DNA from: Spirochaetales bacterium
GTDB lineage: Bacteria; Spirochaetota; Spirochaetia; Treponematales; Treponemataceae
Length of the DNA stretch: 64,000 nucleotides
Direction of reading: 5' to 3'
Assembly (NCBI GenBank): GCA_003252395.1
Contig: QKEL01000011.1
Coordinates: 248,001 to 312,000 of the forward strand
In this document: in pieces, positions 1 to 64,000 of the stretch
Numbering within the stretch: the first letter of the stretch is position 1
Layout: every line of letters begins with the position of its first letter
The notes under the pieces: model-generated
What the model was told of the DNA's origin: nothing
The model's input: the letters and a program-made list of their open reading frames with translations, nothing else
The model's database searches: none
Program-made: the position numbers and the translations under genes

Positions 1-1
1 C

Positions 2-1066
2 CTCCGTCCGGAGGAGCAATTCCTTATAATCACGAATCCCGGGGGAGACGCGTTCGAGATCAGCAGGGCGCTCTACGAGGCGGCGCTTGAGGCGGGAGCC
101 GAGGCCACCATCGTGGTACAGCCCGCGAAAACCCAGCTCGATTTCGCGAACCTCGCCACCGTCGCCGCCTTCGGCTCCAATCCCCAGGTTTGCGCCTCGA
201 TATCCGAAAACAAGCTCGGCAAGGACCGGCTCGCCGGGATTAAGCCCTACGCGACGGCCGAGGGGAAAACCTTCGACCATGCCTTCAACTATCAGCTGAG
301 CGGCGCGAAGACCCTGCGGGCCATCTGGACCCCCGGCGTCACCGTCGATATGTTCCGCCGCACGGCAGGCATAGACTATTCGCTCCTGCAAAGGCGGTGC
401 GACGCCATTTCCCGGGCCCTCGAGGGCGCCGAATCCATTCACGTTACCGCGCCCGGCGGCACCGACGTGACCGTTCCCGTCTCGGGCCGAAAGCCCTTCC
501 GCGACGACGGGAACTTCACCGCGGGCGGCACGGGCGGCAACGTTCCGGCGGGCGAGGTTTTCATCAGCCCGCTTCCCGGACGGGCTGAGGGAGTCATCGC
601 GTTCGACGGATCGATCAGCCTAAACGAGGGCGACCTGATCGTGAAGGAGCGCGTGCGGGTCGTATACCGGGGCGGTTTCATAACCGAAATATCCGGGGGC
701 GCGGAGGCGGAACGGCTTCGCGCTTCCATTGAGGCGGGCGAGAAAAAGGCCTTCGAGTTCGAGGCAGAGGGAAAGATACCCGCGGGCACCGGGGCCGCCT
801 ACGCGAAAAACGCGCGGGGCCTCGGGGAGCTCGGCATCGGCCTGAATCCGGCAGCCCAAATCAGGGGCAACATGCTGGAGGACGAAAAGGCCTTCCATAC
901 CTGCCATTTCGCCATCGGCAGCAATTACGACGACGACGCCGACGCCATGATCCATCTCGATTGCCTGGTGCGGAACCCCACCATAATCGTTAACTACCCG
1001 GACGGTACGAACACCGTAATAGAACAGGACGGAATTCTCGTGGCGCCCTTCGGAGACATAGAATGA
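2..1066 (+). CDS. M29-family aminopeptidase, C-terminal part (cut by left edge)
   Basis: The frame is open from base 2, so the true start lies left of the window; about 354 codons remain. The C-terminal block has the metal-site pattern of M29 metallo-aminopeptidases (AmpS/PepS type): a GNMLEDEKAFHTCH segment followed by an acidic loop and the H-x-D pair of MIHLDCLV. Family members are cytoplasmic, cobalt- or zinc-dependent exopeptidases that release N-terminal residues from peptides. The stop codon overlaps the next start in an ATGA at 1063-1066, so this gene is translationally coupled to the aldehyde dehydrogenase. Family call is firm; the exact substrate range is unknown. Confidence 0.85.
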   Translation, partial: LRPEEQFLIITNPGGDAFEISRALYEAALEAGAEATIVVQPAKTQLDFANLATVAAFGSNPQVCASISENKLGKDRLAGIKPYATAEGKTFDHAFNYQLSGAKTLRAIWTPGVTVDMFRRTAGIDYSLLQRRCDAISRALEGAESIHVTAPGGTDVTVPVSGRKPFRDDGNFTAGGTGGNVPAGEVFISPLPGRAEGVIAFDGSISLNEGDLIVKERVRVVYRGGFITEISGGAEAERLRASIEAGEKKAFEFEAEGKIPAGTGAAYAKNARGLGELGIGLNPAAQIRGNMLEDEKAFHTCHFAIGSNYDDDADAMIHLDCLVRNPTIIVNYPDGTNTVIEQDGILVAPFGDIE

Positions 1067-2442
1067 CCACGCAAGGACTCGTGGGCGCGCAACGCGCCTT
1101 TTTCGACTCCGGCGCGACCCGGCCGGTCCCCTTCAGGAAGGAAATGCTCCGCCGGCTCCGCCGCGCCATCCTCGAGCGCGAGGCCGAAATTCTCGCCGCC
1201 GCCAAGGCCGATCTCGGCAAGTCCGATTTCGAGGCTTTCACCACCGAGGTGTACCTCGTTCTGGGCGAGATAGGGCTCATGCTCCGAAAGGTAGGCCCGT
1301 GGGCGCGGCCCCAAACCCGCTACCCCGGGCTCTTTAACCTGCCCGGCAAGGCGGTGCTCCACCGCGACCCCCACGGCGTGTGCCTGGTCATGTCTCCCTG
1401 GAATTACCCCTTCCAGCTCTCGGTCATGCCCCTCGTGGGCGCCATCGCCGCGGGGAACACGGCGGTCCTGAAGCCCTCGGCCTACTCGAAGGCCACTTCG
1501 GCCCTGGTGGCGCGCATGATAAACGAAACCTTTCCCGCGGAGTACCTCCACGCCATAGAGGGCGGTCGCGACGTGAACGCGGACCTGCTCGCCCAGCGCT
1601 TCGACTATATATTCTTCACCGGGAGCGTGGCGGTCGGCAAGGTGGTCATGGAGGCGGCGGCCAAGCACCTGACTCCGGTCACGCTGGAGCTCGGCGGCAA
1701 GAGCCCCTGTATCGTGGACGAAACGGCCGACGTCGCCCTCGCCGCGAAGCGGGCGGCCTGGGGCAAGTGCCTGAACTCCGGGCAAACCTGCGTCGCCCCG
1801 GATTATTTCCTGGTGCACGAGCGGGTTAAGGAGGCCTTCGTCGCGGAACTGCGCGCGGCCATACGGTCTTTCTTCGGAGACGAGCCGCACCGCAACGAAG
1901 AGTATCCCCGCATGATTAACGAGCACCACTTTCGCCGCATCCTGGGCCTGATCGAAGGCGAGCGGGAGACCGCCGGGCGAACGGTTACGGGCGGCCGTGC
2001 AGACGCGGCCACGCTGAGGATCGAGCCGGCCATCGTCGAAAACGCAGGGTGGGACGGCCCGGCGATGGAAGAGGAACTCTTCGGCCCGATTATCCCGATA
2101 ATACCCTGGACGGACGAGGCGGACCTGACGAATCGAATCCTGGCGCGGCCCCGCCCCCTGGCGCTCTACCTTTTCACGCGGAACAAGGCGCAAAAGCGGC
2201 GCGTATTCTCGCGCGTGCCCTTCGGGGGCGGCTGCCTAAACGACACGGTCATGCACGTGGCCACGCATACGGTTCCCTTCGGCGGCACCGGCGCGAGCGG
2301 CATGGGCGGGTATCACGGCAAGGCGAGCTTTGACACCTTCACCCGATCCAAGCCCGTTATCGAGCGCGCCCTCTTCGCGGACAATCCCCTGCGATACGCG
2401 CCCTTCGGGAAAAAATACGGCATTTTCAGGAAGTTTTTATGA
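1063..2442 (+). CDS. Aldehyde dehydrogenase, class 3 / fatty-aldehyde type
   Basis: 459 residues, NAD(P)-dependent oxidation of an aldehyde to a carboxylate. The catalytic Glu is residue 209 in LELGGKSPC and the catalytic Cys is residue 243 in NSGQTCVAPDY; the SPWNYPF cofactor-site motif is at about 111-117. Length (about 460 rather than about 490) and the YHGK-rich C-terminus fit the class 3, membrane-associated fatty aldehyde group. A short hydrophobic tail is not obvious, so it is probably soluble. It overlaps both neighbours by 4 bases (ATGA at 1063 and at 2439), giving a tightly coupled operon. The physiological aldehyde cannot be read from sequence. Confidence 0.93.
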   Translation: MTTQGLVGAQRAFFDSGATRPVPFRKEMLRRLRRAILEREAEILAAAKADLGKSDFEAFTTEVYLVLGEIGLMLRKVGPWARPQTRYPGLFNLPGKAVLHRDPHGVCLVMSPWNYPFQLSVMPLVGAIAAGNTAVLKPSAYSKATSALVARMINETFPAEYLHAIEGGRDVNADLLAQRFDYIFFTGSVAVGKVVMEAAAKHLTPVTLELGGKSPCIVDETADVALAAKRAAWGKCLNSGQTCVAPDYFLVHERVKEAFVAELRAAIRSFFGDEPHRNEEYPRMINEHHFRRILGLIEGERETAGRTVTGGRADAATLRIEPAIVENAGWDGPAMEEELFGPIIPIIPWTDEADLTNRILARPRPLALYLFTRNKAQKRRVFSRVPFGGGCLNDTVMHVATHTVPFGGTGASGMGGYHGKASFDTFTRSKPVIERALFADNPLRYAPFGKKYGIFRKFL

Positions 2443-3605
2443 AACACCGAGAGTACGAGCTGGACATCCGCATGTCGGGGGCGACGGCGACGATCAGGCA
2501 GGTTCGGTCGAAATTCAAATTCGGCTCGAATATTTTCGCCCTGGCCCTCTATGAGGGCGACCGGCTCGACGCGTACCGAAAAAGGATTACCGCGGCGTGG
2601 AACGCGGGCACCCTCCCCTTCTATTGGGGACGGTACGAACCGACGGAAGGGAACCCCGATCCCGGCGGGAAGGTCATGGAGTCGGCCCGCTGGGCGAAGG
2701 AGCGCGGCCTGACCCTCAAGGGACACCCCCTGTGCTGGCATACGGTATGCGCGGACTGGCTCATGGAGTACGACGACGACGCGATCCTGGGAAAGCAGCT
2801 GGACAGGATCAGGCGCGACGTGACCCTGTATAAGGGCGTGGTCGATACCTGGGACGTGGTGAACGAGGCGGTCATCATGCCCGTGTTCGACAAGTACGAC
2901 AACGCGGTCAGCAGGATCGCCCGCCGCTTCGGAACGGTGGAGCTGGTGCTCAAGTGCTTCGCCGCGGCCCGGGAGGCGAATCCCGACGCGACGCTGCTCA
3001 TTAACGATTTCGACCTTTCGGATTCCTACGCCCGCCTTATCCGGGAGCTTTTGGACCGCGGGTGCCCCATAGACGCGATCGGGCTGCAGACCCACATGCA
3101 CGAGGGCTACCGGGGCCGGCAGGCGATCGAAACCTACCTGGACCGCTTCTCCGCCTTCAACCTGCCCCTGCACTTCACCGAGCTCACCGTTCTTTCCGGG
3201 CAGATAGCCCCGAAGGTGGACGACCTCAACGACCTGCATATCGATCCCTGGCCGAGCACCGAGGAGGGCGAGCGGCGGCAGTTACGCGAGGTTGAGGAAT
3301 TTTACCGGCAAGTCAGCGACCATCCGCTGGTAGAGTCGGTGGTTTGGTGGGATATGGTCGACGGCAACTGGCTTAAGGCGCCCGCGGGGCTCTTACGCGC
3401 GGACCTGTCCCCGAAACCCGCCTTCGAGCGGCTCGTGACGCTTATCAAGGGCGAGTGGGCCTTCAAGGAAGCGGAATTCCCGATCGTTCCGGGCTCAAGG
3501 ATCAAGCTGATCGCGGGCGAAGGCGATTATGAGGCGATAATCTCGGGAAAGGTCTACGGATTCACCCTTGACGCCTCGGCGCCGTTCGTTAGGATCGCGG
3601 ATTAA
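2439..3605 (+). CDS. GH10 endo-1,4-beta-xylanase-like glycoside hydrolase, no signal peptide
   Basis: 388 residues. GH10 hallmarks in order: GHPLCWH at about 95-101, acid/base Glu143 in WDVVNEAV, the QTHMH strand near 217-221, nucleophile Glu248 in LHFTELTVL, and a C-terminal WWDMVDG. GH10 enzymes cleave beta-1,4-xylan with retention. The N-terminus is polar, with no signal peptide or lipobox, so the enzyme should act in the cytoplasm, presumably on imported xylo-oligosaccharides. The usual ITELD around the nucleophile reads FTELT. Start at 2439 is supported by AGGAAG six bases upstream and by the ATGA overlap. About 90 residues after the catalytic barrel form a small extra beta-rich tail. 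Confidence 0.9.
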   Translation: MKHREYELDIRMSGATATIRQVRSKFKFGSNIFALALYEGDRLDAYRKRITAAWNAGTLPFYWGRYEPTEGNPDPGGKVMESARWAKERGLTLKGHPLCWHTVCADWLMEYDDDAILGKQLDRIRRDVTLYKGVVDTWDVVNEAVIMPVFDKYDNAVSRIARRFGTVELVLKCFAAAREANPDATLLINDFDLSDSYARLIRELLDRGCPIDAIGLQTHMHEGYRGRQAIETYLDRFSAFNLPLHFTELTVLSGQIAPKVDDLNDLHIDPWPSTEEGERRQLREVEEFYRQVSDHPLVESVVWWDMVDGNWLKAPAGLLRADLSPKPAFERLVTLIKGEWAFKEAEFPIVPGSRIKLIAGEGDYEAIISGKVYGFTLDASAPFVRIAD

Positions 3606-3613
3606 GGGTCAGG

Positions 3614-4456
3614 GTGAAATTAAACGCCTTTTTTGCCGTATTAATTTCTCTGCTCATTGCCGGCTGCGGCCTTTCAACGCCGGATCAAAAGTATCCCGCC
3701 GTTCAGGAGGGAGAAGTATACGTAAACGGAGGGGTAAACCGCTACAAGCTGGTACTGCCCGAAGGGTTTACCGATATCGAGAACTATATGAACGTGTACC
3801 CCCTGGTTATTGCCCTGCACGGCAAGGGCTCTACCGGGTATTACGAAGTGAAAGAGGTGATCGAGGGTTCCCCGTGCGTGTATTTCGCCCCCAATAACGG
3901 CAGTACGAGCTTCGGCGGCTCGGGGGGCGCTTGGATCAGGGAAACGCTTCATTCCATTCTCGAGAATCCCAATTACAAGATCGACAAGAACCGCGTCTAC
4001 ATTATCGGGTTCTCCATGGGCGGCTGGGGCGCCACGATGATGCCCCAGGACCTGTATACCGATTACGGGTACCTTACCGCGGCCATCGTGCCCGTCGAAG
4101 GGGGCTGGTTCAGTTACAACAAATCGGCCGAAGTGCTGGGCCATCTCAGCTGCTGGTTTCACTTCGGAAACGGTTCAGGCAGCGCCTATGACGCCGGGGA
4201 ATATCAGGACGCGAAAAAGGCGTATCCCCATACCGTCGAAACGCGGTACGACGAAACGATCAGGTATTCCTATAGCTGGGCTCCCTCCACGGTATATTCC
4301 TGGGATACGACCCAGAATATCCTGCTGCAGGGGCGCAATGAAATCGTCAGGCAAACCGTTTACCACGGCATGGGCCACTCGGCATCACCCGTATTTATGC
4401 AGGGCGAAGTGATTGAGTGGCTTTTCGCCCAGAATATCCGGAACCGGGATAATTAG
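3614..4456 (+). CDS. Lipoprotein alpha/beta-hydrolase (PHB depolymerase / feruloyl-esterase-like)
   Basis: 280 residues with a GTG start 8 bases after the xylanase stop. The N-terminus is a lipoprotein signal (LIAGC, Cys18), placing it on a membrane facing the periplasm or outside. The alpha/beta-hydrolase core is visible: oxyanion-side LVIALHGKGS at about 64-73, nucleophile Ser134 in GFSMGGWG, and a candidate catalytic His in HGMGHSASP near the C-terminus. Such esterases remove feruloyl or acetyl groups from xylan or open polyester bonds. Sitting directly after a GH10 gene, deacylation of xylan fragments is a reasonable inference. The gene meets the convergent outer-membrane gene tail to tail with a 4-base overlap. 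Confidence 0.8.
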   Translation: MKLNAFFAVLISLLIAGCGLSTPDQKYPAVQEGEVYVNGGVNRYKLVLPEGFTDIENYMNVYPLVIALHGKGSTGYYEVKEVIEGSPCVYFAPNNGSTSFGGSGGAWIRETLHSILENPNYKIDKNRVYIIGFSMGGWGATMMPQDLYTDYGYLTAAIVPVEGGWFSYNKSAEVLGHLSCWFHFGNGSGSAYDAGEYQDAKKAYPHTVETRYDETIRYSYSWAPSTVYSWDTTQNILLQGRNEIVRQTVYHGMGHSASPVFMQGEVIEWLFAQNIRNRDN

Positions 4457-5091
4457 AACTTATAGATAAAGCCGAGATTCACCGGAAACCAGTTTATCGC
4501 GTCTTTATCGCTGGTCGTGGCGGTATAAAAACCTATTTCGTATTCCGTTCGCGTTACGCCGCTCACCTTAGAGGAAAAATAATCCGCGATAAAGCCCCCG
4601 GCCACGGCGGAAAACCGGAACAGCAGATGATCGTTTAAGCCGACGTCCACGAAGAGGGGTGCCTCAAGGGCAAAAATCACATGAGAATAGGCATCGTAAT
4701 CGGCGGCCGGAGGCGGATCCTGGACGGGCTCAAGATAGCCCTGGAATCGCAGTTTCAACCCTATTCCGGCCTGAACCGGGTTCGCCCTGAGTATGTGAAA
4801 ATTAATCCCCCCGCCGAGCCCTAGGAACGTCTGATCGGTTGTATTGCCCGCCGCGTTTACCTCATTGGTAAGGCCGAAGAAAAGGCTCGCCTCGTATTCC
4901 CGCGCGGTATCCCTGAAATAGTGAAAACTGCCGCCAAACGTGCTGGAACTGCTCTTTTCCTCAACTTTAGTAGTCCCATTGTCAACGGTATTTGCCGTGC
5001 TGTTGATCAGAATTGTGAGCCCCGCTCCCATCTCCTGGGCAAAAAGAGGGAACCATCCCAAGCAAAAAACAAAAAACACTATTTTTCTCAT
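4453..5091 (-). CDS. Small outer-membrane beta-barrel protein
   Basis: About 212 residues, not assigned to a named family. A signal peptide (MRKIVFFVFCLGWFPLFAQ) is followed by alternating hydrophobic/polar strands rich in Gly and aromatic residues, and the chain ends in Phe (GFIYKF), the usual terminal signature of barrels inserted by BamA. Of two in-frame starts in ATGGCGATG, the second (5091) leaves seven bases from the GGAG ribosome-binding site, whereas the first leaves one. It lies 65 bases downstream of luxS on the same strand with no terminator between, so it is probably the last gene of the kinase-mtnN-luxS operon. Confidence 0.75.
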   Translation of the reverse strand: MRKIVFFVFCLGWFPLFAQEMGAGLTILINSTANTVDNGTTKVEEKSSSSTFGGSFHYFRDTAREYEASLFFGLTNEVNAAGNTTDQTFLGLGGGINFHILRANPVQAGIGLKLRFQGYLEPVQDPPPAADYDAYSHVIFALEAPLFVDVGLNDHLLFRFSAVAGGFIADYFSSKVSGVTRTEYEIGFYTATTSDKDAINWFPVNLGFIYKF

Positions 5092-5156
5092 CGCCATGCT
5101 CCTTTTTAAAGGCGGCCTCGAACCGAGCGTATCCTGCGCGAACCTGCGGGGCCGGG

Positions 5157-5630
5157 TCAGAAACAGCGCCAACCCTTGCGGTCAATTCCCTCGACCCAGC
5201 GACGGGCCCATTCCTTGGCGGACGCGAGGTCGTGCCCCGCGGCGTTTCCGCACATAACGGGGTCCTGGCCCGGGATGGGCTCGGAGTCGGGCCAGGCGGC
5301 CACCTTTAGGAGTACCGAGCGGACGCTCGCGGCGACGGTCTCCTCCTCGGGCTCGCCGAACACCACGAGATAAAAGCCCGTGCGGCAGCCCATGGGGGAA
5401 AGGTCTATCACCCCGTCCATCTCGTCGCGAATGTATTCGGCCATCAGGTGCTCCAGGCTATGCATGGCCCCGATCGGCAGGTACTCCGCGTTGGGCTGGG
5501 AAAACCGCAGGTCGAACTTGGTTACCAGGTCGCCCTTGGGGCCGGTCTTTTTTCCGGCCATGCGCACGTAGGGCGCCGTAACCTTGGTATGGTCGAGCGA
5601 GAAACTCTCAACGTTGCGCGCTTCTTTCAT
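5157..5630 (-). CDS. luxS: S-ribosylhomocysteine lyase (AI-2 synthase) LuxS
   Basis: 157 residues, the standard LuxS length. It converts S-ribosylhomocysteine into homocysteine and DPD, the precursor of autoinducer-2. The iron ligands are His57 and His61 of HSLEH and Cys127 of CGNAAGHD; catalytic Cys82 lies in SPMGCRTGFY. Cytoplasmic enzyme of the activated methyl cycle. It starts 6 bases after the mtnN stop, and its AAGGA ribosome-binding site lies inside the end of mtnN, so the two enzymes that act in succession are coupled. Confidence 0.97.
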   Translation of the reverse strand: MKEARNVESFSLDHTKVTAPYVRMAGKKTGPKGDLVTKFDLRFSQPNAEYLPIGAMHSLEHLMAEYIRDEMDGVIDLSPMGCRTGFYLVVFGEPEEETVAASVRSVLLKVAAWPDSEPIPGQDPVMCGNAAGHDLASAKEWARRWVEGIDRKGWRCF

Positions 5631-5636
5631 TTTCGT

Positions 5637-6353
5637 TCATTCCTTAAGGATATCGAGCATCGCCATGACGACCCGCGCGCTCGTATGGGCGGCGGCCACG
5701 GCGAATTCCTCGTACGACATGCTCGCCTCGTGACCGGCGAGATCCGATATGCTTCGCAGGACGGCGAAGGGGATGCCGTTGATCGCGGCGACCTGGGCGA
5801 TCGCCGCCCCTTCCATTTCCACGCAGGCGGGCGAGAAATCGGAAACGATTCGCCCTCGCAGGGCCGCGTCGGTGACGAAGGCGTCGCCCGAGGCGATTCT
5901 CCCGGCTATCATCTTTCCCGCTCCCGCGGATGCGCGGTCAAAGGCGATGAGCGCCGCTTCCCTCAGCCGTTCGTCGGCGGGCCAGAAGGGGGAATCGGCG
6001 CCCGGAACCTGCCCGGGCGGGTAGCCGAAGGCGGTTACGTCAAAGTCGTGTTGTACCGCGTCGGTACAGACCACCATGTCGAGCACCTTCAGCCGCTCGT
6101 CGATGCCACCGGCCGAGCCGGTGTTGATGATGGCCCCGACCGCGAAGGAAGAAACGAGTATTTGCGCGCAGAGCGCCGCGTTAACCTTGCCCACGCCGCA
6201 GCATACCACCGCGACCGGAACGCCCCGCAGGGTTCCCTCGTGCACCTCCAGGTTCCCCCGAAAGGAGACCTGAACGGGCGAGCCCGACTCGCGAAGGGCC
6301 TCGAACAGGAGCGATACCTCGTCGCGCACCGCCCCGATAATGCCGTATTTCAA
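5637..6353 (-). CDS. mtnN: 5'-methylthioadenosine/S-adenosylhomocysteine nucleosidase
   Basis: 238 residues. MtnN (Pfs) hydrolyses S-adenosylhomocysteine to adenine plus S-ribosylhomocysteine, the LuxS substrate, and also cleaves methylthioadenosine. Diagnostic segments are the N-terminal IGAVRDEV, the purine/ribose-binding CVEMEGAAIAQVA and the catalytic SDLAGHEA near 200-210. Its start overlaps the stop of the upstream histidine kinase by 4 bases (ATGA, 6350-6353), so enzyme and sensor are made from one transcript. Confidence 0.96.
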   Translation of the reverse strand: MKYGIIGAVRDEVSLLFEALRESGSPVQVSFRGNLEVHEGTLRGVPVAVVCCGVGKVNAALCAQILVSSFAVGAIINTGSAGGIDERLKVLDMVVCTDAVQHDFDVTAFGYPPGQVPGADSPFWPADERLREAALIAFDRASAGAGKMIAGRIASGDAFVTDAALRGRIVSDFSPACVEMEGAAIAQVAAINGIPFAVLRSISDLAGHEASMSYEEFAVAAAHTSARVVMAMLDILKE

Positions 6354-9300
6354 TTACCGCCCCCGTTTCCCTCGGCCTTCCTCGCGAACCAGTCGGCCAC
6401 GTTCCCGATGACGGCCGATAGCTCGCCGTGCACGGTGGCGAAAAGCGTGTCCACCGCCTCGGCGTTGCCGGAGAGGATCGCTTCCTCCAGGGCCGCCGCG
6501 TGGGCCGAAAGCCCGCCCGCGCCGATATTCGCGCAGGAACTCTTCAGCGAATGAACCGCTATCCTGAACTTAGCCTGGTCGCCGCTATGCCGTCCCGCTT
6601 CCAGCTGCTCGAGCATCCGCGGCGCCGTGCGGTTAAAGACGCGCAGGACCGTTTCCAGGTTCTTGCGCGAACCGGTATACCCGATTCCGGCTTCCAAATC
6701 CAAACCGATAACCCAATCGCCGCCGCCCTCGATCGGGGCGCGAACGAGCACGGGCCTCGCATTTTCCTGTTCCGTCATTACCTTCTCCGGTGATAGCCAT
6801 TTTCTCAGGCAAGTTACCAGCTCATTGAAATCGACCGGCTTAAAGAGTGTATCATTCATTCCCGCCCTTTGGTAGAGTTCCCGGTTCGCCGCCCCGGTAT
6901 TCGCCGTGAGCGCGACGATGGGCACCAGGTCACGCCCCGGCAGGGCGCGGATGCGGCCGGTCGTTTCAATGCCGTCCATCCCCGGCATGATATGGTCCAT
7001 GAACACCAGGTCGTACCGTTCGCGCCCCGCCATGGCCACTGCCGCCTCTCCCGATTCCGCCTCGTCCACGGTTATGTCGAAGCTTTCCAGGAAGCCCCGG
7101 ATTACCTTCAGGTTGACCGTATTGTCGTCTACCACCAGTATTCGCGCGTCGGAAGCCCGGAACCAATGCCCGTCGACGCCCAGGGTAGACGACAGGGGAA
7201 GGGTTTTGGAAAAATCCACGGGCCTCGAGGCGAGAAAATCCGCGAAGGTATCCACGAACAGGGGCTTAAACACGAAATCGACGCCCGCGGGCTTCCCCTC
7301 CCCGATGAAATCGTTCAGGGAAAGGAGGGCGAGCCACCGGACCCCGGGGAACCGGCTTACGGCGGCGGCGCATTCCCTCGCCGCGCTTCGCCACGAGAGG
7401 ACCACGTGCGTCCACGCGAAGTCCCGTTCCCCCAGCGCTTCGGAAAAATCAGCGGCGACTGAGCAAAACCGGGCCGATATTCCCGCGTGGCGGGCCATGG
7501 CCGAAAGCGAATCGCGGACGGCGGGATCGGGATCGAAGGCGAGAAGGGCCTTGCCCGCCACGGCGGGATATTGCGCGAAGCGCCCGGAATCGGGAGGAAT
7601 TCCCTGGGTTATTTGGGCGGTAAACGAGGAGCCCTTGCCTTCCTCGCTTTCCAGGGAGAGGGTTCCGTCCATCAGGGTCACGAGGCCCTTGCAGATCGAT
7701 AGGCCAAGGCCCGTTCCCTCGATCGAGGCAGAGCCCGCGTGGGCGATCCGCGAGAAGCGCTCGAATAGCTCGCTCTGCTTGTGCCTCGGTATGCCGATCC
7801 CGGTATCCTTCACGGTAAAGGCGACGGCGACGCGGTCGGACGAGACCCGATCGGCTTTCACGATCAGCGAGACCGATCCCCGGCGGGTGAATTTTACCGC
7901 GTTATTCAGGAGGTTGATCAGGATTTGCTTCACCCGAACGGCGTCGCCCGCCAGCTTGTCGGGAACGTCGGGGTCTACGTCCACGGTAAAGGAAAGCTCC
8001 TTTTCGGCGATCCTTACCGCGATAAGGTTGGTCACGTCGCGCAGGAGCTCGCTCGTCCGGTAGGCCGACGGGGACAGCTCCATTTTTCTGTCCTCGATGC
8101 GGGAAAAATCGAGGATATCGTTGATGATGGACAACAGAAGGGTCGCGGAAGAGCGCATCTGGGTGGCGTAGTTTTTCTGGATGGGGCTCAGCTCCGTTCG
8201 CGAAAGAAGCTCGTTCATGCCGAGCACGGCGTTCATGGGCGTTCGCAGTTCGTGGCTCATGTTGGCGAGAAAGGCGGCCTTGGACCGCACGGCCGATTCC
8301 GCCCGGTTTCTCGCCCCTACCAATTCGGTCGTATCCGAGGAAATGACGAGCCAGCCCAGGGGTTCCCCCTCGTGGCTGAGCGGGTCCACGCGGTAATTGT
8401 AAAACCGTTTCCCCTCCGGGGTTTCGACCGAAAGGGTCCCGCTGCGGGGCGAGTCCTTGTCATAGTTGAACAGTTCCGCGTACTGGTCGGCCAAGTGCTC
8501 GCTGTAGGCGAAAAGGTTCCGCCAGGGCCGGTTCACCGCGTGCCGCCAGTTCTGGTACCCCAGGTGCTCCGCGAGGCTCCGGGAAGCGTATTCTAAGTTC
8601 CCCGCGGGGTCCGTAATCGAGATCGAATCCGACGCGGAATCCATCAGGGCTTCCAGGATCGCCTTCGGCCGTATCTCGCCGGTAACGTCGAACCGGGTAA
8701 AAATATAGCCGAAGGTCCCCGCGCTGGACGCGATGACCCGCAGGTCTTGCAGATACCAGCGGGTGGTTCCGGAGGGCTCGTGATGGCGGGCGACCTCGTG
8801 AATCGGGGCGTCGTTCAGAATAATGCGGTCTACCAGGCGCTCCAAGGCGGGAAAATCGACCGTTTTCAGTTCTTTCACCGAGTGTCCCGCCGCGTCCTGC
8901 CAAAAGGTAAACCCGTTCGCGCGGGCGATGCCGTCGCTCAGGGTAAGCACGCGGTAGCCCCGGTCAAAGACGAGGATCTCCCCGGGGATCGAGGCCATGA
9001 TCGAGGTGAGTATCTTGTGATGGTCGTGATGGTCGGTGATATCGGAGATGGAAAAATACTTGCCGTGCAGCGTGCCCCGGTGCTCGAGGTTTTTCCCCCG
9101 AACCAGGAGCCAGGAGAATCCCGGCCGCGCCGGAAGCTCAATGGGAAACTCTTCCTCGATTTCCTCGCCGCGGTTCAGGCGGTCGAACCACCGTTTTATG
9201 AAAAGGAGGAGTACCGGATCGCCGATCAGCGACAAAATCGGCTTTCCCTCCACCTCGACGCGTTCGCCGTACCCGAGAAGCCTTACGCCTTCGCGGGTCG

Positions 9301-9415
9301 CGCGACGCACGATATTTTCCGGAGTGATGTAGAACGCCATGTCGGGCGAATACTCCAGGAAAATATCGATAAAATCGGGGGAAAGGTTTTCATCGGAACG
9401 ATCCATTCCGCTCAT
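6350..9415 (-). CDS. Hybrid sensor histidine kinase (PAS x3, HisKA, HATPase, pseudo-receiver, receiver, HPt)
   Basis: 1,021 residues, no membrane segment visible, so probably a cytoplasmic sensor. Order: PAS-like units at about 15-130, 135-250 and 255-365; HisKA with phospho-acceptor His388 in MSHELRTP; HATPase_c to about 605 (N-box NLLNNAVKFT, DTGIGIP, GTGLGLS); a receiver-like fold at about 620-735 in which the acceptor Asp position reads Trp (VVLSWRS); an intact receiver with Asp807 (FMDHIMPGMDG, Lys859 in FKP); and an HPt with His955 (AVHSLKSS). A phosphorelay output beyond the HPt is not encoded nearby. It heads the mtnN-luxS operon. A -35 (TTGATA, 9447-9452), 17-base spacer and -10 (TATACT, 9424-9429) stand just 8 bases before the ATG. 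Confidence 0.92.
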   Translation of the reverse strand: MSGMDRSDENLSPDFIDIFLEYSPDMAFYITPENIVRRATREGVRLLGYGERVEVEGKPILSLIGDPVLLLFIKRWFDRLNRGEEIEEEFPIELPARPGFSWLLVRGKNLEHRGTLHGKYFSISDITDHHDHHKILTSIMASIPGEILVFDRGYRVLTLSDGIARANGFTFWQDAAGHSVKELKTVDFPALERLVDRIILNDAPIHEVARHHEPSGTTRWYLQDLRVIASSAGTFGYIFTRFDVTGEIRPKAILEALMDSASDSISITDPAGNLEYASRSLAEHLGYQNWRHAVNRPWRNLFAYSEHLADQYAELFNYDKDSPRSGTLSVETPEGKRFYNYRVDPLSHEGEPLGWLVISSDTTELVGARNRAESAVRSKAAFLANMSHELRTPMNAVLGMNELLSRTELSPIQKNYATQMRSSATLLLSIINDILDFSRIEDRKMELSPSAYRTSELLRDVTNLIAVRIAEKELSFTVDVDPDVPDKLAGDAVRVKQILINLLNNAVKFTRRGSVSLIVKADRVSSDRVAVAFTVKDTGIGIPRHKQSELFERFSRIAHAGSASIEGTGLGLSICKGLVTLMDGTLSLESEEGKGSSFTAQITQGIPPDSGRFAQYPAVAGKALLAFDPDPAVRDSLSAMARHAGISARFCSVAADFSEALGERDFAWTHVVLSWRSAARECAAAVSRFPGVRWLALLSLNDFIGEGKPAGVDFVFKPLFVDTFADFLASRPVDFSKTLPLSSTLGVDGHWFRASDARILVVDDNTVNLKVIRGFLESFDITVDEAESGEAAVAMAGRERYDLVFMDHIMPGMDGIETTGRIRALPGRDLVPIVALTANTGAANRELYQRAGMNDTLFKPVDFNELVTCLRKWLSPEKVMTEQENARPVLVRAPIEGGGDWVIGLDLEAGIGYTGSRKNLETVLRVFNRTAPRMLEQLEAGRHSGDQAKFRIAVHSLKSSCANIGAGGLSAHAAALEEAILSGNAEAVDTLFATVHGELSAVIGNVADWFARKAEGNGGGN

Positions 9416-9423
9416 CTTTCATG

Positions 9424-9452
9424 AGTATAACATTTTATACAGAGGTTATCAA
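9424..9452 (-). promoter_or_regulatory. Promoter of the kinase-mtnN-luxS operon, leaderless layout
   Basis: On the minus strand TTGATA (9452-9447), 17 bases, TATACT (9429-9424), then 8 bases to the ATG at 9415. Transcription would begin one or two bases before the start codon. GAAAG immediately abuts the ATG, so there is no usable ribosome-binding site. Confidence 0.6.
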
Positions 9453-9478
9453 TTTTTACACACATTTGCGGCAACCTC

Positions 9479-9487
9479 TGCTATGCT
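9479..9487 (+). promoter_or_regulatory. Extended -10 promoter of the EAL gene
   Basis: TGC-TATGCT forms an extended -10 element whose end is 9 bases from the ATG at 9497. No good -35 is at standard distance (TTTACA at 9455-9460 is 21 bases away) and no Shine-Dalgarno is visible. Confidence 0.35.
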
Positions 9488-9496
9488 ATGCTCATC

Positions 9497-10753
9497 ATGA
9501 GTGTCAACGACGATACCTTCTCGCTCCGGGACATTATGGACCGAGAACGGGTTATCATATACTTTCAACCGATCATTAACCTGAAAACCGGGGCTATTTT
9601 CGCTTACGAGGCCCTGGTGCGCGGCATAGCCGACGGCGCGACGGACCTGATCCCGCCGCGGGCCCTGTTCGACGAGGCCGATAGGGAAAACCGTTCCATG
9701 GATTTTGACCGCCTGTGCCGAAAAAAGGCGCTGGAAGCCTACGGGGGCTTTGACCGGCCGGACCGCCCCCTGATGTTCCTGAACATCAACACCTCGGAGA
9801 TATCGTACGACGAGCGGCACAATCCCCATATCCACGTCATAACCAGGCAGATGGGCTTTTCGCCCCGGGCCATCGGCCTTGAGCTGATTGAGTCGCCCTC
9901 CCGTTCCGCCGGGGAACTGATCGATTTCGTGAAACGATACCGCGAATCGGGCTTCGTCATCGTGATCGACGACTTCGGCTGCGAGCATTCGAATATCGAC
10001 CGGCTCATCCAAATCCATCCCGACATCATCAAGATAGACCGGAACGTGATCGCGGGCATTGAAAAGGACGCGTACCGTCAGTCCATACTCAAGTCCATCC
10101 ACTCCCTGGCGGAAATGACCGGCTCCCTGTGCCTGGCCGAAGGGGTGGAAACCATGGAAGAGATAAAGGCCTGCCAGGCCCTTGGCGTGGACCTCTTCCA
10201 GGGCTTTGCCATCGCCTACCCCGCCCCGGACTTGCCGGAGCTGGAACGGCGCACCCAGGCCCGAATCGCCGAGCTTCAGGAAGCGGTATACCGGGAAAGC
10301 ATCGAAAACCTGCGAAAGCGCCGTCGGCTCACGGGAGACATCAATATGCTCGCCGATTGGCTGATCCGCCAGATCGACCCGAAGGACCCCAACGGCCTCG
10401 CCCACGTTTTCGAGGAATTCATAGCCATGAACCGGGAAATAGAGTGCATCTATATTCTTGACGGTCAGGGTAGGCAGATTACCGATACCGTCGTGTCGCC
10501 GCACCTGGCCGCCTCGCCGAACCCCACGCTCTTCGCGCCGGCGGCGAATCAATCAAACCACCGGTTCAAGCCCTACTTTACCTGTTTTGAGGCCTTAAAG
10601 GTCCGGCGCTACCTAACCGACGTATACCTTTCCCAAGCTTCCGGCAATCTGTGCCGTACTTTTTCGGTAAAAATCGAAACCAACCCGGAGGCGGTTATCG
10701 TGCTTTGCATCGATTTTGTGGAAGAACCGATCCGAACGCCGTACCTGGATTAA
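9497..10753 (+). CDS. EAL-domain cyclic-di-GMP phosphodiesterase
   Basis: 418 residues from the ATG at 9497 (an in-frame ATG at 9488 is the alternative). The EAL domain (about 10-255) keeps the full catalytic set: YEALVRG, FLNINT, LELIES, VIDDFG, IKIDR, AEGVET and LFQGF, so it should hydrolyse c-di-GMP to pGpG. No GGDEF domain is present. The C-terminal about 140 residues (LADWLIRQID... IYILDGQGRQITDTV) resemble a PAS/Cache-like sensory module. Cytoplasmic. It is divergent from the hybrid kinase with about 80 bases between starts, so motility or biofilm control and the AI-2 operon share a promoter region. Confidence 0.9.
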   Translation: MSVNDDTFSLRDIMDRERVIIYFQPIINLKTGAIFAYEALVRGIADGATDLIPPRALFDEADRENRSMDFDRLCRKKALEAYGGFDRPDRPLMFLNINTSEISYDERHNPHIHVITRQMGFSPRAIGLELIESPSRSAGELIDFVKRYRESGFVIVIDDFGCEHSNIDRLIQIHPDIIKIDRNVIAGIEKDAYRQSILKSIHSLAEMTGSLCLAEGVETMEEIKACQALGVDLFQGFAIAYPAPDLPELERRTQARIAELQEAVYRESIENLRKRRRLTGDINMLADWLIRQIDPKDPNGLAHVFEEFIAMNREIECIYILDGQGRQITDTVVSPHLAASPNPTLFAPAANQSNHRFKPYFTCFEALKVRRYLTDVYLSQASGNLCRTFSVKIETNPEAVIVLCIDFVEEPIRTPYLD

Positions 10754-10816
10754 CCCCTACAACCGGCATAATTGTTAAGACAATGTAAAATAACCGCACG
10801 GAATGCGAAAAACCGC

Positions 10817-10850
10817 AAGATTTTCATCAAAACGCTTGATCTTTTTTTTT
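10817..10850 (+). terminator. Possible weak terminator after the EAL gene
   Basis: An imperfect hairpin (ATCAA-AACGC-TTGAT, extended by AAG/CTT across a bulge) is followed by a run of nine T from 10842. It lies about 65 bases after the stop codon. The stem is short, so this is tentative. Confidence 0.4.
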
Positions 10851-10903
10851 GATTCCATTATGTTCTCCTTAGTAATTGAACACCATTAAGTGATACTTCA
10901 TAT

Positions 10904-10944
10904 AAGACCGGCCGTTCCCTCCTCCTTTCGGCCGGTCTTTTTTT
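10904..10944 (+). terminator. Rho-independent terminator upstream of purU
   Basis: Perfect 11-bp stem (AAGACCGGCCG at 10904-10914 with its complement at 10929-10939), 14-base loop, then a T run to 10944. It ends transcription from the left just before the purU promoter. The 150 bases between the EAL stop and this hairpin contain no ORF; a small RNA ending here cannot be excluded. Confidence 0.85.
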
Positions 10945-10951
10945 ATTTCTG

Positions 10952-10980
10952 TTGCCAATCCCCCCAATTCCCGCTAATCT
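10952..10980 (+). promoter_or_regulatory. purU promoter, leaderless layout
   Basis: TTGCCA (10952-10957), 17 bases, TAATCT (10975-10980), then exactly 7 bases to the ATG at 10988. No ribosome-binding site precedes the start, so the mRNA is predicted to begin at or next to the start codon. Confidence 0.6.
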
Positions 10981-10987
10981 GTTTTTT

Positions 10988-11839
10988 ATGACCCAAAAGA
11001 CCTACACCCTTACCGTCTCCTGCGCGGATCAGAGCGGGCTTATCGCCGCCGTAACCGGCTGCATCGCGGAAACCGGCGGAAACATCCTCAATTTGGCCCA
11101 GCATACCGCCGTGGATATCGGTATGTTTTTTTGCCGCGTTTCCTTTGCCGGCGGCGATACTTTTTCGGACGAGGGCTTCACCGCCGCCTTTTCCGTCCTT
11201 GCCGAACGATTCTCCATGGATTGGCGCTTTTTCCATAACGCCGTAAAAAAGCGCGTCGCCGTGCTCGTGTCCAAAACGAGTCACTGCCTGTACGAGATTC
11301 TCCTGAAACACGCCGACGATGAGCTGGATTGCGATATTCCCGTTATCATCTCCAACCACCCCGATCTCGCCCACATCGCCACGTCGTTTCATATTCCCTT
11401 CTACCAAGTCGACCCCAAAAAGGGAAAAGAGGCGTACGAAAAGGACCTACAGGACATTCTGCGGCAGTACGATATCGAGTTGGTGGTGCTGGCGCGGTAC
11501 ATGCAGGTCATGAGCGCCGAATTTTGCAAGGCCTGGGACGGTAAGATCATCAATATACACCACGGGTTCCTTCCCGCCTTCAAGGGAGCGAAGCCCTACC
11601 ATCAGGCTTGGCAAAAGGGCGTCAAGATAATCGGCGCCACGGGGCATTTCGCGACCGAAGACCTTGATCAGGGCCCGATCATATTCCAGGACGTGATTCG
11701 CGTAAACGATACCTGTTCGGTGGACGAGTTTATCAGGATGGGAAAGGACGTGGAACGGCGGGTCCTCGTGGAAGCCGTGACCCGATACCTGAAGCACAGC
11801 ATCTTCCTGTACCAGGGCCGAACCTTCGTGATCGAGTAA
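10988..11839 (+). CDS. purU: Formyltetrahydrofolate deformylase PurU
   Basis: 283 residues from the ATG at 10988, which begins the ACT domain (TYTLTVSCADQSGLIAAV, about 5-75). The C-terminal formyltransferase-like domain carries the catalytic block INIHHGFLPAFKGAKPYHQA and IIGATGHFATEDLDQGPII. PurU hydrolyses 10-formyl-tetrahydrofolate to formate and tetrahydrofolate, balancing one-carbon units and supplying formate. Upstream in-frame codons (to 10952) overlap the promoter and are not translated in this reading. It is isolated between a terminator and the convergent HD gene, whose stop lies 2 bases away. Confidence 0.94.
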   Translation: MTQKTYTLTVSCADQSGLIAAVTGCIAETGGNILNLAQHTAVDIGMFFCRVSFAGGDTFSDEGFTAAFSVLAERFSMDWRFFHNAVKKRVAVLVSKTSHCLYEILLKHADDELDCDIPVIISNHPDLAHIATSFHIPFYQVDPKKGKEAYEKDLQDILRQYDIELVVLARYMQVMSAEFCKAWDGKIINIHHGFLPAFKGAKPYHQAWQKGVKIIGATGHFATEDLDQGPIIFQDVIRVNDTCSVDEFIRMGKDVERRVLVEAVTRYLKHSIFLYQGRTFVIE

Positions 11840-11841
11840 GG

Positions 11842-13269
11842 CTAGATGATGTTCTCGAGGATCGTGACGAGCTTCGGGTCATACAATCCGGGCTTCGTCT
11901 TCAGCTCCTCGATGGCCGATTCCTTGTCGAAAATTTCGCGGTAGTTCCTGCGGGAAATAAGCGCCATGAACGATTCCGCGACCCGCAAGACCCGCGCGAT
12001 ATAGGGTATGCGCGAGCCTTCGAGCCCTTCCGGGTAACCGGAGCCGTCCATATTCTCGTGATGCATGAGGATACCGTCGGCGAATACCCACCGGTAGCGC
12101 TCCGGCACGAAGTTAATCTGGGCGAGGCCCTGCTTTACGTGGTTGCGAATCTCGTATTTCTGTTCCTCGGTAAGGTTTTCGGACCCGAGAAGGTTCCGGT
12201 CAATTTCCAGGAAGCCGATATCGTAGACCATGGCGACCATGAAAAAGAGCGTGGACTCGTATTGACCGTAGCCGAGCTCGTGGCTCATCTTATACACCAG
12301 CTCGGAAACGTTCTTGGAGTTGTTTTTCCGTCCCGTGGCCGCGTCTATCTGCCGGCCCAATTCGCTGCACTTATTCGCCAATTCCTCGAATTCGGCGTGC
12401 TCTTCCTGCGTGGCGGGACCGGGAGGGAGGCCCGTGGCGGCCTCGCTGGACCCGATAAGGCGCATGGTGCCGACGTGCTCGTATCCGGGCGGAAGGGCCG
12501 CGAAGGCGGGGCCGGGGGCGGGCATGTTCGCCAGCTGGGAGACGGCCTTGAGCGTTTCAACGAAGCGTTCGTCCTGGCTCTTCCGGCTCCGCATGCTCAC
12601 CACCAGATTGACCACCACGATCAGGAATACCACGAAAACGATTCCCGCGAGGGCGAGCATAATGAGCAAAAGAAGGCGGTTCCCGCTGCCGGTGGCGCTC
12701 TTTACTTCCTGGAGGGCGGTCTCGTAGGCCGAACGTTGCGTATCCAGCAGTTGCTGGCGCTGTTCGCTCTCGTTTTTCAGGGTCTGCTCGGTGGTTTCCT
12801 TGCGAACCGTTTCCAGGGCGAGCTGAAGCTCCACCAAATTGGAGGCCGAACCGCCGGAAGCGCTTGACGGGGACGCAACGCCCGCCGAGCGCAAGACCTC
12901 GCTATCCGCCTGATAGGTATTGACGATCTTTACGAGCCGGGATACCCGTTCGCTCGAGAGGAAGGGAAAGGATATGAGCTTTTCCTTCACCTCGGCGAAG
13001 GCCGAATAGTCGCGCGCGTCGCGGATTCGCTCGAGATAGGCGTAATAAATCGTTTCGCCCATAACCTCGACATTCCCGGGAACGTCGCTTTCCGTATAGG
13101 AGTTGAGTACGATATTGATGTAGGAAAAGGCCTTGGCCATGTTTCCCGCGGAGTATTGGTCGTTCGCGGCGTTGAGGTATCTGGTCACGAGGGCGTCGTC
13201 CGCGGCGAGGACCGGAAAGGCGAATAACGCGAAAAGGCAGCTTAACGCCAAAAACTTCTTTTTATTCAT
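11842..13269 (-). CDS. Membrane-anchored degenerate HD-GYP-like protein
   Basis: 475 residues. A signal segment (1-22) precedes an alpha-helical extracytoplasmic region with a coiled-coil stretch at about 145-195, one strong membrane helix at about 197-225, and a cytoplasmic HD-GYP-related domain at about 320-475. HHENMDGSGYPEGL (403 onward) matches the HHE...GYP motif, but the metal-binding HD pair reads Tyr349-Asp350 (MVYDIGF) and the usual Lys is missing. Catalysis of c-di-GMP is therefore doubtful; binding or signalling is more likely. Its ATG overlaps the upstream envelope gene by 8 bases and its GGAG site lies inside that gene. Confidence 0.75.
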   Translation of the reverse strand: MNKKKFLALSCLFALFAFPVLAADDALVTRYLNAANDQYSAGNMAKAFSYINIVLNSYTESDVPGNVEVMGETIYYAYLERIRDARDYSAFAEVKEKLISFPFLSSERVSRLVKIVNTYQADSEVLRSAGVASPSSASGGSASNLVELQLALETVRKETTEQTLKNESEQRQQLLDTQRSAYETALQEVKSATGSGNRLLLLIMLALAGIVFVVFLIVVVNLVVSMRSRKSQDERFVETLKAVSQLANMPAPGPAFAALPPGYEHVGTMRLIGSSEAATGLPPGPATQEEHAEFEELANKCSELGRQIDAATGRKNNSKNVSELVYKMSHELGYGQYESTLFFMVAMVYDIGFLEIDRNLLGSENLTEEQKYEIRNHVKQGLAQINFVPERYRWVFADGILMHHENMDGSGYPEGLEGSRIPYIARVLRVAESFMALISRRNYREIFDKESAIEELKTKPGLYDPKLVTILENII

Positions 13270-14341
13270 AATCTCCTACTCCGATGGCCAGGAAAACCCG
13301 GGCGGTATTTTTAATATCGGCTGTTCTCACGAGTATTGTATCATGAATTCCCGCATGGAAGTGGATATCGAAATCCTGAAGGTCCGCCATGCGCCAGGCG
13401 AAGGCCACGCCGGTGGCGCCGGCGGCGACGAGTCCCGGCGTGTACAGGTGCCCGGGATACCAGTCCAGGAACCATTTGAAGCGGTTCCCTTCGCCCATTT
13501 GTATGTCCCGGATCGACAAGCCGACCACGGGAGTCGCGAGGCTATAGGATTGGACTTCTTCGTTGCCCAGCCCGAGTGAGAGGTAGCGCCCGCCGAGACG
13601 GAACGCAACGTGCCCTTCCGACCCGGACAGGAAGAGCGTCGCGCCGCCGGTCCAGTCCACCGAGGGGGTGCCGGTGAGGGTTACGATCTCGCTGGAAGCG
13701 TCGAGTTCTCCGCCTACGGTCATGGAGTCGCCGTGGTACACCAAGCCGCCCCGAAGGCCCAGGCCGTACTTCACGTCCACTTCCCCCGGAACGGCAACCG
13801 TGGTATCGATGTCAGCCAATTCCAAAAGGAAATCCCAGTTCCAGGTTCGGTAATGCCGATTGAAGGACTGGTCAAGATAGATGGTCTTGCCGGAGGTGGC
13901 GTTCGTGACGCTTTGATAGGTCTTGGCCACTTCCTGCTTTACCTTGGCCTGTGCCGCCTGTTGCCGAAAGGCCTCCACCACCGCCTTTTCGGCCTGGGCG
14001 TCCGCTTCTTTCTGATTCCGCTTTTCCGCCTTCTCGATGGATTGATACAGTTCCACCGCGTCGGCATTATCCAGGTTATTGTCTATGACCGCGAGGCTGA
14101 CGGCCTTTGCCTCGCTGAGTCGGTTCTCGATCACGAGCTGGCGCGCCTTTTTGAGCACGTAGGCCTCCGCTTTGGGATACCATGGGTAGTTCGAGGATTT
14201 CGACAGAAGGGAGGAAAGTTCCGCAGGATTGGTAAGGGCCGAATCTAGGTTGGCATACACCGAATCGGGCACGACAGATTGGGCTCCCGCCGAGAGAGCC
14301 AGAAAGAGAAGGGCGGCCGCTATGAGCCAACGCTGTTTCAT
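13262..14341 (-). CDS. Exported envelope protein with helical N-half and beta-rich C-half, unknown function
   Basis: 359 residues from the ATG at 14341. Signal peptide MKQRWLIAAALLFLALSAGAQ; residues about 30-150 are helical and charged (Ala/Glu/Lys/Gln repeats, TPR- or coiled-coil-like); the rest alternates strands with Gly and aromatic residues like a barrel or beta-sandwich (GLGLRGGLVYHGDSMTVGG). It does not end in Phe. I do not recognise a family. Its stop overlaps the HD-GYP-like gene start, so the two probably form an envelope-to-cytoplasm signalling pair. A TACAAT -10 lies exactly 7 bases before the ATG and no ribosome-binding site is seen; ORF extension upstream would run into this promoter. 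Confidence 0.7.
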   Translation of the reverse strand: MKQRWLIAAALLFLALSAGAQSVVPDSVYANLDSALTNPAELSSLLSKSSNYPWYPKAEAYVLKKARQLVIENRLSEAKAVSLAVIDNNLDNADAVELYQSIEKAEKRNQKEADAQAEKAVVEAFRQQAAQAKVKQEVAKTYQSVTNATSGKTIYLDQSFNRHYRTWNWDFLLELADIDTTVAVPGEVDVKYGLGLRGGLVYHGDSMTVGGELDASSEIVTLTGTPSVDWTGGATLFLSGSEGHVAFRLGGRYLSLGLGNEEVQSYSLATPVVGLSIRDIQMGEGNRFKWFLDWYPGHLYTPGLVAAGATGVAFAWRMADLQDFDIHFHAGIHDTILVRTADIKNTARVFLAIGVGDYE

Positions 14342-14348
14342 ACAAGTA

Positions 14349-14378
14349 ATTGTAACATGGGCCCGACTCACATTACAA
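14349..14378 (-). promoter_or_regulatory. Promoter of the envelope/HD-GYP-like pair, leaderless layout
   Basis: Minus strand: TTGTAA (14378-14373), 18 bases, TACAAT (14354-14349), 7 bases, ATG at 14341. Confidence 0.5.
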
Positions 14379-14457
14379 GTTTATTAAGAGATTGGAGATT
14401 TGGAAAGGCCCCTCGTTCTTTGAAATGGCGCCTATCTCGCCCTCATCTACTAGTCCG

Positions 14458-14475
14458 TCTACCTACCGGTCGGTA
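14458..14475. repeat. Operator-like repeat, copy 1
   Basis: TCTACCTACCGGTCGGTA, identical over 18 bases to the copy at 14492. The extended 22-base site centred on ACCGGT is an 18/22 inverted repeat, the size and symmetry of a TetR-family operator. It lies between the divergent promoters of the envelope pair and prfC. No TetR-type gene is in the window. Confidence 0.7.
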
Positions 14476-14491
14476 GATAGACGCGCATGAA

Positions 14492-14509
14492 TCTACCTAC
14501 CGGTCGGTA
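14492..14509. repeat. Operator-like repeat, copy 2
   Basis: Second exact copy of the 18-base motif, 34 bases downstream of the first and ending 21 bases before the prfC -35 box. Two identical palindromic sites about three helical turns apart suggest cooperative binding of one dimeric regulator. Confidence 0.7.
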
Positions 14510-14530
14510 ACCACCGCGTTCGCCTTCCGA

Positions 14531-14560
14531 TTGAACAGCGGCGCCCTTTCGCGCTATTCT
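14531..14560 (+). promoter_or_regulatory. prfC promoter, leaderless layout
   Basis: TTGAAC (14531-14536), 18 bases, TATTCT (14555-14560), then 7 bases (CACCCCT) to the ATG. No Shine-Dalgarno is present. Confidence 0.55.
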
Positions 14561-14567
14561 CACCCCT

Positions 14568-16169
14568 ATGACCGAATTGACCCAGGAAATCCGCCGGCGC
14601 ATGACCTTCGCGATCATATCGCACCCCGACGCCGGTAAAACGACCATTACCGAAAAACTGCTCCTCTTCGGAGGGGCCATCCATATCGCCGGCGCGGTGA
14701 AAAGCAATAAGTCCAGCCGCGCGGCCGTTTCCGACTTCATGAAAATGGAGCAGGAACGCGGCATTTCCATTTCCACCTCCGTGATGGGCTTCGAGTACCG
14801 TGGCCGCAAGGTGAACCTGCTCGATACCCCGGGCCACGCCGACTTTTCCGAGGATACCTACCGCGGCCTTTCCGCCGTCGACTCCGCCCTCATGGTGATC
14901 GACTCGGTAAAGGGCGTGGAGGAGCGGACCAAGCAGCTGTGCGTGGTTTGCCGCATGCGCGCCACGCCGATCGCGACCTTCATCAACAAGCTGGACCGCG
15001 AGGGCAAGGACCCGATAGAGCTCCTGGACGAGGTAGAGCGCGAGCTCGCGGTGGAAGTGCGCCCGATAACCTGGCCCGTGGGCCAGGGAAAGCTTTTCAA
15101 GGGCGTGTACAACCTCCTCGAGAACCAGCTATACCTTTTCCGCCCGGGAGAGGAGATGCTGCCCACCGACGTGGTGGGGATTAAGGGCGTGGACGATCCC
15201 GAGCTCGAGGTTCGCGTCGGCCCTTCGTTGGCGCGGAAGCTCAGGGAAGACGTGGAGATGCTCTCCGCCGTGTACCCCGCCTTCGACAAGGGCGAGTACG
15301 TGGCCGGCCGCGCGACGCCGGTGTTCTTCGGCTCGGCGCTCAACAATTTCGGCGTGCGCGAGCTCCTGGACAACATGATCGACCTCGCGCCCTACCCCAC
15401 CCCGAAACAGGCGGAGGAGCGGGAGATCGCCCCGGAAGAGGGTAAATTCTCCGGATTCATCTTCAAGATCCACGCGAACATGAACCCCAAACACCGGGAC
15501 CGCATCGCGTTCCTGCGCATCGTGTCGGGCAAGTTCGAGCGCAATAAAATGTATTACCACGTACGCTCGGGCAAGAGCTTCCGCACCGCGAATCCCACGG
15601 CCTTCATGAGCCAGGACCGGGAAATAATCGACGAGGCCTGGCCCGGGGACATTATCGGCCTTCACGACACGGGAACCTTTAAGATCGGCGATACCCTAAC
15701 CGAGGGAGAGTCGGTGAGCTTCAAGGGCATTCCGAGCTTCTCGCCCCAGATTTTCCGCCATATCATGAACGCGGACCCCTTGCGCGAAAAGCAATACCAC
15801 AAGGGACTGGACCAGCTCGCCGAGGAAGGGGTCGTGCAGATTTTCTCGAAGCTTCACCAGTCCAACCAGCGGGTGCTGGGCGTGGTGGGACAGCTCCAGC
15901 TCGAGGTGCTCCAAAGCCGCCTGGAAAACGAGTATAACGCCGCGTGCAAATACGAGCCGATCGAGGTTTCGATCGCCCACTGGATCACCTGCGACGATAA
16001 GAGAATCCTGGAAGATTTCGTGGACGCCAACGCGCGGCGCATCCTCGTGGACATACGGGGAAACTACGTGTACGTGGCGGAATCGGAATGGTCGCTCAAC
16101 CGCGTGCAGGAGAAAAACCCGGCGATCCGCTTTTACACGACCTCGGAGATGGTGGAAAGCCGGGCATAA
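14568..16169 (+). CDS. prfC: Peptide chain release factor 3
   Basis: 533 residues, the normal RF3 length. GTPase that recycles RF1/RF2 from the ribosome after peptide release. G1 is HPDAGKTT (about 20-27), G3 DTPGHADF, G4 NKLD; domains II and III follow with the RF3-typical YHKGLDQLAEEGVVQIF stretch at about 405-420. Cytoplasmic. Single gene with its own promoter; the pair of operator-like repeats just upstream is unexpected for a translation factor. Confidence 0.97.
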   Translation: MTELTQEIRRRMTFAIISHPDAGKTTITEKLLLFGGAIHIAGAVKSNKSSRAAVSDFMKMEQERGISISTSVMGFEYRGRKVNLLDTPGHADFSEDTYRGLSAVDSALMVIDSVKGVEERTKQLCVVCRMRATPIATFINKLDREGKDPIELLDEVERELAVEVRPITWPVGQGKLFKGVYNLLENQLYLFRPGEEMLPTDVVGIKGVDDPELEVRVGPSLARKLREDVEMLSAVYPAFDKGEYVAGRATPVFFGSALNNFGVRELLDNMIDLAPYPTPKQAEEREIAPEEGKFSGFIFKIHANMNPKHRDRIAFLRIVSGKFERNKMYYHVRSGKSFRTANPTAFMSQDREIIDEAWPGDIIGLHDTGTFKIGDTLTEGESVSFKGIPSFSPQIFRHIMNADPLREKQYHKGLDQLAEEGVVQIFSKLHQSNQRVLGVVGQLQLEVLQSRLENEYNAACKYEPIEVSIAHWITCDDKRILEDFVDANARRILVDIRGNYVYVAESEWSLNRVQEKNPAIRFYTTSEMVESRA

Positions 16170-16189
16170 GGGTTATTGCCCGGCGAATA

Positions 16190-16813
16190 TTACCTACCGG
16201 CGAATCGCGCGACCTGGGCCGCCACCGCCGTGCGCTCTTGGGCGTCGTCGGTTTTCTTCGTGGCCATGGACACCGCGTCCACCAGAACGGCCCCGTCCTT
16301 CTCGAAAAGGGCGGTAAGCTGGCCGTACAGGTTATCAAGGAACCAGCGGTTTGCGGTTACCAGGAGCGACACCTCTTTGCCCGAGAGATCGGGCTTTTTT
16401 TTCAGCCAATCCCTGACGGGCGATTTCGAGTTGAATGCCATGACCATGCCGTGCACCAGGAGGCGGTCATACCCCGCGGGATCGACGGCCGCTTTGCCCG
16501 AAACGAGATCGGCGGCGGCCACCTCGTCGTAGGCGATGCCGGCGGCGTCGAGCGCGGCGCGGAAATGCGCGATATAGGGCTCGGATTGCTCGTTCACCTC
16601 GTCGTACACGTACAGAACCTGCCCGGAGGCGGCGTTTCCGATCGACGCGCCGGCCTTACCCGCGGCGCCGCTTTGCGCGGAAACCTGCATGGCCAGGCTG
16701 ACGACCAGGCAAACGGTAAAGAAAATGGAAAAGGCGGGGACCGGCATCGCTGCTGCGGGCGGCGTGGCGCTTGCGGATTCGGCGGGTTTCGCGGTTTTAG
16801 CGTTAACGTTCAT
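16190..16813 (-). CDS. Exported or membrane-anchored protein with flavodoxin-like fold, unknown function
   Basis: 207 residues. An Ala/Pro-rich N-terminus (1-25) precedes one hydrophobic segment (about 27-45, ending AMQVSAQS), acting as signal peptide or anchor. The following 140 residues alternate strands and helices: GQVLYVYDEVNEQSEP, then DRLLVHGMVMAF and VSLLVTANRWFLDNLYG, reminiscent of flavodoxin-like or ThuA-like folds, but the flavin-loop residues are not recognisable. A GGAGGAAAGAA ribosome-binding site supports the start at 16813. It ends 20 bases from the convergent prfC stop. No function assigned. Confidence 0.6.
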   Translation of the reverse strand: MNVNAKTAKPAESASATPPAAAMPVPAFSIFFTVCLVVSLAMQVSAQSGAAGKAGASIGNAASGQVLYVYDEVNEQSEPYIAHFRAALDAAGIAYDEVAAADLVSGKAAVDPAGYDRLLVHGMVMAFNSKSPVRDWLKKKPDLSGKEVSLLVTANRWFLDNLYGQLTALFEKDGAVLVDAVSMATKKTDDAQERTAVAAQVARFAGR

Positions 16814-16915
16814 TTCTTTCCTCCGGGCATAGCGCGGGCGATAGGGATCTCCGCGCGCGCTTCGTTCTATCCATTGAACAGCCCTGGGGATGGAAAACGT
16901 TACCGGAAGGCCAAT

Positions 16916-17458
16916 TTACGCGGTTCGGCGTTTCTTCGCCCGAATTTCCTGTTCCACGAACCAACTCGCGCCGCCGTTCCGGGAAACCTCGGTACGCCAG
17001 AGAAAGGAATCCTGGCAGATTTCGGTAAAGCGCCAAATTTCCCTGCGGTCCTGCAGGCCCTGAATTTCCTGAACGATATCGTCGCCGGATTTCCAGGCGA
17101 CCAGCTGGGTGAACTCGTTAACCCCGGGCTGCATCCAAGTGCAGTGCCACAGGTCTTTGTCGGAATCGTAATAGCGAAGCGTGGTTCCGTAACGGTCCGG
17201 CGTGAAGCCCGCCCCGTACAGCACGTCGATTATGCCGCGGCCCCCGAGAATCCAGGAAAAATGCCACTCGCCGTCCATGCGAATCCGTTCTCCGGAACTC
17301 TTATACCACGTCGATTCGACCGACCAGGAGCCGACGAAGCGGCCATAGGTCATGAGGCTTTCGGAGTATTCCGCCCATGGAGCTTCCGCCCGGAGCAAAC
17401 TGAGGGCGTCGTTGGGCGCGTTGCCCGGATTTTGAAGTTGCAAGGTCGCCGCGTTCAC
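16916..17458 (-). CDS. DUF1579-like / lipocalin-like protein of unknown function
   Basis: 180 residues, soluble, no signal peptide. Aromatic-rich beta strands with the pattern GSWSVESTWYKSSGERIRMDGEWHFSWILGGRGIIDV resemble the DUF1579-type single-domain beta-barrels that bind small ligands. Start supported by GGGAGA seven to eight bases upstream. A TATAAA at about 17486-17491 may be its -10. It is followed on the same strand by the flavodoxin-like gene after 102 bases. The function is unknown. Confidence 0.55.
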   Translation of the reverse strand: MNAATLQLQNPGNAPNDALSLLRAEAPWAEYSESLMTYGRFVGSWSVESTWYKSSGERIRMDGEWHFSWILGGRGIIDVLYGAGFTPDRYGTTLRYYDSDKDLWHCTWMQPGVNEFTQLVAWKSGDDIVQEIQGLQDRREIWRFTEICQDSFLWRTEVSRNGGASWFVEQEIRAKKRRTA

Positions 17459-17547
17459 TTTTATTTCTCCCGCACGGTTCGGAGTTTATAAGAGTAAGTA
17501 TAGCGCAATGAAATAAGGTTTCAAGAAAGCAAAAGAAGAGGGCTTTG

Positions 17548-17562
17548 GGGTAAAAATTACCC
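17548..17562. promoter_or_regulatory. Palindrome GGGTAA-AAA-TTACCC between divergent genes
   Basis: A perfect 6-bp inverted repeat with 3-base centre in the 243-base region between two divergent starts (17458 minus, 17702 plus). Neither gene ends here, so it is more likely an operator than a terminator. The rest of the region is A-rich with no ORF. Confidence 0.35.
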
Positions 17563-17701
17563 ATTTTATCTCCAAAATGTCCTTTTTTTTATGGAAATAT
17601 TGAAGGAGCCATTAAAGCGTATATACACTTTTAATCAACCTCAGTACTGACAATGATCACATAAAAAAAGAGAGGCAAACAAAAAAGAAAAGGAAGCAGT
17701 A

Positions 17702-19303
17702 ATGAAGAAAGACCGGAATCGTCTTACGTTAGCGGCAATCGGTTTCTTGGTCCTTGCGGGTTTGGGCTGCACGAACCCGTCAACGACCGAGAATAATCCC
17801 GGAGATCATCCGACCACGACTATCGATCTGAAGAATCCTTCCGCGGTTCTCAGAGCGGTATCTTTCGGCGCGTTTACTCTCCCTAAAAGCTTGAACGAAG
17901 AAACCGTAGCGATAGAATCAGGCGTTGACGCGGCGCGTAGCATAGGGAATGTATCGACAATTTCGGAATTAACCTATCCTAACCTGAAAGCGGGCGGATT
18001 TATGCGTTTTCTAGACCACTTCCACGGGGCCTCCCTCGCCGCCTCCTTTCTCAATTCGCTCAAAACGTCTCCGAACGTCACAAGCGACGGAATCGCACTC
18101 GATACCGACGTCGACGTGGGCACGATCTTGCTCGATCTCGGCTGGGGCGCAAACACGATTATCAATGCCGGAAAGGTCCGGGCATCGCAGGCGGACGACG
18201 GCCAAATCCTAAAAGTTTTCTGGACTTTGAGCTATCCCGACACCAGTCAATATGACGCATTAATCGCCGAGTACGAATCTGATCAGGATTTTTACGATAA
18301 CGGTCCGAGGGTTCCGATATTGATTTATTTGGCGGCGAAAACCGATCGAACCCTCGAAATGTACCTCTACTCCGAGTCGCTCGGCATAAAAATGTATGGA
18401 TACTACGATCCCGCGACCAATCAAAGCATAACTGTCACAGAGCAGGGTAGTATCGATTTTAATCTCGTTCGACAAGAAACCGACGGTACGCTTTCCGTAT
18501 ATTCCGGTCGAGAGGAAAACGCGGAATTAACCGAAAAGCTTCTCGGATTCGCCAATGATGACTTCGGTGGCATAATGAGCGCCTTCATTCCGAACGATGA
18601 TCCCTCACAGGGATTGGTCTTTGAGGCAGAGTATTATGATACTAACGTGAATCTCCTGTTCTCCGATCGCGGACAAACCGCTTACGAAGGATCTGTTGCA
18701 CCTACCGCGAAAACCTTCTTCGGTGAACAGTTTTACGTAAAGCGAAGCTTCCCGCTGAAGAATATCCTACCTCTCTCCGGAGTTTATGCCTCCGGTTATG
18801 AATTACGCAGGAAGGAAGGCGAAACATATTACAGCTGGAAAACAGAAGACGGCGAGTGGAAAGACAACCGCGATGACAATACGCGAAACAATCCGCCGAC
18901 GTCGGGTTTCGAAGAGGGGTCGATCAGTTCTTGGACCGAAGACGATTACTGGATCGAGCACTCAGCCTATTCCGGGACCGAAACTAACCCGCCAGATTCG
19001 GTGGATACGGCATACGGCGACATCGATTTAACGGATATGCGTTGCCTAGATATCTGGTTTGAAGACCCTGATACCAACATTACCGTAAAGCAGACCGCGC
19101 CTGCCTATTTTACCTACGGGGATTCCCTCCCGACATATTTCGCGAGCGGGTCCGCCGCGGCTACTGCCACCGCGCCAATCACCGCGGGGATGGAAGCGTT
19201 GTACGCGGATAAAACCGATTACTCCGCGAGTGACGTAATGAGGGGGTTTGAGGCGGCGTGGGCAGAATTGGCGCCGCAGTTTCCGGCAGTGAGCGAGGAG
19301 TAA
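17702..19303 (+). CDS. Large lipoprotein of unknown function (first of a pair)
   Basis: 533 residues. Lipoprotein signal with Cys23 in LAGLGCTNP; the Gly at -3 is loose but acceptable for spirochaete-type lipoboxes. The mature part has a Thr/Pro/Asn linker and then a globular, acidic, aromatic-rich domain (many Asp, Tyr, Ser), without a family I recognise. AAGGAA precedes the ATG by six bases. Coding GC is visibly lower than that of genes to the left and right. It is followed after 4 bases by a second lipoprotein, so both are likely co-translated surface or periplasmic partners. Confidence 0.7.
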   Translation: MKKDRNRLTLAAIGFLVLAGLGCTNPSTTENNPGDHPTTTIDLKNPSAVLRAVSFGAFTLPKSLNEETVAIESGVDAARSIGNVSTISELTYPNLKAGGFMRFLDHFHGASLAASFLNSLKTSPNVTSDGIALDTDVDVGTILLDLGWGANTIINAGKVRASQADDGQILKVFWTLSYPDTSQYDALIAEYESDQDFYDNGPRVPILIYLAAKTDRTLEMYLYSESLGIKMYGYYDPATNQSITVTEQGSIDFNLVRQETDGTLSVYSGREENAELTEKLLGFANDDFGGIMSAFIPNDDPSQGLVFEAEYYDTNVNLLFSDRGQTAYEGSVAPTAKTFFGEQFYVKRSFPLKNILPLSGVYASGYELRRKEGETYYSWKTEDGEWKDNRDDNTRNNPPTSGFEEGSISSWTEDDYWIEHSAYSGTETNPPDSVDTAYGDIDLTDMRCLDIWFEDPDTNITVKQTAPAYFTYGDSLPTYFASGSAAATATAPITAGMEALYADKTDYSASDVMRGFEAAWAELAPQFPAVSEE

Positions 19304-19307
19304 ACAG

Positions 19308-20702
19308 ATGAGGAAATCGAGATTTTTTTACGCGGCATATGTCGCGCTTTCCCTGTTAGGCTGTCAAATCGGCGAGAATGCCGATAAGGCTACCCCGGAT
19401 GACATCAACGACGGGAATGCAGTGACCACGGTATCGGGAACCATAGATACGGGAACGCAACCGTCAATCGTGTCCCGTGCGGCAGCCGCATCATCAGATT
19501 ATAAAATCGGCGTATTTCAATCCGCTTCCACCCTCGTGACCTTCGATTTTTTCGAAAACTATACCGAATATGACGTTGCCGCTGACGGCAATTTTTCGAT
19601 TTCGTTACAAGATGGGGATTCCTTCGTTGCATTCCTTCTCGATCCATCAAGTGAATTCGAAAAGGTTATGGGGCTCATCGGGATCGGCACGGGAGGAGGC
19701 GAATATTGGGAATCGATCGATACCGGGCTGATTACTGGGAACCTTGAACTTGGAACGATTGCGCCCACGGCCTCCCCGGATGGGATTCTCGCGACTGGCA
19801 ATGACCTTTCAAGCCTATCTTCACAAGTGGCGGATATCGATAAAATTCGCTCGGCGGCTTTAACCGATAACACGGTACGGTTCCTGAAAAACCAGGTGAA
19901 CGCGAAAGGCAAACTTCAAAAAGCGGAAATAAATTATGTCTTCGTACTGAAGGATACGGTAAATCCCGTAGTGACTCAGGCAGTTCCGTCCGATTACGGT
20001 TTATTCGATGGATATCAATTGGTCGCCACGCCCATAAAGGGGACCAATGCGGACGGGACATATATGCTGTATGATGAGAATACCCCGGCCGAACTTTATC
20101 CTCCGGATGCGATTACCGGTACGGCGTACGATGCAAGCAACCCGATCGTTTCATCGGTGAACGAGAACGGCTCGATAGAATTCGGCGCTAGTTCAAGCTC
20201 ATCCGCCACAGTACTGACATCGGTGCCGGAAGGGATGTGGACGCTGAAACTTAACGGTATTGAATTCGCCCACCTGGATTACGCAAGCGCGCGATTGTAC
20301 GACTCAGGCGGTCATATCATCGTTCCCGTCCCGGTATGCGGCATAACGATCGGCGTCGGTAGCGACTTAATTACCGCGATAAGCCTGAAGTGGTACCTCT
20401 GGAACGGAACGAGCTACGTGGAGGTAGACCAGGATGAAGTCACGGAACAATTCACGAACACCCAAGTCGAGGTTGGCGATTATGAATGGAATACGAGAAA
20501 ATCGGTGTTCGTTAAGCTAATCGATAATCCATACGGGGTTACGGCTGGAAGTTTAAGCGAAATAATCGATGACGGCTGGCACCTTAATGCCGACGGTTCG
20601 AGGGCAACAGGTGCCGGCCAGAATAACCTCGCAACCTTAAGCATTAAATACTGGTTGAACGGAATGAACATCCGTTTCAATTACGAGGCGACGGCACCGT
20701 AA
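19308..20702 (+). CDS. Lipoprotein of unknown function (second of a pair)
   Basis: 464 residues. Lipobox LLGC with Cys19. A linker of about 35 residues precedes a beta-rich chain with repeated short strands (KIGVFQSASTLVTFDFFENYTEYDV; GMWTLKLNGIEFAHLDY), suggesting beta-sandwich domains. No catalytic motif is seen. GGAG lies 10 bases before the ATG in the end of the first lipoprotein. The gene ends 34 bases before a strong terminator. Low-GC like its neighbours; function unknown. Confidence 0.7.
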   Translation: MRKSRFFYAAYVALSLLGCQIGENADKATPDDINDGNAVTTVSGTIDTGTQPSIVSRAAAASSDYKIGVFQSASTLVTFDFFENYTEYDVAADGNFSISLQDGDSFVAFLLDPSSEFEKVMGLIGIGTGGGEYWESIDTGLITGNLELGTIAPTASPDGILATGNDLSSLSSQVADIDKIRSAALTDNTVRFLKNQVNAKGKLQKAEINYVFVLKDTVNPVVTQAVPSDYGLFDGYQLVATPIKGTNADGTYMLYDENTPAELYPPDAITGTAYDASNPIVSSVNENGSIEFGASSSSSATVLTSVPEGMWTLKLNGIEFAHLDYASARLYDSGGHIIVPVPVCGITIGVGSDLITAISLKWYLWNGTSYVEVDQDEVTEQFTNTQVEVGDYEWNTRKSVFVKLIDNPYGVTAGSLSEIIDDGWHLNADGSRATGAGQNNLATLSIKYWLNGMNIRFNYEATAP

Positions 20703-20736
20703 TGACCGCATCGTGAAAAATTATACGTTATAAACG

Positions 20737-20773
20737 AAAAGGCGTCCTGCCGAATGTCGGCAGGACGCCTTTT
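20737..20773. terminator. Bidirectional rho-independent terminator
   Basis: Perfect 17-bp stem (AAAAGGCGTCCTGCCGA and its complement) around a 3-base ATG loop. A tracts on the left and T tracts on the right let it serve both the plus-strand lipoprotein pair and the convergent transglutaminase operon ending at 20834. Confidence 0.92.
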
Positions 20774-20833
20774 ATTTTATTGTTTTACCGCGATTGAAAG
20801 GCCGAGTTGCCGCTATTCCGGATATAGCGGCAA

Positions 20834-21910
20834 CTACTCCACGCGGTACCGTATGAATCCGACGTAATGGTCGTTGGACCGGTAATAGAACGTGACGGGT
20901 CCGCTATCCCGGAAGGACAGGGAGAAATCGAAGCGGCCGTTCTGCGGTCCGAAGGTGCCGAGGATCGCTCCGGTGTCATCGTCTTTCACCATGATTTTGT
21001 CTGACGGGAGGGCAAGGGAAAACCGATATTCGCGTTCCGCGATAAGGTCGCGAGACACCGGAAAGTCAAATAGCCTCAAACGGGAGTCGGCCCAGAGAGG
21101 ACTCTCATAAAAGAGAACGGAAGACTTTATCGGAGCGGAGGAAATCGCCTCCCTGAGCACGGACGCCGGAACGCCCGCGCCGAAGAGCTTCGCGTCGACG
21201 TACGGGAAGTCCGTAAACTCCTCTTTCGAGACCGATTGCCCGGCAAGCTGCCAGCGTGAGTCGTTGGGGTAATGAGTAAAGATCAATTCTTCGGGGGGCA
21301 CGTCGAAATAATACTCATTGAAGCGGAATGAAAATATCCCCGCAGGGGAGATCGCTCCCGCCCCCCAGGTTGTATCGAAAAGCCGCCAATTCCCGTCGAC
21401 TTTTGCGGCATTCCAGGCATGGCCCGAAATAGCGGAGCGGGCATTCATCCGCGACGGATGGGTTTCGCCGATAACTATTTCGTTTTCGATGCCCAAGGCG
21501 CCGAGCAAGTCCGAAAAGAGGGACGCATACCCGCTGCAAAGGCCCTTTCGGTCATAGAAGGTCACGTCCTTTCTGTCGTCCTTAAGAAAGCCGCTGTACA
21601 GTCGTCCCGTATCGTAGGCTATATTGAGGCATACCCAGGAATAGCACGCCCGAACCGATTCCCACTCGTTCCGCGAAACGGTTTTGATGTATTTGACGAG
21701 GTCGGCCTTGCTGATTCCGGCAATTTTCGGAGCGTTCCGGATAGCCTCGTCAATTCGGCGAAAATCCGATCCCGGATACTTTGAGACCAACGCGGTTTCG
21801 TAGTAATCTTTCGAATGCAACCCTGCCGACGACGCGCAGGAAACGAGGGCTGACGACGCAAGTCCGACGGCAATAAAGTACGCGGGAAGCTTTCCGATAC
21901 GCCTGATCAT
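20834..21910 (-). CDS. Lipoprotein with transglutaminase-like (protease-like) core
   Basis: 358 residues. Lipobox ALVSC, Cys25. A transglutaminase-core domain is recognisable at about 75-190 with the triad Cys125 (RKGLCSGYASLF), His164 (ISGHAWNAAKV) and Asp179 (FDTTWG). Bacterial members act as peptidases or cross-linkers in the envelope. After the core, KEEFTDFPYVDA and a C-terminal beta-sandwich (about 260-358) probably form an Ig-like binding module. The start overlaps the upstream lipoprotein by 4 bases (ATGA). The substrate is unknown. Confidence 0.82.
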   Translation of the reverse strand: MIRRIGKLPAYFIAVGLASSALVSCASSAGLHSKDYYETALVSKYPGSDFRRIDEAIRNAPKIAGISKADLVKYIKTVSRNEWESVRACYSWVCLNIAYDTGRLYSGFLKDDRKDVTFYDRKGLCSGYASLFSDLLGALGIENEIVIGETHPSRMNARSAISGHAWNAAKVDGNWRLFDTTWGAGAISPAGIFSFRFNEYYFDVPPEELIFTHYPNDSRWQLAGQSVSKEEFTDFPYVDAKLFGAGVPASVLREAISSAPIKSSVLFYESPLWADSRLRLFDFPVSRDLIAEREYRFSLALPSDKIMVKDDDTGAILGTFGPQNGRFDFSLSFRDSGPVTFYYRSNDHYVGFIRYRVE

Positions 21911-23205
21911 TTCAGGCTCGCCTTCAAAACGGCTTTCTCCGCGTCGCTCATGCGGTAATAGTTTTTCGACAGGGTATACAGCGTGTCCCGCTTTCCGGCT
22001 ACATCGGTCTCAATGCTTTCGAAGAGGCTCAGGAACTCCGCGTCGCTTACACCATGGGATCGCAAATTGGGCTGCACGGACTTTTGGAAAGAGTCCATCG
22101 TGAAGTATACCGTACCGATGGAACCAGAACTGCCGAAGGTTACCATAGCCCGCTTGTCCGGCGTCAGGGAGAGGCATAAATCGGCCAGATCCATTTTATC
22201 CGCGACCGACAGGGTTTCAGCGTACCCGTACCCCACGTGGGGCGAGGAATTCCTGAAAACGTAAAGCGATTTTTCGATGAGTCCGTACTCGCGGTACTCG
22301 CCAAGCAAGGCCGAGAGGCGTGCCGAAAGGCTGAGGGAACGAAGGTATTCGATCTGCTCCGGCAGGAGATTGAGCGGAATCTGTTCGTAAACAAATGGTT
22401 TGTAAAAAAAATACTCCAGTCCGAATTTCCTCAAGAACCCGTTTTTTGCTGCATTGGAAGGAAGCGTAGAATCCTTCAGAACGTAATAATTTCCGACCGT
22501 CCGGTAATACCCGAGAAACTCGCTCATGGATTCAGCCGGGACTTGAGGGCGAATCTTGTCCAGAAGGGAAGAAGAGAGAACGGTATAAATACTGTTCACC
22601 GAACGGCCCGAGGGGGGCGAGGAAACGCTTGAGGTTACCTTAGCGGAACCTTTAACCGTCGGCGTCCTCATAAGCGATACCTTTGAAAAATAGTCATAAT
22701 CGCCATCGATTGTTTTCAGCGCTGCGAATCCTTCGGATATCGTTTTCTTTTGGGCCGCCGTATCACCTTTCTTGTCTAGCAGATACTCGACTCCGCCGTA
22801 ACGATGAATATTAAGGTAATAGTTCTGTGCATATATATAACCAGGGGAGACCTTAAACGCGTAATCCAGGGGAACCCTCTCCGATATATTGCCATCGTCG
22901 TCTTCAAAACGGACGGCGAGCCGAGCGGTCACGGGACTTTCTAGCCGGGAACCCAAGAATATACGGCCTTGCGATTTCGGATGGAAGATATTTTCGGCCA
23001 GAACAGTGCCGTTCACATCATCGTAGAGTTCCGCGTGCAAAATTCCGGAAAAACCCTTTTCCAGGCGATATTCAAGGATTACGACGAAGTCGTTTTTTTC
23101 CGCGGCCAGGTCGACCTTGGGAAGGGTCACGCACGAAACGAACAGCGACGAAAGCAGGAAGAAAAGAGGTGGCGAAAATATCTTTGTCAATATTGGGCTC
23201 CTCAT
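21907..23205 (-). CDS. Lipoprotein of unknown function, partner of transglutaminase lipoprotein
   Basis: 432 residues. Lipobox FVSC, Cys25. The N-half (about 35-140) is beta-rich (VVILEYRLEKGFSGILHAELYDDVNG), the C-half mixed alpha/beta with YGYAETLSVADKMDLADLCLSLTPDKRAMVTF. No known catalytic motif. It is the promoter-proximal gene of a two-gene operon, coupled by ATGA to the transglutaminase-like lipoprotein, so it may present or anchor that enzyme's target. A TACTAT hexamer (23219-23214) lies 8 bases upstream of the ATG with no Shine-Dalgarno. Confidence 0.65.
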   Translation of the reverse strand: MRSPILTKIFSPPLFFLLSSLFVSCVTLPKVDLAAEKNDFVVILEYRLEKGFSGILHAELYDDVNGTVLAENIFHPKSQGRIFLGSRLESPVTARLAVRFEDDDGNISERVPLDYAFKVSPGYIYAQNYYLNIHRYGGVEYLLDKKGDTAAQKKTISEGFAALKTIDGDYDYFSKVSLMRTPTVKGSAKVTSSVSSPPSGRSVNSIYTVLSSSLLDKIRPQVPAESMSEFLGYYRTVGNYYVLKDSTLPSNAAKNGFLRKFGLEYFFYKPFVYEQIPLNLLPEQIEYLRSLSLSARLSALLGEYREYGLIEKSLYVFRNSSPHVGYGYAETLSVADKMDLADLCLSLTPDKRAMVTFGSSGSIGTVYFTMDSFQKSVQPNLRSHGVSDAEFLSLFESIETDVAGKRDTLYTLSKNYYRMSDAEKAVLKASLK

Positions 23206-23257
23206 AGTAATTGATAGTATTCACCATAGCTGCATGAGGGCGGAAAATCAACGAAAA

Positions 23258-23290
23258 CAAAAAAACCGGCCGTTGCCGGCCGGTTTTTTT
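23258..23290 (-). terminator. Terminator after the two-domain NDK gene
   Basis: Stem AAAAACCGGCCG / CGGCCGGTTTTT with a 4-base loop, flanked by A and T tracts on either side, 20 bases past the stop of the minus-strand NDK gene. Confidence 0.85.
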
Positions 23291-23309
23291 ATTTCTGGAG
23301 GTTCAGGTC

Positions 23310-24500
23310 TTACTTACCCACGGCCTTCAGGAAGTCTTCGATTATTTCGCCCATGCGGTTTTGGTCGATCTTCACGATTCCCATTTCGCGCTTGGCGTTT
23401 TCGGGGGAGTCGGAGGCGTGGGCGGTGTTGACCATCACGTTGGAGCCGAACTCGCGGCGGACGGTGCCGGCGGGCGCCTTAGTGGGGTCGGTGGGGCCGA
23501 GCACGTCGCGGATCTTGCGCACCGCGTCTTCTCCCTCGTAGATCAGGACCATGCACTTGCTCTTGCCGAGGTTCTGGCGGTCCTCGATGGGGCATTCGTC
23601 GGGGCGAACGCCGGTCATGAAGCCGACGATCTGGTTGAACTGGTCGCGGGCGTAGGCGGTGCCGAAAGACTTTACCACCTCGGCGCGGGACTGGTCGGAG
23701 AGCTTGAACTTGAACTTTTCCTCCAGGGCGTTCGCGGCCTCGCCGCCGGCCCGGGGTCCGAGCTTTTCGATCAGGACGTCTTCCACGGGGCCGTAGAATT
23801 CAAGGCCCTGGGCCACGGACATTTGCAGGATTTTCGTGCCGATTACCCGGAGCCCGGTGCGGCTGAACATGTCGATTATCGTGCCCGGCCGGGAGCTGGG
23901 AACCACCCAGTTGTCCGGCTTGATGATGACGAGGGTCCGCTCGATCTTCTCGGGGTTCTCGTACGCCATGTTCTCCACGATGTTCGGCTCGTTGGCGAAG
24001 AAATCGTGGAAGAGCTTGAGGTCGTCCAGGCACTGATCGTCGTTCACCGGCGTGAAAACCACGGGCTCGAAATACTGCACCTTCGACGGATCGTTCGGGT
24101 CGTACACGAGGTCGCCGTAGGTATCGCGGATGGTCTCTCCCCGGGAATTCTCTATGCTTCGCTTTTCCGGGAACACGGAACCGGCGACGGCGCGCAGTTT
24201 CGAGGCGGCGTCCTTTCCCCGGAACAAAAGCACGAGAACCCGGTGGCGACGGCCGCCCGAGGGGGAAAAGGTGCGGAGGATGTAGTCTTTTTTCATCTGC
24301 GCGACCGGATCGCCCGAATCGCGGTGGGTCACCTGGGACTCCGCGTAGGCGCGGGCCAGCCCGTCGGTCGGGGCGATCATTCGGGCGCCGACCAGCTCGA
24401 GATCGTCGAGCCGGACAAGCAGGCGGGAGAGCACGCCGCCGGTGCGGGAGCGGGCGATGGTGTAGGGAGTGAACAGAATGTAGGAGAGTTCACAGCTCAT
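23310..24500 (-). CDS. Two-domain nucleoside diphosphate kinase-like protein
   Basis: 396 residues against about 140-150 for an ordinary NDK. The C-terminal domain keeps the catalytic set: Lys194 in VIIKPDNW, Arg in GTVRREFG, and phospho-His361 in NTAHASDS, with an enlarged insertion between about 225 and 315. The N-terminal about 150 residues look like a second, decayed NDK fold (SYILFTPYTI, RVLVLLFRG, GETIRDTYGDL) lacking the Lys and His. NDK exchanges phosphate between NTPs and NDPs; here the dead half may be regulatory. AGAGG stands 8 bases before the ATG. Preceded by the ogt terminator, followed by its own. Confidence 0.85.
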   Translation of the reverse strand: MSCELSYILFTPYTIARSRTGGVLSRLLVRLDDLELVGARMIAPTDGLARAYAESQVTHRDSGDPVAQMKKDYILRTFSPSGGRRHRVLVLLFRGKDAASKLRAVAGSVFPEKRSIENSRGETIRDTYGDLVYDPNDPSKVQYFEPVVFTPVNDDQCLDDLKLFHDFFANEPNIVENMAYENPEKIERTLVIIKPDNWVVPSSRPGTIIDMFSRTGLRVIGTKILQMSVAQGLEFYGPVEDVLIEKLGPRAGGEAANALEEKFKFKLSDQSRAEVVKSFGTAYARDQFNQIVGFMTGVRPDECPIEDRQNLGKSKCMVLIYEGEDAVRKIRDVLGPTDPTKAPAGTVRREFGSNVMVNTAHASDSPENAKREMGIVKIDQNRMGEIIEDFLKAVGK

Positions 24501-24542
24501 GGATTTTACCTCTTCGTAAAAAAGTGATGGTGAAAAACTATG

Positions 24543-24568
24543 TTTAGCGCGCCGAAAGGCGCGCCTAA
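24543..24568 (-). terminator. Hairpin at the ogt stop codon, probable terminator
   Basis: TTAGCGCGCC-GAAA-GGCGCGCCTAA (plus-strand view) pairs over ten positions with one bulged base and covers the ogt stop. On the minus strand a TTTTT run follows about 7 bases later, so the distance is longer than ideal. Confidence 0.6.
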
Positions 24569-25104
24569 CCGTCTGCGTTCGGGCCTTTCGCCTTCCGTTC
24601 CAGGTCGAGCAGGAAACGCTTGCGCCATAGGCCCCCGGCGTAGCCGGTGAGGGAGCCGTCGGAGCCCACGACCCGGTGGCAAGGCACGAGGATGGCGATG
24701 GGATTCTTGCCGTTCGCCGCCGCGGAGGCCCGAACCGATTTCGGGTCGCCCAACGCGGCCGCCTGTTCGGCGTACGTTACGGTGGAAGCGTAGGGTATCG
24801 TGAGAAGCTGGGCCCACACGCGCTCCCGGAAGGGAGTGCCGCGGGGATCGAGGGGAATGTCGAAGGAAGTACGCGCGCCCGCGAAATACTCGGCAAGCTG
24901 GCGGGCGAGCCGGTCGGGCAGCCCGTTTTCCGACGCGCCGCCAGGGACGGGACTGACGGAACCGTCGCCCGCGCTGGGCCCGTCGCCCGCGCTTCCGTCT
25001 TCGGCCTTGTCCTCCGCTCCCCCGAAGGTCAGGGAAACGAGGCCGCGCGCGGAAAAGGTCGCGGTCATGGGGCCGAGCGGCGTGGCGATTTCGACTGGAT
25101 TCAT
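24565..25104 (-). CDS. ogt: Methylated-DNA--protein-cysteine methyltransferase
   Basis: 179 residues. The acceptor motif PCHRVVGSDGSLTGYAGG contains the Cys that takes the methyl group from O6-methylguanine; FRERVWAQLLTIPYASTVTYAEQAAALG is the DNA-binding helix region. An inserted low-complexity stretch rich in Asp, Gly, Ser and Pro (about 30-62) separates the N-terminal part from the catalytic domain and is unusual. I use the ATG at 25104; GTG at 25110 is possible. An inverted repeat lies just upstream. It follows proW by 54 bases on the same strand. Confidence 0.92.
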   Translation of the reverse strand: MNPVEIATPLGPMTATFSARGLVSLTFGGAEDKAEDGSAGDGPSAGDGSVSPVPGGASENGLPDRLARQLAEYFAGARTSFDIPLDPRGTPFRERVWAQLLTIPYASTVTYAEQAAALGDPKSVRASAAANGKNPIAILVPCHRVVGSDGSLTGYAGGLWRKRFLLDLERKAKGPNADG

Positions 25105-25108
25105 GGGC

Positions 25109-25137
25109 ACAACCTACCCCATGGAGGGGCAGGTTGT
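25109..25137 (-). promoter_or_regulatory. Inverted repeat in the ogt leader
   Basis: ACAACCT-x-CCCC-5 bases-GGGG-x-AGGTTGT, 11 paired positions in two blocks. In RNA it forms a hairpin ending 4 bases before the ogt ATG and containing the only purine-rich candidate ribosome-binding site, so it could restrict translation; as DNA it could be an operator. Confidence 0.45.
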
Positions 25138-25158
25138 CCAGTTGGCTATACGCCGCGC

Positions 25159-26001
25159 TTAGCGCTTTTTCGCGATGCTGTGGGTAAGGCGGTCCATTAC
25201 GATGGCGAGGAAGACGATGCTGATGCCCGCCTCGAAGCCGCGCCCGACCTCGATCCTGTTGATCGAGAGGAGCACTTCCATGCCGAGGCCCTTGGCGCCG
25301 ATCATGGAGCCGATCACGACCATGGCGAGGGCCATCATGGTGGTCTGGTTAACGCCGACCATGATCGACTCGCGGGCTAACGGCAATTGCACGTCCATGA
25401 GCACCTCGCGTTGGGTGGCGCCGAAGGCCTTGGCCGCCTCCACCGCCTCGGGGTCCACGGTGCGAATGCCGACGTTGGTGAGCCGGATGACCGGGGGCAC
25501 CGCGTAAATGATCGTCGCGATGATGGCGGGCACCTTTCCCATGCCGAAAAACATGAGGGCCGGGATCAGGTACACGAAGCTCGGCATGGTTTGCATGCCG
25601 TCCAATATCGGGAGGAGAATTTTTTCGGCCCGCCCGCTTTGCGCCATGGCGATGCCCACGGGCACGCCGATGAGGAGCGAAAAGAGGACGGCGCCGGAGA
25701 CCAGGCTCATGGTTTGCATGGCCAGCTTCCAGTAGCCGAAGCAACCGATCAAGAGGAGCATAAGGGCGAAGCCGATCCCGGAGGAAAGCTTGCCGACGAG
25801 CTTCCAGCCGCCGAGAAAGGCGAGGGCGACGACGACGAACCAGGGGAGGCCCACGAAGAAAAGCTCGAATAGGCGCATGACCTGGAGAATGCCCCAGCCG
25901 ATGGCGTCGAAAAACGCGCCGAGGTGGTCGAGGAGCCAGGTCATGAGCGCGTCTATGCCGTCCCTGAGGGGGATGCGGATTATAGTCGGAAAATCAAACA
26001 T
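25159..26001 (-). CDS. proW: Glycine betaine/proline-type ABC transporter permease
   Basis: 280 residues, inner-membrane permease with about six to seven helices. The N-terminal segment contains MTWLLDHLGAFFDAIGWGILQVM, and the EAA-type loop appears as VEAAKAFGATQREVLMDVQLPLA, typical of ProW/OpuAB. It overlaps proV by 8 bases. With ProV and ProX it imports compatible solutes such as glycine betaine in response to osmotic stress. Confidence 0.93.
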   Translation of the reverse strand: MFDFPTIIRIPLRDGIDALMTWLLDHLGAFFDAIGWGILQVMRLFELFFVGLPWFVVVALAFLGGWKLVGKLSSGIGFALMLLLIGCFGYWKLAMQTMSLVSGAVLFSLLIGVPVGIAMAQSGRAEKILLPILDGMQTMPSFVYLIPALMFFGMGKVPAIIATIIYAVPPVIRLTNVGIRTVDPEAVEAAKAFGATQREVLMDVQLPLARESIMVGVNQTTMMALAMVVIGSMIGAKGLGMEVLLSINRIEVGRGFEAGISIVFLAIVMDRLTHSIAKKR

Positions 26002-27343
26002 GCGAACCTCCTTCGGCGGCGCGTTCGGCCGGCTGGGCGCCGTCCGGAGCCGCCGGGCTTATGGCCTCGAAAATGTCGTCGGTCTTGACGGTGCCGAGAA
26101 GCTTGCCCGATTCGGATACGACGGGAACGGCGCGGTAATTCGCCTTGGCCATGGAGAAGAGCTCCTCCAGCACCATGTCTTCCCGGGCGGCGGGTACCTG
26201 GCGCAAAAGGTCGCCGTCGAGCTTGCGGGTATCGGCGCCGCTCGCGGGCTGACCGGCGGCGACGGCCTTGGCTTCCCGCTCCGCCAGGTATTTTTCAAGA
26301 CGGTCCCGGCTCGCGACGCCGAGGAGCCGGCGTTCCCGGTCCACCACGAAGGCGGCCTGGCGCTTTTCGCGTTTCAGGATGGTGAGTGCGGTTTTCGGCC
26401 CTTCCCAGGCATAGAGGAGGACGGCGGGCTCGCTCATGATGCTGCCGGCGGTAATGACCTTCGCCGGGGAGGCGTCCTGCACGAACTCGGCAACGTAATC
26501 GTCGGCGGGGGCCGTCACGATGTCTTCCGCCGTGCCGATCTGCACCACCTCGCCGTTTCGCATGATCGCGATCCGGTTCCCGAGCTTCAGGGCCTCGTGG
26601 AGATCATGGGTGACGAATACGATGGTCTTTTGGAGCTTCGCCTGAAGTTCCACGAGCTCGTCCTGCATTTGGCGACGGATCAGGGGATCGAGGCCGCTGA
26701 AGGGCTCGTCCATGAGGAGGATATCCGGATCGCTCGCGAGGGCGCGGGCGAGGCCCACGCGCTGCTGCATGCCGCCGGAGAGGGCGCCGGGGTACTGGTC
26801 TTCCCACCCCTTCAGGCCGACGGTCTCGATGGCCTGCATGGCCCGGGCGTAGCGCTCGCCCCGGGGGAGCTTCTGCACCTTGAGGGCGTAGGCCGCGTTA
26901 TCGAGGACGGTCATGTGGGGGAAAAGGCCGTAATGCTGGAATACCATGCCGAAGGCGGTCTTGCGAAACTCGAGGAGACGGGCCTCGCCCATCTTCGTTA
27001 CGTCCTCGCCGAGCACCTCGACGGTGCCGGCGGTGGGTTCCACGAGCCGTATGATGTTTCGGATAAGCGTGGACTTTCCGCTGCCGGATAAGCCCATGAG
27101 GATGAAGAACTCGCCCTTTTTCACTTCGATGTCGATATTCCTCATGCCGACCACGCAGCCGGTCTTCTCGAGGATCTCGGTCTTTCCGAGGTTCCGGTAT
27201 TTGTCCGTGAGGATGCGACGTGGGTCTATCCCGAAGACTTTCCAGAGCCCGGAAATGCGAATCGCGGTTTCCCGCGATTCGGGGGCGGCCGCCGGAGCCA
27301 TGGTTCCGGCGGCGGGGATTTTAACTTCCGCGTTAATCGGCAA
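25994..27343 (-). CDS. proV: Glycine betaine/proline-type ABC transporter ATP-binding subunit with CBS domains
   Basis: 449 residues. Walker A GLSGSGKST, signature LSGGMQQRVGLARAL, Walker B ILLMDEPFSGLDP; the N-terminal extension with KVFGIDP is typical of ProV/OpuAA. Residues about 300-440 form two CBS repeats, split by an Ala/Gly-rich linker, which sense ionic strength or nucleotides in this family. The start is TTG at 27343, overlapping proX by 11 bases with GGAAAGG just upstream; an ATG at 27301 lacks a ribosome-binding site. A longer than usual N-terminal tail (about 25 residues) results. Confidence 0.93.
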   Translation of the reverse strand: MPINAEVKIPAAGTMAPAAAPESRETAIRISGLWKVFGIDPRRILTDKYRNLGKTEILEKTGCVVGMRNIDIEVKKGEFFILMGLSGSGKSTLIRNIIRLVEPTAGTVEVLGEDVTKMGEARLLEFRKTAFGMVFQHYGLFPHMTVLDNAAYALKVQKLPRGERYARAMQAIETVGLKGWEDQYPGALSGGMQQRVGLARALASDPDILLMDEPFSGLDPLIRRQMQDELVELQAKLQKTIVFVTHDLHEALKLGNRIAIMRNGEVVQIGTAEDIVTAPADDYVAEFVQDASPAKVITAGSIMSEPAVLLYAWEGPKTALTILKREKRQAAFVVDRERRLLGVASRDRLEKYLAEREAKAVAAGQPASGADTRKLDGDLLRQVPAAREDMVLEELFSMAKANYRAVPVVSESGKLLGTVKTDDIFEAISPAAPDGAQPAERAAEGGSHV

Positions 27344-28301
27344 TGCCTTTCCCCGCGTCCAGCGCGGCGTTGACTTTGGCGGCGACGTCGGCGGACACCC
27401 ACGCGGTCCATACGTCTTTTTTGTTCTTGAGGAACCACAGCGCGGTCTGCCCGGAGCTCCACTTATTGTCGTCCATCACCGAAAGGAACTCGTTGTTCTC
27501 GGCCACGGTGGTCTTATAGTTCTTCAGGAACGCGGCCACCTCGGGCGCCTTTTCGGTTAAGGACCTGCTCACCAGCTTGTTCACCAGCGCCGGCTCGAAC
27601 TCGGAACCCTTGAGGCGAACCATGTCGAGCTTGCCGAGGATCGGGGTCGGGGCCCAGTAATAGCCGACCCAGGGTTTTCGTTGCTTATAGGCGCCGACCA
27701 TGGTGGCGGCAAGGGCGGCGGACGAACCGGGCACGCCCTGGTTAAAGGTGTCGGCCAGGCCGTACTGCTTGAAAATATCCTCGGATACCTTGGTGGCGGA
27801 CCAACCGGCGGTGCCCATGTACACGAGCCCCTTGGCCGGGTCTTCCGGGTCCTTGAAAAGCTTCCAGTATTTCGGCAAGTCCGCGACCGACTTAAGGTCC
27901 GGCGCCGGGGCGTCGGCGCCTTCCGTCAGATACCGGGGAATCCACCAGCCCTGGGGGGCGTCGGGCATGTTTTGGCCCAGGTCCACGATGTCGCCGGAAG
28001 CGATGGCCTTATCGTAAACTTCCATGAAGTTGGAATGCCAGGATTCCATATCGACGTCGATATCGCCCTGGATGAGTCCGTTGACGGTTACGAGGGTATC
28101 GGCCGCGGTATACTCGACGTTATAGTCGCCGATGCCGTTTTGGATGATGTAAGCGGCGATTCGGTTGTGGACCGCCGCGCTGTCCCATGAAAGATCGCCG
28201 AAGACCAGGGTAACGGGCTTTTCCTCCTTCGTCCCACCGGCGAATACGGCCAACGGGAGGGTGAACATCAGAACGATTGTGAAAGCGATAAACTTCCGCA
28301 T
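27333..28301 (-). CDS. proX: Glycine betaine/proline-type substrate-binding protein
   Basis: 322 residues. Signal peptide MRKFIAFTIVLMFTLPLAVFA without lipobox Cys, so a soluble periplasmic protein. OpuAC/ProX type fold with VDMESWHSNFMEVYDKA and QGWWIPRYLTEG, where aromatic residues would cage the quaternary ammonium group. First gene of proXVW. AAGGAGG lies six bases before the ATG. A TTGACA (28375-28370 on the minus strand) with a weak TACGGT 17 bases later is the likely promoter; a weak -10 is common for osmotically induced promoters. Confidence 0.92.
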   Translation of the reverse strand: MRKFIAFTIVLMFTLPLAVFAGGTKEEKPVTLVFGDLSWDSAAVHNRIAAYIIQNGIGDYNVEYTAADTLVTVNGLIQGDIDVDMESWHSNFMEVYDKAIASGDIVDLGQNMPDAPQGWWIPRYLTEGADAPAPDLKSVADLPKYWKLFKDPEDPAKGLVYMGTAGWSATKVSEDIFKQYGLADTFNQGVPGSSAALAATMVGAYKQRKPWVGYYWAPTPILGKLDMVRLKGSEFEPALVNKLVSRSLTEKAPEVAAFLKNYKTTVAENNEFLSVMDDNKWSSGQTALWFLKNKKDVWTAWVSADVAAKVNAALDAGKGIAD

Positions 28302-28738
28302 GTTTTCCTCCTTAGGTTTTGCGCTTAGCGCATATTTGATATCTTAACCGTAAAGGCTGAGACGGATGGTGTCAACCCTGGCAAACAGAATATTTAGACA
28401 TTTACCGCCCTTTTTTGGCTATTTTATTCTAAATATCAGCTTAAAATTATGCATGTTTTCCGGTTTAACGATTATTTTCTCCCTTTTTTATATATATTCA
28501 CGATTTTTTTCGTAATATTGTTGTTTTTTATTATCATTTTATCAATTTCCCCGAGAATCACAGCGCGCACGGTTTTCTTCGTTTAATGCGTATTTTTTAT
28601 TCATAACACAGCCTTCCGCTCGGCCGCCACGCCCGAGGAACGGGAAAAAAGCTCTTGACCTAAACCGGTTTACCTGGCAATCTTACCGCGCTTACCGCAC
28701 CTCAATCCAGCAGGTATCCCCATCGTCAGGAGCACGCC
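28302..28738. other. 437-base intergenic region between proX and the acetyltransferase
   Basis: Divergent spacer. 28302-28376 holds the proX leader (with a GCGC-TTA-GCGC repeat at 28321-28331) and promoter. About 28380-28620 is strikingly AT-rich with T runs and TATATATA and has no ORF. 28655-28683 holds the promoter of the acetyltransferase. I see no RNA gene or terminator here. Confidence 0.6.
28655..28683 (+). promoter_or_regulatory. Acetyltransferase promoter with palindrome in spacer
   Basis: TTGACC (28655-28660), 17-base spacer, CAATCT (28678-28683). The spacer begins with the perfect palindrome TAAACCGGTTTA (28661-28672), which has the central CG and symmetry of LacI/GalR-family operators. 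Occupation would block the promoter. Confidence 0.5.
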
Positions 28739-29539
28739 ATGAAAGAGCGACTACCGGAGCAACCCATACTGCGCGAAGACATTGCCGCGGCCCTGCGCGT
28801 CGCCGGCCTTGAACGGGGAAACGCCGTTTTCGCCCATGCCTCCCTCTCGGCCTTTGGCTATATACTCGGCGGGGCCGAAACGGTAATCCGGGCCATTCTG
28901 GACGTTCTCGGTCCCGACGGGACCCTCATGATGCCCGCACAAACCTGGAAGAACCTTGATCCGGAAACCGGCGTGCATTGGGAAGTCCCGAAGGAATGGT
29001 GGCCCGCGATCCGCGACCACTGGCCCGCCTACGATCCGGCGGTTACCCCGTCCGTGGGCATGGGAGCCGTCGCCGAGGCGCTGAGGACCTGGCCCGGCTC
29101 GAAACGGTCCGCCCACCCCGCCCGATCGGTCAGCGCCGTGGGGAAATACGCCGCCTACCTCACCGAGAACCACGACCTCTCGGATATCTTCGGCGACGAC
29201 TCCCCCGTAGGGCGGCTCTATAAACTGGACGGACAGGTACTGCTATTCGGGGTCGGCCACGACAAGAACACCTCGATCCATCTCGCCGAATACCGCGCGG
29301 ACTGGGCAAAGCCGCGGGCCACCGAACGGAGCGCGATCGCGCGAAACGGCAAGCGGGAATGGGTTTCCTACGAGACCATCGCGGTGGACGATTCCGATTT
29401 TATAGCCCTGGGAGAGGCCTGGGAAAGGGCCTCGGGGCAACAGACGGCAGCGCTCGGAAACGGCATGATACGCTGTTTCGACCAAAGGCCCTTCGTGGAT
29501 TGGGCCACGGCCTGGCTGAGCGATAACCGTCGCGCGTAA
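28739..29539 (+). CDS. AAC(3)-family N-acetyltransferase
   Basis: 266 residues, antibiotic_NAT fold. Conserved segments: GNAVFAHASLSAFGYILGG at the N-terminus, GPDGTLMMPAQTW, HPARSVSAVG (acetyl-CoA region) and FGVGHDKNTSIHLAEY with the active-site His. Classic members acetylate the 3-amino group of aminoglycosides; chromosomal relatives such as YokD-type proteins often have other or unknown substrates, so resistance should not be assumed. CAGGAG is 7 bases before the ATG. It lies 31 bases before the aminotransferase gene. Confidence 0.88.
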   Translation: MKERLPEQPILREDIAAALRVAGLERGNAVFAHASLSAFGYILGGAETVIRAILDVLGPDGTLMMPAQTWKNLDPETGVHWEVPKEWWPAIRDHWPAYDPAVTPSVGMGAVAEALRTWPGSKRSAHPARSVSAVGKYAAYLTENHDLSDIFGDDSPVGRLYKLDGQVLLFGVGHDKNTSIHLAEYRADWAKPRATERSAIARNGKREWVSYETIAVDDSDFIALGEAWERASGQQTAALGNGMIRCFDQRPFVDWATAWLSDNRRA

Positions 29540-29557
29540 GCTCTCGAGAATTTATGG

Positions 29558-29563
29558 TATACT
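29558..29563 (+). promoter_or_regulatory. -10 element of the class V aminotransferase gene
   Basis: TATACT followed by exactly 7 bases and the ATG at 29571; no ribosome-binding site. The -35 region is poor. Confidence 0.45.
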
Positions 29564-29570
29564 AGCCCTC

Positions 29571-31046
29571 ATGACCGATTCCCGCGCATCCATAGAATCA
29601 CGCTTTACGCCCTTTCGAGAAGGCACCATCGGGAACGATGCCGCGATCGCCGGCCCCTACGGGGAAAAACGACTCCTGTACGCGGACTGGATCGCCTCGG
29701 GACGTTTGTACCTGCCGGTGGAAAGGCGCATGACCGAAACCTGCGGCCCCTGGGTAGCGAACACGCATTCCGAATCCACCCACTGCGGGCAGCTGATGAC
29801 CCGCGCCTATCACGATGCCCGCGAGGCCATTAAGGCCCACATCGGCGCAAGGCCCTCCGACGCGCTTCTCCCTTCCGGCTCCGGCATGACCGGGGCGCTG
29901 TGCAAGCTCCAGCGGATGTTGGGCCTCAAGGTGCCCGAGCAGGCCAAGGCCAAATTCTCGCTGAAAAGCGAGGAGCGGCCCGTTGTATTCATTACCCACA
30001 TGGAGCACCACTCGAACCATACCTCCTGGCTCGAAACCATCGCCGACACGGTGGTGCTCCCGCCCGACGAGAACCTGCTCGTGCGGGTTTCCGCCCTGGA
30101 AGAGGCGCTCTTCCAGTACCGCGACCGCCCGCTGAAAATCGGCAGCTTTACCGCGGCGAGCAACGTCACGGGCATTCGCACGCCTTGGCGGGAGCTGGCC
30201 CGGGCCATGCACGCGGCGGGGGGCTGGTGCTTCGTGGATTTTGCCGCCAACGCGCCGTACGACGAGATTCGCATGCACGCCGAAGATCCCGCCGAATCGG
30301 CGGACGCGGCCTTTTTTTCGCCCCATAAGTTTCTCGGGGGGCCGGGCTCCTCGGGAATGCTCGCCTTCAACCGGGGACTGTACCGCAACCGCGTACCGGA
30401 CCAGCCCGGGGGCGGGACCGTCCGCTGGACCAACCGCTGGAACGAGTATGAATACCTGGACGATATCGAGCTTCGCGAGGACGGCGGCACCCCGGCTTTC
30501 TTGCAGACCATCCGGGCCGCCCTTGCCTGCGGGGTCAAGGAGTCCATGGGCCTTGCTCCGATACGGGAGAGCGAGGAGTTCCTCGTACGGCGCGCCATGA
30601 AAGGCCTTTCCGCCATTCACGGGGTGAAGGTGCTGGCGGCGGACCAGACCGAGCGGATCGGCGCGATTTCCTTCTATATCGAGGGGATTCACTACAATCT
30701 GGCCGTGCGGCTCCTGTCCGACCGTTACGGCATTCAGGTGCGGGGCGGCTGCTCCTGCGCGGGCACGTACGGCCATTATCTGTTGCACGTGGACAGGGAA
30801 ACCTCGCACGCGATTACCGGCCAAATACATTCAGGCGACCTGAGCGCGAAGCCGGGCTGGGTGAGGCTGTCCGTTCATCCCATGATGACCGCGGCCGAAA
30901 TCGATTATATCCTCAACGCGGTCGACGACGTGGCGAAAAACGGAAAGGCCTGGGAAACCGATTACGTTTTTGACCACGGGAGCGCCGAATGGCGGCACAC
31001 GCATTGGTCTACCGAGGGGATACGGGGACTGTTCGCGCCTTTCTGA
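29571..31046 (+). CDS. Class V aminotransferase / cysteine desulfurase-like PLP enzyme
   Basis: 491 residues. PLP-binding Lys in FFSPHKFLGGPGSSGML and the Cys-bearing loop RGGCSCAGTYGHYLL, as in Csd/SufS-related class V enzymes; HMEHHSNHTSW and DFAANAPYDE fit the cofactor site. The chain is about 80 residues longer than SufS (about 410). The reaction may be cysteine desulfuration or another PLP-dependent elimination; no Suf or Isc partners are nearby. It precedes an MFS transporter by 52 bases. Confidence 0.82.
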   Translation: MTDSRASIESRFTPFREGTIGNDAAIAGPYGEKRLLYADWIASGRLYLPVERRMTETCGPWVANTHSESTHCGQLMTRAYHDAREAIKAHIGARPSDALLPSGSGMTGALCKLQRMLGLKVPEQAKAKFSLKSEERPVVFITHMEHHSNHTSWLETIADTVVLPPDENLLVRVSALEEALFQYRDRPLKIGSFTAASNVTGIRTPWRELARAMHAAGGWCFVDFAANAPYDEIRMHAEDPAESADAAFFSPHKFLGGPGSSGMLAFNRGLYRNRVPDQPGGGTVRWTNRWNEYEYLDDIELREDGGTPAFLQTIRAALACGVKESMGLAPIRESEEFLVRRAMKGLSAIHGVKVLAADQTERIGAISFYIEGIHYNLAVRLLSDRYGIQVRGGCSCAGTYGHYLLHVDRETSHAITGQIHSGDLSAKPGWVRLSVHPMMTAAEIDYILNAVDDVAKNGKAWETDYVFDHGSAEWRHTHWSTEGIRGLFAPF

Positions 31047-31064
31047 TTTTTTTCACGGCACTTC

Positions 31065-31093
31065 TGGACAGGACGGGCGAAAACCGCTTGAAT
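31065..31093 (+). promoter_or_regulatory. Possible leaderless promoter of the MFS gene
   Basis: TGGACA (31065-31070), 17 bases, TTGAAT (31088-31093), 5 bases, ATG at 31099. No ribosome-binding site is visible. The -10 matches consensus at four of six positions. Confidence 0.35.
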
Positions 31094-31098
31094 GTGCC

Positions 31099-32325
31099 AT
31101 GCGCATAAAACACGTATTCGCTCCGTACCTCGGCCTCTCCGGGCCGATCTGGACCCTCTTCGCGGTACAGGTCATTAACCGGATGGGCGACTTCGTGCAC
31201 CCCTTCCTCACCCTCTTTTTGACCAAGCGCCTTGGTTACACCGAGGCGGCCACGGGCTTTTGGGTTACCGTCAACATCGTCGCCGGAACCCTGGGCATCA
31301 TGGCCGCGGGGAAGATTAGCGACCGCAAGGGGCGAAAGATAGTGCTTCTCGCCGGCATGGGGCTTTCTGCCCTCCTGATCGCCCTGGCGGGCTTCTGCCT
31401 TTCCTCTCCCCTCGTCGTGTACGTTCTCGTTGCCACCAGCTTTTTTCAGGGCATGGTTCGCCCCGCCATTTCCGCGCTTATCGCCGACCTGACCGGTCCC
31501 GACCAGAGAAAGGACGCCTACGCGCTGAGCTATCTCGGAATCAACATCGGGGTTTCCGTTGGCCCGATGATAGCGGGCTTTCTCTTTGAGCACCGGATAC
31601 GCTGGCTTTTTTGGGGCGACGCCCTCAGCTCGGCAGTCGCGCTCGCGTGTATCGCCCTCTTCATCCCCAATATACGGCACGGGGACCTGCCGGACCGACC
31701 CGAGTCGGTCGGCGAGGCCGTGTGGGACGGAAACGCCCTGACCGCCTTTTTCAAGCGGCCTATCCTCGTCGCCTTCTGTTTCTTGATTTTGGCGGTAAAC
31801 GTTATGTATACCCAAACCCACTTTGCCCTGCCCCTGTATGCCGAACGGCTCTTTCCCGGGCTGGGGGCCCTTACCTACGGCCGGCTTATGAGCTTCAACG
31901 CCGTGGTAGTCGTGGCTTTTACCCCCTTTATCAGCCACGTTAACCGCCGCCAGGCGCCCCTCGTATCCATGCAGATCGGCACGGCGCTCTACGCGGCGGG
32001 ATTCGCCATGATGGCCTTTGCCCTGCCCATGCCCCTCCTGTACGCGTCGACGCTGGTATGGACCCTGGGCGAAATAATGTTCTCGATCAATTCGGGGGTA
32101 TTCATGGCCGCGAGTACGCCGAAGAACCTGCGGGGGCAATTCCAGGCGTATCGGGAATTCATCGCCAGCCTCGGGAGGATTTTCTCGCCCCTCCTCGCCG
32201 GGCTCATTATCGGTTCAGCCAGCCTCTTCGCTACCTGGGGGGCCATTGGCGCCTTAGGCATCGCGGCGACGGCGGGATTCGCGCTATTGATCCGTTTTTC
32301 GAATAGGGCTAGGGCAAACCTTTAA
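31099..32325 (+). CDS. MFS transporter (drug/efflux-like)
   Basis: 408 residues from the ATG at 31099, about 12 membrane helices. The loop 2-3 motif GKISDRKGRKIVLLAG matches the MFS motif G-x-x-x-D-R-x-G-R-R. RPAISALIADLTGPDQRKDAYALSYLGINIGVSVGP is typical of DHA1-type multidrug or sugar-efflux members. The substrate is not readable. An upstream in-frame extension to 30970 overlaps the aminotransferase and would be hydrophilic, so it is rejected. The stop overlaps the convergent cyclase-like gene by 17 bases. Confidence 0.88.
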   Translation: MRIKHVFAPYLGLSGPIWTLFAVQVINRMGDFVHPFLTLFLTKRLGYTEAATGFWVTVNIVAGTLGIMAAGKISDRKGRKIVLLAGMGLSALLIALAGFCLSSPLVVYVLVATSFFQGMVRPAISALIADLTGPDQRKDAYALSYLGINIGVSVGPMIAGFLFEHRIRWLFWGDALSSAVALACIALFIPNIRHGDLPDRPESVGEAVWDGNALTAFFKRPILVAFCFLILAVNVMYTQTHFALPLYAERLFPGLGALTYGRLMSFNAVVVVAFTPFISHVNRRQAPLVSMQIGTALYAAGFAMMAFALPMPLLYASTLVWTLGEIMFSINSGVFMAASTPKNLRGQFQAYREFIASLGRIFSPLLAGLIIGSASLFATWGAIGALGIAATAGFALLIRFSNRARANL

Positions 32326-33796
32326 TGCCGTAAAAGTCCGACTGGCGGGGGGAATTCTGGGAACCCAGGGAACCGAGACGGACGAAACGGCTTTGAAGGT
32401 CCCGGTTCAGGCTCTCCATAACGCCCTCGGTCAGGCAAAAGTCGTTGCGGACCCGGTCATGCGCGGCCACCAGCCGGGCGGCCTCGGTGGCCGCGGGCCC
32501 GAGGGCGCCGAGCGTGACCGCGTTCCCCGCGCGAACCTCGCCAACGAGAACCGAACCGATCGCGAGCCCCACGCCGAAACGCTCCGGCACCGCGACCCCG
32601 CCCATGGCCAGCCTCGTGCGCACGGACGGCCAGCGTTCCCGCATCGACACGGCGCATTCCACCGCCGCCTTGCACTTGCCGGGGCGGTCGGCGCCACCGA
32701 ACAGCATGACGACGGAGCCCCCGGAAACGCTCGCGGGAAAGCCGCCGAAATCTTCGGCGCATAGGGCCCACTCCGCGAAGTACTCGGCGAGCATATCGAC
32801 CGTGCCCAAGGGAGTCGACGCTTCCGGATTCTCCCCCTCGCGTCCCATAGTCTCGACCAAATCGGAAAGGCCCCAGAGCCCGGCGTGCAGTACGCAATAT
32901 TCGGCGCACCCCGCGGGGAACTTCGCCTGGCTTTCAATCCCGCTTCCCGGTCCCGTTCCGTAAACCGATGAGAGTTCCAGATGGAAGGGCTCGGACTGCT
33001 CCGCGCGCGGAATCTCATAAGGCCCGTTTTTCCACTCATTCGTCGGCCCGTTTGCCAGCTCGGAGGGATTGTCGGCGGACGCGGTTTCAGGCCCCTCTTC
33101 CGCTATTCGAGCGCCATCTTCCTCGGCGCGCGCGCCTTCGCGGTAAGCCCCATCGGACGCAGCGCGCTTCGCACGGGCGGCTTCCGCTACCGGCACGGCT
33201 TGTGGGGCCATCCCCCTTCGCCCCGTCGCGAGGGCGAGGGCGAGAACGGGGGCGGCGAAGAGCGGATACGCGCCGTACGGAGCGACGGGGAGCGACGCGA
33301 TACGGGACAGAAAGTCAGCCGCGGCCAGGGCCGGCTCAGCTCCGCCCAGGGTAATCCAAGACCAGACAAGGAAAAACGCGGCGAGGTCGAGGATCACCAC
33401 GAGCCCCTCGAGGAGCCGCGCGGCGAACCGGCCGGAAAGGGCCAGGGAAAGGGCTTCGGCGAGGCCAAAGGCAAGGGCAAAAGCCCAATACCCCGCCAGG
33501 GCGGGCGTGAGGATAAAGACCGCGCCCGAGCGCAGGGCCAGTACGGTAAAGGTGAACGGGGTCAGAAGGCTCAAAATGAATCGGGGAAAGGGGAGGCCGC
33601 CGTAGGCGGTATGGAGAAGCGCCTGAATGAGCGCCACCGAAAGCAAGACGACGGTACCGGAATCGCCGAAAAAGGCGGTCCCTCCCGTGACTCCCCCGGC
33701 AATTGCGTAAAAAAGGGTGAACGGGGCCGAATACAGCAAGACCTCGCGAAGAAACCGGAATAGCGCCGCGGTAAAGCCGCCAGAGCGTGCGTTCAT
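32309..33796 (-). CDS. Membrane protein with degenerate class III nucleotide cyclase domain
   Basis: 495 residues from the ATG at 33796, which has GAGGAGG eight bases upstream (a TTG at 33811 lies within that site). Residues about 10-185 form five to six membrane helices; about 190-260 is a low-complexity Ala/Glu/Pro linker; about 280-480 is a class III cyclase fold recognised by VGLAIGSVLVGEVRAG and GALGPAATEAARLVAAHD. The first metal-binding block (normally F-x-D-I-x-G-F) reads LHAGLWGLSDL without the key Asp, and the second (normally GD) is altered, so cAMP synthesis is doubtful; it may be a pseudo-cyclase sensor. Confidence 0.72.
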   Translation of the reverse strand: MNARSGGFTAALFRFLREVLLYSAPFTLFYAIAGGVTGGTAFFGDSGTVVLLSVALIQALLHTAYGGLPFPRFILSLLTPFTFTVLALRSGAVFILTPALAGYWAFALAFGLAEALSLALSGRFAARLLEGLVVILDLAAFFLVWSWITLGGAEPALAAADFLSRIASLPVAPYGAYPLFAAPVLALALATGRRGMAPQAVPVAEAARAKRAASDGAYREGARAEEDGARIAEEGPETASADNPSELANGPTNEWKNGPYEIPRAEQSEPFHLELSSVYGTGPGSGIESQAKFPAGCAEYCVLHAGLWGLSDLVETMGREGENPEASTPLGTVDMLAEYFAEWALCAEDFGGFPASVSGGSVVMLFGGADRPGKCKAAVECAVSMRERWPSVRTRLAMGGVAVPERFGVGLAIGSVLVGEVRAGNAVTLGALGPAATEAARLVAAHDRVRNDFCLTEGVMESLNRDLQSRFVRLGSLGSQNSPRQSDFYGIKGLP

Positions 33797-33827
33797 GGAG
33801 AGCCTCCTCAAGGAACGTCTCCTTACC

Positions 33828-33856
33828 AGTATAGCAGTCTTGCCACATTATGGCAG
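33828..33856 (-). promoter_or_regulatory. Cyclase-like gene promoter with inverted repeat
   Basis: Minus strand: CTGCCA (33856-33851), 17 bases, TATACT (33833-33828). TGCCA-N5-TGGCA (33841-33855) overlaps the -35 and spacer and is a candidate operator. Confidence 0.5.
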
Positions 33857-33915
33857 TGTTTTCCCCCAATAACCCCGTTGGGAAAGAAACCACCAATTCA
33901 TGTATAGTACAAGTA

Positions 33916-33945
33916 TTGCAAATTACATATTATGTGTTATACAAT
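33916..33945 (+). promoter_or_regulatory. Promoter and operator of the MarR-hgcA-hgcB operon
   Basis: TTGCAA (33916-33921), 18 bases, TACAAT (33940-33945). The palindrome ACATA-T-TATGT (33925-33935) sits inside the spacer, where MarR-family repressors often autoregulate. Transcription would start near 33951, giving a leader of about 15 bases that contains the AGGGAG ribosome-binding site (33954-33959). Confidence 0.6.
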
Positions 33946-33965
33946 GCAAACTCAGGGAGATACGA

Positions 33966-34424
33966 ATGACCGACATATCGATACGGGCCTTTCGCAAGGG
34001 GATTCGGGCGCTGGAACGGGAAGTAGAGCTCGCCTTGCTTAGCCAAACGGAGTGTTGCGGGGTTACCCCGGCTCAATGCCATCTCTTGCTCGCCGTGGAA
34101 GACGCGGGAGAACCCAGCGTGGGAGAACTCGCCGCGGAACTGGAACTCGACTCCTCTACCCTGTCGCGAACCGTGAACGGCTTGGTCAAAGCGAACCTCC
34201 TCGCCCGACGGGAGGATCCGGCAAACCGGCGCAGGCAGCTCGTGAGCCTTACCGAGGCCGGAATTAAACGGGCGAACGCCATTAACGCTTCCTGCGACGG
34301 GTACTACGAGGGGATTCTGTCCTCCCTGCCGGAAACGGAGTCGCGGGCGGTGGCGAACGCCCTGCCGGTATTCGTTACGGCGATGCGCGAGTGGCGCCGA
34401 GCGGGGCACGGATGCAACCGATAA
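33966..34424 (+). CDS. MarR-family transcriptional regulator, cysteine-rich
   Basis: 152 residues from the ATG at 33966 (AGGGAG six bases upstream). Winged helix-turn-helix: VGELAAELELDSSTLSRTVNGLVKANLL is the DNA-recognition region and REDPANRRRQLVSLTEAG the wing. Cys30, Cys31 and Cys38 cluster in TECCGVTPAQCH near the dimer/ligand interface, a plausible thiol or metal(loid) sensing site. It overlaps hgcA by 13 bases, so it very likely controls, and is co-transcribed with, the mercury-methylation pair. The ligand is not known from sequence. Confidence 0.88.
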   Translation: MTDISIRAFRKGIRALEREVELALLSQTECCGVTPAQCHLLLAVEDAGEPSVGELAAELELDSSTLSRTVNGLVKANLLARREDPANRRRQLVSLTEAGIKRANAINASCDGYYEGILSSLPETESRAVANALPVFVTAMREWRRAGHGCNR

Positions 34425-35503
34425 GCCTCCTGCCGCGCCGCCCCGCGGCCGATACGACGCAAGCCGGCTTCGTGGCCCTAAAGGCCCTGGAAAAGCCGTG
34501 GATCGGCGGGTATCTACTCCATGAAGGCAGAACCGTCCCCGTGGCGAAAACCGCCCTCTCCCTCCGCGACCGTCTGGGAAACCTCGCCGCCCGCTGGGGA
34601 TTCAGGCGGATGCGCCATGCGGTGCTTCCCGGCCTCTACGCGGCGGGGAAACCGGATAGGGCTTCGCCGGTCTTCGTGACCGCCAACTATAAAATGAGTT
34701 TCGACGCCCTCCGCGCCGCCCTCTCGGGCTACCCGTCCTGGATTCTGTTGCTGGATACCAAGGGGATTAACGTGTGGTGCGCCGCGGGAAAGGGAACCTT
34801 CGGCACCGGGGAACTGGTCCGACGGGTCGCCTCCGCGGGCCTTTCGAAGGTCGTAGACCATCGGACCCTTATCCTGCCCCAACTCGGCGCCAGCGGCGTT
34901 TCGGCGCCGGAAGCCGCCCGGCGGTCGGGCTTCCGGGTGGAATGGGGCCCGGTTCGCGCCGCGGACCTTCCCGCCTATCTCGCCGCGGGCGGGGTTAAGG
35001 ACGCGCGCATGCGCGAGGTCACGTTCACCCTGGCGGAACGAATGGCGGTGGCGCCCATCGAGATAGTCCATTCCTGGCCATTCGCCCTCGCCGCGTTGGC
35101 CCTGGCCTTCCTGCTCGGCCTACCCGCAAACGGTCATTGGGCGGCCCGCGCCGTCCCCCTGGCGGCGAGCCTTCTCGGCGCGATCCCCGTCGGCACGGTC
35201 CTTTATCCGGCGCTCTTGCCCTGGATTCCCGCGCGCCCCTTCATCGTCAAGGGCGCCGTTCTCGGCGTCGCCTGGGCGGTCTTGTGCGCCGCGGCATTCG
35301 CGTTCCCGCCGATCACGGCGCTGGGCGTCTTGCTGACGGCCGCCCCCGTATCGGCCTATCTCGCCATGAATTTCACCGGGTCGTCCACCTTTACGTGCCA
35401 GGAAGGCGCCCGCGCCGAGGTGGAGCGGGGATTCTGGCCCATGACGGTCTCGGCCGCCGCGGGACTGATCGCCCTGACGCTCGGAAGGCTTATCGGCGCC
35501 TAG
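34412..35503 (+). CDS. hgcA: Mercury methylation corrinoid protein HgcA
   Basis: 363 residues from the ATG at 34412 (a GTG at 34391 is the alternative). The diagnostic cap-helix motif NVWCAAGKGTFGT is intact; Cys123 would be the lower-axial cobalt ligand that lets the corrinoid pass a methyl group to Hg(II). The N-terminal about 200 residues form the CdhD-like corrinoid domain (FVTANYKMSFDAL; VVDHRTLILPQLGA); residues about 215-363 form about five membrane helices, as in known HgcA. Acts at the inner membrane with HgcB. It overlaps the MarR gene and ends 9 bases before hgcB. Confidence 0.95.
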   Translation: MQPISLLPRRPAADTTQAGFVALKALEKPWIGGYLLHEGRTVPVAKTALSLRDRLGNLAARWGFRRMRHAVLPGLYAAGKPDRASPVFVTANYKMSFDALRAALSGYPSWILLLDTKGINVWCAAGKGTFGTGELVRRVASAGLSKVVDHRTLILPQLGASGVSAPEAARRSGFRVEWGPVRAADLPAYLAAGGVKDARMREVTFTLAERMAVAPIEIVHSWPFALAALALAFLLGLPANGHWAARAVPLAASLLGAIPVGTVLYPALLPWIPARPFIVKGAVLGVAWAVLCAAAFAFPPITALGVLLTAAPVSAYLAMNFTGSSTFTCQEGARAEVERGFWPMTVSAAAGLIALTLGRLIGA

Positions 35504-35512
35504 GAGGTAGAA

Positions 35513-35797
35513 ATGCGCTTTGGCTATATCAAGAACGGAAGCTCGCTTTCGCTGCGCGCGGCCTCTTGCGTCGGATGCGGCGCCTGCGTTGACGTATGCC
35601 CCCACGGCGTTTTCTCCCTCGCCGACGGAAAGGCCTCCGTGACGGACCGCGAACGCTGCATGGAGTGCGGGGCCTGCGCGAGGAACAGCCCGGTTTCCGC
35701 GCTCTCGGTAACGGCGGGCGTGGGCTGCGCCGCGGCGATAATCGTCGGCAAGCTCACCGGAACGGCCCCGAACTGCGGCGGGGATACCTGCTGCTGA
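35513..35797 (+). CDS. hgcB: Mercury methylation ferredoxin HgcB, with Cys-to-Ser change
   Basis: 94 residues, the expected size. Two 4Fe-4S motifs: CVGCGACVDVCP (Cys19, 22, 25, 29) is complete; the second reads CMECGACARNSP, with Ser59 where the fourth Cys normally stands (codon AGC; TGC would restore it). GVGCAAAII (Cys72) and the C-terminal Cys88, Cys93-Cys94, thought to handle Hg(II), are present. HgcB reduces the HgcA corrinoid. GGAGG lies six bases before the ATG. The gene follows hgcA directly; no terminator is seen before recQ. Confidence 0.93.
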   Translation: MRFGYIKNGSSLSLRAASCVGCGACVDVCPHGVFSLADGKASVTDRERCMECGACARNSPVSALSVTAGVGCAAAIIVGKLTGTAPNCGGDTCC

Positions 35798-35847
35798 AAA
35801 GGAGCGCGGAAGCGTGGCTAAGCCGGGCAAAAAAGCCGCGTTTCGTG

Positions 35848-35853
35848 TACAAT
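35848..35853 (+). promoter_or_regulatory. recQ -10 element, leaderless layout
   Basis: TACAAT followed by seven C and the ATG at 35861. No ribosome-binding site; no convincing -35. Confidence 0.45.
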
Positions 35854-35860
35854 CCCCCCC

Positions 35861-37747
<1,887 letters not shown>

Positions 37748-37840
37748 AAAAATCCACCATCGCGGGTAAAAACCGTGATAAACTCTGAAACGATTGGATT
37801 ACCGAACGTGTTTATAGGCTAAACAGGGAGGATTCGGGCA

Positions 37841-38194
37841 ATGAAGACCGTAATCCATGAAAGGAATGGCGTGCGGGTCGCGGAAATACTCGCCGAGGGA
37901 ATTATCGTCAACGATCCGGGCGATTTTCTCGATCTAGTGGCCAATTCGGGCTCACGGCACCTCGTATTAAAGAAAGAAAACCTGTGCCCCGAGTTTTTCG
38001 AGCTCAAATCGGGCATAGCCGGCGAAATTCTGCAAAAAGCGAGCAATTACGGGGTGGCCTTCGGCATCGTCGGCGATTTCGAGAACGTGAAAAGCAAGAG
38101 CCTACGCGACTTTATCTATGAATCGAACCGTACGGGGCGCCACGTTTTCGTGCCGACCCTGGACGCCGCGCTCGAAATGTTTTGCGCGGGATAA
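37841..38194 (+). CDS. DUF4180 domain protein
   Basis: 117 residues, soluble. The whole chain matches the DUF4180 style: GVRVAEILAEGIIVNDPGDFLDLVAN, LVLKKENLCPEFFELKSGIAGEILQKASNY and FIYESNRTGRHVFVPTLDAALE. No biochemical role is established. GGGAGG stands 10 bases before the ATG. It is followed 20 bases later by a DUF1801 gene on the same strand. Confidence 0.82.
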   Translation: MKTVIHERNGVRVAEILAEGIIVNDPGDFLDLVANSGSRHLVLKKENLCPEFFELKSGIAGEILQKASNYGVAFGIVGDFENVKSKSLRDFIYESNRTGRHVFVPTLDAALEMFCAG

Positions 38195-38214
38195 GGCAAA
38201 GGCGGGTTGACGCA

Positions 38215-38604
38215 ATGGAGCGGAACGAAGAAAAGAACGCGACCATAGACGCGTATATCTCGGGGTTTCCCCCGGCGATAGCCGATCGTCTCACGAAAAT
38301 TCGCGAGACCGTCGCGAAGGCCGCTCCCGACGCGACCGAGCGGATAAGCTATCAAATGCCGACGTTTTGGTTTGAGGGCAATCTCGTGCATTTCGCCGCG
38401 TTCAAGGACCATATCGGCTTTTTCCCCAGCCCGTCGGGCATCGCGCATTTCCGCGACGAGCTCATAGCGTACTCCGTTTCCAAGGGAACCATTCGCTTTC
38501 CCCACGATCAGCCGATTCCCTATGACCTCATCGCGCGAATCACGCGCTTCCGGCTGGAAGAAAACGTTGCCCGGGCGGCCTCCAAGGCCAATCGCGGCGG
38601 CTAA
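38215..38604 (+). CDS. DUF1801 (YdhG-like) protein
   Basis: 129 residues from the ATG at 38215. Conserved blocks ISGFPPAIADRLTKIRETVAKAAPDATERISYQMPTF, then FAAFKDHIGFFPS and KGTIRFPHDQPIPYDLIARI identify the DUF1801 fold, which occurs in small iron-chaperone-like or unknown proteins. No catalytic residues are known. Probably co-transcribed with the DUF4180 gene. It nearly abuts the convergent lipoprotein gene (38608). Confidence 0.82.
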   Translation: MERNEEKNATIDAYISGFPPAIADRLTKIRETVAKAAPDATERISYQMPTFWFEGNLVHFAAFKDHIGFFPSPSGIAHFRDELIAYSVSKGTIRFPHDQPIPYDLIARITRFRLEENVARAASKANRGG

Positions 38605-38607
38605 CCC

Positions 38608-39342
38608 CTATTTCGCGGCCTTCGCCGCCGGCCGCGACTCGGATCCCGCGGCGCTCGTCAGGGCGCGAACCATCCGCCGGTCCGCAAAGAAACCCAACAG
38701 TGCGTTTTCGGAAACGTAGGCCGACGCCGCGCCGTCCCGGGTAAACCGGACGTTTAAATCGCTCGCCACCGCGGCCAATACCGCCGGTTCCAGCTCCAGG
38801 GATTTCCCCATGGCGTCGGTCACCGTCAGAACGAGCCGCCCGTGAATGGAAAGCGAAATAACCTCGAATCGAGCGCCCACCGCGGCGTAATTGATGATCA
38901 TGGAGCGCAATTCCGCGTTTTTCGTCATTTGATCCTGAATATGCCGGTACAGGGAATAGGTGGGGATGGTCCGCGCGTAGGGGTCGCGGTAGCTTACCGC
39001 AACCTTCACGTCGCCCAGCTTCGCGCCGGCGTCCTCCAGGGCGTCTTTGGCGATGGAGGAATACCGGGCCATCAGCGTTTTTCGGGAAAGCGCGGGCAAA
39101 TCGCCCTGTTCCACGCTCAATAGCTCCGAGGGAACCCTCGGGTCGTACACCATGTCGACCCGGGAAGAATCCATTTCGATGATTTGCCCGACTGCGTAGA
39201 CGGAACCGGGATCGTCCATCGTTACGAACCGTTCTCCCGGAACGATGGCCGACGAGACGGAGGCGCACCCCGAAAGAATGCTCGCCGCGATTCCGGCAAG
39301 CGTCATGAAGGCCGCGAGGGCGAGGGATTTTCCGCTATTCAC
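38608..39342 (-). CDS. Lipoprotein of unknown function
   Basis: 244 residues, GTG start at 39342 with CAGGAG eight bases upstream. Lipobox ILSGC with Cys26. The mature protein is mixed alpha/beta (VDMVYDPRVPSELLSVEQGD; MIINYAAVGARFEVISLSIHGRLVLTVTD), with a hydrophilic Ala/Lys-rich C-terminal tail. No family recognised. A TAGAAT at about 39373-39378 (minus strand) may be its -10. It lies between DUF1801 (convergent) and putP (same strand, upstream). Confidence 0.65.
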   Translation of the reverse strand: MNSGKSLALAAFMTLAGIAASILSGCASVSSAIVPGERFVTMDDPGSVYAVGQIIEMDSSRVDMVYDPRVPSELLSVEQGDLPALSRKTLMARYSSIAKDALEDAGAKLGDVKVAVSYRDPYARTIPTYSLYRHIQDQMTKNAELRSMIINYAAVGARFEVISLSIHGRLVLTVTDAMGKSLELEPAVLAAVASDLNVRFTRDGAASAYVSENALLGFFADRRMVRALTSAAGSESRPAAKAAK

Positions 39343-39411
39343 GATAGTCTCCTGTTTTTGTATTCAGGAACCATTCTACCATGAACGGAGCCCCCCCGCC
39401 ATTTCTTTTCG

Positions 39412-40875
39412 CTATCGCGCGGCCCGCATTTCGTCCTTGGCGGCGTCTAGCGCCCCGACGGTGGCCTCGGAGGGCCTCTTCGTGAGGAGGCTCACGATAA
39501 CCACCGCGGCGAGGGCGACGAAAAAGCCGGGCAGGAGTTCGTAAAAATATTGGCCGGGGATTTTGATCCAGTTTTTCACCACGAAAATGGTGAGGGAACC
39601 CGCGATCATGCCGGCCAGGGCGCCCCATTTCGTCGTGCCCTTCCAGAGCACCGAGAGGATCACCAAGGGGCCGAAGGCCGCCCCGAAACCGCCCCAGGCG
39701 TACCCGACCATGCTCAGGATCGAGCCCGAATCGGTCGCGGCGATAAGAAAGGCCAAGAGGGCGAAGCCCACGACCCCGAGGCGGCCGACCAGCTTTTTGG
39801 CGGGATCCGACAGCTTGGCGACGAAGGGAACGTCTTCCGTGAGCGACGAGGTAAGGACCAAAAGCTGGGAGTCCGCGGTAGACATGACCGCCGCGAGCAC
39901 GGCGGCGAGCACGAAGCCCGCGAAAACCGGGTGGAAAAGCGCCGAGGTAAGGGCGAGGAACACCCGTTCGCTGTTACCGTCGGGGCCGCCCACGCCGGGA
40001 AGGGGCGATACCGCGTTGTACCCGATACCGATGATCGCGATGGCGCAGGCGAGCACCAGGCAGAGCACCATCCAGGTAATGCCCACGCGCCGGGCGCCCT
40101 TCACGTCGGCCACGCTGCGGATGCCGATGAAACGGGCGAGTATGTGCGGTTGGCCGAAGTAGCCGAATCCCCAGGCCATCAGGGAAATCGCGGTGACGGT
40201 ACCGGTGGAGAACTTGAACGCGTGGGGATTGGTGGCGGCGATATCGACGCCGGAACCGGAAATGGCGAACCAGCCGAGCAGGGCGCAAAACACCAGGGCC
40301 GTAAGCATCAGCAGCCCCTGAATGAGGTCGGTCCAGCATACCGCGAGATAGCCGCCGAGGAAGGTGTAGGAAACCACCACCACCGTCGTGACCAAAAGGG
40401 CGGTCATCTGGGAGGCGCCGAAGGCGTGGGCGAAAAGGAGCGTGCCGCCCTTCAGGCCGGACGCCACGTAGAGGGTAAAGAAAAAGAGGATCACGATAGT
40501 CGAAACGATCCTGAGCAGGCCCGACTCGTCCTCGAACCTTTTGGCGAAAAATGACGGCAGGGTGATCGCGCCGAACCGCTCGCTCAGGAAGCGGAGGCGG
40601 CCGGCCACCACGAGCCAGTTGAAATACGCGCCCACCGTGAGGCCGAGGGAAATCCATACGCCTTCCACGAGGCCGCTCGCGAACACCGCGCCGGGCAGGC
40701 CGAGAAGGAGCCAGCTGGACATATCCGACGCGCCGGCGCTGATGGCGGTGGCCATAGGACCGAGCGTGCGCCCCCCGATAATGTAATGCTCGTGGCTTTC
40801 CACCTTTTTCATGGAATAAAAGCCGATTCCGAGCATGATCGCGAGATAAATGCCAAAATCGATGAGAAGAATCAT
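39412..40875 (-). CDS. putP: Sodium/proline symporter-type SSS transporter
   Basis: 487 residues, about 13 membrane helices. SSS-family Na+ and substrate-binding segments: ISAGASDMSSWLLLGLPGAVFASG (helix 2), CWTDLIQGLLM, and SLMAWGFGYFGQPHILARFI, closely PutP-like. Imports proline with Na+. A consensus TTGACA (40944-40939) with TAGTAT 17 bases later and an AAAAGGGG ribosome-binding site precede the ATG, so this gene has a conventional leader of about 30 bases. Confidence 0.92.
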   Translation of the reverse strand: MILLIDFGIYLAIMLGIGFYSMKKVESHEHYIIGGRTLGPMATAISAGASDMSSWLLLGLPGAVFASGLVEGVWISLGLTVGAYFNWLVVAGRLRFLSERFGAITLPSFFAKRFEDESGLLRIVSTIVILFFFTLYVASGLKGGTLLFAHAFGASQMTALLVTTVVVVSYTFLGGYLAVCWTDLIQGLLMLTALVFCALLGWFAISGSGVDIAATNPHAFKFSTGTVTAISLMAWGFGYFGQPHILARFIGIRSVADVKGARRVGITWMVLCLVLACAIAIIGIGYNAVSPLPGVGGPDGNSERVFLALTSALFHPVFAGFVLAAVLAAVMSTADSQLLVLTSSLTEDVPFVAKLSDPAKKLVGRLGVVGFALLAFLIAATDSGSILSMVGYAWGGFGAAFGPLVILSVLWKGTTKWGALAGMIAGSLTIFVVKNWIKIPGQYFYELLPGFFVALAAVVIVSLLTKRPSEATVGALDAAKDEMRAAR

Positions 40876-40915
40876 TTTTGCAACCCCTTTTCAATGTATT
40901 AAGCGACAGTAAAGG

Positions 40916-40944
40916 ATACTACGGGGCTATTTTCGGGCTGTCAA
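40916..40944 (-). promoter_or_regulatory. putP promoter
   Basis: Minus strand TTGACA (40944-40939), 17 bases, TAGTAT (40921-40916). Consensus -35. Confidence 0.7.
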
Positions 40945-41033
40945 GAACAAACGCGTTCCCGCCGCCATTGGCGCGAATTCCCGGATCATGGTAGGATTCG
41001 GCGAACCCGTTCCGGAACGAAAGGAGTATGGCG

Positions 41034-41519
41034 ATGAGACGAAAGGACCGACAGCTTACCGAGGCGCGCGCGATAGACGCCGTTTTAAACGATGCCGATA
41101 CGTGCCACCTTGCCCTGATGGACGGCGACAGGCCCTACGCGGTCGCCCTCAATTACGGATGGGAACGCGGTGACGCGGAAAAGCTCACGCTCTACTTTCA
41201 TTGCGCGAAAGAGGGCAAAAAGCTCGACCTGGTCGACGCCAACGCCAATGCGGCCTTCGTTATCGATACGGGACACGAGCTCGTCACCGGGGATAGGCCC
41301 TGCGATTGGAGCATGAACTATCGGAGCGTCGCCGGCAACGGCCGCATACGCCGCGCCCGTGACGGCGCGGAACGGGCGAAAGCGCTCTCGCTCCTGATGA
41401 GCCATTACGCCGGGAACGCCGCCTTCGCCGCCATGGGCGATTTCGACCCGAAAGAACTCGGGCCGACCGAGGCCTTAGTGCTGGAGTGCGCGGAAGTGAC
41501 GGGTAAACAGCGGAAATAG
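41034..41519 (+). CDS. PNPOx-like flavin-binding protein (NimA-like)
   Basis: 161 residues, split-barrel FMN-binding fold of the pyridoxamine 5'-phosphate oxidase superfamily, closest in style to NimA-type proteins: TCHLALMDGDRPYAVALNYGW, LYFHCAKEGKKLDLVDANANAAFVID and MNYRSVAGNGRIR. Probably a flavin- or heme-dependent reductase; the substrate is unknown. AAAGGAG is followed by ATGGCGATG; the second ATG (41034) has proper spacing. Divergent from putP. Confidence 0.85.
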   Translation: MRRKDRQLTEARAIDAVLNDADTCHLALMDGDRPYAVALNYGWERGDAEKLTLYFHCAKEGKKLDLVDANANAAFVIDTGHELVTGDRPCDWSMNYRSVAGNGRIRRARDGAERAKALSLLMSHYAGNAAFAAMGDFDPKELGPTEALVLECAEVTGKQRK

Positions 41520-41546
41520 GCCCGCGTGGAAAGGCGCTTTTCGTGC

Positions 41547-41552
41547 TAGAAT
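41547..41552 (+). promoter_or_regulatory. -10 element before the anchored binding-protein-like gene
   Basis: TAGAAT nine bases before the ATG at 41562; no ribosome-binding site is seen. Confidence 0.3.
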
Positions 41553-41561
41553 CGACTCATT

Positions 41562-42806
41562 ATGGGAAGGAAAAAAAATAAGCGGGGAACTGCGCCAAAG
41601 CGCGCCCCGGCACGGAAGGCTACGGCCAAAAGGGCGCTCATAGTCGCGTGCGGCGCGGCCTTGGCCGCGCTTCTCGCGGCGGGAATCGCCTTCGCGCTTT
41701 TCTCGACGCGGCCTATCGTCGTCTCCTTTTACGGAATCGACGCCGGTCTGCGGGAATCGCTCGAAAAGGCGCTTACCGAGCGGAATGTCGCCGGCGCGAG
41801 GCCCCTCGCGTTCAACACCCTCAATCCGGAGCTCGCGCTTTCGGAGCAACGGAAAGAAGCGCTCCGGTCCTCCGTCATCGTCCTCCCTGACGGGGCGGCG
41901 GCGCGGGGCCTGATAAACGAGGCGGCGCCCCCGAAGGAATCGGACCTATCCCTCATGGCCTCGGCCATACGCAAGGCGGGCAGCGCGGGTTCGGCGCGTT
42001 ACGCGCTCCCGATCCTCCTCGATACCGTAGAGCTCGCCTGGAACGTGCGGCTTCTCTCCCAAAAAGGCTACGGCAAGCCCGCCACCCTAGACGGGCTGGA
42101 ATCGTCCGGAAGGGCGGTCAAACGGCCGACGACCTGGCCCCTTATTTGCGCCGGGGCGGAAGACGCGGACCTTTCCCTGTTCTTCGGCGCGGTCGTAGAG
42201 GCGACGGGAGGGAGCGAAGCCCTGGACAGGCTTACGGAACTGATCGAAGCGGGCAAAGAGATGGAGGATATCGCGCGGGATCCGCTGGTAAGACCCGGCC
42301 TCGGCATGATAACGCGCTGGCGGCGGGAGGGTCTCCTTCACCCGGAGTGGCTCGCGGTTGACGGGAAAACCCTGGAAGCCCTCATGGCCGGCGACGCCGT
42401 GGCCTTCGTATTCATGCCGTTGTCGAGGCACCGCTCCATAGCCCAAAAAACAATAGAGAAATACGACAGCACCTTCGTGCCGGCGGCGGGAAACCGCAGG
42501 GACAGGGCGTTCATGGCCCCGACGACGGTGGCGGTGAGGATTGCGGGGAAACGGGAAGAAAGCGACACCGACGCCCTTTTCTCCGCCTTCGTGTCCGCGC
42601 CGGTCCAGAAGGCCCTCGCGGCCTCGACCGGCCTCGCCCCGGTTAATTCCTCGGCGGAGACCCGGGACATACAGGCCGCGAACGCGCGGCTTTGGGCCGC
42701 CGCGTCCTCCGGGCCCCGTAGCGATCCCCTTACCGCGGCGCTCCCGGACCCCCAGGCGAGAAAGGCGTTCGCCGGGGAACTCCGGGAATGGCTTCGGGGG
42801 CAGTGA
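41562..42806 (+). CDS. Membrane-anchored extracellular solute-binding-like protein
   Basis: 414 residues. A strongly basic N-terminus (1-24) precedes one membrane helix (about 26-47); there is no signal-peptidase site or lipobox, so it stays anchored facing the periplasm. The rest resembles type 1 substrate-binding proteins for sugars or oligosaccharides (YALPILLDTVELAWNVRLL; MAGDAVAFVFMPLSRHRS; FSAFVSAPVQKALAAS). No ABC permease or ATPase lies next to it, so a sensory or orphan role is possible. It converges on the giant Ig gene, with a GC hairpin between. Confidence 0.65.
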   Translation: MGRKKNKRGTAPKRAPARKATAKRALIVACGAALAALLAAGIAFALFSTRPIVVSFYGIDAGLRESLEKALTERNVAGARPLAFNTLNPELALSEQRKEALRSSVIVLPDGAAARGLINEAAPPKESDLSLMASAIRKAGSAGSARYALPILLDTVELAWNVRLLSQKGYGKPATLDGLESSGRAVKRPTTWPLICAGAEDADLSLFFGAVVEATGGSEALDRLTELIEAGKEMEDIARDPLVRPGLGMITRWRREGLLHPEWLAVDGKTLEALMAGDAVAFVFMPLSRHRSIAQKTIEKYDSTFVPAAGNRRDRAFMAPTTVAVRIAGKREESDTDALFSAFVSAPVQKALAASTGLAPVNSSAETRDIQAANARLWAAASSGPRSDPLTAALPDPQARKAFAGELREWLRGQ

Positions 42807-42811
42807 GGGAG

Positions 42812-42831
42812 GGCCCGCGATAGCGCGGGCC
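42812..42831. terminator. GC-rich hairpin between convergent genes
   Basis: GGCCCGCG-ATAG-CGCGGGCC, a perfect 8-bp stem with tetraloop and no T run. It separates the plus-strand binding-protein-like gene from the end of the giant Ig operon and may stop transcription in both directions with help of Rho. Confidence 0.5.
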
Positions 42832-42848
42832 GCCCCCCGCGGGATCCC

Positions 42849-45800
42849 TTATTTCAGCACCGCACGTTCGTATCGCGCGTCGGTCATGTAGCCCAAGACC
42901 GTCTGGTTCGCGTAACCGCCCGTCGTCGGCAATCCCGAGCACACCACGCTATCCGTGGGCACGTTCGGGGTCGGTATCGTCATTGTCTCCCAGGAACCGG
43001 TATACCTATCGTTCACGGCCCCGTTCGTGAGGGAAGTCCAGTCGGACCGCCACGCGACCCGGACTGAATTCGACGTCTGGGTGAACGAAGGATAGAAGTA
43101 GGTGATATACGGGACCTGCCGTACCACGGAATTGATGGTTTCCGTGCGCGTATTCATCGTGATCTGGGTTCCCACAGAAAGGTAGGAGTCTACGGTCACG
43201 ACGGATATCTGGTCGGCGGTACAGTTATAGCTCGGCAGATACGCGTATTTCAGGTCGCCTTTGGCGCTGTTGTAATAGGCGATATGGATGCCGTCGTTCG
43301 CGTCGACTGCCATATCCACGTACCAACCCGAATAGCTGCTGTCGATCACCTTGGCGTTCGTTTGCCATACGCCTCCGACCACGGGGGTTCCGGGGGCCGT
43401 ATTGTAGGAGTATACCAACTGCCGGGCAGAGGCATCGTACCAGGCAAACACGGCCACGCCGCCGGAGGTAACGCCGACCGAGGTATATTGACCGCCTTTA
43501 TAGGTCATATCGTTGCCGGCCACCACGTGGAAGTTTGCCGCGGAACCGGTGCTCACGGTATTGTTCGTATACCCTTCGGCGGTTCCCGAAATATCCTGCG
43601 CCAATCCGTCAGTCATGGTATTCGCATTGTTGATGGTCCCGTACCTGAACTTCACCGGCGATTGCGTGTGATTATGGTCGAAATAGCTCATGTAGACCTG
43701 AGTGGCGGCGGTGGTGCCCCGTACGACCAGCTTGGGTATGGGGACCCTACCGATATCGTACACGCCGGTCGAGTTATTGTACACCGTTTCCAAGAGGCGT
43801 TTGCCCGTCCAGGAACTCGTATACCATATAGAGTTATCCCGCGCCACGGCACGCGAGTAGAACGCGAACTTCGCGGAAGTGTCGTTGATACGGTCCGTAT
43901 TGGTGGCCACCGCGTAGATATTCCCGGAGGAGTCGTATCCCACGTTGGTGTTATGGAACTTGTTGTAGCTATAGTCCACCTGCGTAACGCTTCCGTTTCT
44001 GTTGACCGCCATGCTGGGCACGCCGTTTCCGTAGCTCAGGTAATAATTGCTCGCGCCGTCCATCTTCATCATCGGGCTCGTGATATTCGTGCTCGCCACG
44101 AAGGCGCCCAGGTTCCAGACCCAAATGGCGCAGTCATCGTTCAGGCGATCGTTGTTTACCCCGTTTCCCTGAGAGTTATAGCCGTACGCCGTTATGGTTT
44201 GACCGTCGGCGGCGAAGGTCGGGTTACTGTTTACGTTATTAAGCGAGGGTATCGAGTTCACGGTAGCCACGATCGAGCCGCTATTGATGGTTCCACCGAT
44301 CGTAACGTTCAGGTGATCGCCCGAAACGACCGGCGTTCCGAGGCTGACGCCCCCCGCCGCAAGGCCCGTTGAGGCCCCGTTGAAATTGAAACCGTACGCC
44401 GAAACCGTCTCGCCGTTGTACACCGAATATCGACCCGAGGCCGAGCGGGCGAATTCAGCTCCGGCCATCGAGGAGATAGCCGTTCCGAGCCGCGTAACGT
44501 ACGGCACCACGTCCACCTGGTAGGAAGGAACGTTGTTGGTCGTCACGCTTCCGGTGGGGTTGGGGCTCTCGCTGGAGGCGTTGGGGCGGCGGTCCACCGC
44601 GATAACGCGTATCTGCCGGTCAGTGGCGGCCACGCCCGTTACGCGGGAACTGTCCCAATCGAGGCGCCAGTGCACCAGGTGTCCGCCCTGATCGAGGTAA
44701 TCCTGATCGAGGGTAAGGGACCAGCCCTGGCTTTCCACCGTGGCGGCCACGGGCTCCCAGAGTCCGGTGGTCGTGTTGAAGGTCGCGAGGCGCGTATAGG
44801 TCCTGCCCAGGGTCTCAGGGGTACCGTTCCCGTCGGTGTCGAACTGGTTGGACGTAGTAGCGGCATTCGTGAAGGTGAACTCGCTCGCAGTGCCGTTTCC
44901 GATGAACATCCAGATCGAGTCGAGCCGCTGGTCGTCGTAGATCGTGCCGCGCACGCTGATGCGGCCCGACACTTTCGGATCGAGATCGTACACGCCGGAT
45001 GCCTGGTTGAACGTGGCAACGGGTAAGTCGCCCGCGAGTTCAATGTGGCCGTTGTCCTTGGAGCCACCGTACAGGGAATTGTTCCCAACCCCGGGTCCCG
45101 TCCAGAAGAAGGGCGAGATCACCGAGCGCGGGTTCACTCCGTCGGTCACGTCGATCTGAATCGGCATGGTGAGAACCGCGTACTGGCTGTCGGTGCCGAG
45201 GGTGGTCTCCTCGGTGGAGTCCCAGATGCGGATAACGAGGGTGCGCGCCGCGCCGACGGCGGTCGTGATCGTGTCTCCCACCGCGGTCAACTGCGCCGTC
45301 GTTAGGTCTATGGTATTGATCCCGGCGACTTCCGAGTCGCGGAGGTACGTGTTGGTACCGCCGTTCGCGAGGTCATGGCCGGTCACGGCCGTTCCGCCGT
45401 CGGCGTCCATGTACATCACGTAATCGAGGATTCCGTTTCCGCCCACCACGTCGATATCCACTGAGGTGCGGCCCTTGGCGATGAAGGAGCTCGAGGCTAC
45501 CGTCGCCACGGCCTGCTCGTTTCCGGAGCCGTCCAGGGCGCTATACGCAGGGACCCGCTCGCCGGCGGACACGGAGCCGTTGCCGTCCAGGTCGGTGCCG
45601 AGGGTAACCGCGGCGAGCATGGGACGGTTGTTCTGCACGCTGGTGGACACCATGCCCGAGGCATAGTTGCCCGCCTTGTCGTAGGCGACCCAGTGAATCT
45701 CGATGGGACCGTCGGGAATGTTCCGCGAGTCGATGGAGGCGGTCCACGAGTAAAGGCCGCCGGCCCGTTCCACGGCCTCTATAAGCCCGTCGCCGTCGTC

Positions 45801-48800
45801 GTTGGTGATGGACACGAGGGTATCGCCGGACCATACGGGCGACTCTACCTTCTGGTTGTCTACCACGAGGGCATAGGCGATGTAGGCGTTCGTCACGGAC
45901 ACGGGTACGGGATCGGCCCACTGGATGGAGCCCGTCGCGTGGTCGACCGCGGAGATTAGGCGGTCGATTCCGCCGATGCTCACGAGGCCGCCCCGACGGA
46001 CGTTCAGGTTCCCGATAATGGAATTCGCCCGCAAGGTATATTGGTCGGGCCGCGCGAAGCCGGGGCTCGCCGAGGATACCGCGAGGCGCGGCAGGCCGTT
46101 CACCATGGGAAGCCCCGTAAGGTAGGTGCGGTTGGCGTTGCCCGTCCTCGTTTCCATGGGGTTATACACCCGGTCTCCGGTATCGGGAGTGACGTTCCGC
46201 TCGAAGTAGAAGGCCACGCGCTCGAAGCCGCTGCCCGATTCGTTGACCGTTGAGGCGAAGGTATAGGTATTGTTGCTCTGCGCCACGGGCGTTCCCGCCG
46301 TTATCGCCGTGCCCGAATGGGTCAGCGTGGAAACCGTCGGGTTCTCGTTATCGTAGTTTACGCGGACCGTGGTGGTGCTCGAAAGCTGGGGCGAGTTGTT
46401 GTCCAGCGCCGTAATGGTGAACTGGATGTCTCCCGTGGAGCCCGCGACGGTGGTAAGGGGGATATTGAGGATGTAATTGCCCACGCCCACGTCTCCGGCG
46501 GTGCCCGGGGTGAACCACGAGGGATTCGCCGCGAGGGAGCCGGTTATGTCCCCGGCGAGGGTGATCGCGGCGATGCCGCTTTCGTCGTCCACCGAGCCCG
46601 TGAGGGTCCAATCATCGCTCACCCACATATCGGCCTGGTACGGCAGCCGCACGGCGGGGCCTTGGGTAAGTTCCAGGGGCTGGAGCGAGCCGATCTTCGG
46701 CACGTTCTGGTCCACGTCGATCACGTAGGGGCCGACCCAGGTTCCGTCCACGGGGGTCGTATTTATGTCCCGGGCCCGCACGCGGAAGGAGATCCTTCTG
46801 AGGAGCTCCTCAACCGTGCCGGTGCCCGCCGCCGCGGCGCCCGAAGCGGTCGCGCGGAATTCGGTGCCCACGTTGTTATCGGGCGATCCCAGGGCGGTGT
46901 AGTCGGTTCCGTTCACCGTGACGATGCGGTACACGCTGCCGTTCCGGATCGCGGTGGCCGCGACGGCCCCGACGGCGGGGTTGAACTCGCCCGCGGTATT
47001 GATGCTGCGGTTCCAGCTAATGGTACCGCTCGCGAGCTGTCCGTTATTGGAGTTAAACCAGTCCGTGCCGTTGGAGGCCACGTCGGAGGCGTCGAAGGAC
47101 CCGTCGTTGTTCACGTCGATCTGCATCCACACGGAAGCCACGCCATCGTCGTCCTCGGAAGATCCGAACACGCGGATAATGCCGCCCATGACCCGGTTGG
47201 CGTCCATGGGGTCGGGATACACCACGGTGACCTTGGGCCTGTCGCCGGAGGGATCGACCTTGAGGACGTAGTTGGAGGTCGAGGTTACCGTCACGTTGCC
47301 CGCGTTGTCCTCGACGCGCATGACGATGGGGACGAGCCACAGGCCCGTATCGGCGCCGGTGCCGGCGGTTCCGTAGGTCCCGTTGGCGTAGGTATCGATT
47401 TTGTTCGCCCCGGTAAAGTTGATTTGCCAGGCGATATAGGGGGCCGAGGAGCTCACGTTCAGCCAGGCGGCTGAAGCGGGATCGAGATCGGCGTTAATGC
47501 CCACCTGGTACCGCACGGACTTGAGGCCCGAGCCGAGACCGTCGTCCGCGAGGCCCTTGACCTCGATGTCGCCGTTAACGGTGGAATTGACCACCGGGCT
47601 CTGGTGCGTCACCGTGGGCGCGGCGTTGTCGATCAGGATGGTTCGGGTGGCCGTCGTTTGCAGGTCGGAGTTGTCGGTCACGGTCACCGTGAGGGATACG
47701 TACCCGTTCGCCGCGAGGCTCACGTCTATGGCCCCGGTCGTGAAAAACTGCGAGCGTACGGTGCCCGTATCGGTTCCGATCCCGTCCCGATCAGCGGTGA
47801 AAACGGTTCCCACGGCGTTAGTGGTCGCGCCGAAGGCCGTGAAATTGGTGGTCGCGATCGTCTCGATCCGGTACACGCCGCCGCGCTTTATATCCGTGGC
47901 GTTGATGATCGGCGCGTTGGCGAAGGTCCCGGAAGCCGTGAAGGGCGAGCCGGCGACGCCGGGTACGGTGACGGAAACGCTCTTAATGCCGTTCGCGTCC
48001 GTGGCGGTAATGCCCACGGCGAACTGCTGGGCGCTGCCTCCGAAGGGGGCGTTGTTCGCGAGCGTTCCGGTAAAGGCGTCGGCGGCGTACGTAAAGGGAG
48101 CCTGCCTATCCACGAGAAGGGAACTGCCCACTTCCGGGGTTACCGTGTCCACGCGGAAGGTTACGGGCGCGCTCACCGCCGAGGCGCCGTAGCGAACGTA
48201 GGGCTCGTCCGCGGCGTCGGTGGTGAAGGTAGTCCCGCCGGCATCGGCCACGCGGAAGTACAGGGTTTTCGGCCCGTCTCCCGCGGAGGCGTTATAGCTC
48301 CACATTCCCCCGGTTAGCGTGACCGCGGTCCAGGAAGAGCCGTTTTCGGAAACCGACAGCCCGGTCACCCCGTCGTCGTCGCTCACGGTGCCGTACACGG
48401 TGTTGATGAGCTTGAGGGTCGTGGTGCCGTCCACGTTCACGTTGGTAAGGGTTACGGTGGGACGGTCGGAATCCTGATCGACCGTGAGGGTGCGTTCCAC
48501 GTCGGTAACGTTGCCCGCTACGTCCACGCCATGGGCCCGTACGCGGAGTTGGAGCCCCGCGGCCCCGGCGTCGCTATCGTAGTTCGCCGCGTTGAGCGTG
48601 ATCGGTAAGGTCTGGAAGCCGCTATGGGTCCAGGTGGTATCGAAGGCCATGGTTCCCGTCTCGGCGGCGATCCACTGCCACGAGCCGGCGGTAAACGTAT
48701 ACACCTGGAGCGTCATGGAATCCATGCCGTTCGTGTCGCTCGCGGAACCGCTCAACGAGAAGGTCTTATTGACCGTATTGCCGGTCGAATGGGAGGTAAA

Positions 48801-51800
48801 GGTGACGGTCGGGGCCGTCTGGTCGATGATGATCGACTGGCCCATGACGACGGAACGCCTTCCCGCCTCGTCTGTCACGCGGAGGTAGATTTTCCGGTTG
48901 CCCGCGGCAAGGCCGGAAAGGTCCGTCACGGAGACCGTCGCGGTACCGGCGACGACGGGGGCGCTATACACCGGCAGGGTATCGAAGTCGGTGTTCCCCG
49001 CCTTCGCCTCGACGAGAACGGGACCGCTCGTGGCGTCGGTGGCGCTTATCGTGATAGCGAGGCTACCGGTGCCGTTGTCCACGGGGATGGTGACGGGGTT
49101 CGTAATGTCGAAATCCGGGTCGATCGTATCGATCCAGACGGTTTGGTCCGTCCTCGGGGTCGCGCCCGTCGAGGGAACGCTCGCGTTTCCGGCGCGGTCC
49201 ACCGCGCGTACCTGCAGCCGATTGTCGTTCCCGTCGGCGAAGGTGGCGGTACCCGAGAAGGTAGCGGTGCCCGTGAGGTTCGACCAGGAGCCCCAGGAAA
49301 TTCCGTTATTGTCCGAAACGCGGTATTCAACGTACGAAAGCCCGCTGCCGCCGGTATCGGCGGCGGTGCCGCTCAGGGCCTGGCTGCCCGCGGTAAACCA
49401 GGTTCCGTGTATGTCGGTTAGGTCGGTGACGGTCGGCGCGGACCTATCGATAACCACGGTCCTCGCGACGGACGTAGCCTTTCCCGCCGCGTCGGTCGCG
49501 GTGAATACGAGGGCGTAGGGGCCTTCGGACCGGCTCGCCGCGTCGAAGGTGTAGGTCCAGCTATCGTCGCCGGTATCGATGGCGATATTCTCCGCGGCCG
49601 CGCCGTTAACGCTGACCGTAAGTCCCGTCGCGGGGTTGAGGTAGTTCGAGTCGCTGGCGGTTCCGCCGAATACCAGGTCAGCGTTCCGGTACTGGGTATC
49701 GGTGGTGCCGACGGATAGCTCGTTGAGGGAAGGCGGCGCGACGTCGTAATAGAAATTGACGGAGTCGAGGCCCACGTTGCCCAGCCTATCGGCTGAACGG
49801 ACCCATAGCCGCATGGGGCCTTCGGTCGCCCCAAGGCTCACGCCCGCCGCGCTCCAGTTTATGGTCGCGTCCAGGGAGCCCATGGAAGTCCAGTTTCCGT
49901 CAATGCCGTTCGAGGAATCGAGGCTGTATTCCGCGTCGATATAATCCGTCCCGGTCCCGCCGTACACGAAGCCCACGCCGCCCGTGTCCCGGCTCGTTCC
50001 GCTTATGGTATAGCTCGAGGTAGCGGACGACTCGCCGTCTCCCGGCGCCGCGATGGACACCGTCGGGCCTGTCGTGTCGATGGTAACGGTCTTGGTTATC
50101 GTCGTGGTGAGGCCCGAGGAATCCAGGGCGATAAACGTAAGTTCCCAGTTTCCGTCGTTGCCCGCCACCGTTTGGGTATAGGTCCAGGCGCCGAGCGCGG
50201 GCGCAATCGCCACGTCCGCGAGGGAAACGCCGTTCCGCTTCCGCTTCAGAGTAAGGGGAGCGGCCCCGTCAAGGGCGAGATTATCAGAGATGGAACCCGA
50301 GTAGGTGAGGTTGACTCTGGTTTCGGTCGTATTATTCGGGACCGTCTCCGTGAAGATCGGCGCCGTCGCGTCGACCCTTACCGTATGGAGACCGCTCACC
50401 GCGCTCACGTTGCCCGCGCGGTCTATGGACCGGAGATAGAGCTGGTTCGCGGCGCTCTGGGGGAAGGTAATGGTTCCCACCCAGTTCGTCGTCCCGCTCA
50501 AATCGGTCCAGGTGGCGTTGTCCAGGGAGTACTGTACCGAGGCGACCCCGGTATTCACGGTTCCCGCCGTGTCGGCGGCCGATCCGCCCACGGTAACGTC
50601 GGTCAAACGCTGCCAGGCGGTCAGGTTGGTCGAGAGGGATACCGTGGGATCGGTCTTATCCAGGGCGACGGTCCGGGTCACCGAACTGTGACGCCCGGCG
50701 GCGTCGGTGGCGGTAAACGTGAGGGTATAGGTTCCCTCGGCCCGCACATCCGCGTCGAAAGAATACGACCAGGTACCACCGGTAACGGCGACCGCGCCCT
50801 CCGAAAGGCCGTCTATGGTCAATGACAGGGTAGGCAGGGCGCTGGCGTTCGTGTCGGTGAGCGTTCCGCTGAAGCTCACGTCGGCGTTGGAATAGCGGAT
50901 ATCGGTATTGCCCACGAGGGTCTCGGCGAGAGCGGGATTCGCGTGGTCCGCCATAAAGGTACTGCTCGACGGGGCGGAAACGTTGCCCGCCACGTCGGTA
51001 GCCCGTACGTACACCGTGCGGATCCCTTCCGCGAGCGCCGACGCCCCGATGTCGGTCTTATACCAAACCGTGGTGCCGTTCAGGGCAAACCAATCCGCCC
51101 CGCCGTTCACGGAATATTCCACCCGATCGACGCCGCTGGTGGCGTGCGTGGAGGCGTCGCTGGCGGTACCGCTCACCGAGAGGCTAGTGTCCGCGTAGTA
51201 GCCGCCCGCGAAGGCGGCGATGCTTACCGAGGGCGCGACCGTGTCGATGAGAACGGTCCGGGTCGTCACGGTTTCGCGATTGGCCTGATCGATCGCCGAT
51301 ACGCTGTACACCCACAGCCCTTCGAGGGTATGGGAGGAAGCGTTTACGGGATAGGTATGGTTAAATGAGATCTGATGGTCCGCTTCCGCCCAGGACGCGG
51401 AATACAACGTTCCCTGGGATACGCCGTCGCGGGTCGCCGTGAGGGTGAGCGATCTCAGCGCGTTGGTATCGGAAGCCGAAATATCGAGATCGAAATCGCC
51501 GGTCCGGAAAACCTGCTCGGTACCCACGCTGCCCGTGCCGGTCACGCCGAGGGTCGGCGCGGCCTTATCGTAATAGAAATCGACGAAGTCGCTCGATCGG
51601 TTGCCGAGGCGATCGGTAGACCGCGCGTACAGTTTCTTCGCGCCTTCCACGTCCGCGAGGGTCACCGTCCTGGACCAATTGTAGCCGCTCCACTCGCTCG
51701 GCGTCGCGGCGGGGTCGAACGCCGTCCAGGTTCCGTTCGATCCGTCCGTGGAATCGAAGCTGTACTCCACCGCCCCGGTCGCGGGGAAACCCACGCCGGT

Positions 51801-54800
51801 GCCGTCGGTGGAAATGCCGTTGATGGAGAAGGTGGCCGAGCTTTCCTGCTGCCCGGTCTGGGGCGCGGCGATTCCCAGGGTCGGGGCCGCGGTGTCGATC
51901 TTCACCGAGCGGGAAACGGATGCCGTTTTGCCCGCCAGATCGACTACCGAGAGGGTCACGTTATACATACCGTCGCCCAAGGCGGTGCCCAGGGTCCAGG
52001 TCCACGCGCCCGTAGCGGGATTTAGATTGAATTGGGTCGCGCCGGCCCCGGCGGGCACGGTAACCGCCGCGCCGCCGTCCTTGCTATAAGTCAGCGTGGC
52101 GGAAGCGGGCTGCCGACCGGGCGTTACCGCCGCGTCGTCGGCGATGCCGGAGAAGACGACATTGGCGTTGGAGGCGGTGGTTATGGGCGCGGCGTCGATA
52201 GAGGTCGCGAGGGTCGCCCGGGGATTGGCCAGGTCGATCGTGTAGTTCGCGGAAACCTCGGCGCTCGCGTTACCCGCGTTGTCCGTGGCCCGGGCGAGAA
52301 TCTGCCGCGTGGGGCCTTCGTTGGTGGAGCCGAAGTCATGGGTATAGTACCAAACCGAGGTTCCTTCGGGTACGTCCCAGGTGCTTCCCCCGTCCATCGA
52401 TACTTCGAGCGAGGCAATGCCCGAATCGGCTTCGACTACGGTGCCCCGGAAGGTGTATTCCTGGGTAGTGACGGCAATGTTGGAGGCGCTGCCCGTAATC
52501 GTGACCACCGGGGAAATCGCGTCAACCTGGACCTCCCGCGTAAGGGCGGTAACGTTGCCGGCGACGTCCGTGGCGGTGACCGTATAGCGGTAGACGCCTT
52601 GGGCAGGGGCCGCGACGGCGAAAGACCAGCTTCCGTCGGCCGCGGGAACCACGGTCTGGGTCGTTACCGCGCCGTTATCGAGGCTCCAGGCGACGGTCAG
52701 GGAATGAAGGGCGTTCGTATCTTGGGCAAAACCGGCGAGCGAGAACGCGCCGGTGCGGTATTGCCTTGAGGAAGAGCTGAAGAGGGTTTCGCTCAAAGAC
52801 GGGAGGTTTTTATCGAATATAACCTGACAAACCGGCGTAACCGGTCCGTAGTTTTCCAGGGTCGCGTCGAAGGTATCGTCGGCGAAACGAGCCCACAGGT
52901 AATAAGTGCCCTCCACGACGCTTCCGATCGGTACGCTCGCGGAGAAGCCCCGGTCGGTCCCGGTAAGGGCGTTATCAACCTCGGCTGCCGTCCACCCCGC
53001 GGTGCTCGCGCCGGAGGGGGCGGCGGAAGTCGGGGTAAATAGGAGGATCGCGTTGGTAAGGTCGCCCGTGGCGAAGCCCCGAACGTTCACCAAAGAATCG
53101 GTCACGACGGCCTTGCCGGCGGCGACGTGGCCTACGCCCTTGAGTACCGGGCTCGTAAGGGAAACCAGAGTCGGCGGGGTATCGTCGACCTGATAGGTCA
53201 CCTCGCGAACCGACGAAGTATACAGACCGTCGGCAAGCTGGAACCGCAAGGTCCTCGTGTCGCCCTCGCTGGGCGGCACGTCAAGGGTAATGGTCCAGGT
53301 ATAGTTGGTTACGTAGCCCGCGGTGGATTCGCTCCGCGTTATGAACGCGTCGGCCGGAACCGCCCCGTTCTCCGTCAGGGCGAGCGTAACGTCGGTATCG
53401 TCGTCGGATCCCTTGACCACCACCTGGAATTTTCCGCCCGAGGAGTTGATCTTGGTATATACCGTAGAGGAGCTCGTGCTCTTGTCGGGGCTCACGGAAA
53501 TGAGGCTCGGCGCTCCTTGATTGATGCGGAAGCCGTACCGCTTCGTCACGATATGGGGAGCCTTGTCCCCGGCGGTCACGTCGAGCTGGAACTGTCCCTG
53601 AGATTTCTCGATGAGCAAATTCACGGAGAGGTCGGCCCCGATGCTCTTTACGTTCAGGTCGGCGGTATGCCACACGACGCGTTGATCGGTGAGCAGCGTT
53701 ACGCCGTCGAGGTCGAAGGGCGTAAGGGCGATTTCCAGGGCGTCGATATCCAGGGGGTCCCCGTTTTTATTCCGATAAATCGTTATCAGCGGGTTCGGCA
53801 GCGGAGAAACGGTGTTGTCCGTGGCGCGGGGAGTGCCGCTGGCGATCGGGAGCGATTCGATCTCGATGGTCGGGTTCTGGCTCGAGGGCTCAAAGGAGAA
53901 ATTGCCGTTTTCGGTCAAGGCGAAATCGGACGGCAGACTGGAGATCCGAAGCGAGGGAAGGCTCGCCGTGAGGGTTTGATAGCCGTAGCCGTCCAAGGCC
54001 GCGAGGTTTCCGGCGTCGTACGCGGAAAGGTCGTTCAGCTTCGGATACGTCTCGCCCACCGCGAGGGCGTTGGATATGTCGAGATAATTATAAAAGTGGG
54101 TGGTCGTGTTGCCGGTCTTCCCCGCGGTCAGCGCGGCGCCGGTTTCGGTCGGGTCGAGATACTGGTACGCCGCGTCCTGCAGGTCGACCGTATACCAGAA
54201 AGTCCCGAGGCCAGAGGCGGGAAGGGCGCTTTCCAGGGCGTGCCACAAACCGTCCGGATCGTTGGCCTCGGTAAGGGAGAAGCTCCAACTCGCGTCCGGG
54301 GGCATGGTATACGTGAAGGGCGTCGCCGAAACGGGCAGCCCGGCCGCGTCGAAAAAGTAAACGTGGAGCCGGCTCGGGCCGGACTCGTCGTAGAACGTTC
54401 CGTTGAATTTAATGTCGGAACCGAAGGCGTCGAATTGGTTAACGTCCGCGAGGTTTCCCTTGGTGGAGGGCCGCTGAACCACTAGGACCGGCGGCGTATT
54501 GTCCATATTGAAGGAAGTCGTGGCCGAGGTCCTCCGTCCGGCGCTGTCCACCGCCTCGGCCTTCACGTCGTAGCGGCCGTCGGCGGAGGGCTGGGGCACG
54601 GTAACCTTCCAGGTCTTCGCCGCCGCGTCTATCGTGGCCGACCAGGGGCCGAAGGCCTTGCCCGCGTCTGCCCCGCTTTTCGCGGTCAATGTCACGAGCA
54701 CTTGCGAAAGCCCGGTTTCGTCCGTGGCGCTGCCGGCCACCACGAAGTCGCCCCGGATATAGCTCACCGTCGTCGGCGGGTAGCTGATGCTTACCGTCGG

Positions 54801-54911
54801 CGGCTTGGTGTCCACCGAATTTCCGAGTCCCACTTCGCAGGTGAGGAATAATCCCGACGCGGCGAGCGTGAAGAGGATGAATCCCGCAAGACTGGATTTG
54901 ATGGCTTTCAT
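42849..54911 (-). CDS. Giant Ig-like-repeat surface lipoprotein (4,020 residues)
   Basis: Lipoprotein signal with Cys25 (LFLTC). Nearly the whole chain from about residue 35 to about 3,400 consists of tandem beta-sandwich repeats of roughly 90-100 residues, each with variants of SGTASD...VEYSxD...W...TDxAGN and a D-x-x-x-P linker, as in bacterial Ig/cadherin-like adhesins; I estimate over 30 units. Near the C-terminus an IPT/TIG-like stretch (about 44,500-44,100) leads into a region that looks like a propeller (repeated short YxSYxNxx strands) ending at 42,852. AAGGAAGG lies six bases before the ATG. It is 12 bases downstream of the barrel-ending Ig gene. Likely exported, surface-displayed, Ca-binding; ligand unknown. 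Confidence 0.85.
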   Translation of the reverse strand: MKAIKSSLAGFILFTLAASGLFLTCEVGLGNSVDTKPPTVSISYPPTTVSYIRGDFVVAGSATDETGLSQVLVTLTAKSGADAGKAFGPWSATIDAAAKTWKVTVPQPSADGRYDVKAEAVDSAGRRTSATTSFNMDNTPPVLVVQRPSTKGNLADVNQFDAFGSDIKFNGTFYDESGPSRLHVYFFDAAGLPVSATPFTYTMPPDASWSFSLTEANDPDGLWHALESALPASGLGTFWYTVDLQDAAYQYLDPTETGAALTAGKTGNTTTHFYNYLDISNALAVGETYPKLNDLSAYDAGNLAALDGYGYQTLTASLPSLRISSLPSDFALTENGNFSFEPSSQNPTIEIESLPIASGTPRATDNTVSPLPNPLITIYRNKNGDPLDIDALEIALTPFDLDGVTLLTDQRVVWHTADLNVKSIGADLSVNLLIEKSQGQFQLDVTAGDKAPHIVTKRYGFRINQGAPSLISVSPDKSTSSSTVYTKINSSGGKFQVVVKGSDDDTDVTLALTENGAVPADAFITRSESTAGYVTNYTWTITLDVPPSEGDTRTLRFQLADGLYTSSVREVTYQVDDTPPTLVSLTSPVLKGVGHVAAGKAVVTDSLVNVRGFATGDLTNAILLFTPTSAAPSGASTAGWTAAEVDNALTGTDRGFSASVPIGSVVEGTYYLWARFADDTFDATLENYGPVTPVCQVIFDKNLPSLSETLFSSSSRQYRTGAFSLAGFAQDTNALHSLTVAWSLDNGAVTTQTVVPAADGSWSFAVAAPAQGVYRYTVTATDVAGNVTALTREVQVDAISPVVTITGSASNIAVTTQEYTFRGTVVEADSGIASLEVSMDGGSTWDVPEGTSVWYYTHDFGSTNEGPTRQILARATDNAGNASAEVSANYTIDLANPRATLATSIDAAPITTASNANVVFSGIADDAAVTPGRQPASATLTYSKDGGAAVTVPAGAGATQFNLNPATGAWTWTLGTALGDGMYNVTLSVVDLAGKTASVSRSVKIDTAAPTLGIAAPQTGQQESSATFSINGISTDGTGVGFPATGAVEYSFDSTDGSNGTWTAFDPAATPSEWSGYNWSRTVTLADVEGAKKLYARSTDRLGNRSSDFVDFYYDKAAPTLGVTGTGSVGTEQVFRTGDFDLDISASDTNALRSLTLTATRDGVSQGTLYSASWAEADHQISFNHTYPVNASSHTLEGLWVYSVSAIDQANRETVTTRTVLIDTVAPSVSIAAFAGGYYADTSLSVSGTASDASTHATSGVDRVEYSVNGGADWFALNGTTVWYKTDIGASALAEGIRTVYVRATDVAGNVSAPSSSTFMADHANPALAETLVGNTDIRYSNADVSFSGTLTDTNASALPTLSLTIDGLSEGAVAVTGGTWSYSFDADVRAEGTYTLTFTATDAAGRHSSVTRTVALDKTDPTVSLSTNLTAWQRLTDVTVGGSAADTAGTVNTGVASVQYSLDNATWTDLSGTTNWVGTITFPQSAANQLYLRSIDRAGNVSAVSGLHTVRVDATAPIFTETVPNNTTETRVNLTYSGSISDNLALDGAAPLTLKRKRNGVSLADVAIAPALGAWTYTQTVAGNDGNWELTFIALDSSGLTTTITKTVTIDTTGPTVSIAAPGDGESSATSSYTISGTSRDTGGVGFVYGGTGTDYIDAEYSLDSSNGIDGNWTSMGSLDATINWSAAGVSLGATEGPMRLWVRSADRLGNVGLDSVNFYYDVAPPSLNELSVGTTDTQYRNADLVFGGTASDSNYLNPATGLTVSVNGAAAENIAIDTGDDSWTYTFDAASRSEGPYALVFTATDAAGKATSVARTVVIDRSAPTVTDLTDIHGTWFTAGSQALSGTAADTGGSGLSYVEYRVSDNNGISWGSWSNLTGTATFSGTATFADGNDNRLQVRAVDRAGNASVPSTGATPRTDQTVWIDTIDPDFDITNPVTIPVDNGTGSLAITISATDATSGPVLVEAKAGNTDFDTLPVYSAPVVAGTATVSVTDLSGLAAGNRKIYLRVTDEAGRRSVVMGQSIIIDQTAPTVTFTSHSTGNTVNKTFSLSGSASDTNGMDSMTLQVYTFTAGSWQWIAAETGTMAFDTTWTHSGFQTLPITLNAANYDSDAGAAGLQLRVRAHGVDVAGNVTDVERTLTVDQDSDRPTVTLTNVNVDGTTTLKLINTVYGTVSDDDGVTGLSVSENGSSWTAVTLTGGMWSYNASAGDGPKTLYFRVADAGGTTFTTDAADEPYVRYGASAVSAPVTFRVDTVTPEVGSSLLVDRQAPFTYAADAFTGTLANNAPFGGSAQQFAVGITATDANGIKSVSVTVPGVAGSPFTASGTFANAPIINATDIKRGGVYRIETIATTNFTAFGATTNAVGTVFTADRDGIGTDTGTVRSQFFTTGAIDVSLAANGYVSLTVTVTDNSDLQTTATRTILIDNAAPTVTHQSPVVNSTVNGDIEVKGLADDGLGSGLKSVRYQVGINADLDPASAAWLNVSSSAPYIAWQINFTGANKIDTYANGTYGTAGTGADTGLWLVPIVMRVEDNAGNVTVTSTSNYVLKVDPSGDRPKVTVVYPDPMDANRVMGGIIRVFGSSEDDDGVASVWMQIDVNNDGSFDASDVASNGTDWFNSNNGQLASGTISWNRSINTAGEFNPAVGAVAATAIRNGSVYRIVTVNGTDYTALGSPDNNVGTEFRATASGAAAAGTGTVEELLRRISFRVRARDINTTPVDGTWVGPYVIDVDQNVPKIGSLQPLELTQGPAVRLPYQADMWVSDDWTLTGSVDDESGIAAITLAGDITGSLAANPSWFTPGTAGDVGVGNYILNIPLTTVAGSTGDIQFTITALDNNSPQLSSTTTVRVNYDNENPTVSTLTHSGTAITAGTPVAQSNNTYTFASTVNESGSGFERVAFYFERNVTPDTGDRVYNPMETRTGNANRTYLTGLPMVNGLPRLAVSSASPGFARPDQYTLRANSIIGNLNVRRGGLVSIGGIDRLISAVDHATGSIQWADPVPVSVTNAYIAYALVVDNQKVESPVWSGDTLVSITNDDGDGLIEAVERAGGLYSWTASIDSRNIPDGPIEIHWVAYDKAGNYASGMVSTSVQNNRPMLAAVTLGTDLDGNGSVSAGERVPAYSALDGSGNEQAVATVASSSFIAKGRTSVDIDVVGGNGILDYVMYMDADGGTAVTGHDLANGGTNTYLRDSEVAGINTIDLTTAQLTAVGDTITTAVGAARTLVIRIWDSTEETTLGTDSQYAVLTMPIQIDVTDGVNPRSVISPFFWTGPGVGNNSLYGGSKDNGHIELAGDLPVATFNQASGVYDLDPKVSGRISVRGTIYDDQRLDSIWMFIGNGTASEFTFTNAATTSNQFDTDGNGTPETLGRTYTRLATFNTTTGLWEPVAATVESQGWSLTLDQDYLDQGGHLVHWRLDWDSSRVTGVAATDRQIRVIAVDRRPNASSESPNPTGSVTTNNVPSYQVDVVPYVTRLGTAISSMAGAEFARSASGRYSVYNGETVSAYGFNFNGASTGLAAGGVSLGTPVVSGDHLNVTIGGTINSGSIVATVNSIPSLNNVNSNPTFAADGQTITAYGYNSQGNGVNNDRLNDDCAIWVWNLGAFVASTNITSPMMKMDGASNYYLSYGNGVPSMAVNRNGSVTQVDYSYNKFHNTNVGYDSSGNIYAVATNTDRINDTSAKFAFYSRAVARDNSIWYTSSWTGKRLLETVYNNSTGVYDIGRVPIPKLVVRGTTAATQVYMSYFDHNHTQSPVKFRYGTINNANTMTDGLAQDISGTAEGYTNNTVSTGSAANFHVVAGNDMTYKGGQYTSVGVTSGGVAVFAWYDASARQLVYSYNTAPGTPVVGGVWQTNAKVIDSSYSGWYVDMAVDANDGIHIAYYNSAKGDLKYAYLPSYNCTADQISVVTVDSYLSVGTQITMNTRTETINSVVRQVPYITYFYPSFTQTSNSVRVAWRSDWTSLTNGAVNDRYTGSWETMTIPTPNVPTDSVVCSGLPTTGGYANQTVLGYMTDARYERAVLK
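46811..46950 (-). repeat. Phage-structural-type motif within the Ig protein, copy 2
   Basis: Encodes IRNGSVYRIVTVNGTDYTALG..NNVGTEFRATASG..GTGTV. This matches the YKI-x-(S/T)-VGTTDFT-x-IGA-x-x-N-x-VG-x-VFTATG-x-GTGT module known from phage tail and structural proteins. It is related to the copy at 47758-47890. Confidence 0.55.
47758..47890 (-). repeat. Phage-structural-type motif within the Ig protein, copy 1
   Basis: Encodes KRGGVYRIETIATTNFTAFGATTNAVGTVFTADRDG..TGTV, the same module as at 46811-46950, inserted between Ig-like units. About 1 kb separates the copies. Confidence 0.55.
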
Positions 54912-54923
54912 AGTCGACCTTCC

Positions 54924-57668
54924 TTAAAAAACGCTAAGACGGATACCGCCGGTTACGTGCGGTATGATGCTGTTGATATTGACCTCCGTCGAGCTGACGT
55001 CGGTCGGGATAAACCAGAGTTGGGCCTCGGTGTATGCGGAGAAGGTCCTGAAGGTTTTGCGCTTCGGGATCGTTACCCGCGGGAACTCAAGCTGAACGAG
55101 CATGGCCGAGAGGATCTGAGGGGTGCCGCTCTGGGTTTCGGTAAAAAGGGAGAAATTGGCGCCGATCGCCCCCGAGGCGGAAAGCCAGGAGAAATCGGGT
55201 CCGAAGAAATAGTCCAGGGGAACGTAGGCCACGTTCGCGAGGAGCTTTATGCCGAGCACGTTGCCGCCGTACCGCATGGAGCCCTCGGTGAACACCGCGC
55301 GCTGGGCGTCGGTGAACTGGCCGAATTGGCCCTGCAGCTTTACGTTGTCGTCGAAGAAGGTAAGCCCGATCCCCACGTCGTAAAGCGTCGCGCCCCAGAA
55401 ATGCCAGTCGAAATAAAGGCCCTGGATAAACGAGGGGAGCGCGTACGACGACTTGTCGCCCGGGCGGAGGGCGAGGTTCACCGAGTCAAGGCTGACGTCG
55501 TCGGAGCTGAGCCCCGAGAACGTAAGCTCGTTATTGTAGCGGCCGCCCTCGCCGGGGGAGATGAGCCGGATGGTCGGCAGGGTCTTGTCTATCTGGACGA
55601 TGGAACGGGTTACCGCGGTCTCTCCGTTTCGCATGGTCGCGCGGAGCAGGATAAAGTGGTAGCCCTCGCTGAGTTCGCCCGTTTCCAGGCGGTATCGCCA
55701 CTTCTTGCCCGATTCGGTGGCCACGAAGGTCTTTCCGTTGTCGAAGCTGATCTCCACCTTCTCCACGGCCTTGTCCTGCAGGGCCTTCCGGGTATCCTTG
55801 GGCGTGTCCTTCGATTTCAGGGCGAACACCTCGTCCTCGGTAAGCGCGTATCCCGCGGTACCCTCGAGCCAGGGGCGGTCGATGGCGAAGTCGCCCATGG
55901 CGAGGTTGTCTATGGTCACCCAGGGGCCGCTCGCCGAGTAGACGATTTCGTGGGGGTCCGAGACGATGACCGAGTCTCCCGCGGCCAGGGCGCGCACCTT
56001 GACCGTGTGGGGGCCGTCGGTCACGGTTTCCGGGCTCAGGGTAAACTTGAAATAGCCCGAGGGGCTCAATTCCGCGGTGCCCGCGTCCGCGTCGTCCACG
56101 TAGAGAATAAGGGAGCTTACCGGGTCTTCCGATATGACGCGGCCGTACAGGTTAAAGAGGCCCTGCATGCGCTGGCCGTTCAGGGGATAGAGGAATTCGA
56201 TCCGGTTCCGGTCGTCGCCCCGGTATACCTCGAAATTCCGGGAAACGCGGGTCACGTTCCCCGCGAGGTCTATGCCGCGGACTTCCACGTTGTAGAAACC
56301 TTCCGCGAGGGCGGTCACGTCGATCCCGCCCGAAATGATGAGGGAATTCTCGAAAGAGATCTTGTCGTAGCCGGCGGGCATGGCGGGCTGCTTGGCGTCC
56401 AAGCCGCTTATCCGCGCGGTTACGCCGGCGAGATTGATATTGTCCAGGGTCTGGCCCGAGATAAACAGGGTATTCGCCACGCGGCTTCCGTCCAGGGGGA
56501 GCTCCAGCTTGATGGAGGGCGCGGTGTTGTCGATATTGATCAGGCTCGAATACAGCCCGGTTATGCCGTAATTGTCGTACACGCGGACGAACACCACGTG
56601 GGTCCCGTCCTGGATCACCCGGGTGTCGAAACGGTACGACCACTCGTCGGTCCCCTCGGCCACGTTGAAGGAGTTGCCGTTATCGAGGGAAACCTCCACC
56701 CGCTCTATCCCGTTTTTGTCCGAGGCGGTCCCGCTGACGGTGAGCGAGCCCTTATTCGTGGTCTCGAAGGAGGGGGCGAGAACCGAGGCCTTCGGCTCCT
56801 CCAGCGACACGCGCACGGTCCGCGTAACCTCTTCGCCCCGTACCCCGTGAATGTCCTCGGCGTAGAGGGTGATCGTGTGCTCGTTATCGGTGAGGGTCGA
56901 AAGGGCGACGGGTATGGAATAGCTGTGCTCGATATCCATGGAGATAAACTCCCCGTCGTCGACCTTGTACCACACCCGCGCCGGGGCGTCGTCGTCGTAT
57001 ACCACGCCGGAGACCACGAAGTCCTTCCGGATCACCTCGTTCTCCGCGGGCAGGTGAATCTCCACCACGGGCAGGTCGGTTTGGGGCTCGATGGAAAAGA
57101 GCCAGGAGGAGACGCCGCGCGCGTTGCCCGCCGCGTCGGTGAAGCGGAATTCCATATTGGGCGCGATGGGTTTTTCGGCGGTGCCGACCAGCGCGTTAAT
57201 CGCGGAGGAAAGCTCCAGTGGCTGCCACTCGGTCGCGTCTTTCGCCGTCCGGTCGCCGGGGGCGCGGTATTCCGCCTTCGCGATGGGGTTCGCGTCCACC
57301 GGGTCAAACGCGATTCGCGTCTCGCCGTTCACCGCGTCGCCGGGCTCGGGGAATATCACGGAAATTTCGGGGGGCGTCGTGTCCTTGTTGAACGCCCTGC
57401 GGTCAAGGGTTTCCCGCCCGTTCACGTCGGTGGCGCGGACCAGAAAGTCCAAAGGCCCGTCGGGTCGGGCGGAAATATCGAGGCTCGACGGGGTTTCCCC
57501 GTCGCCTTTGTCGAAGAGGTTCCAGGTAAGGCCGCCGTCGGCGGACCATTCCACCGCCGCGATTCCCGCGCCGTCGGAGGCGTCTACGGCGACGGGCAGT
57601 TTGTCCTGCAGCCAGACGGGCCGAGCCGAGGTATCCACGGACAGGAACGGGGCTTGCGAATCCACCAC
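54924..57668 (-). CDS. Ig-repeat protein ending in outer-membrane barrel, 3' part after frameshift
   Basis: About 914 codons in the second frame of what appears to be one gene of about 1,750 residues (54924-60178). It carries Ig-like units (VSGTASDKNGIERVEVSLDNG, VFVRVYDNYG...), then a C-terminal domain of about 190 residues with membrane-barrel strands (GLYFDWHFWGATLYDVGIGLTFFDD; IGANFSLFTETQSG) ending in SVF, the barrel signature. The first apparent start lies in the middle of homologous sequence, so a separate start is unlikely. The inferred full protein would be an outer-membrane anchor displaying an Ig stalk. The stop is 12 bases before the giant lipoprotein gene. Confidence 0.75.
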   Translation of the reverse strand: MVDSQAPFLSVDTSARPVWLQDKLPVAVDASDGAGIAAVEWSADGGLTWNLFDKGDGETPSSLDISARPDGPLDFLVRATDVNGRETLDRRAFNKDTTPPEISVIFPEPGDAVNGETRIAFDPVDANPIAKAEYRAPGDRTAKDATEWQPLELSSAINALVGTAEKPIAPNMEFRFTDAAGNARGVSSWLFSIEPQTDLPVVEIHLPAENEVIRKDFVVSGVVYDDDAPARVWYKVDDGEFISMDIEHSYSIPVALSTLTDNEHTITLYAEDIHGVRGEEVTRTVRVSLEEPKASVLAPSFETTNKGSLTVSGTASDKNGIERVEVSLDNGNSFNVAEGTDEWSYRFDTRVIQDGTHVVFVRVYDNYGITGLYSSLINIDNTAPSIKLELPLDGSRVANTLFISGQTLDNINLAGVTARISGLDAKQPAMPAGYDKISFENSLIISGGIDVTALAEGFYNVEVRGIDLAGNVTRVSRNFEVYRGDDRNRIEFLYPLNGQRMQGLFNLYGRVISEDPVSSLILYVDDADAGTAELSPSGYFKFTLSPETVTDGPHTVKVRALAAGDSVIVSDPHEIVYSASGPWVTIDNLAMGDFAIDRPWLEGTAGYALTEDEVFALKSKDTPKDTRKALQDKAVEKVEISFDNGKTFVATESGKKWRYRLETGELSEGYHFILLRATMRNGETAVTRSIVQIDKTLPTIRLISPGEGGRYNNELTFSGLSSDDVSLDSVNLALRPGDKSSYALPSFIQGLYFDWHFWGATLYDVGIGLTFFDDNVKLQGQFGQFTDAQRAVFTEGSMRYGGNVLGIKLLANVAYVPLDYFFGPDFSWLSASGAIGANFSLFTETQSGTPQILSAMLVQLEFPRVTIPKRKTFRTFSAYTEAQLWFIPTDVSSTEVNINSIIPHVTGGIRLSVF

Positions 57669-60178
57669 GAAGGTCTCGGCCTCGCTTTGCCAGGTTTCGC
57701 CGCGTCGTCGGTAAAGGCGATTTTAACGTCTTTATAGGTTCCGTCCTTCAGGCCACTCACCGTGGCGACGTTGCCCGACAGGGTCAATTCCAGGCCCAGC
57801 GGCTCGCTTATCAATGCGGGTTCCGGGGCCTTGGCGGCGGCGGCTTTCCCGGCGGCCGACTTCCCGGCGGGCACCGGCTCGGGCGCGGGGATAAGGCGGC
57901 CGACCAGCGTCGCCGATACAGCTTTCCGGTCGCTCTTGCCGTTATACAGCCCGGAAACGCTCGCCCCGTCGTACAGGAGGATCTTTCCGCTGCCGTCGCG
58001 CGTCGGGGAATCCCAAACGAAAGCCTCGTCGTCGGCGATACCGGCGGCGTTGCCCGGGCGAACCACGCAGAACGCGCCCGATACCGACAGGCTCGTTAGG
58101 TCCTTGAACGTAACGGTCACGGCAAGGGTGGTCCAGTCGGCGGGCAAAAGTGCCTTGAGGGGAATGCGCGCGGCGTATCGGCCTTCGGGAGTCTTCGTCG
58201 CGCTCGCCTTCGAAACGGCCCCGCCGTTAAGGCTCCAGTCCACCGAAGAGACGGGGATGGGCGAATCGATGCCCACGAGCACGGCCCCGTCGATCTGTTC
58301 GGCCTTGGGGAAACCGGGCCCCGAGAGGGTCACGAGGGCGCCGTTGGAGAAGGGTACGTCGGCGGGAAGGAGCCGCTCGAGGGTTACCGTCGCCGTGCCG
58401 ACGCTCGCGGGGGTTTTCCCGCTGGCGGGGATGGTTACCTCGCCCGAGGCGGTCAGCGCGTCGTCGGACCACGCGGGCGGCGCGTCCCGGGGAACGGACA
58501 GGTTGGTTACGTAGAATTCGAGGCCCGAAACGACGGTTCGCGCGAAGGCGTCTACCGCGGTCACCTCGAGCCTGGCCAAGCCGTAGGGGAAGTTCGGCGT
58601 AACGGGCACGGTAATGGTCTGCGCGGTAACGCCGCCCTTGATCTTCACGCTTTGTTCGCCCATGCCCGTGACCCGCCAGGAAAGGGCAGTGAGCCCCGCG
58701 GGGGCCTCGACGGTGGCCGTGAGCGCCGCGCCCGATTCCGCGGAAATTTCCCGCGCCGAATCGCCCACGGGCCCGAAGGAGACCGAGGGGGCCACGCCGC
58801 TTATGAGGAAGGTTCTGGCGACCGGCTTTCCCGCGGTTCCCCCGATATCCACCGGGGTGCAGGTTACCGTGTGCCGTCCCGGGGAAAGGCCCGCAAGTGT
58901 AAGGCCGTACGCCCCGGCGCTTTCGATTTCCCGGGTTTCGCCCTTGTCCACCGAAATACGGACCGCCGCGACCCCGTCGTCGTCGGCAACGGAGCCGGCG
59001 AGCCATACGGTGCCGGGCGCGGCCGCGGGACCGGAGTCCGCGACCTCGTCGGCGGCGGGCGAGAGGATCGACAAGACCGGTAGGTCGGCCTGGCGGTCAA
59101 TGGGTATTTTACGGGAAACGGCGGTTACGTTGCCCGCGATATCCGTCGCGGAAACGAACACCTCGACGTTTTTGGCGTTCACGCCGGTTACGTCGAATTC
59201 CTTGATCCAGTAGGGATTGCCCTTAACGAGCTCCAAATCGCCCGTTTCCTTCCCGATCCTCCAGGAAAGGGAGGAAAGGCCAATGGTATCCGTGGCGGTG
59301 CCGCTCACGGAGAACGTCCCGTTAACGGCCGTCTCGGGCAAGGGAGTAATGAAGTCCACCGCGGGCTTCGTATTGTCCACGAAATAAAGGTACGTGTAAT
59401 AGCCGATGGAGCCCTGATCGTCTTCCGCGCGGAACCAGCACACCGAGGGACCGTCGTCGAATTTCAGCGTGTTTATGGGCAGGGAAAACCGCCATATCCG
59501 GTCTTTTTTGTCGAATTTGAGGGAGAGCGGCAGGAAGGTTTTGCCGCCGTCGAGGGAGTATGCGAGGTTTTTTATGCCGTTGCCGTCGAATACGGATCCG
59601 GCAAGGGTTACCTTTCCCGATACCAGGGTACCCATGCCCAGGTTATTGACCGCCGTTTCGGGCTGTTTCCGGTCCAGGTTCCATACGGCGGTGAAGGGCC
59701 TGCCCGCGGTACCGTTTACGTCAACGCCGTAAACGGAAATGATATGGGGTCCTTCGACCAAATCGTTGGTGTCGAGATAATACGACCAAAAGTCCGTGCC
59801 TTCGGCCCGAACGGGCTCGCCGCCGTCGAAAATCAGTTCTACGTGGTCCACGGCGTCGTCGTCGAGACAGGTGCCCACGATATTGAGATTGCCCGGCACC
59901 CGCATGCCGTTCAGGGGATTGGTAATGCGCGCCACGGGAAGGTCCGAATCCGGATCTATATACAGGTTGTACGGCCCTGCCAAGGCTTGATTGCCCGCCA
60001 GGTCGGTGGCCGTTACGAGAATATTGTACTTTCCGGGTTTAGCCCCGGAAATGTCGATCGTCTCGAGCCAGCTGTCCAGCGACGCCGCCGAGGTTTCAAC
60101 CGTTTCGCCGTGGCCCATGGCATGCAGGGACCCGACGGCGATCGCAAAAAAACAAACAAACCAATATGGTCTCAACAT
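57584..60178 (-). CDS. Ig-repeat outer-membrane protein, 5' part before frameshift
   Basis: About 860 codons. Start chosen at ATG 60178: signal peptide MLRPYWFVCFFAIAVGSLHA follows; the upstream in-frame extension overlaps the promoter. Ig-like units start at once (VTATDLAGNQALAG; GTCLDDDAVDHVELIFDGG). After KIAFTDDAAK the frame turns into nonsense (PGKARPRPSWW...) and stops at 57584, while the next frame gives TWQSEAETFVVDSQAPF, a normal Ig junction. An added G at 57700/57701 would restore GCGGGCG and a continuous protein. No good ribosome-binding site precedes the ATG. Confidence 0.75.
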   Translation of the reverse strand: MLRPYWFVCFFAIAVGSLHAMGHGETVETSAASLDSWLETIDISGAKPGKYNILVTATDLAGNQALAGPYNLYIDPDSDLPVARITNPLNGMRVPGNLNIVGTCLDDDAVDHVELIFDGGEPVRAEGTDFWSYYLDTNDLVEGPHIISVYGVDVNGTAGRPFTAVWNLDRKQPETAVNNLGMGTLVSGKVTLAGSVFDGNGIKNLAYSLDGGKTFLPLSLKFDKKDRIWRFSLPINTLKFDDGPSVCWFRAEDDQGSIGYYTYLYFVDNTKPAVDFITPLPETAVNGTFSVSGTATDTIGLSSLSWRIGKETGDLELVKGNPYWIKEFDVTGVNAKNVEVFVSATDIAGNVTAVSRKIPIDRQADLPVLSILSPAADEVADSGPAAAPGTVWLAGSVADDDGVAAVRISVDKGETREIESAGAYGLTLAGLSPGRHTVTCTPVDIGGTAGKPVARTFLISGVAPSVSFGPVGDSAREISAESGAALTATVEAPAGLTALSWRVTGMGEQSVKIKGGVTAQTITVPVTPNFPYGLARLEVTAVDAFARTVVSGLEFYVTNLSVPRDAPPAWSDDALTASGEVTIPASGKTPASVGTATVTLERLLPADVPFSNGALVTLSGPGFPKAEQIDGAVLVGIDSPIPVSSVDWSLNGGAVSKASATKTPEGRYAARIPLKALLPADWTTLAVTVTFKDLTSLSVSGAFCVVRPGNAAGIADDEAFVWDSPTRDGSGKILLYDGASVSGLYNGKSDRKAVSATLVGRLIPAPEPVPAGKSAAGKAAAAKAPEPALISEPLGLELTLSGNVATVSGLKDGTYKDVKIAFTDDAAKPGKARPRPSWWIRKPRSCPWIPRLGPSGCRTNCPSP
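57698..57704 (-). other. Frameshift site inside the Ig-barrel gene
   Basis: Minus-strand GACGACGCGGCGAAACC. Inserting one G gives GAC GAC GCG GGC GAA ACC (DDAGET), joining both halves. There is no long homopolymer or X-XXY-YYZ slippery heptamer here, so a sequencing error or a true mutation is likelier than programmed frameshifting. Confidence 0.7.
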
Positions 60179-60226
60179 AAAACGCAAAAGTGAGGCCAAC
60201 TTTTCTCTATTATCTCTATAAAGTAG

Positions 60227-60255
60227 AGTATACTGCGCTTTGCGCTTTTTGTCAG
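60227..60255 (-). promoter_or_regulatory. Promoter of the giant Ig operon
   Basis: Minus strand CTGACA (60255-60250), 17 bases, TATACT (60232-60227), each five of six to consensus. The predicted leader is about 42 bases, AT-rich. Confidence 0.65.
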
Positions 60256-60355
60256 ATTTTTTCACCTTTCGATTATCGGTAATTTGTTTTTTTTTATTAA
60301 GCGTGATAAGAAACATACCATTTTCAGGAAACCAGTCGGCCGCAAGGCACCCCGC

Positions 60356-60385
60356 TTGCCCGAAATCGGCAAAAAAGTGCACAAT
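60356..60385 (+). promoter_or_regulatory. SDR gene promoter, leaderless layout
   Basis: TTGCCC (60356-60361), 18 bases, CACAAT (60380-60385), 6 bases, ATG at 60392. Confidence 0.4.
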
Positions 60386-60391
60386 TACGGC

Positions 60392-61207
60392 ATGAAATCC
60401 ATCATTATCGTGACCGGAGCGAGTTCGGGCATGGGCCGCGAGTTCGCGCTTCAACTCGCCAGGACGCGAAAAGCCCAGGAAATATGGCTGATCGCCCGTC
60501 GAACGGACAAACTGGAAGACCTTTCACGAGAAATTGCGCGCGTTCCCGGCGCGCCCGAAAGCAGGATACTCCCCATGGACCTCTCCGCGGACTCGGGCCT
60601 GGCCGCGTTTAACGCCGCCCTCGCCGCCGAAGCCGCGGCGGCCGGTCCCGACGGGGGGCTTTTCGTCGATACCCTGGTAAACAACGCGGGGTTCGGCACC
60701 TACGGGCCCTTTGCCGATACGGACCTGGGCCGTCAGCTTGAGATGGTCAGGGTCAACGTGTATGCCCTGACCGCCCTCTGCCACGACGCCCTCCCCTACC
60801 TCGCAAAGGGGTCCCGGGTAATAAACGTCGCGAGCCTCGCGGCCTTCGCCCCCCTGGGCAATTTTGCGGTGTACGGCGCCACGAAGGCCTACGCGCTCAG
60901 CTTTAGCCTCGCCTTCGCGGCGGAGGTGGCCGATCGGGGAATACTCGTTTCGGCCGTTTGTCCCGGCCCGGTGGATACCGAATTCGCCAATGTCGCCTCG
61001 AACGGGGCGCGAACGCGGGTGGTGGACGGGAAAGACCCCGTCGCGGTGGTGGCCCATAGCCTGCGCGCGGCCGACCGGGGAAAGCCCGTCGCCGTCATGG
61101 CGCCAAAGTGGAAGTTCAAGGCCTTCATGAGCCGCTTTATCGGGCGCTATTTCTTCGCGCGGCACACGTACCTGCACGAAAAGCGCCCGTCGGCGCCGGT
61201 TCGGTAA
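60392..61207 (+). CDS. Short-chain dehydrogenase/reductase
   Basis: 271 residues from the ATG at 60392, where the Rossmann fold begins (IIIVTGASSGMG). NNAGFG at about 100-105, catalytic Ser in INVASLAAF and YGATK with Tyr and Lys are present; PGPVDTEF follows. Classical SDR, NAD(P)-dependent oxidoreductase, DltE/YqjQ-like in style; substrate unknown. An upstream extension to 60284 would be Lys/Arg-rich and overlaps the promoter, so it is rejected. Divergent from the Ig operon, convergent with livF. Confidence 0.92.
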   Translation: MKSIIIVTGASSGMGREFALQLARTRKAQEIWLIARRTDKLEDLSREIARVPGAPESRILPMDLSADSGLAAFNAALAAEAAAAGPDGGLFVDTLVNNAGFGTYGPFADTDLGRQLEMVRVNVYALTALCHDALPYLAKGSRVINVASLAAFAPLGNFAVYGATKAYALSFSLAFAAEVADRGILVSAVCPGPVDTEFANVASNGARTRVVDGKDPVAVVAHSLRAADRGKPVAVMAPKWKFKAFMSRFIGRYFFARHTYLHEKRPSAPVR

Positions 61208-61222
61208 CGCCCGCCACGGCGA

Positions 61223-61933
61223 CTACTTTTCGCCGAGATAGGCCTTTCGCACCCGGTCGTCGGCCAAAAGCTCCCGGCCGGGGCCGGAAAAGCCGATGGC
61301 GCCGGTTTCCATCACGTACCCCACGTCGGCCACCTCCAGGGCGGCCTTGGCGTTCTGTTCCACCAAAAGTACCGTAACCCCGCTCTGGTTGATCTGGCGG
61401 ATAATGTCGAAGATCATCCCGACGATGAGGGGCGCGAGGCCGAGCGAGGGCTCGTCCATCATGAGGACCTTGGGGCTGGCCATGAGGGCCCGGCCCACGG
61501 CGAGCATTTGCTGTTCGCCGCCGGAGAGAGTGCCCGCCTTTTGGCGTCGCCGTTCCGCCAGGCGCGTGAAAAGGGAGAAAACCCGTTCCCGGTCCGCCTC
61601 TATCTCGCTTTTCTTGGTTCGCGAATAGGCGCCGAGGCTCAGGTTCTCGTCGACCGTCAGGTTGGGAAACACGCGGCGGCCCTCGGGAACGAGCACCACG
61701 CCCGATTCCACGATGTTTTTGGTCTTGTGCCCCGTAATGGGCGCGCCGTTCCAGCTGATGGCGCCCGACGAGGGTTTTACCAAGCCCATGATCGTGTTGA
61801 GGGTCGTGCTCTTCCCCGCCCCGTTCGCGCCGATGAGGGTCACGATCTTGCCGGCGGGCACCTCGAGACTTATGCCCCGGAGGGCGTGAATGCCGCCGTA
61901 GTGCACGGACAGATTGTCGATTATCAGCATCAT
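61223..61933 (-). CDS. livF: Branched-chain amino acid ABC transporter ATP-binding protein LivF
   Basis: 236 residues. Walker A GANGAGKST, LivF-type PEGRRVFPNLTVDENL, signature LSGGEQQMLAVGRALM, Walker B VLMMDEPSLGLAP. Works with LivG as the ATPase pair that drives branched-chain amino acid import. Start at 61933 in an ATGA overlap with livG, GGGAG four bases upstream. Last gene of the operon in this window. Confidence 0.96.
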   Translation of the reverse strand: MMLIIDNLSVHYGGIHALRGISLEVPAGKIVTLIGANGAGKSTTLNTIMGLVKPSSGAISWNGAPITGHKTKNIVESGVVLVPEGRRVFPNLTVDENLSLGAYSRTKKSEIEADRERVFSLFTRLAERRRQKAGTLSGGEQQMLAVGRALMASPKVLMMDEPSLGLAPLIVGMIFDIIRQINQSGVTVLLVEQNAKAALEVADVGYVMETGAIGFSGPGRELLADDRVRKAYLGEK

Positions 61934-62703
61934 TCCACTCCCAGGTACGCTTCGATTACTTTCGGGTCTTTTTGAACCTCTTCGGGCGTCCCGTGCGCGA
62001 TGGTCATCCCGTAGTCCAGCACGTACATGCGCTCGCATACCCCCATGACCACCTGCATATGGTGCTCTATGAGCACGATGGTAAGGCCGAAGCGCTCGCG
62101 GATACGCAGGATAAAGTCCATCAGCTCCATGGATTCCTGGGGGTTCATCCCCGCCGCGGGCTCGTCCAAAAAGAGCAGGGAGGGCTTCGTGGCCAGCGCG
62201 CGGGCAATTTCGAGCCGCCGCTGCTTGCCGTACGGAAGGCTCGTCGCCGGGTCCGATTCGTGGCTTTCCAGCCCGACCTGGGCAAGGAGGGCCCGGGCTT
62301 CCTCATGCGACCGCCGCTCCTTTTCCGTATACGAAGGCAGGCGGAGCGTCGCCTCGAACAGGTTGACGCCCATCCGCATATGCTGGGCCACGAGCACGTT
62401 GTCGAGCACGCTCATATCCTTGAAAAGCCGGATATTCTGAAAGGTCCGCGCGACGCCCATGCGGGTAATCGCGTGGGGCTTCTTGCCGGTAATGTCCGTG
62501 CCCCGGAAGTACACCTTGCCCGAGGTCGGCTTGTACACGCCGGTGATCAGGTTAAAGGTCGTGGTCTTGCCGGCGCCGTTCGGCCCGATCAGCCCGACGA
62601 TCTCACCGGGCCCGATTTCAACGTTCAGGGCGCTTACCGCGGACAGGCCCCCGAACGACTTATTGACGTCTACGGCCCGTAAAATGGCTTGTTCGTTCGT
62701 CAT
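61930..62703 (-). CDS. livG: Branched-chain amino acid ABC transporter ATP-binding protein LivG
   Basis: 257 residues. Walker [10 protein letters not shown], LivG-type [24 protein letters not shown], signature [16 protein letters not shown] (in place of LSGGQ, normal for LivG), Walker [14 protein letters not shown]. Overlaps livM and livF by 4 bases each. Confidence 0.96.
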
Positions 62704-63776
62704 GGCCTCACCTTCCCCTTCCGTTTAAGCCGCAGGCCGAGTTTCGCCAGGCAGTCCCAGCTGAATTCTTTCTTTCCCATCAGGCCCTGCTGGCGGAAAA
62801 TGACCACAGCCATGAGAAGGGCCGAGAAAAACACCATTCGAAGCCCCGGAATGCCCGAAGTGGACACGAAACCGAGGTTGAGCGGACCGTCCAGGAAGCG
62901 CAGGGCCTCCATGGAAACGGTCACCGCCACCGCCGCGATCACGGAGCCGGTAATGGAGCCGACCCCGCCCAATACCACGATCAGGAGGATATCGAAGGTT
63001 TTCAGGAAGATAAACTGCTTCGGGTCGATGGTAGTCAGGTAATGGGCCAAAAGGCCGCCGCCGATGCCGGCGAGAAAGCTCGAAATGGTAAAGGAGAGGA
63101 CCTTCATGCCGAATACGTCGATACCCATGGACTCGGCGGCGATCTCGTTGTCCCGAATCGCCTTGAACGCGCGCCCGTAACTCGACTTTATGAGGAGCGC
63201 CATAAAGGCGACCACCGCCGCCGCGGTAAGCCAGGCCCACCACACGTTCGTGAAGCGGGGAAGGCCCTTGAGGCCCAGGGCCCCGTTGGTAATGGTCTGG
63301 GCGTTGGTCAAAAGCACCCGGATAATTTCCGAAAAGCCCAGGGTCGCGATGGCGAGGTAATCGTCGCGGAGGCGGAGCGCGATAACGCCCAAAAGCCACC
63401 CGATTAAGCCCGCCGCCGCGCCGCCGAGGAGCAGCGCGGGAAGGAAGGGAATGGAAATCTCCGCGAGCAGGGGGTGTATCGGGGCCAGTATGAAATTCGC
63501 CGCCTTTTGCGCGGGCGACATGGTTAATAGGGCGCAGGTATAGGCGCCGATGGCCATGAAGCCGGCGTGCCCCAGGCTAAAGAGGCCCGTGAAGCCGTTA
63601 ATCAGGTTCAGCGATAGGGCAAGAATCACGTTTATCGCGCAGAGCTTGAATATCTGCATGGTAAAGGGGTCCATTAAGCCGTCGAAGGCGAACAGGAGCG
63701 CGAGGAACGCGGCCGCGGCCGCCAGGGTCAGCTTGCCGTTTCGGCCCATTTTTCCGAGGATCGGTAGGGTGCCCAT
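62700..63776 (-). CDS. livM: Branched-chain amino acid ABC transporter permease LivM
   Basis: 358 residues from the ATG at 63776, the second permease of the LIV system. [58 protein letters not shown] and GGVGSITGS are family hallmarks; 8-10 membrane helices. The start overlaps the livH stop by one base (TGATG). An in-frame extension to 63986 runs through livH and is discarded. Confidence 0.95.
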
Positions 63777-64000
63777 CAGACTTTCTCCCCCTGGTTCTTG
63801 CCGAGGAGGCCCGTGGGCTTCACGAGGAGCACCACGATCAGGAGGACGAACGCGAACGCGTCCTTGTAGCCGGTCAGCTCGGGAAGGAAGGCCACGGTCA
63901 TTAGCTCGATAAGGCCCAACAGCAGGCCGCCCAAAACCGCCCCGCCGATGCTGCCGATACCGCCGATAACCGCGGCGATAAAGCATTTAAGCCCGGGCAT
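63776..64000 (-). CDS. livH: Branched-chain amino acid ABC transporter permease LivH, C-terminal part (cut by right edge)
   Basis: At least 74 residues, continuing beyond the window. AAVIGGIGSIGGAVLGGLLLGLIE and LIVVLLVKPTGLLGK are the LivH C-terminal signature. The binding-protein gene (livK) is probably to the right, outside the window. Confidence 0.93.
   Translation of the reverse strand: MPGLKCFIAAVIGGIGSIGGAVLGGLLLGLIELMTVAFLPELTGYKDAFAFVLLIVVLLVKPTGLLGKNQGEKV

Follow-up and report, generated by a model that had tools for sequence, protein, structure and literature searches.

What switches hgcAB on, and for what cellular purpose, is an open question for the prediction of methylmercury. 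A locus within a 64,000-nucleotide stretch of a spirochaete genome (hereafter the window) has a MarR-type gene immediately upstream of hgcA and hgcB. The host genome (3.41 Mb in 15 contigs, 92.9% complete) encodes a single HgcA. The three open reading frames follow one another on the plus strand in the order marR-hgcA-hgcB (Table 1), as described in the initial annotation, and the overlap reported there between the 3' end of marR and the 5' end of hgcA is seen with either of the two hgcA starts; hgcA and hgcB are separated by 9 nt. The marR frame has a further in-frame ATG at 33900. Position 33916, at which the operon had been said to begin, is no start codon of this frame and falls within the predicted operator array. 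The start of a recQ gene is located 63 nt downstream of hgcB.

Table 1. Genes and predicted regulatory elements of the marR-hgcA-hgcB locus (positions in the window)
Feature	Position	Strand	Description
Operator copy A, predicted MarR site	33900..33912	.	ATGTATAGTACAA; PWM match
Operator copy B, predicted	33916..33928	.	TTGCAAATTACAT; starts 16 bp after copy A; contains the predicted -35
Sigma-70-like promoter, predicted	33916..33945	+	TTGCAA-18-TACAAT; consensus scan alone; overlaps copies B and C
Operator copy C, predicted	33932..33944	.	ATGTGTTATACAA; weakest; starts 16 bp after copy B; overlaps the predicted -10
marR	33966..34424	+	152 aa, ATG start 33966; GGGAG ahead of ATG
hgcA	34412..35503	+	363 aa from ATG 34412, or 370 aa from GTG 34391; NF040863 399.2 bits (cut-off 275)
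hgcB	35513..35797	+	94 aa; GGAGG ahead of start; NF040864 110.3 bits (cut-off 99)

Both methylation proteins scored above the equivalog cut-offs of their NCBIfam profiles, HgcA being aligned over positions 1-322 of the 325 of NF040863. The cap helix of HgcA reads NVWCAAGK, in agreement with the criterion N(V/I)WCAAGK, and its Cys is residue 123 counted from ATG 34412 (codon 34778), both as claimed before. For the C-terminal membrane domain, expected to have five helices, the profile alignment extends almost to the C-terminus, and a crude hydropathy scan revealed three strong segments between residues 218 and 308. The profile search that had been proposed as a check thus placed the proteins with HgcA and HgcB and not with CdhD/AcsC: the CODH/ACS gamma profile NF003195 gave 57 bits against a cut-off of 306, and the HgcAB-like fusion profile NF043039 was also rejected (195 bits against 285). 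PF03599 was above its cut-off (37.7 against 24.8) and confined to residues 70-161. It is near certain that the three genes are homologues of hgcA and hgcB and a marR.

HgcB has the 94 residues and the terminal Cys pair noted initially, its C-terminus reading GDTCC. Motif I (CxxCxxCxxxCP) is intact, and the protein keeps C72 (equivalent to Cys73 of ND132) and C93-C94; the importance of this extra Cys and of the C-terminal Cys residues is described in the accessible text of PMC7305189. In motif II, which reads CMECGACARNSP, the last Cys is replaced by Ser59 (NSP instead of NCP), and according to the same text the equivalent Cys ligates one of the two clusters. This position was compared in 184 HgcB reading frames, of which 164 distinct frames remained after removal of 15 duplicates and five without an exact CxECGxC; in this count of frames, in which near-copies of one gene may be counted repeatedly, the residue was Cys in 162, Gly in one (L052) and Ser in the window's own. 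The first motif of the L052 protein is odd too. The relatives L049, L050, L051, L053, L054 and L055 all have Cys. Since Ser59 was found solely in the window, it may be a mutation, leaving an impaired enzyme, or a sequence error. The window's HgcB is thus best described as a homologue with an apparently incomplete cluster motif II and putative full function, and the operon, called complete in the initial annotation, has all three genes in place while its completeness at the level of HgcB is uncertain.

The Ser59 substitution could also be read as a sign of decay or inactivity of the whole locus, with an HgcB short of a cluster ligand and a MarR short of a tail Cys, producing little or no methylmercury. 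The near-invariance of Cys at this position and the operator copies, which fall short of the consensus, are in line with such decay. However, all three frames are open, HgcA has its cap-helix Cys, HgcB retains C72 and its terminal Cys pair, the operator copies stand out from the rest of the window, and one aberrant residue in a draft assembly may stem from an error in the sequence. We consider decay rather improbable.

Carriage of hgcA in this phylum is not rare, since HgcA above the cut-off was detected in 47 of 392 sampled genomes; the accessible literature also reports Spirochaetes as carriers, and the earlier statement that spirochaete carriers are few has to be dropped. G366, another genome listed under the window's genus, carries an HgcA broken by a contig end. 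Three further phylum samples, entered through L074 (Syntrophus), L105 (Syntrophomonadaceae) and L086 (Acidobacteria), contained HgcA above the cut-off in 52 of 198, 24 of 299 and 5 of 199 genomes, respectively. No HgcA match was obtained among PLSDB plasmids, and a search of viral contigs for HgcB gave one weak relative (32% identity) among 17 candidate stretches.

A similar MarR gene was found upstream of hgcA in 23 of the 47 hgcA loci of the phylum. This count includes L048, which was lost from a later automated count (22) because its HgcA runs off the contig, and L003, in which masked bases cover the motif. The spirochaete loci without this gene have, as judged by eye, ArsR-type, AbrB-type, Acr3-like or other genes upstream. 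MarR also adjoins hgcA in 8 of 52, 4 of 24 and 3 of 5 loci of the L074, L105 and L086 samples. With the regulator as the starting point, the MarR alignment retrieved 167 relatives from GTDB genomes, and among the best 80 of these hgcA was directly downstream in 61 (60 with hgcB) belonging to several phyla, upstream in one, absent in 16, and hidden by a contig edge in two. The recurrence of the MarR-hgcA association from either gene supports a true association of this MarR with hgcA.

A correlation between the MarR and HgcA trees (mirror-tree r = 0.72 over 49 loci, permutation maximum 0.15) is compatible with co-transfer of the two genes and equally with plain common descent. The MarR might be a bystander of hgcA, placed there by chance or by the shared ancestry of a small clade, and hgcA does occur without it in 24 of 47 loci of this phylum and in 44 of 52 and 20 of 24 loci of two others. 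This reading is contradicted by the recurrence of the association across several phyla, whichever gene the search starts from, and by an operator that tracks MarR and not hgcA (see below). Chance adjacency was ruled out on these two grounds, and we regard a bystander role of any kind as very improbable.

The window MarR has an ordinary MarR winged-helix fold (PF12802, 57 bits). Membership in the ArsR/SmtB family was rejected, the ArsR profiles PF01022 (21.7 bits, cut-off 22) and NF033788 (24.1 bits, cut-off 55) both staying below their cut-offs; the broad profile PF12840 (HTH_20) gave 28.7 bits against a cut-off of 27. The protein contains the cluster C30-C31-C38 and a further Cys, C150, in the C-terminal tail. 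In the AlphaFold model (mean pLDDT 93.2), C30 and C31 close helix 1 and C38 is within helix 2. Conservation was assessed in 22 spirochaete hgcA-linked MarRs (the partly masked copy of L003 was left out), which can serve for this because they were collected through HgcA; the best 80 relatives cannot, the scan pattern itself demanding the Cys motif. C30 and C38 were invariant and C31 was present in 21 of the 22, in accordance with the three-Cys cluster noted initially. Most of these proteins end in a Cys pair where the window MarR has the single C150.

Judged from its sequence, the window MarR belongs to a subfamily marked by the motif CC-x6-C. Within the phylum, a sequence search set these MarRs apart from others by a jump from 6.5e-41 to 1.1e-24, with the two fragments of a single masked gene as the exception (1.2e-29 and 7.4e-17). 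Other Cys patterns were seen in six of the eight hgcA-adjacent MarRs of the phylum of G393 (the L074 sample), and the Bacillota MarR of L215 is without the third Cys. The operator was present at all seven of these loci, indicating that the DNA logic does not depend on the CC-x6-C site.

This operator was obtained by a palindrome-constrained motif search of 90 distinct marR upstream regions, which returned AGTTGTATnATACAACT with a log-likelihood of 793, against 44-65 for the same type of search, run with fewer starts, on six dinucleotide-shuffled sets. Sites of at least 12 bits precede marR at 61 of 72 hgcA-linked loci, at 5 of 8 arsM-linked loci and at 7 of 10 loci that are of other kinds or at a contig edge, compared with 6 of 1800 shuffled regions. 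The starts of paired sites were exactly 16 bp apart in 51 of 57 pairs, 32 bp apart in four and elsewhere in two. In the four phylum samples a site was present at 33 of 38 MarR-hgcA loci, L048 being included among them, against 1 of 90 hgcA loci without MarR. This first matrix was trained on loci including the window's phylum; the held-out and retrained-matrix tests are independent. At held-out loci outside the window's phylum, which share no training region (L229 was excluded, its region also being in the training set as L094), a site was found at 10 of 11 MarR-hgcA loci and at 1 of 66 without MarR (Fisher p = 1.1e-10). At the single MarR-less locus with a site, L192, the regulator is of the ArsR type (70.8 bits on NF033788, cut-off 55). 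No site of 12 bits or more was detected at 4 of the 23 spirochaete MarR-hgcA loci (L007, L012, where the upstream region is missing, L038 and L042). As a sequence pattern, the operator marks MarR-hgcA loci and not other hgcA loci.

The three copies in the window are weak relative to the consensus. After retraining on 68 loci, with the window and its near kin left out, the matrix ranked copy B first (9.6 bits) and copy A second (8.7 bits) over all 64 kb, followed by a site elsewhere in third place (7.9 bits) and copy C in fifth (6.3 bits). Scored as phased pairs, the copies reached 18.3 and 15.9, against -0.7 for the next best pair in the 64 kb. The region contains two promoter-like sites, compared with 0.3 expected from shuffles. 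At one mismatch or less the tandem pattern, which had been loosened after inspection of the window and its kin, occurs in the 3.4-Mb genome solely at the marR promoter; at three mismatches the reversed control gave two places, about as many as the true pattern gave beyond this promoter. Across the phylum, the strict tandem operator at two mismatches was matched in 63 of 392 genomes, and many of the matches look scattered and unrelated to MarR, showing that the tandem pattern alone defines no regulon. The predicted DNA logic of the locus is well supported by these comparisons, and MarR very probably binds the operator array.

A second target gene was found among the relatives. In 8 of the 16 without hgcA (best 80 of 167), arsM lies directly downstream, with the NF008823 cut-off passed; three of these are from Sporomusa, one is from Syntrophomonadaceae and four are from other Bacillota. 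The arsM-linked MarRs share the CC-x6-C subfamily with the window MarR, and five of the eight loci carry the operator at 12 bits or more, while their target is an arsenite methyltransferase instead of hgcAB. The Sporomusa arsM genes are fused to ArsN2, and their three loci gave no site of 12 bits (best scores 0.1, 0.1 and 8.2). Neighbours were profile-tested for seven of the eight relatives without hgcA or arsM (L081 was left out). L084 and L114 adjoin MalT-like regulators that stay below the cut-off, L085 a methyltransferase that passes no cut-off, and L127 an ArsN1-like acetyltransferase with 125.6 bits against a cut-off of 170; the neighbour of L121 is a short frame with no profile match, and those of L102 and L126 are on the opposite strand.

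In a tree of 95 MarR proteins, built by a short search with SH-aLRT support and rooted at the midpoint, one clade (99% support) mixes seven arsM-linked, five hgcA-linked and four other proteins with the one that has hgcA upstream; the eighth arsM-linked MarR (L112) was paired with a very long branch and its placement is unsure. The arsM label needs six changes on this tree, at least five of which are forced by the starred branches. Nine of 500 shuffles were as low as six, so the label is also somewhat clustered. A search for arsM in the window's own genome, at its 92.9% completeness, gave no match, and there is thus no local link to arsenic methylation.

Taken together, these results suggest the following model. 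The three genes would form one operon transcribed from one promoter. A MarR dimer would bind the tandem palindromes AGTTGTATnATACAACT, present as three degenerate copies at 33900-33944, over the -35 and -10 elements, shutting off marR-hgcAB and thereby repressing its own synthesis. C30, C31 and C38, at the junction of helices 1 and 2, would take up a thiophilic metal(loid), with As(III)-like or Hg(II) as the most likely ligand and perhaps with the help of the Cys-bearing C-terminal tail, and the loaded MarR would leave the DNA, allowing expression of hgcAB. Methylation of the metal would then fall to HgcA, the membrane corrinoid protein, with HgcB as its ferredoxin. We favour this self-repressed operon as a whole over other readings with some confidence, and the sensing of a thiophilic metal(loid) by MarR, considered separately from DNA binding, is likewise probable.

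The nature of the signal is where another reading has most to offer. OhrR, MexR and other MarR proteins are thiol/redox or small-molecule sensors, and oxidants or aromatic acids are common signals of the family. AdcR/ZitR have a Zn site. The Cys cluster of the window MarR, which has an ordinary fold for this family, might form disulfides and bind no metal, tuning hgcAB to redox state or to a metabolite; lineages that keep the operator while their Cys patterns vary are consistent with this. On the other hand, the three Cys, which hardly vary in the spirochaete set and all fall within nine residues, resemble a soft-metal site, and the targets hgcAB and arsM, both of which methylate thiophilic elements, have been swapped repeatedly, which points to a metal(loid) signal. 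A redox or small-molecule sensor is unlikely in our estimate, and a metal(loid) sensor is preferred.

A broader proposal sees in the MarR subfamily, with its three-thiol sensor and 16-bp-phased TTGTATnATACAA operator, a metal(loid) switch that moved repeatedly between arsM and hgcAB; we put this forward tentatively, at slightly less than an even chance. If true, hgcAB would belong to an As(III)-type stress response, with a bearing on the unsolved native role of HgcAB. With a predicted regulator and an operator common to arsM and found in several phyla, both the switch and the purpose of hgcAB can be addressed by binding and reporter assays.

MarR-like genes near hgcA are reportedly mentioned in a study of Lake Mendota. 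In our literature search for MarR with hgcA or hgcAB, PMC10349881 alone names a MarR beside hgcA: in Dethiobacter alkaliphilus and Geobacter daltonii, a gene of the MarR family lies upstream of hgcA, the same family and position as in the window. Its accessible text gives these two proteins one sentence, with no mention of a Cys motif, an operator or a link to arsM. PMC7438021 reports a putative regulator, conserved upstream of hgcAB in 112 genomes, that was defined from permafrost genomes of Acidobacteria, Verrucomicrobia, Deltaproteobacteria and an actinobacterium; the accessible part of that paper leaves its family unnamed and gives no ligand site, operator or arsM link. Among the MarR-hgcA loci found here are some from 'fen' genomes of Acidobacteria and Myxococcales (L072, L077, L078, L089), and if these come from the same project, as we assume, that regulator probably belongs to the same MarR family. 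The accessible text of PMC8060452 contained no MarR-arsM operon, and within the scope of our search, outside which many subscription papers fall, no paper describing the Cys motif, the operator or the arsM link was found. The initial remark that MarR-type control is little described has to be qualified, the gene arrangement being already in print for two species and, with an unnamed regulator, for the 112 genomes. The gene set is of a known kind; what the present comparisons add is the regulator class with its predicted operator and its link to arsenic methylation.

The best-known counterpart is Pseudodesulfovibrio mercurii ND132, in which an arsenic-responsive ArsR gene upstream of hgcAB is co-transcribed with it and regulates it (PMC10349881, on Gionfriddo et al. 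2023). The position of the regulator gene is the same as in the window. The regulators differ in that the ND132 protein is ArsR-like (PF01022), whereas that of the window, as known from its sequence, would combine a MarR fold and a CC-x6-C motif with a 16-bp-phased TTGTATnATACAA operator, so that ArsR- and MarR-type control of hgcAB can be distinguished in metagenomes by DNA alone.

At residue 59, the HgcB of the window carries Ser where the final Cys of its second cluster motif is expected. This is the only Ser at that position among 164 distinct HgcB frames, and Gly occurs there once, in locus L052.

The positions of the other features are listed in the table below. The PF02522 protein adjoins a class-V aminotransferase and an MFS transporter, and a Pfam search with the 500-aa frame gave no match. 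The two proteins with Ig-like repeats are likely to be large surface proteins.

Features of the window and of two compared loci
Feature	Position	Strand	Profile match
Aminoglycoside 3-N-acetyltransferase family protein	window 28739-29539		PF02522, 274 bits
500-aa frame, divergent from marR	window 32309-33811	-	
HgcB residue 59 codon	window 35687-35689		
4020-aa protein, bacterial Ig-like repeats	window 42849-54911	-	Big_13, Big_7 (with 914-aa protein)
914-aa protein, bacterial Ig-like repeats	window 54924-57668	-	Big_13, Big_7 (with 4020-aa protein)
MarR of the subfamily, one Cys of the pair missing	L161:2677-3228		
ArsN1-like acetyltransferase	L127:6487-6999		below cut-off

Members of the MarR subfamily were also observed away from hgcA. 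The L161 MarR has an operator in front and a Cys pair reduced by one; no hgcA adjoins it, and elsewhere in the same genome only a below-cut-off HgcA match was found. The ArsN1-like acetyltransferase of L127 follows an operator-bearing subfamily MarR and may be a further arsenic-related target of the subfamily. In Chloroflexota, two members with an operator (L084 and L114) are followed by a large MalT-like regulator (below cut-off) instead of hgcA or arsM.

A good MarR-type operator was also seen at an hgcA locus whose regulator is ArsR-type (L192), the sole such case among the 90 hgcA loci lacking MarR. In the phylum to which a Syntrophus genome belongs, divergent MarRs (L165, L170 and L250; L177, L185 and L191) adjoin hgcA. 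Their Cys patterns are RC..QD..(F/N)C and C..CCGEQ and, despite this difference from the subfamily, their operator is the same.
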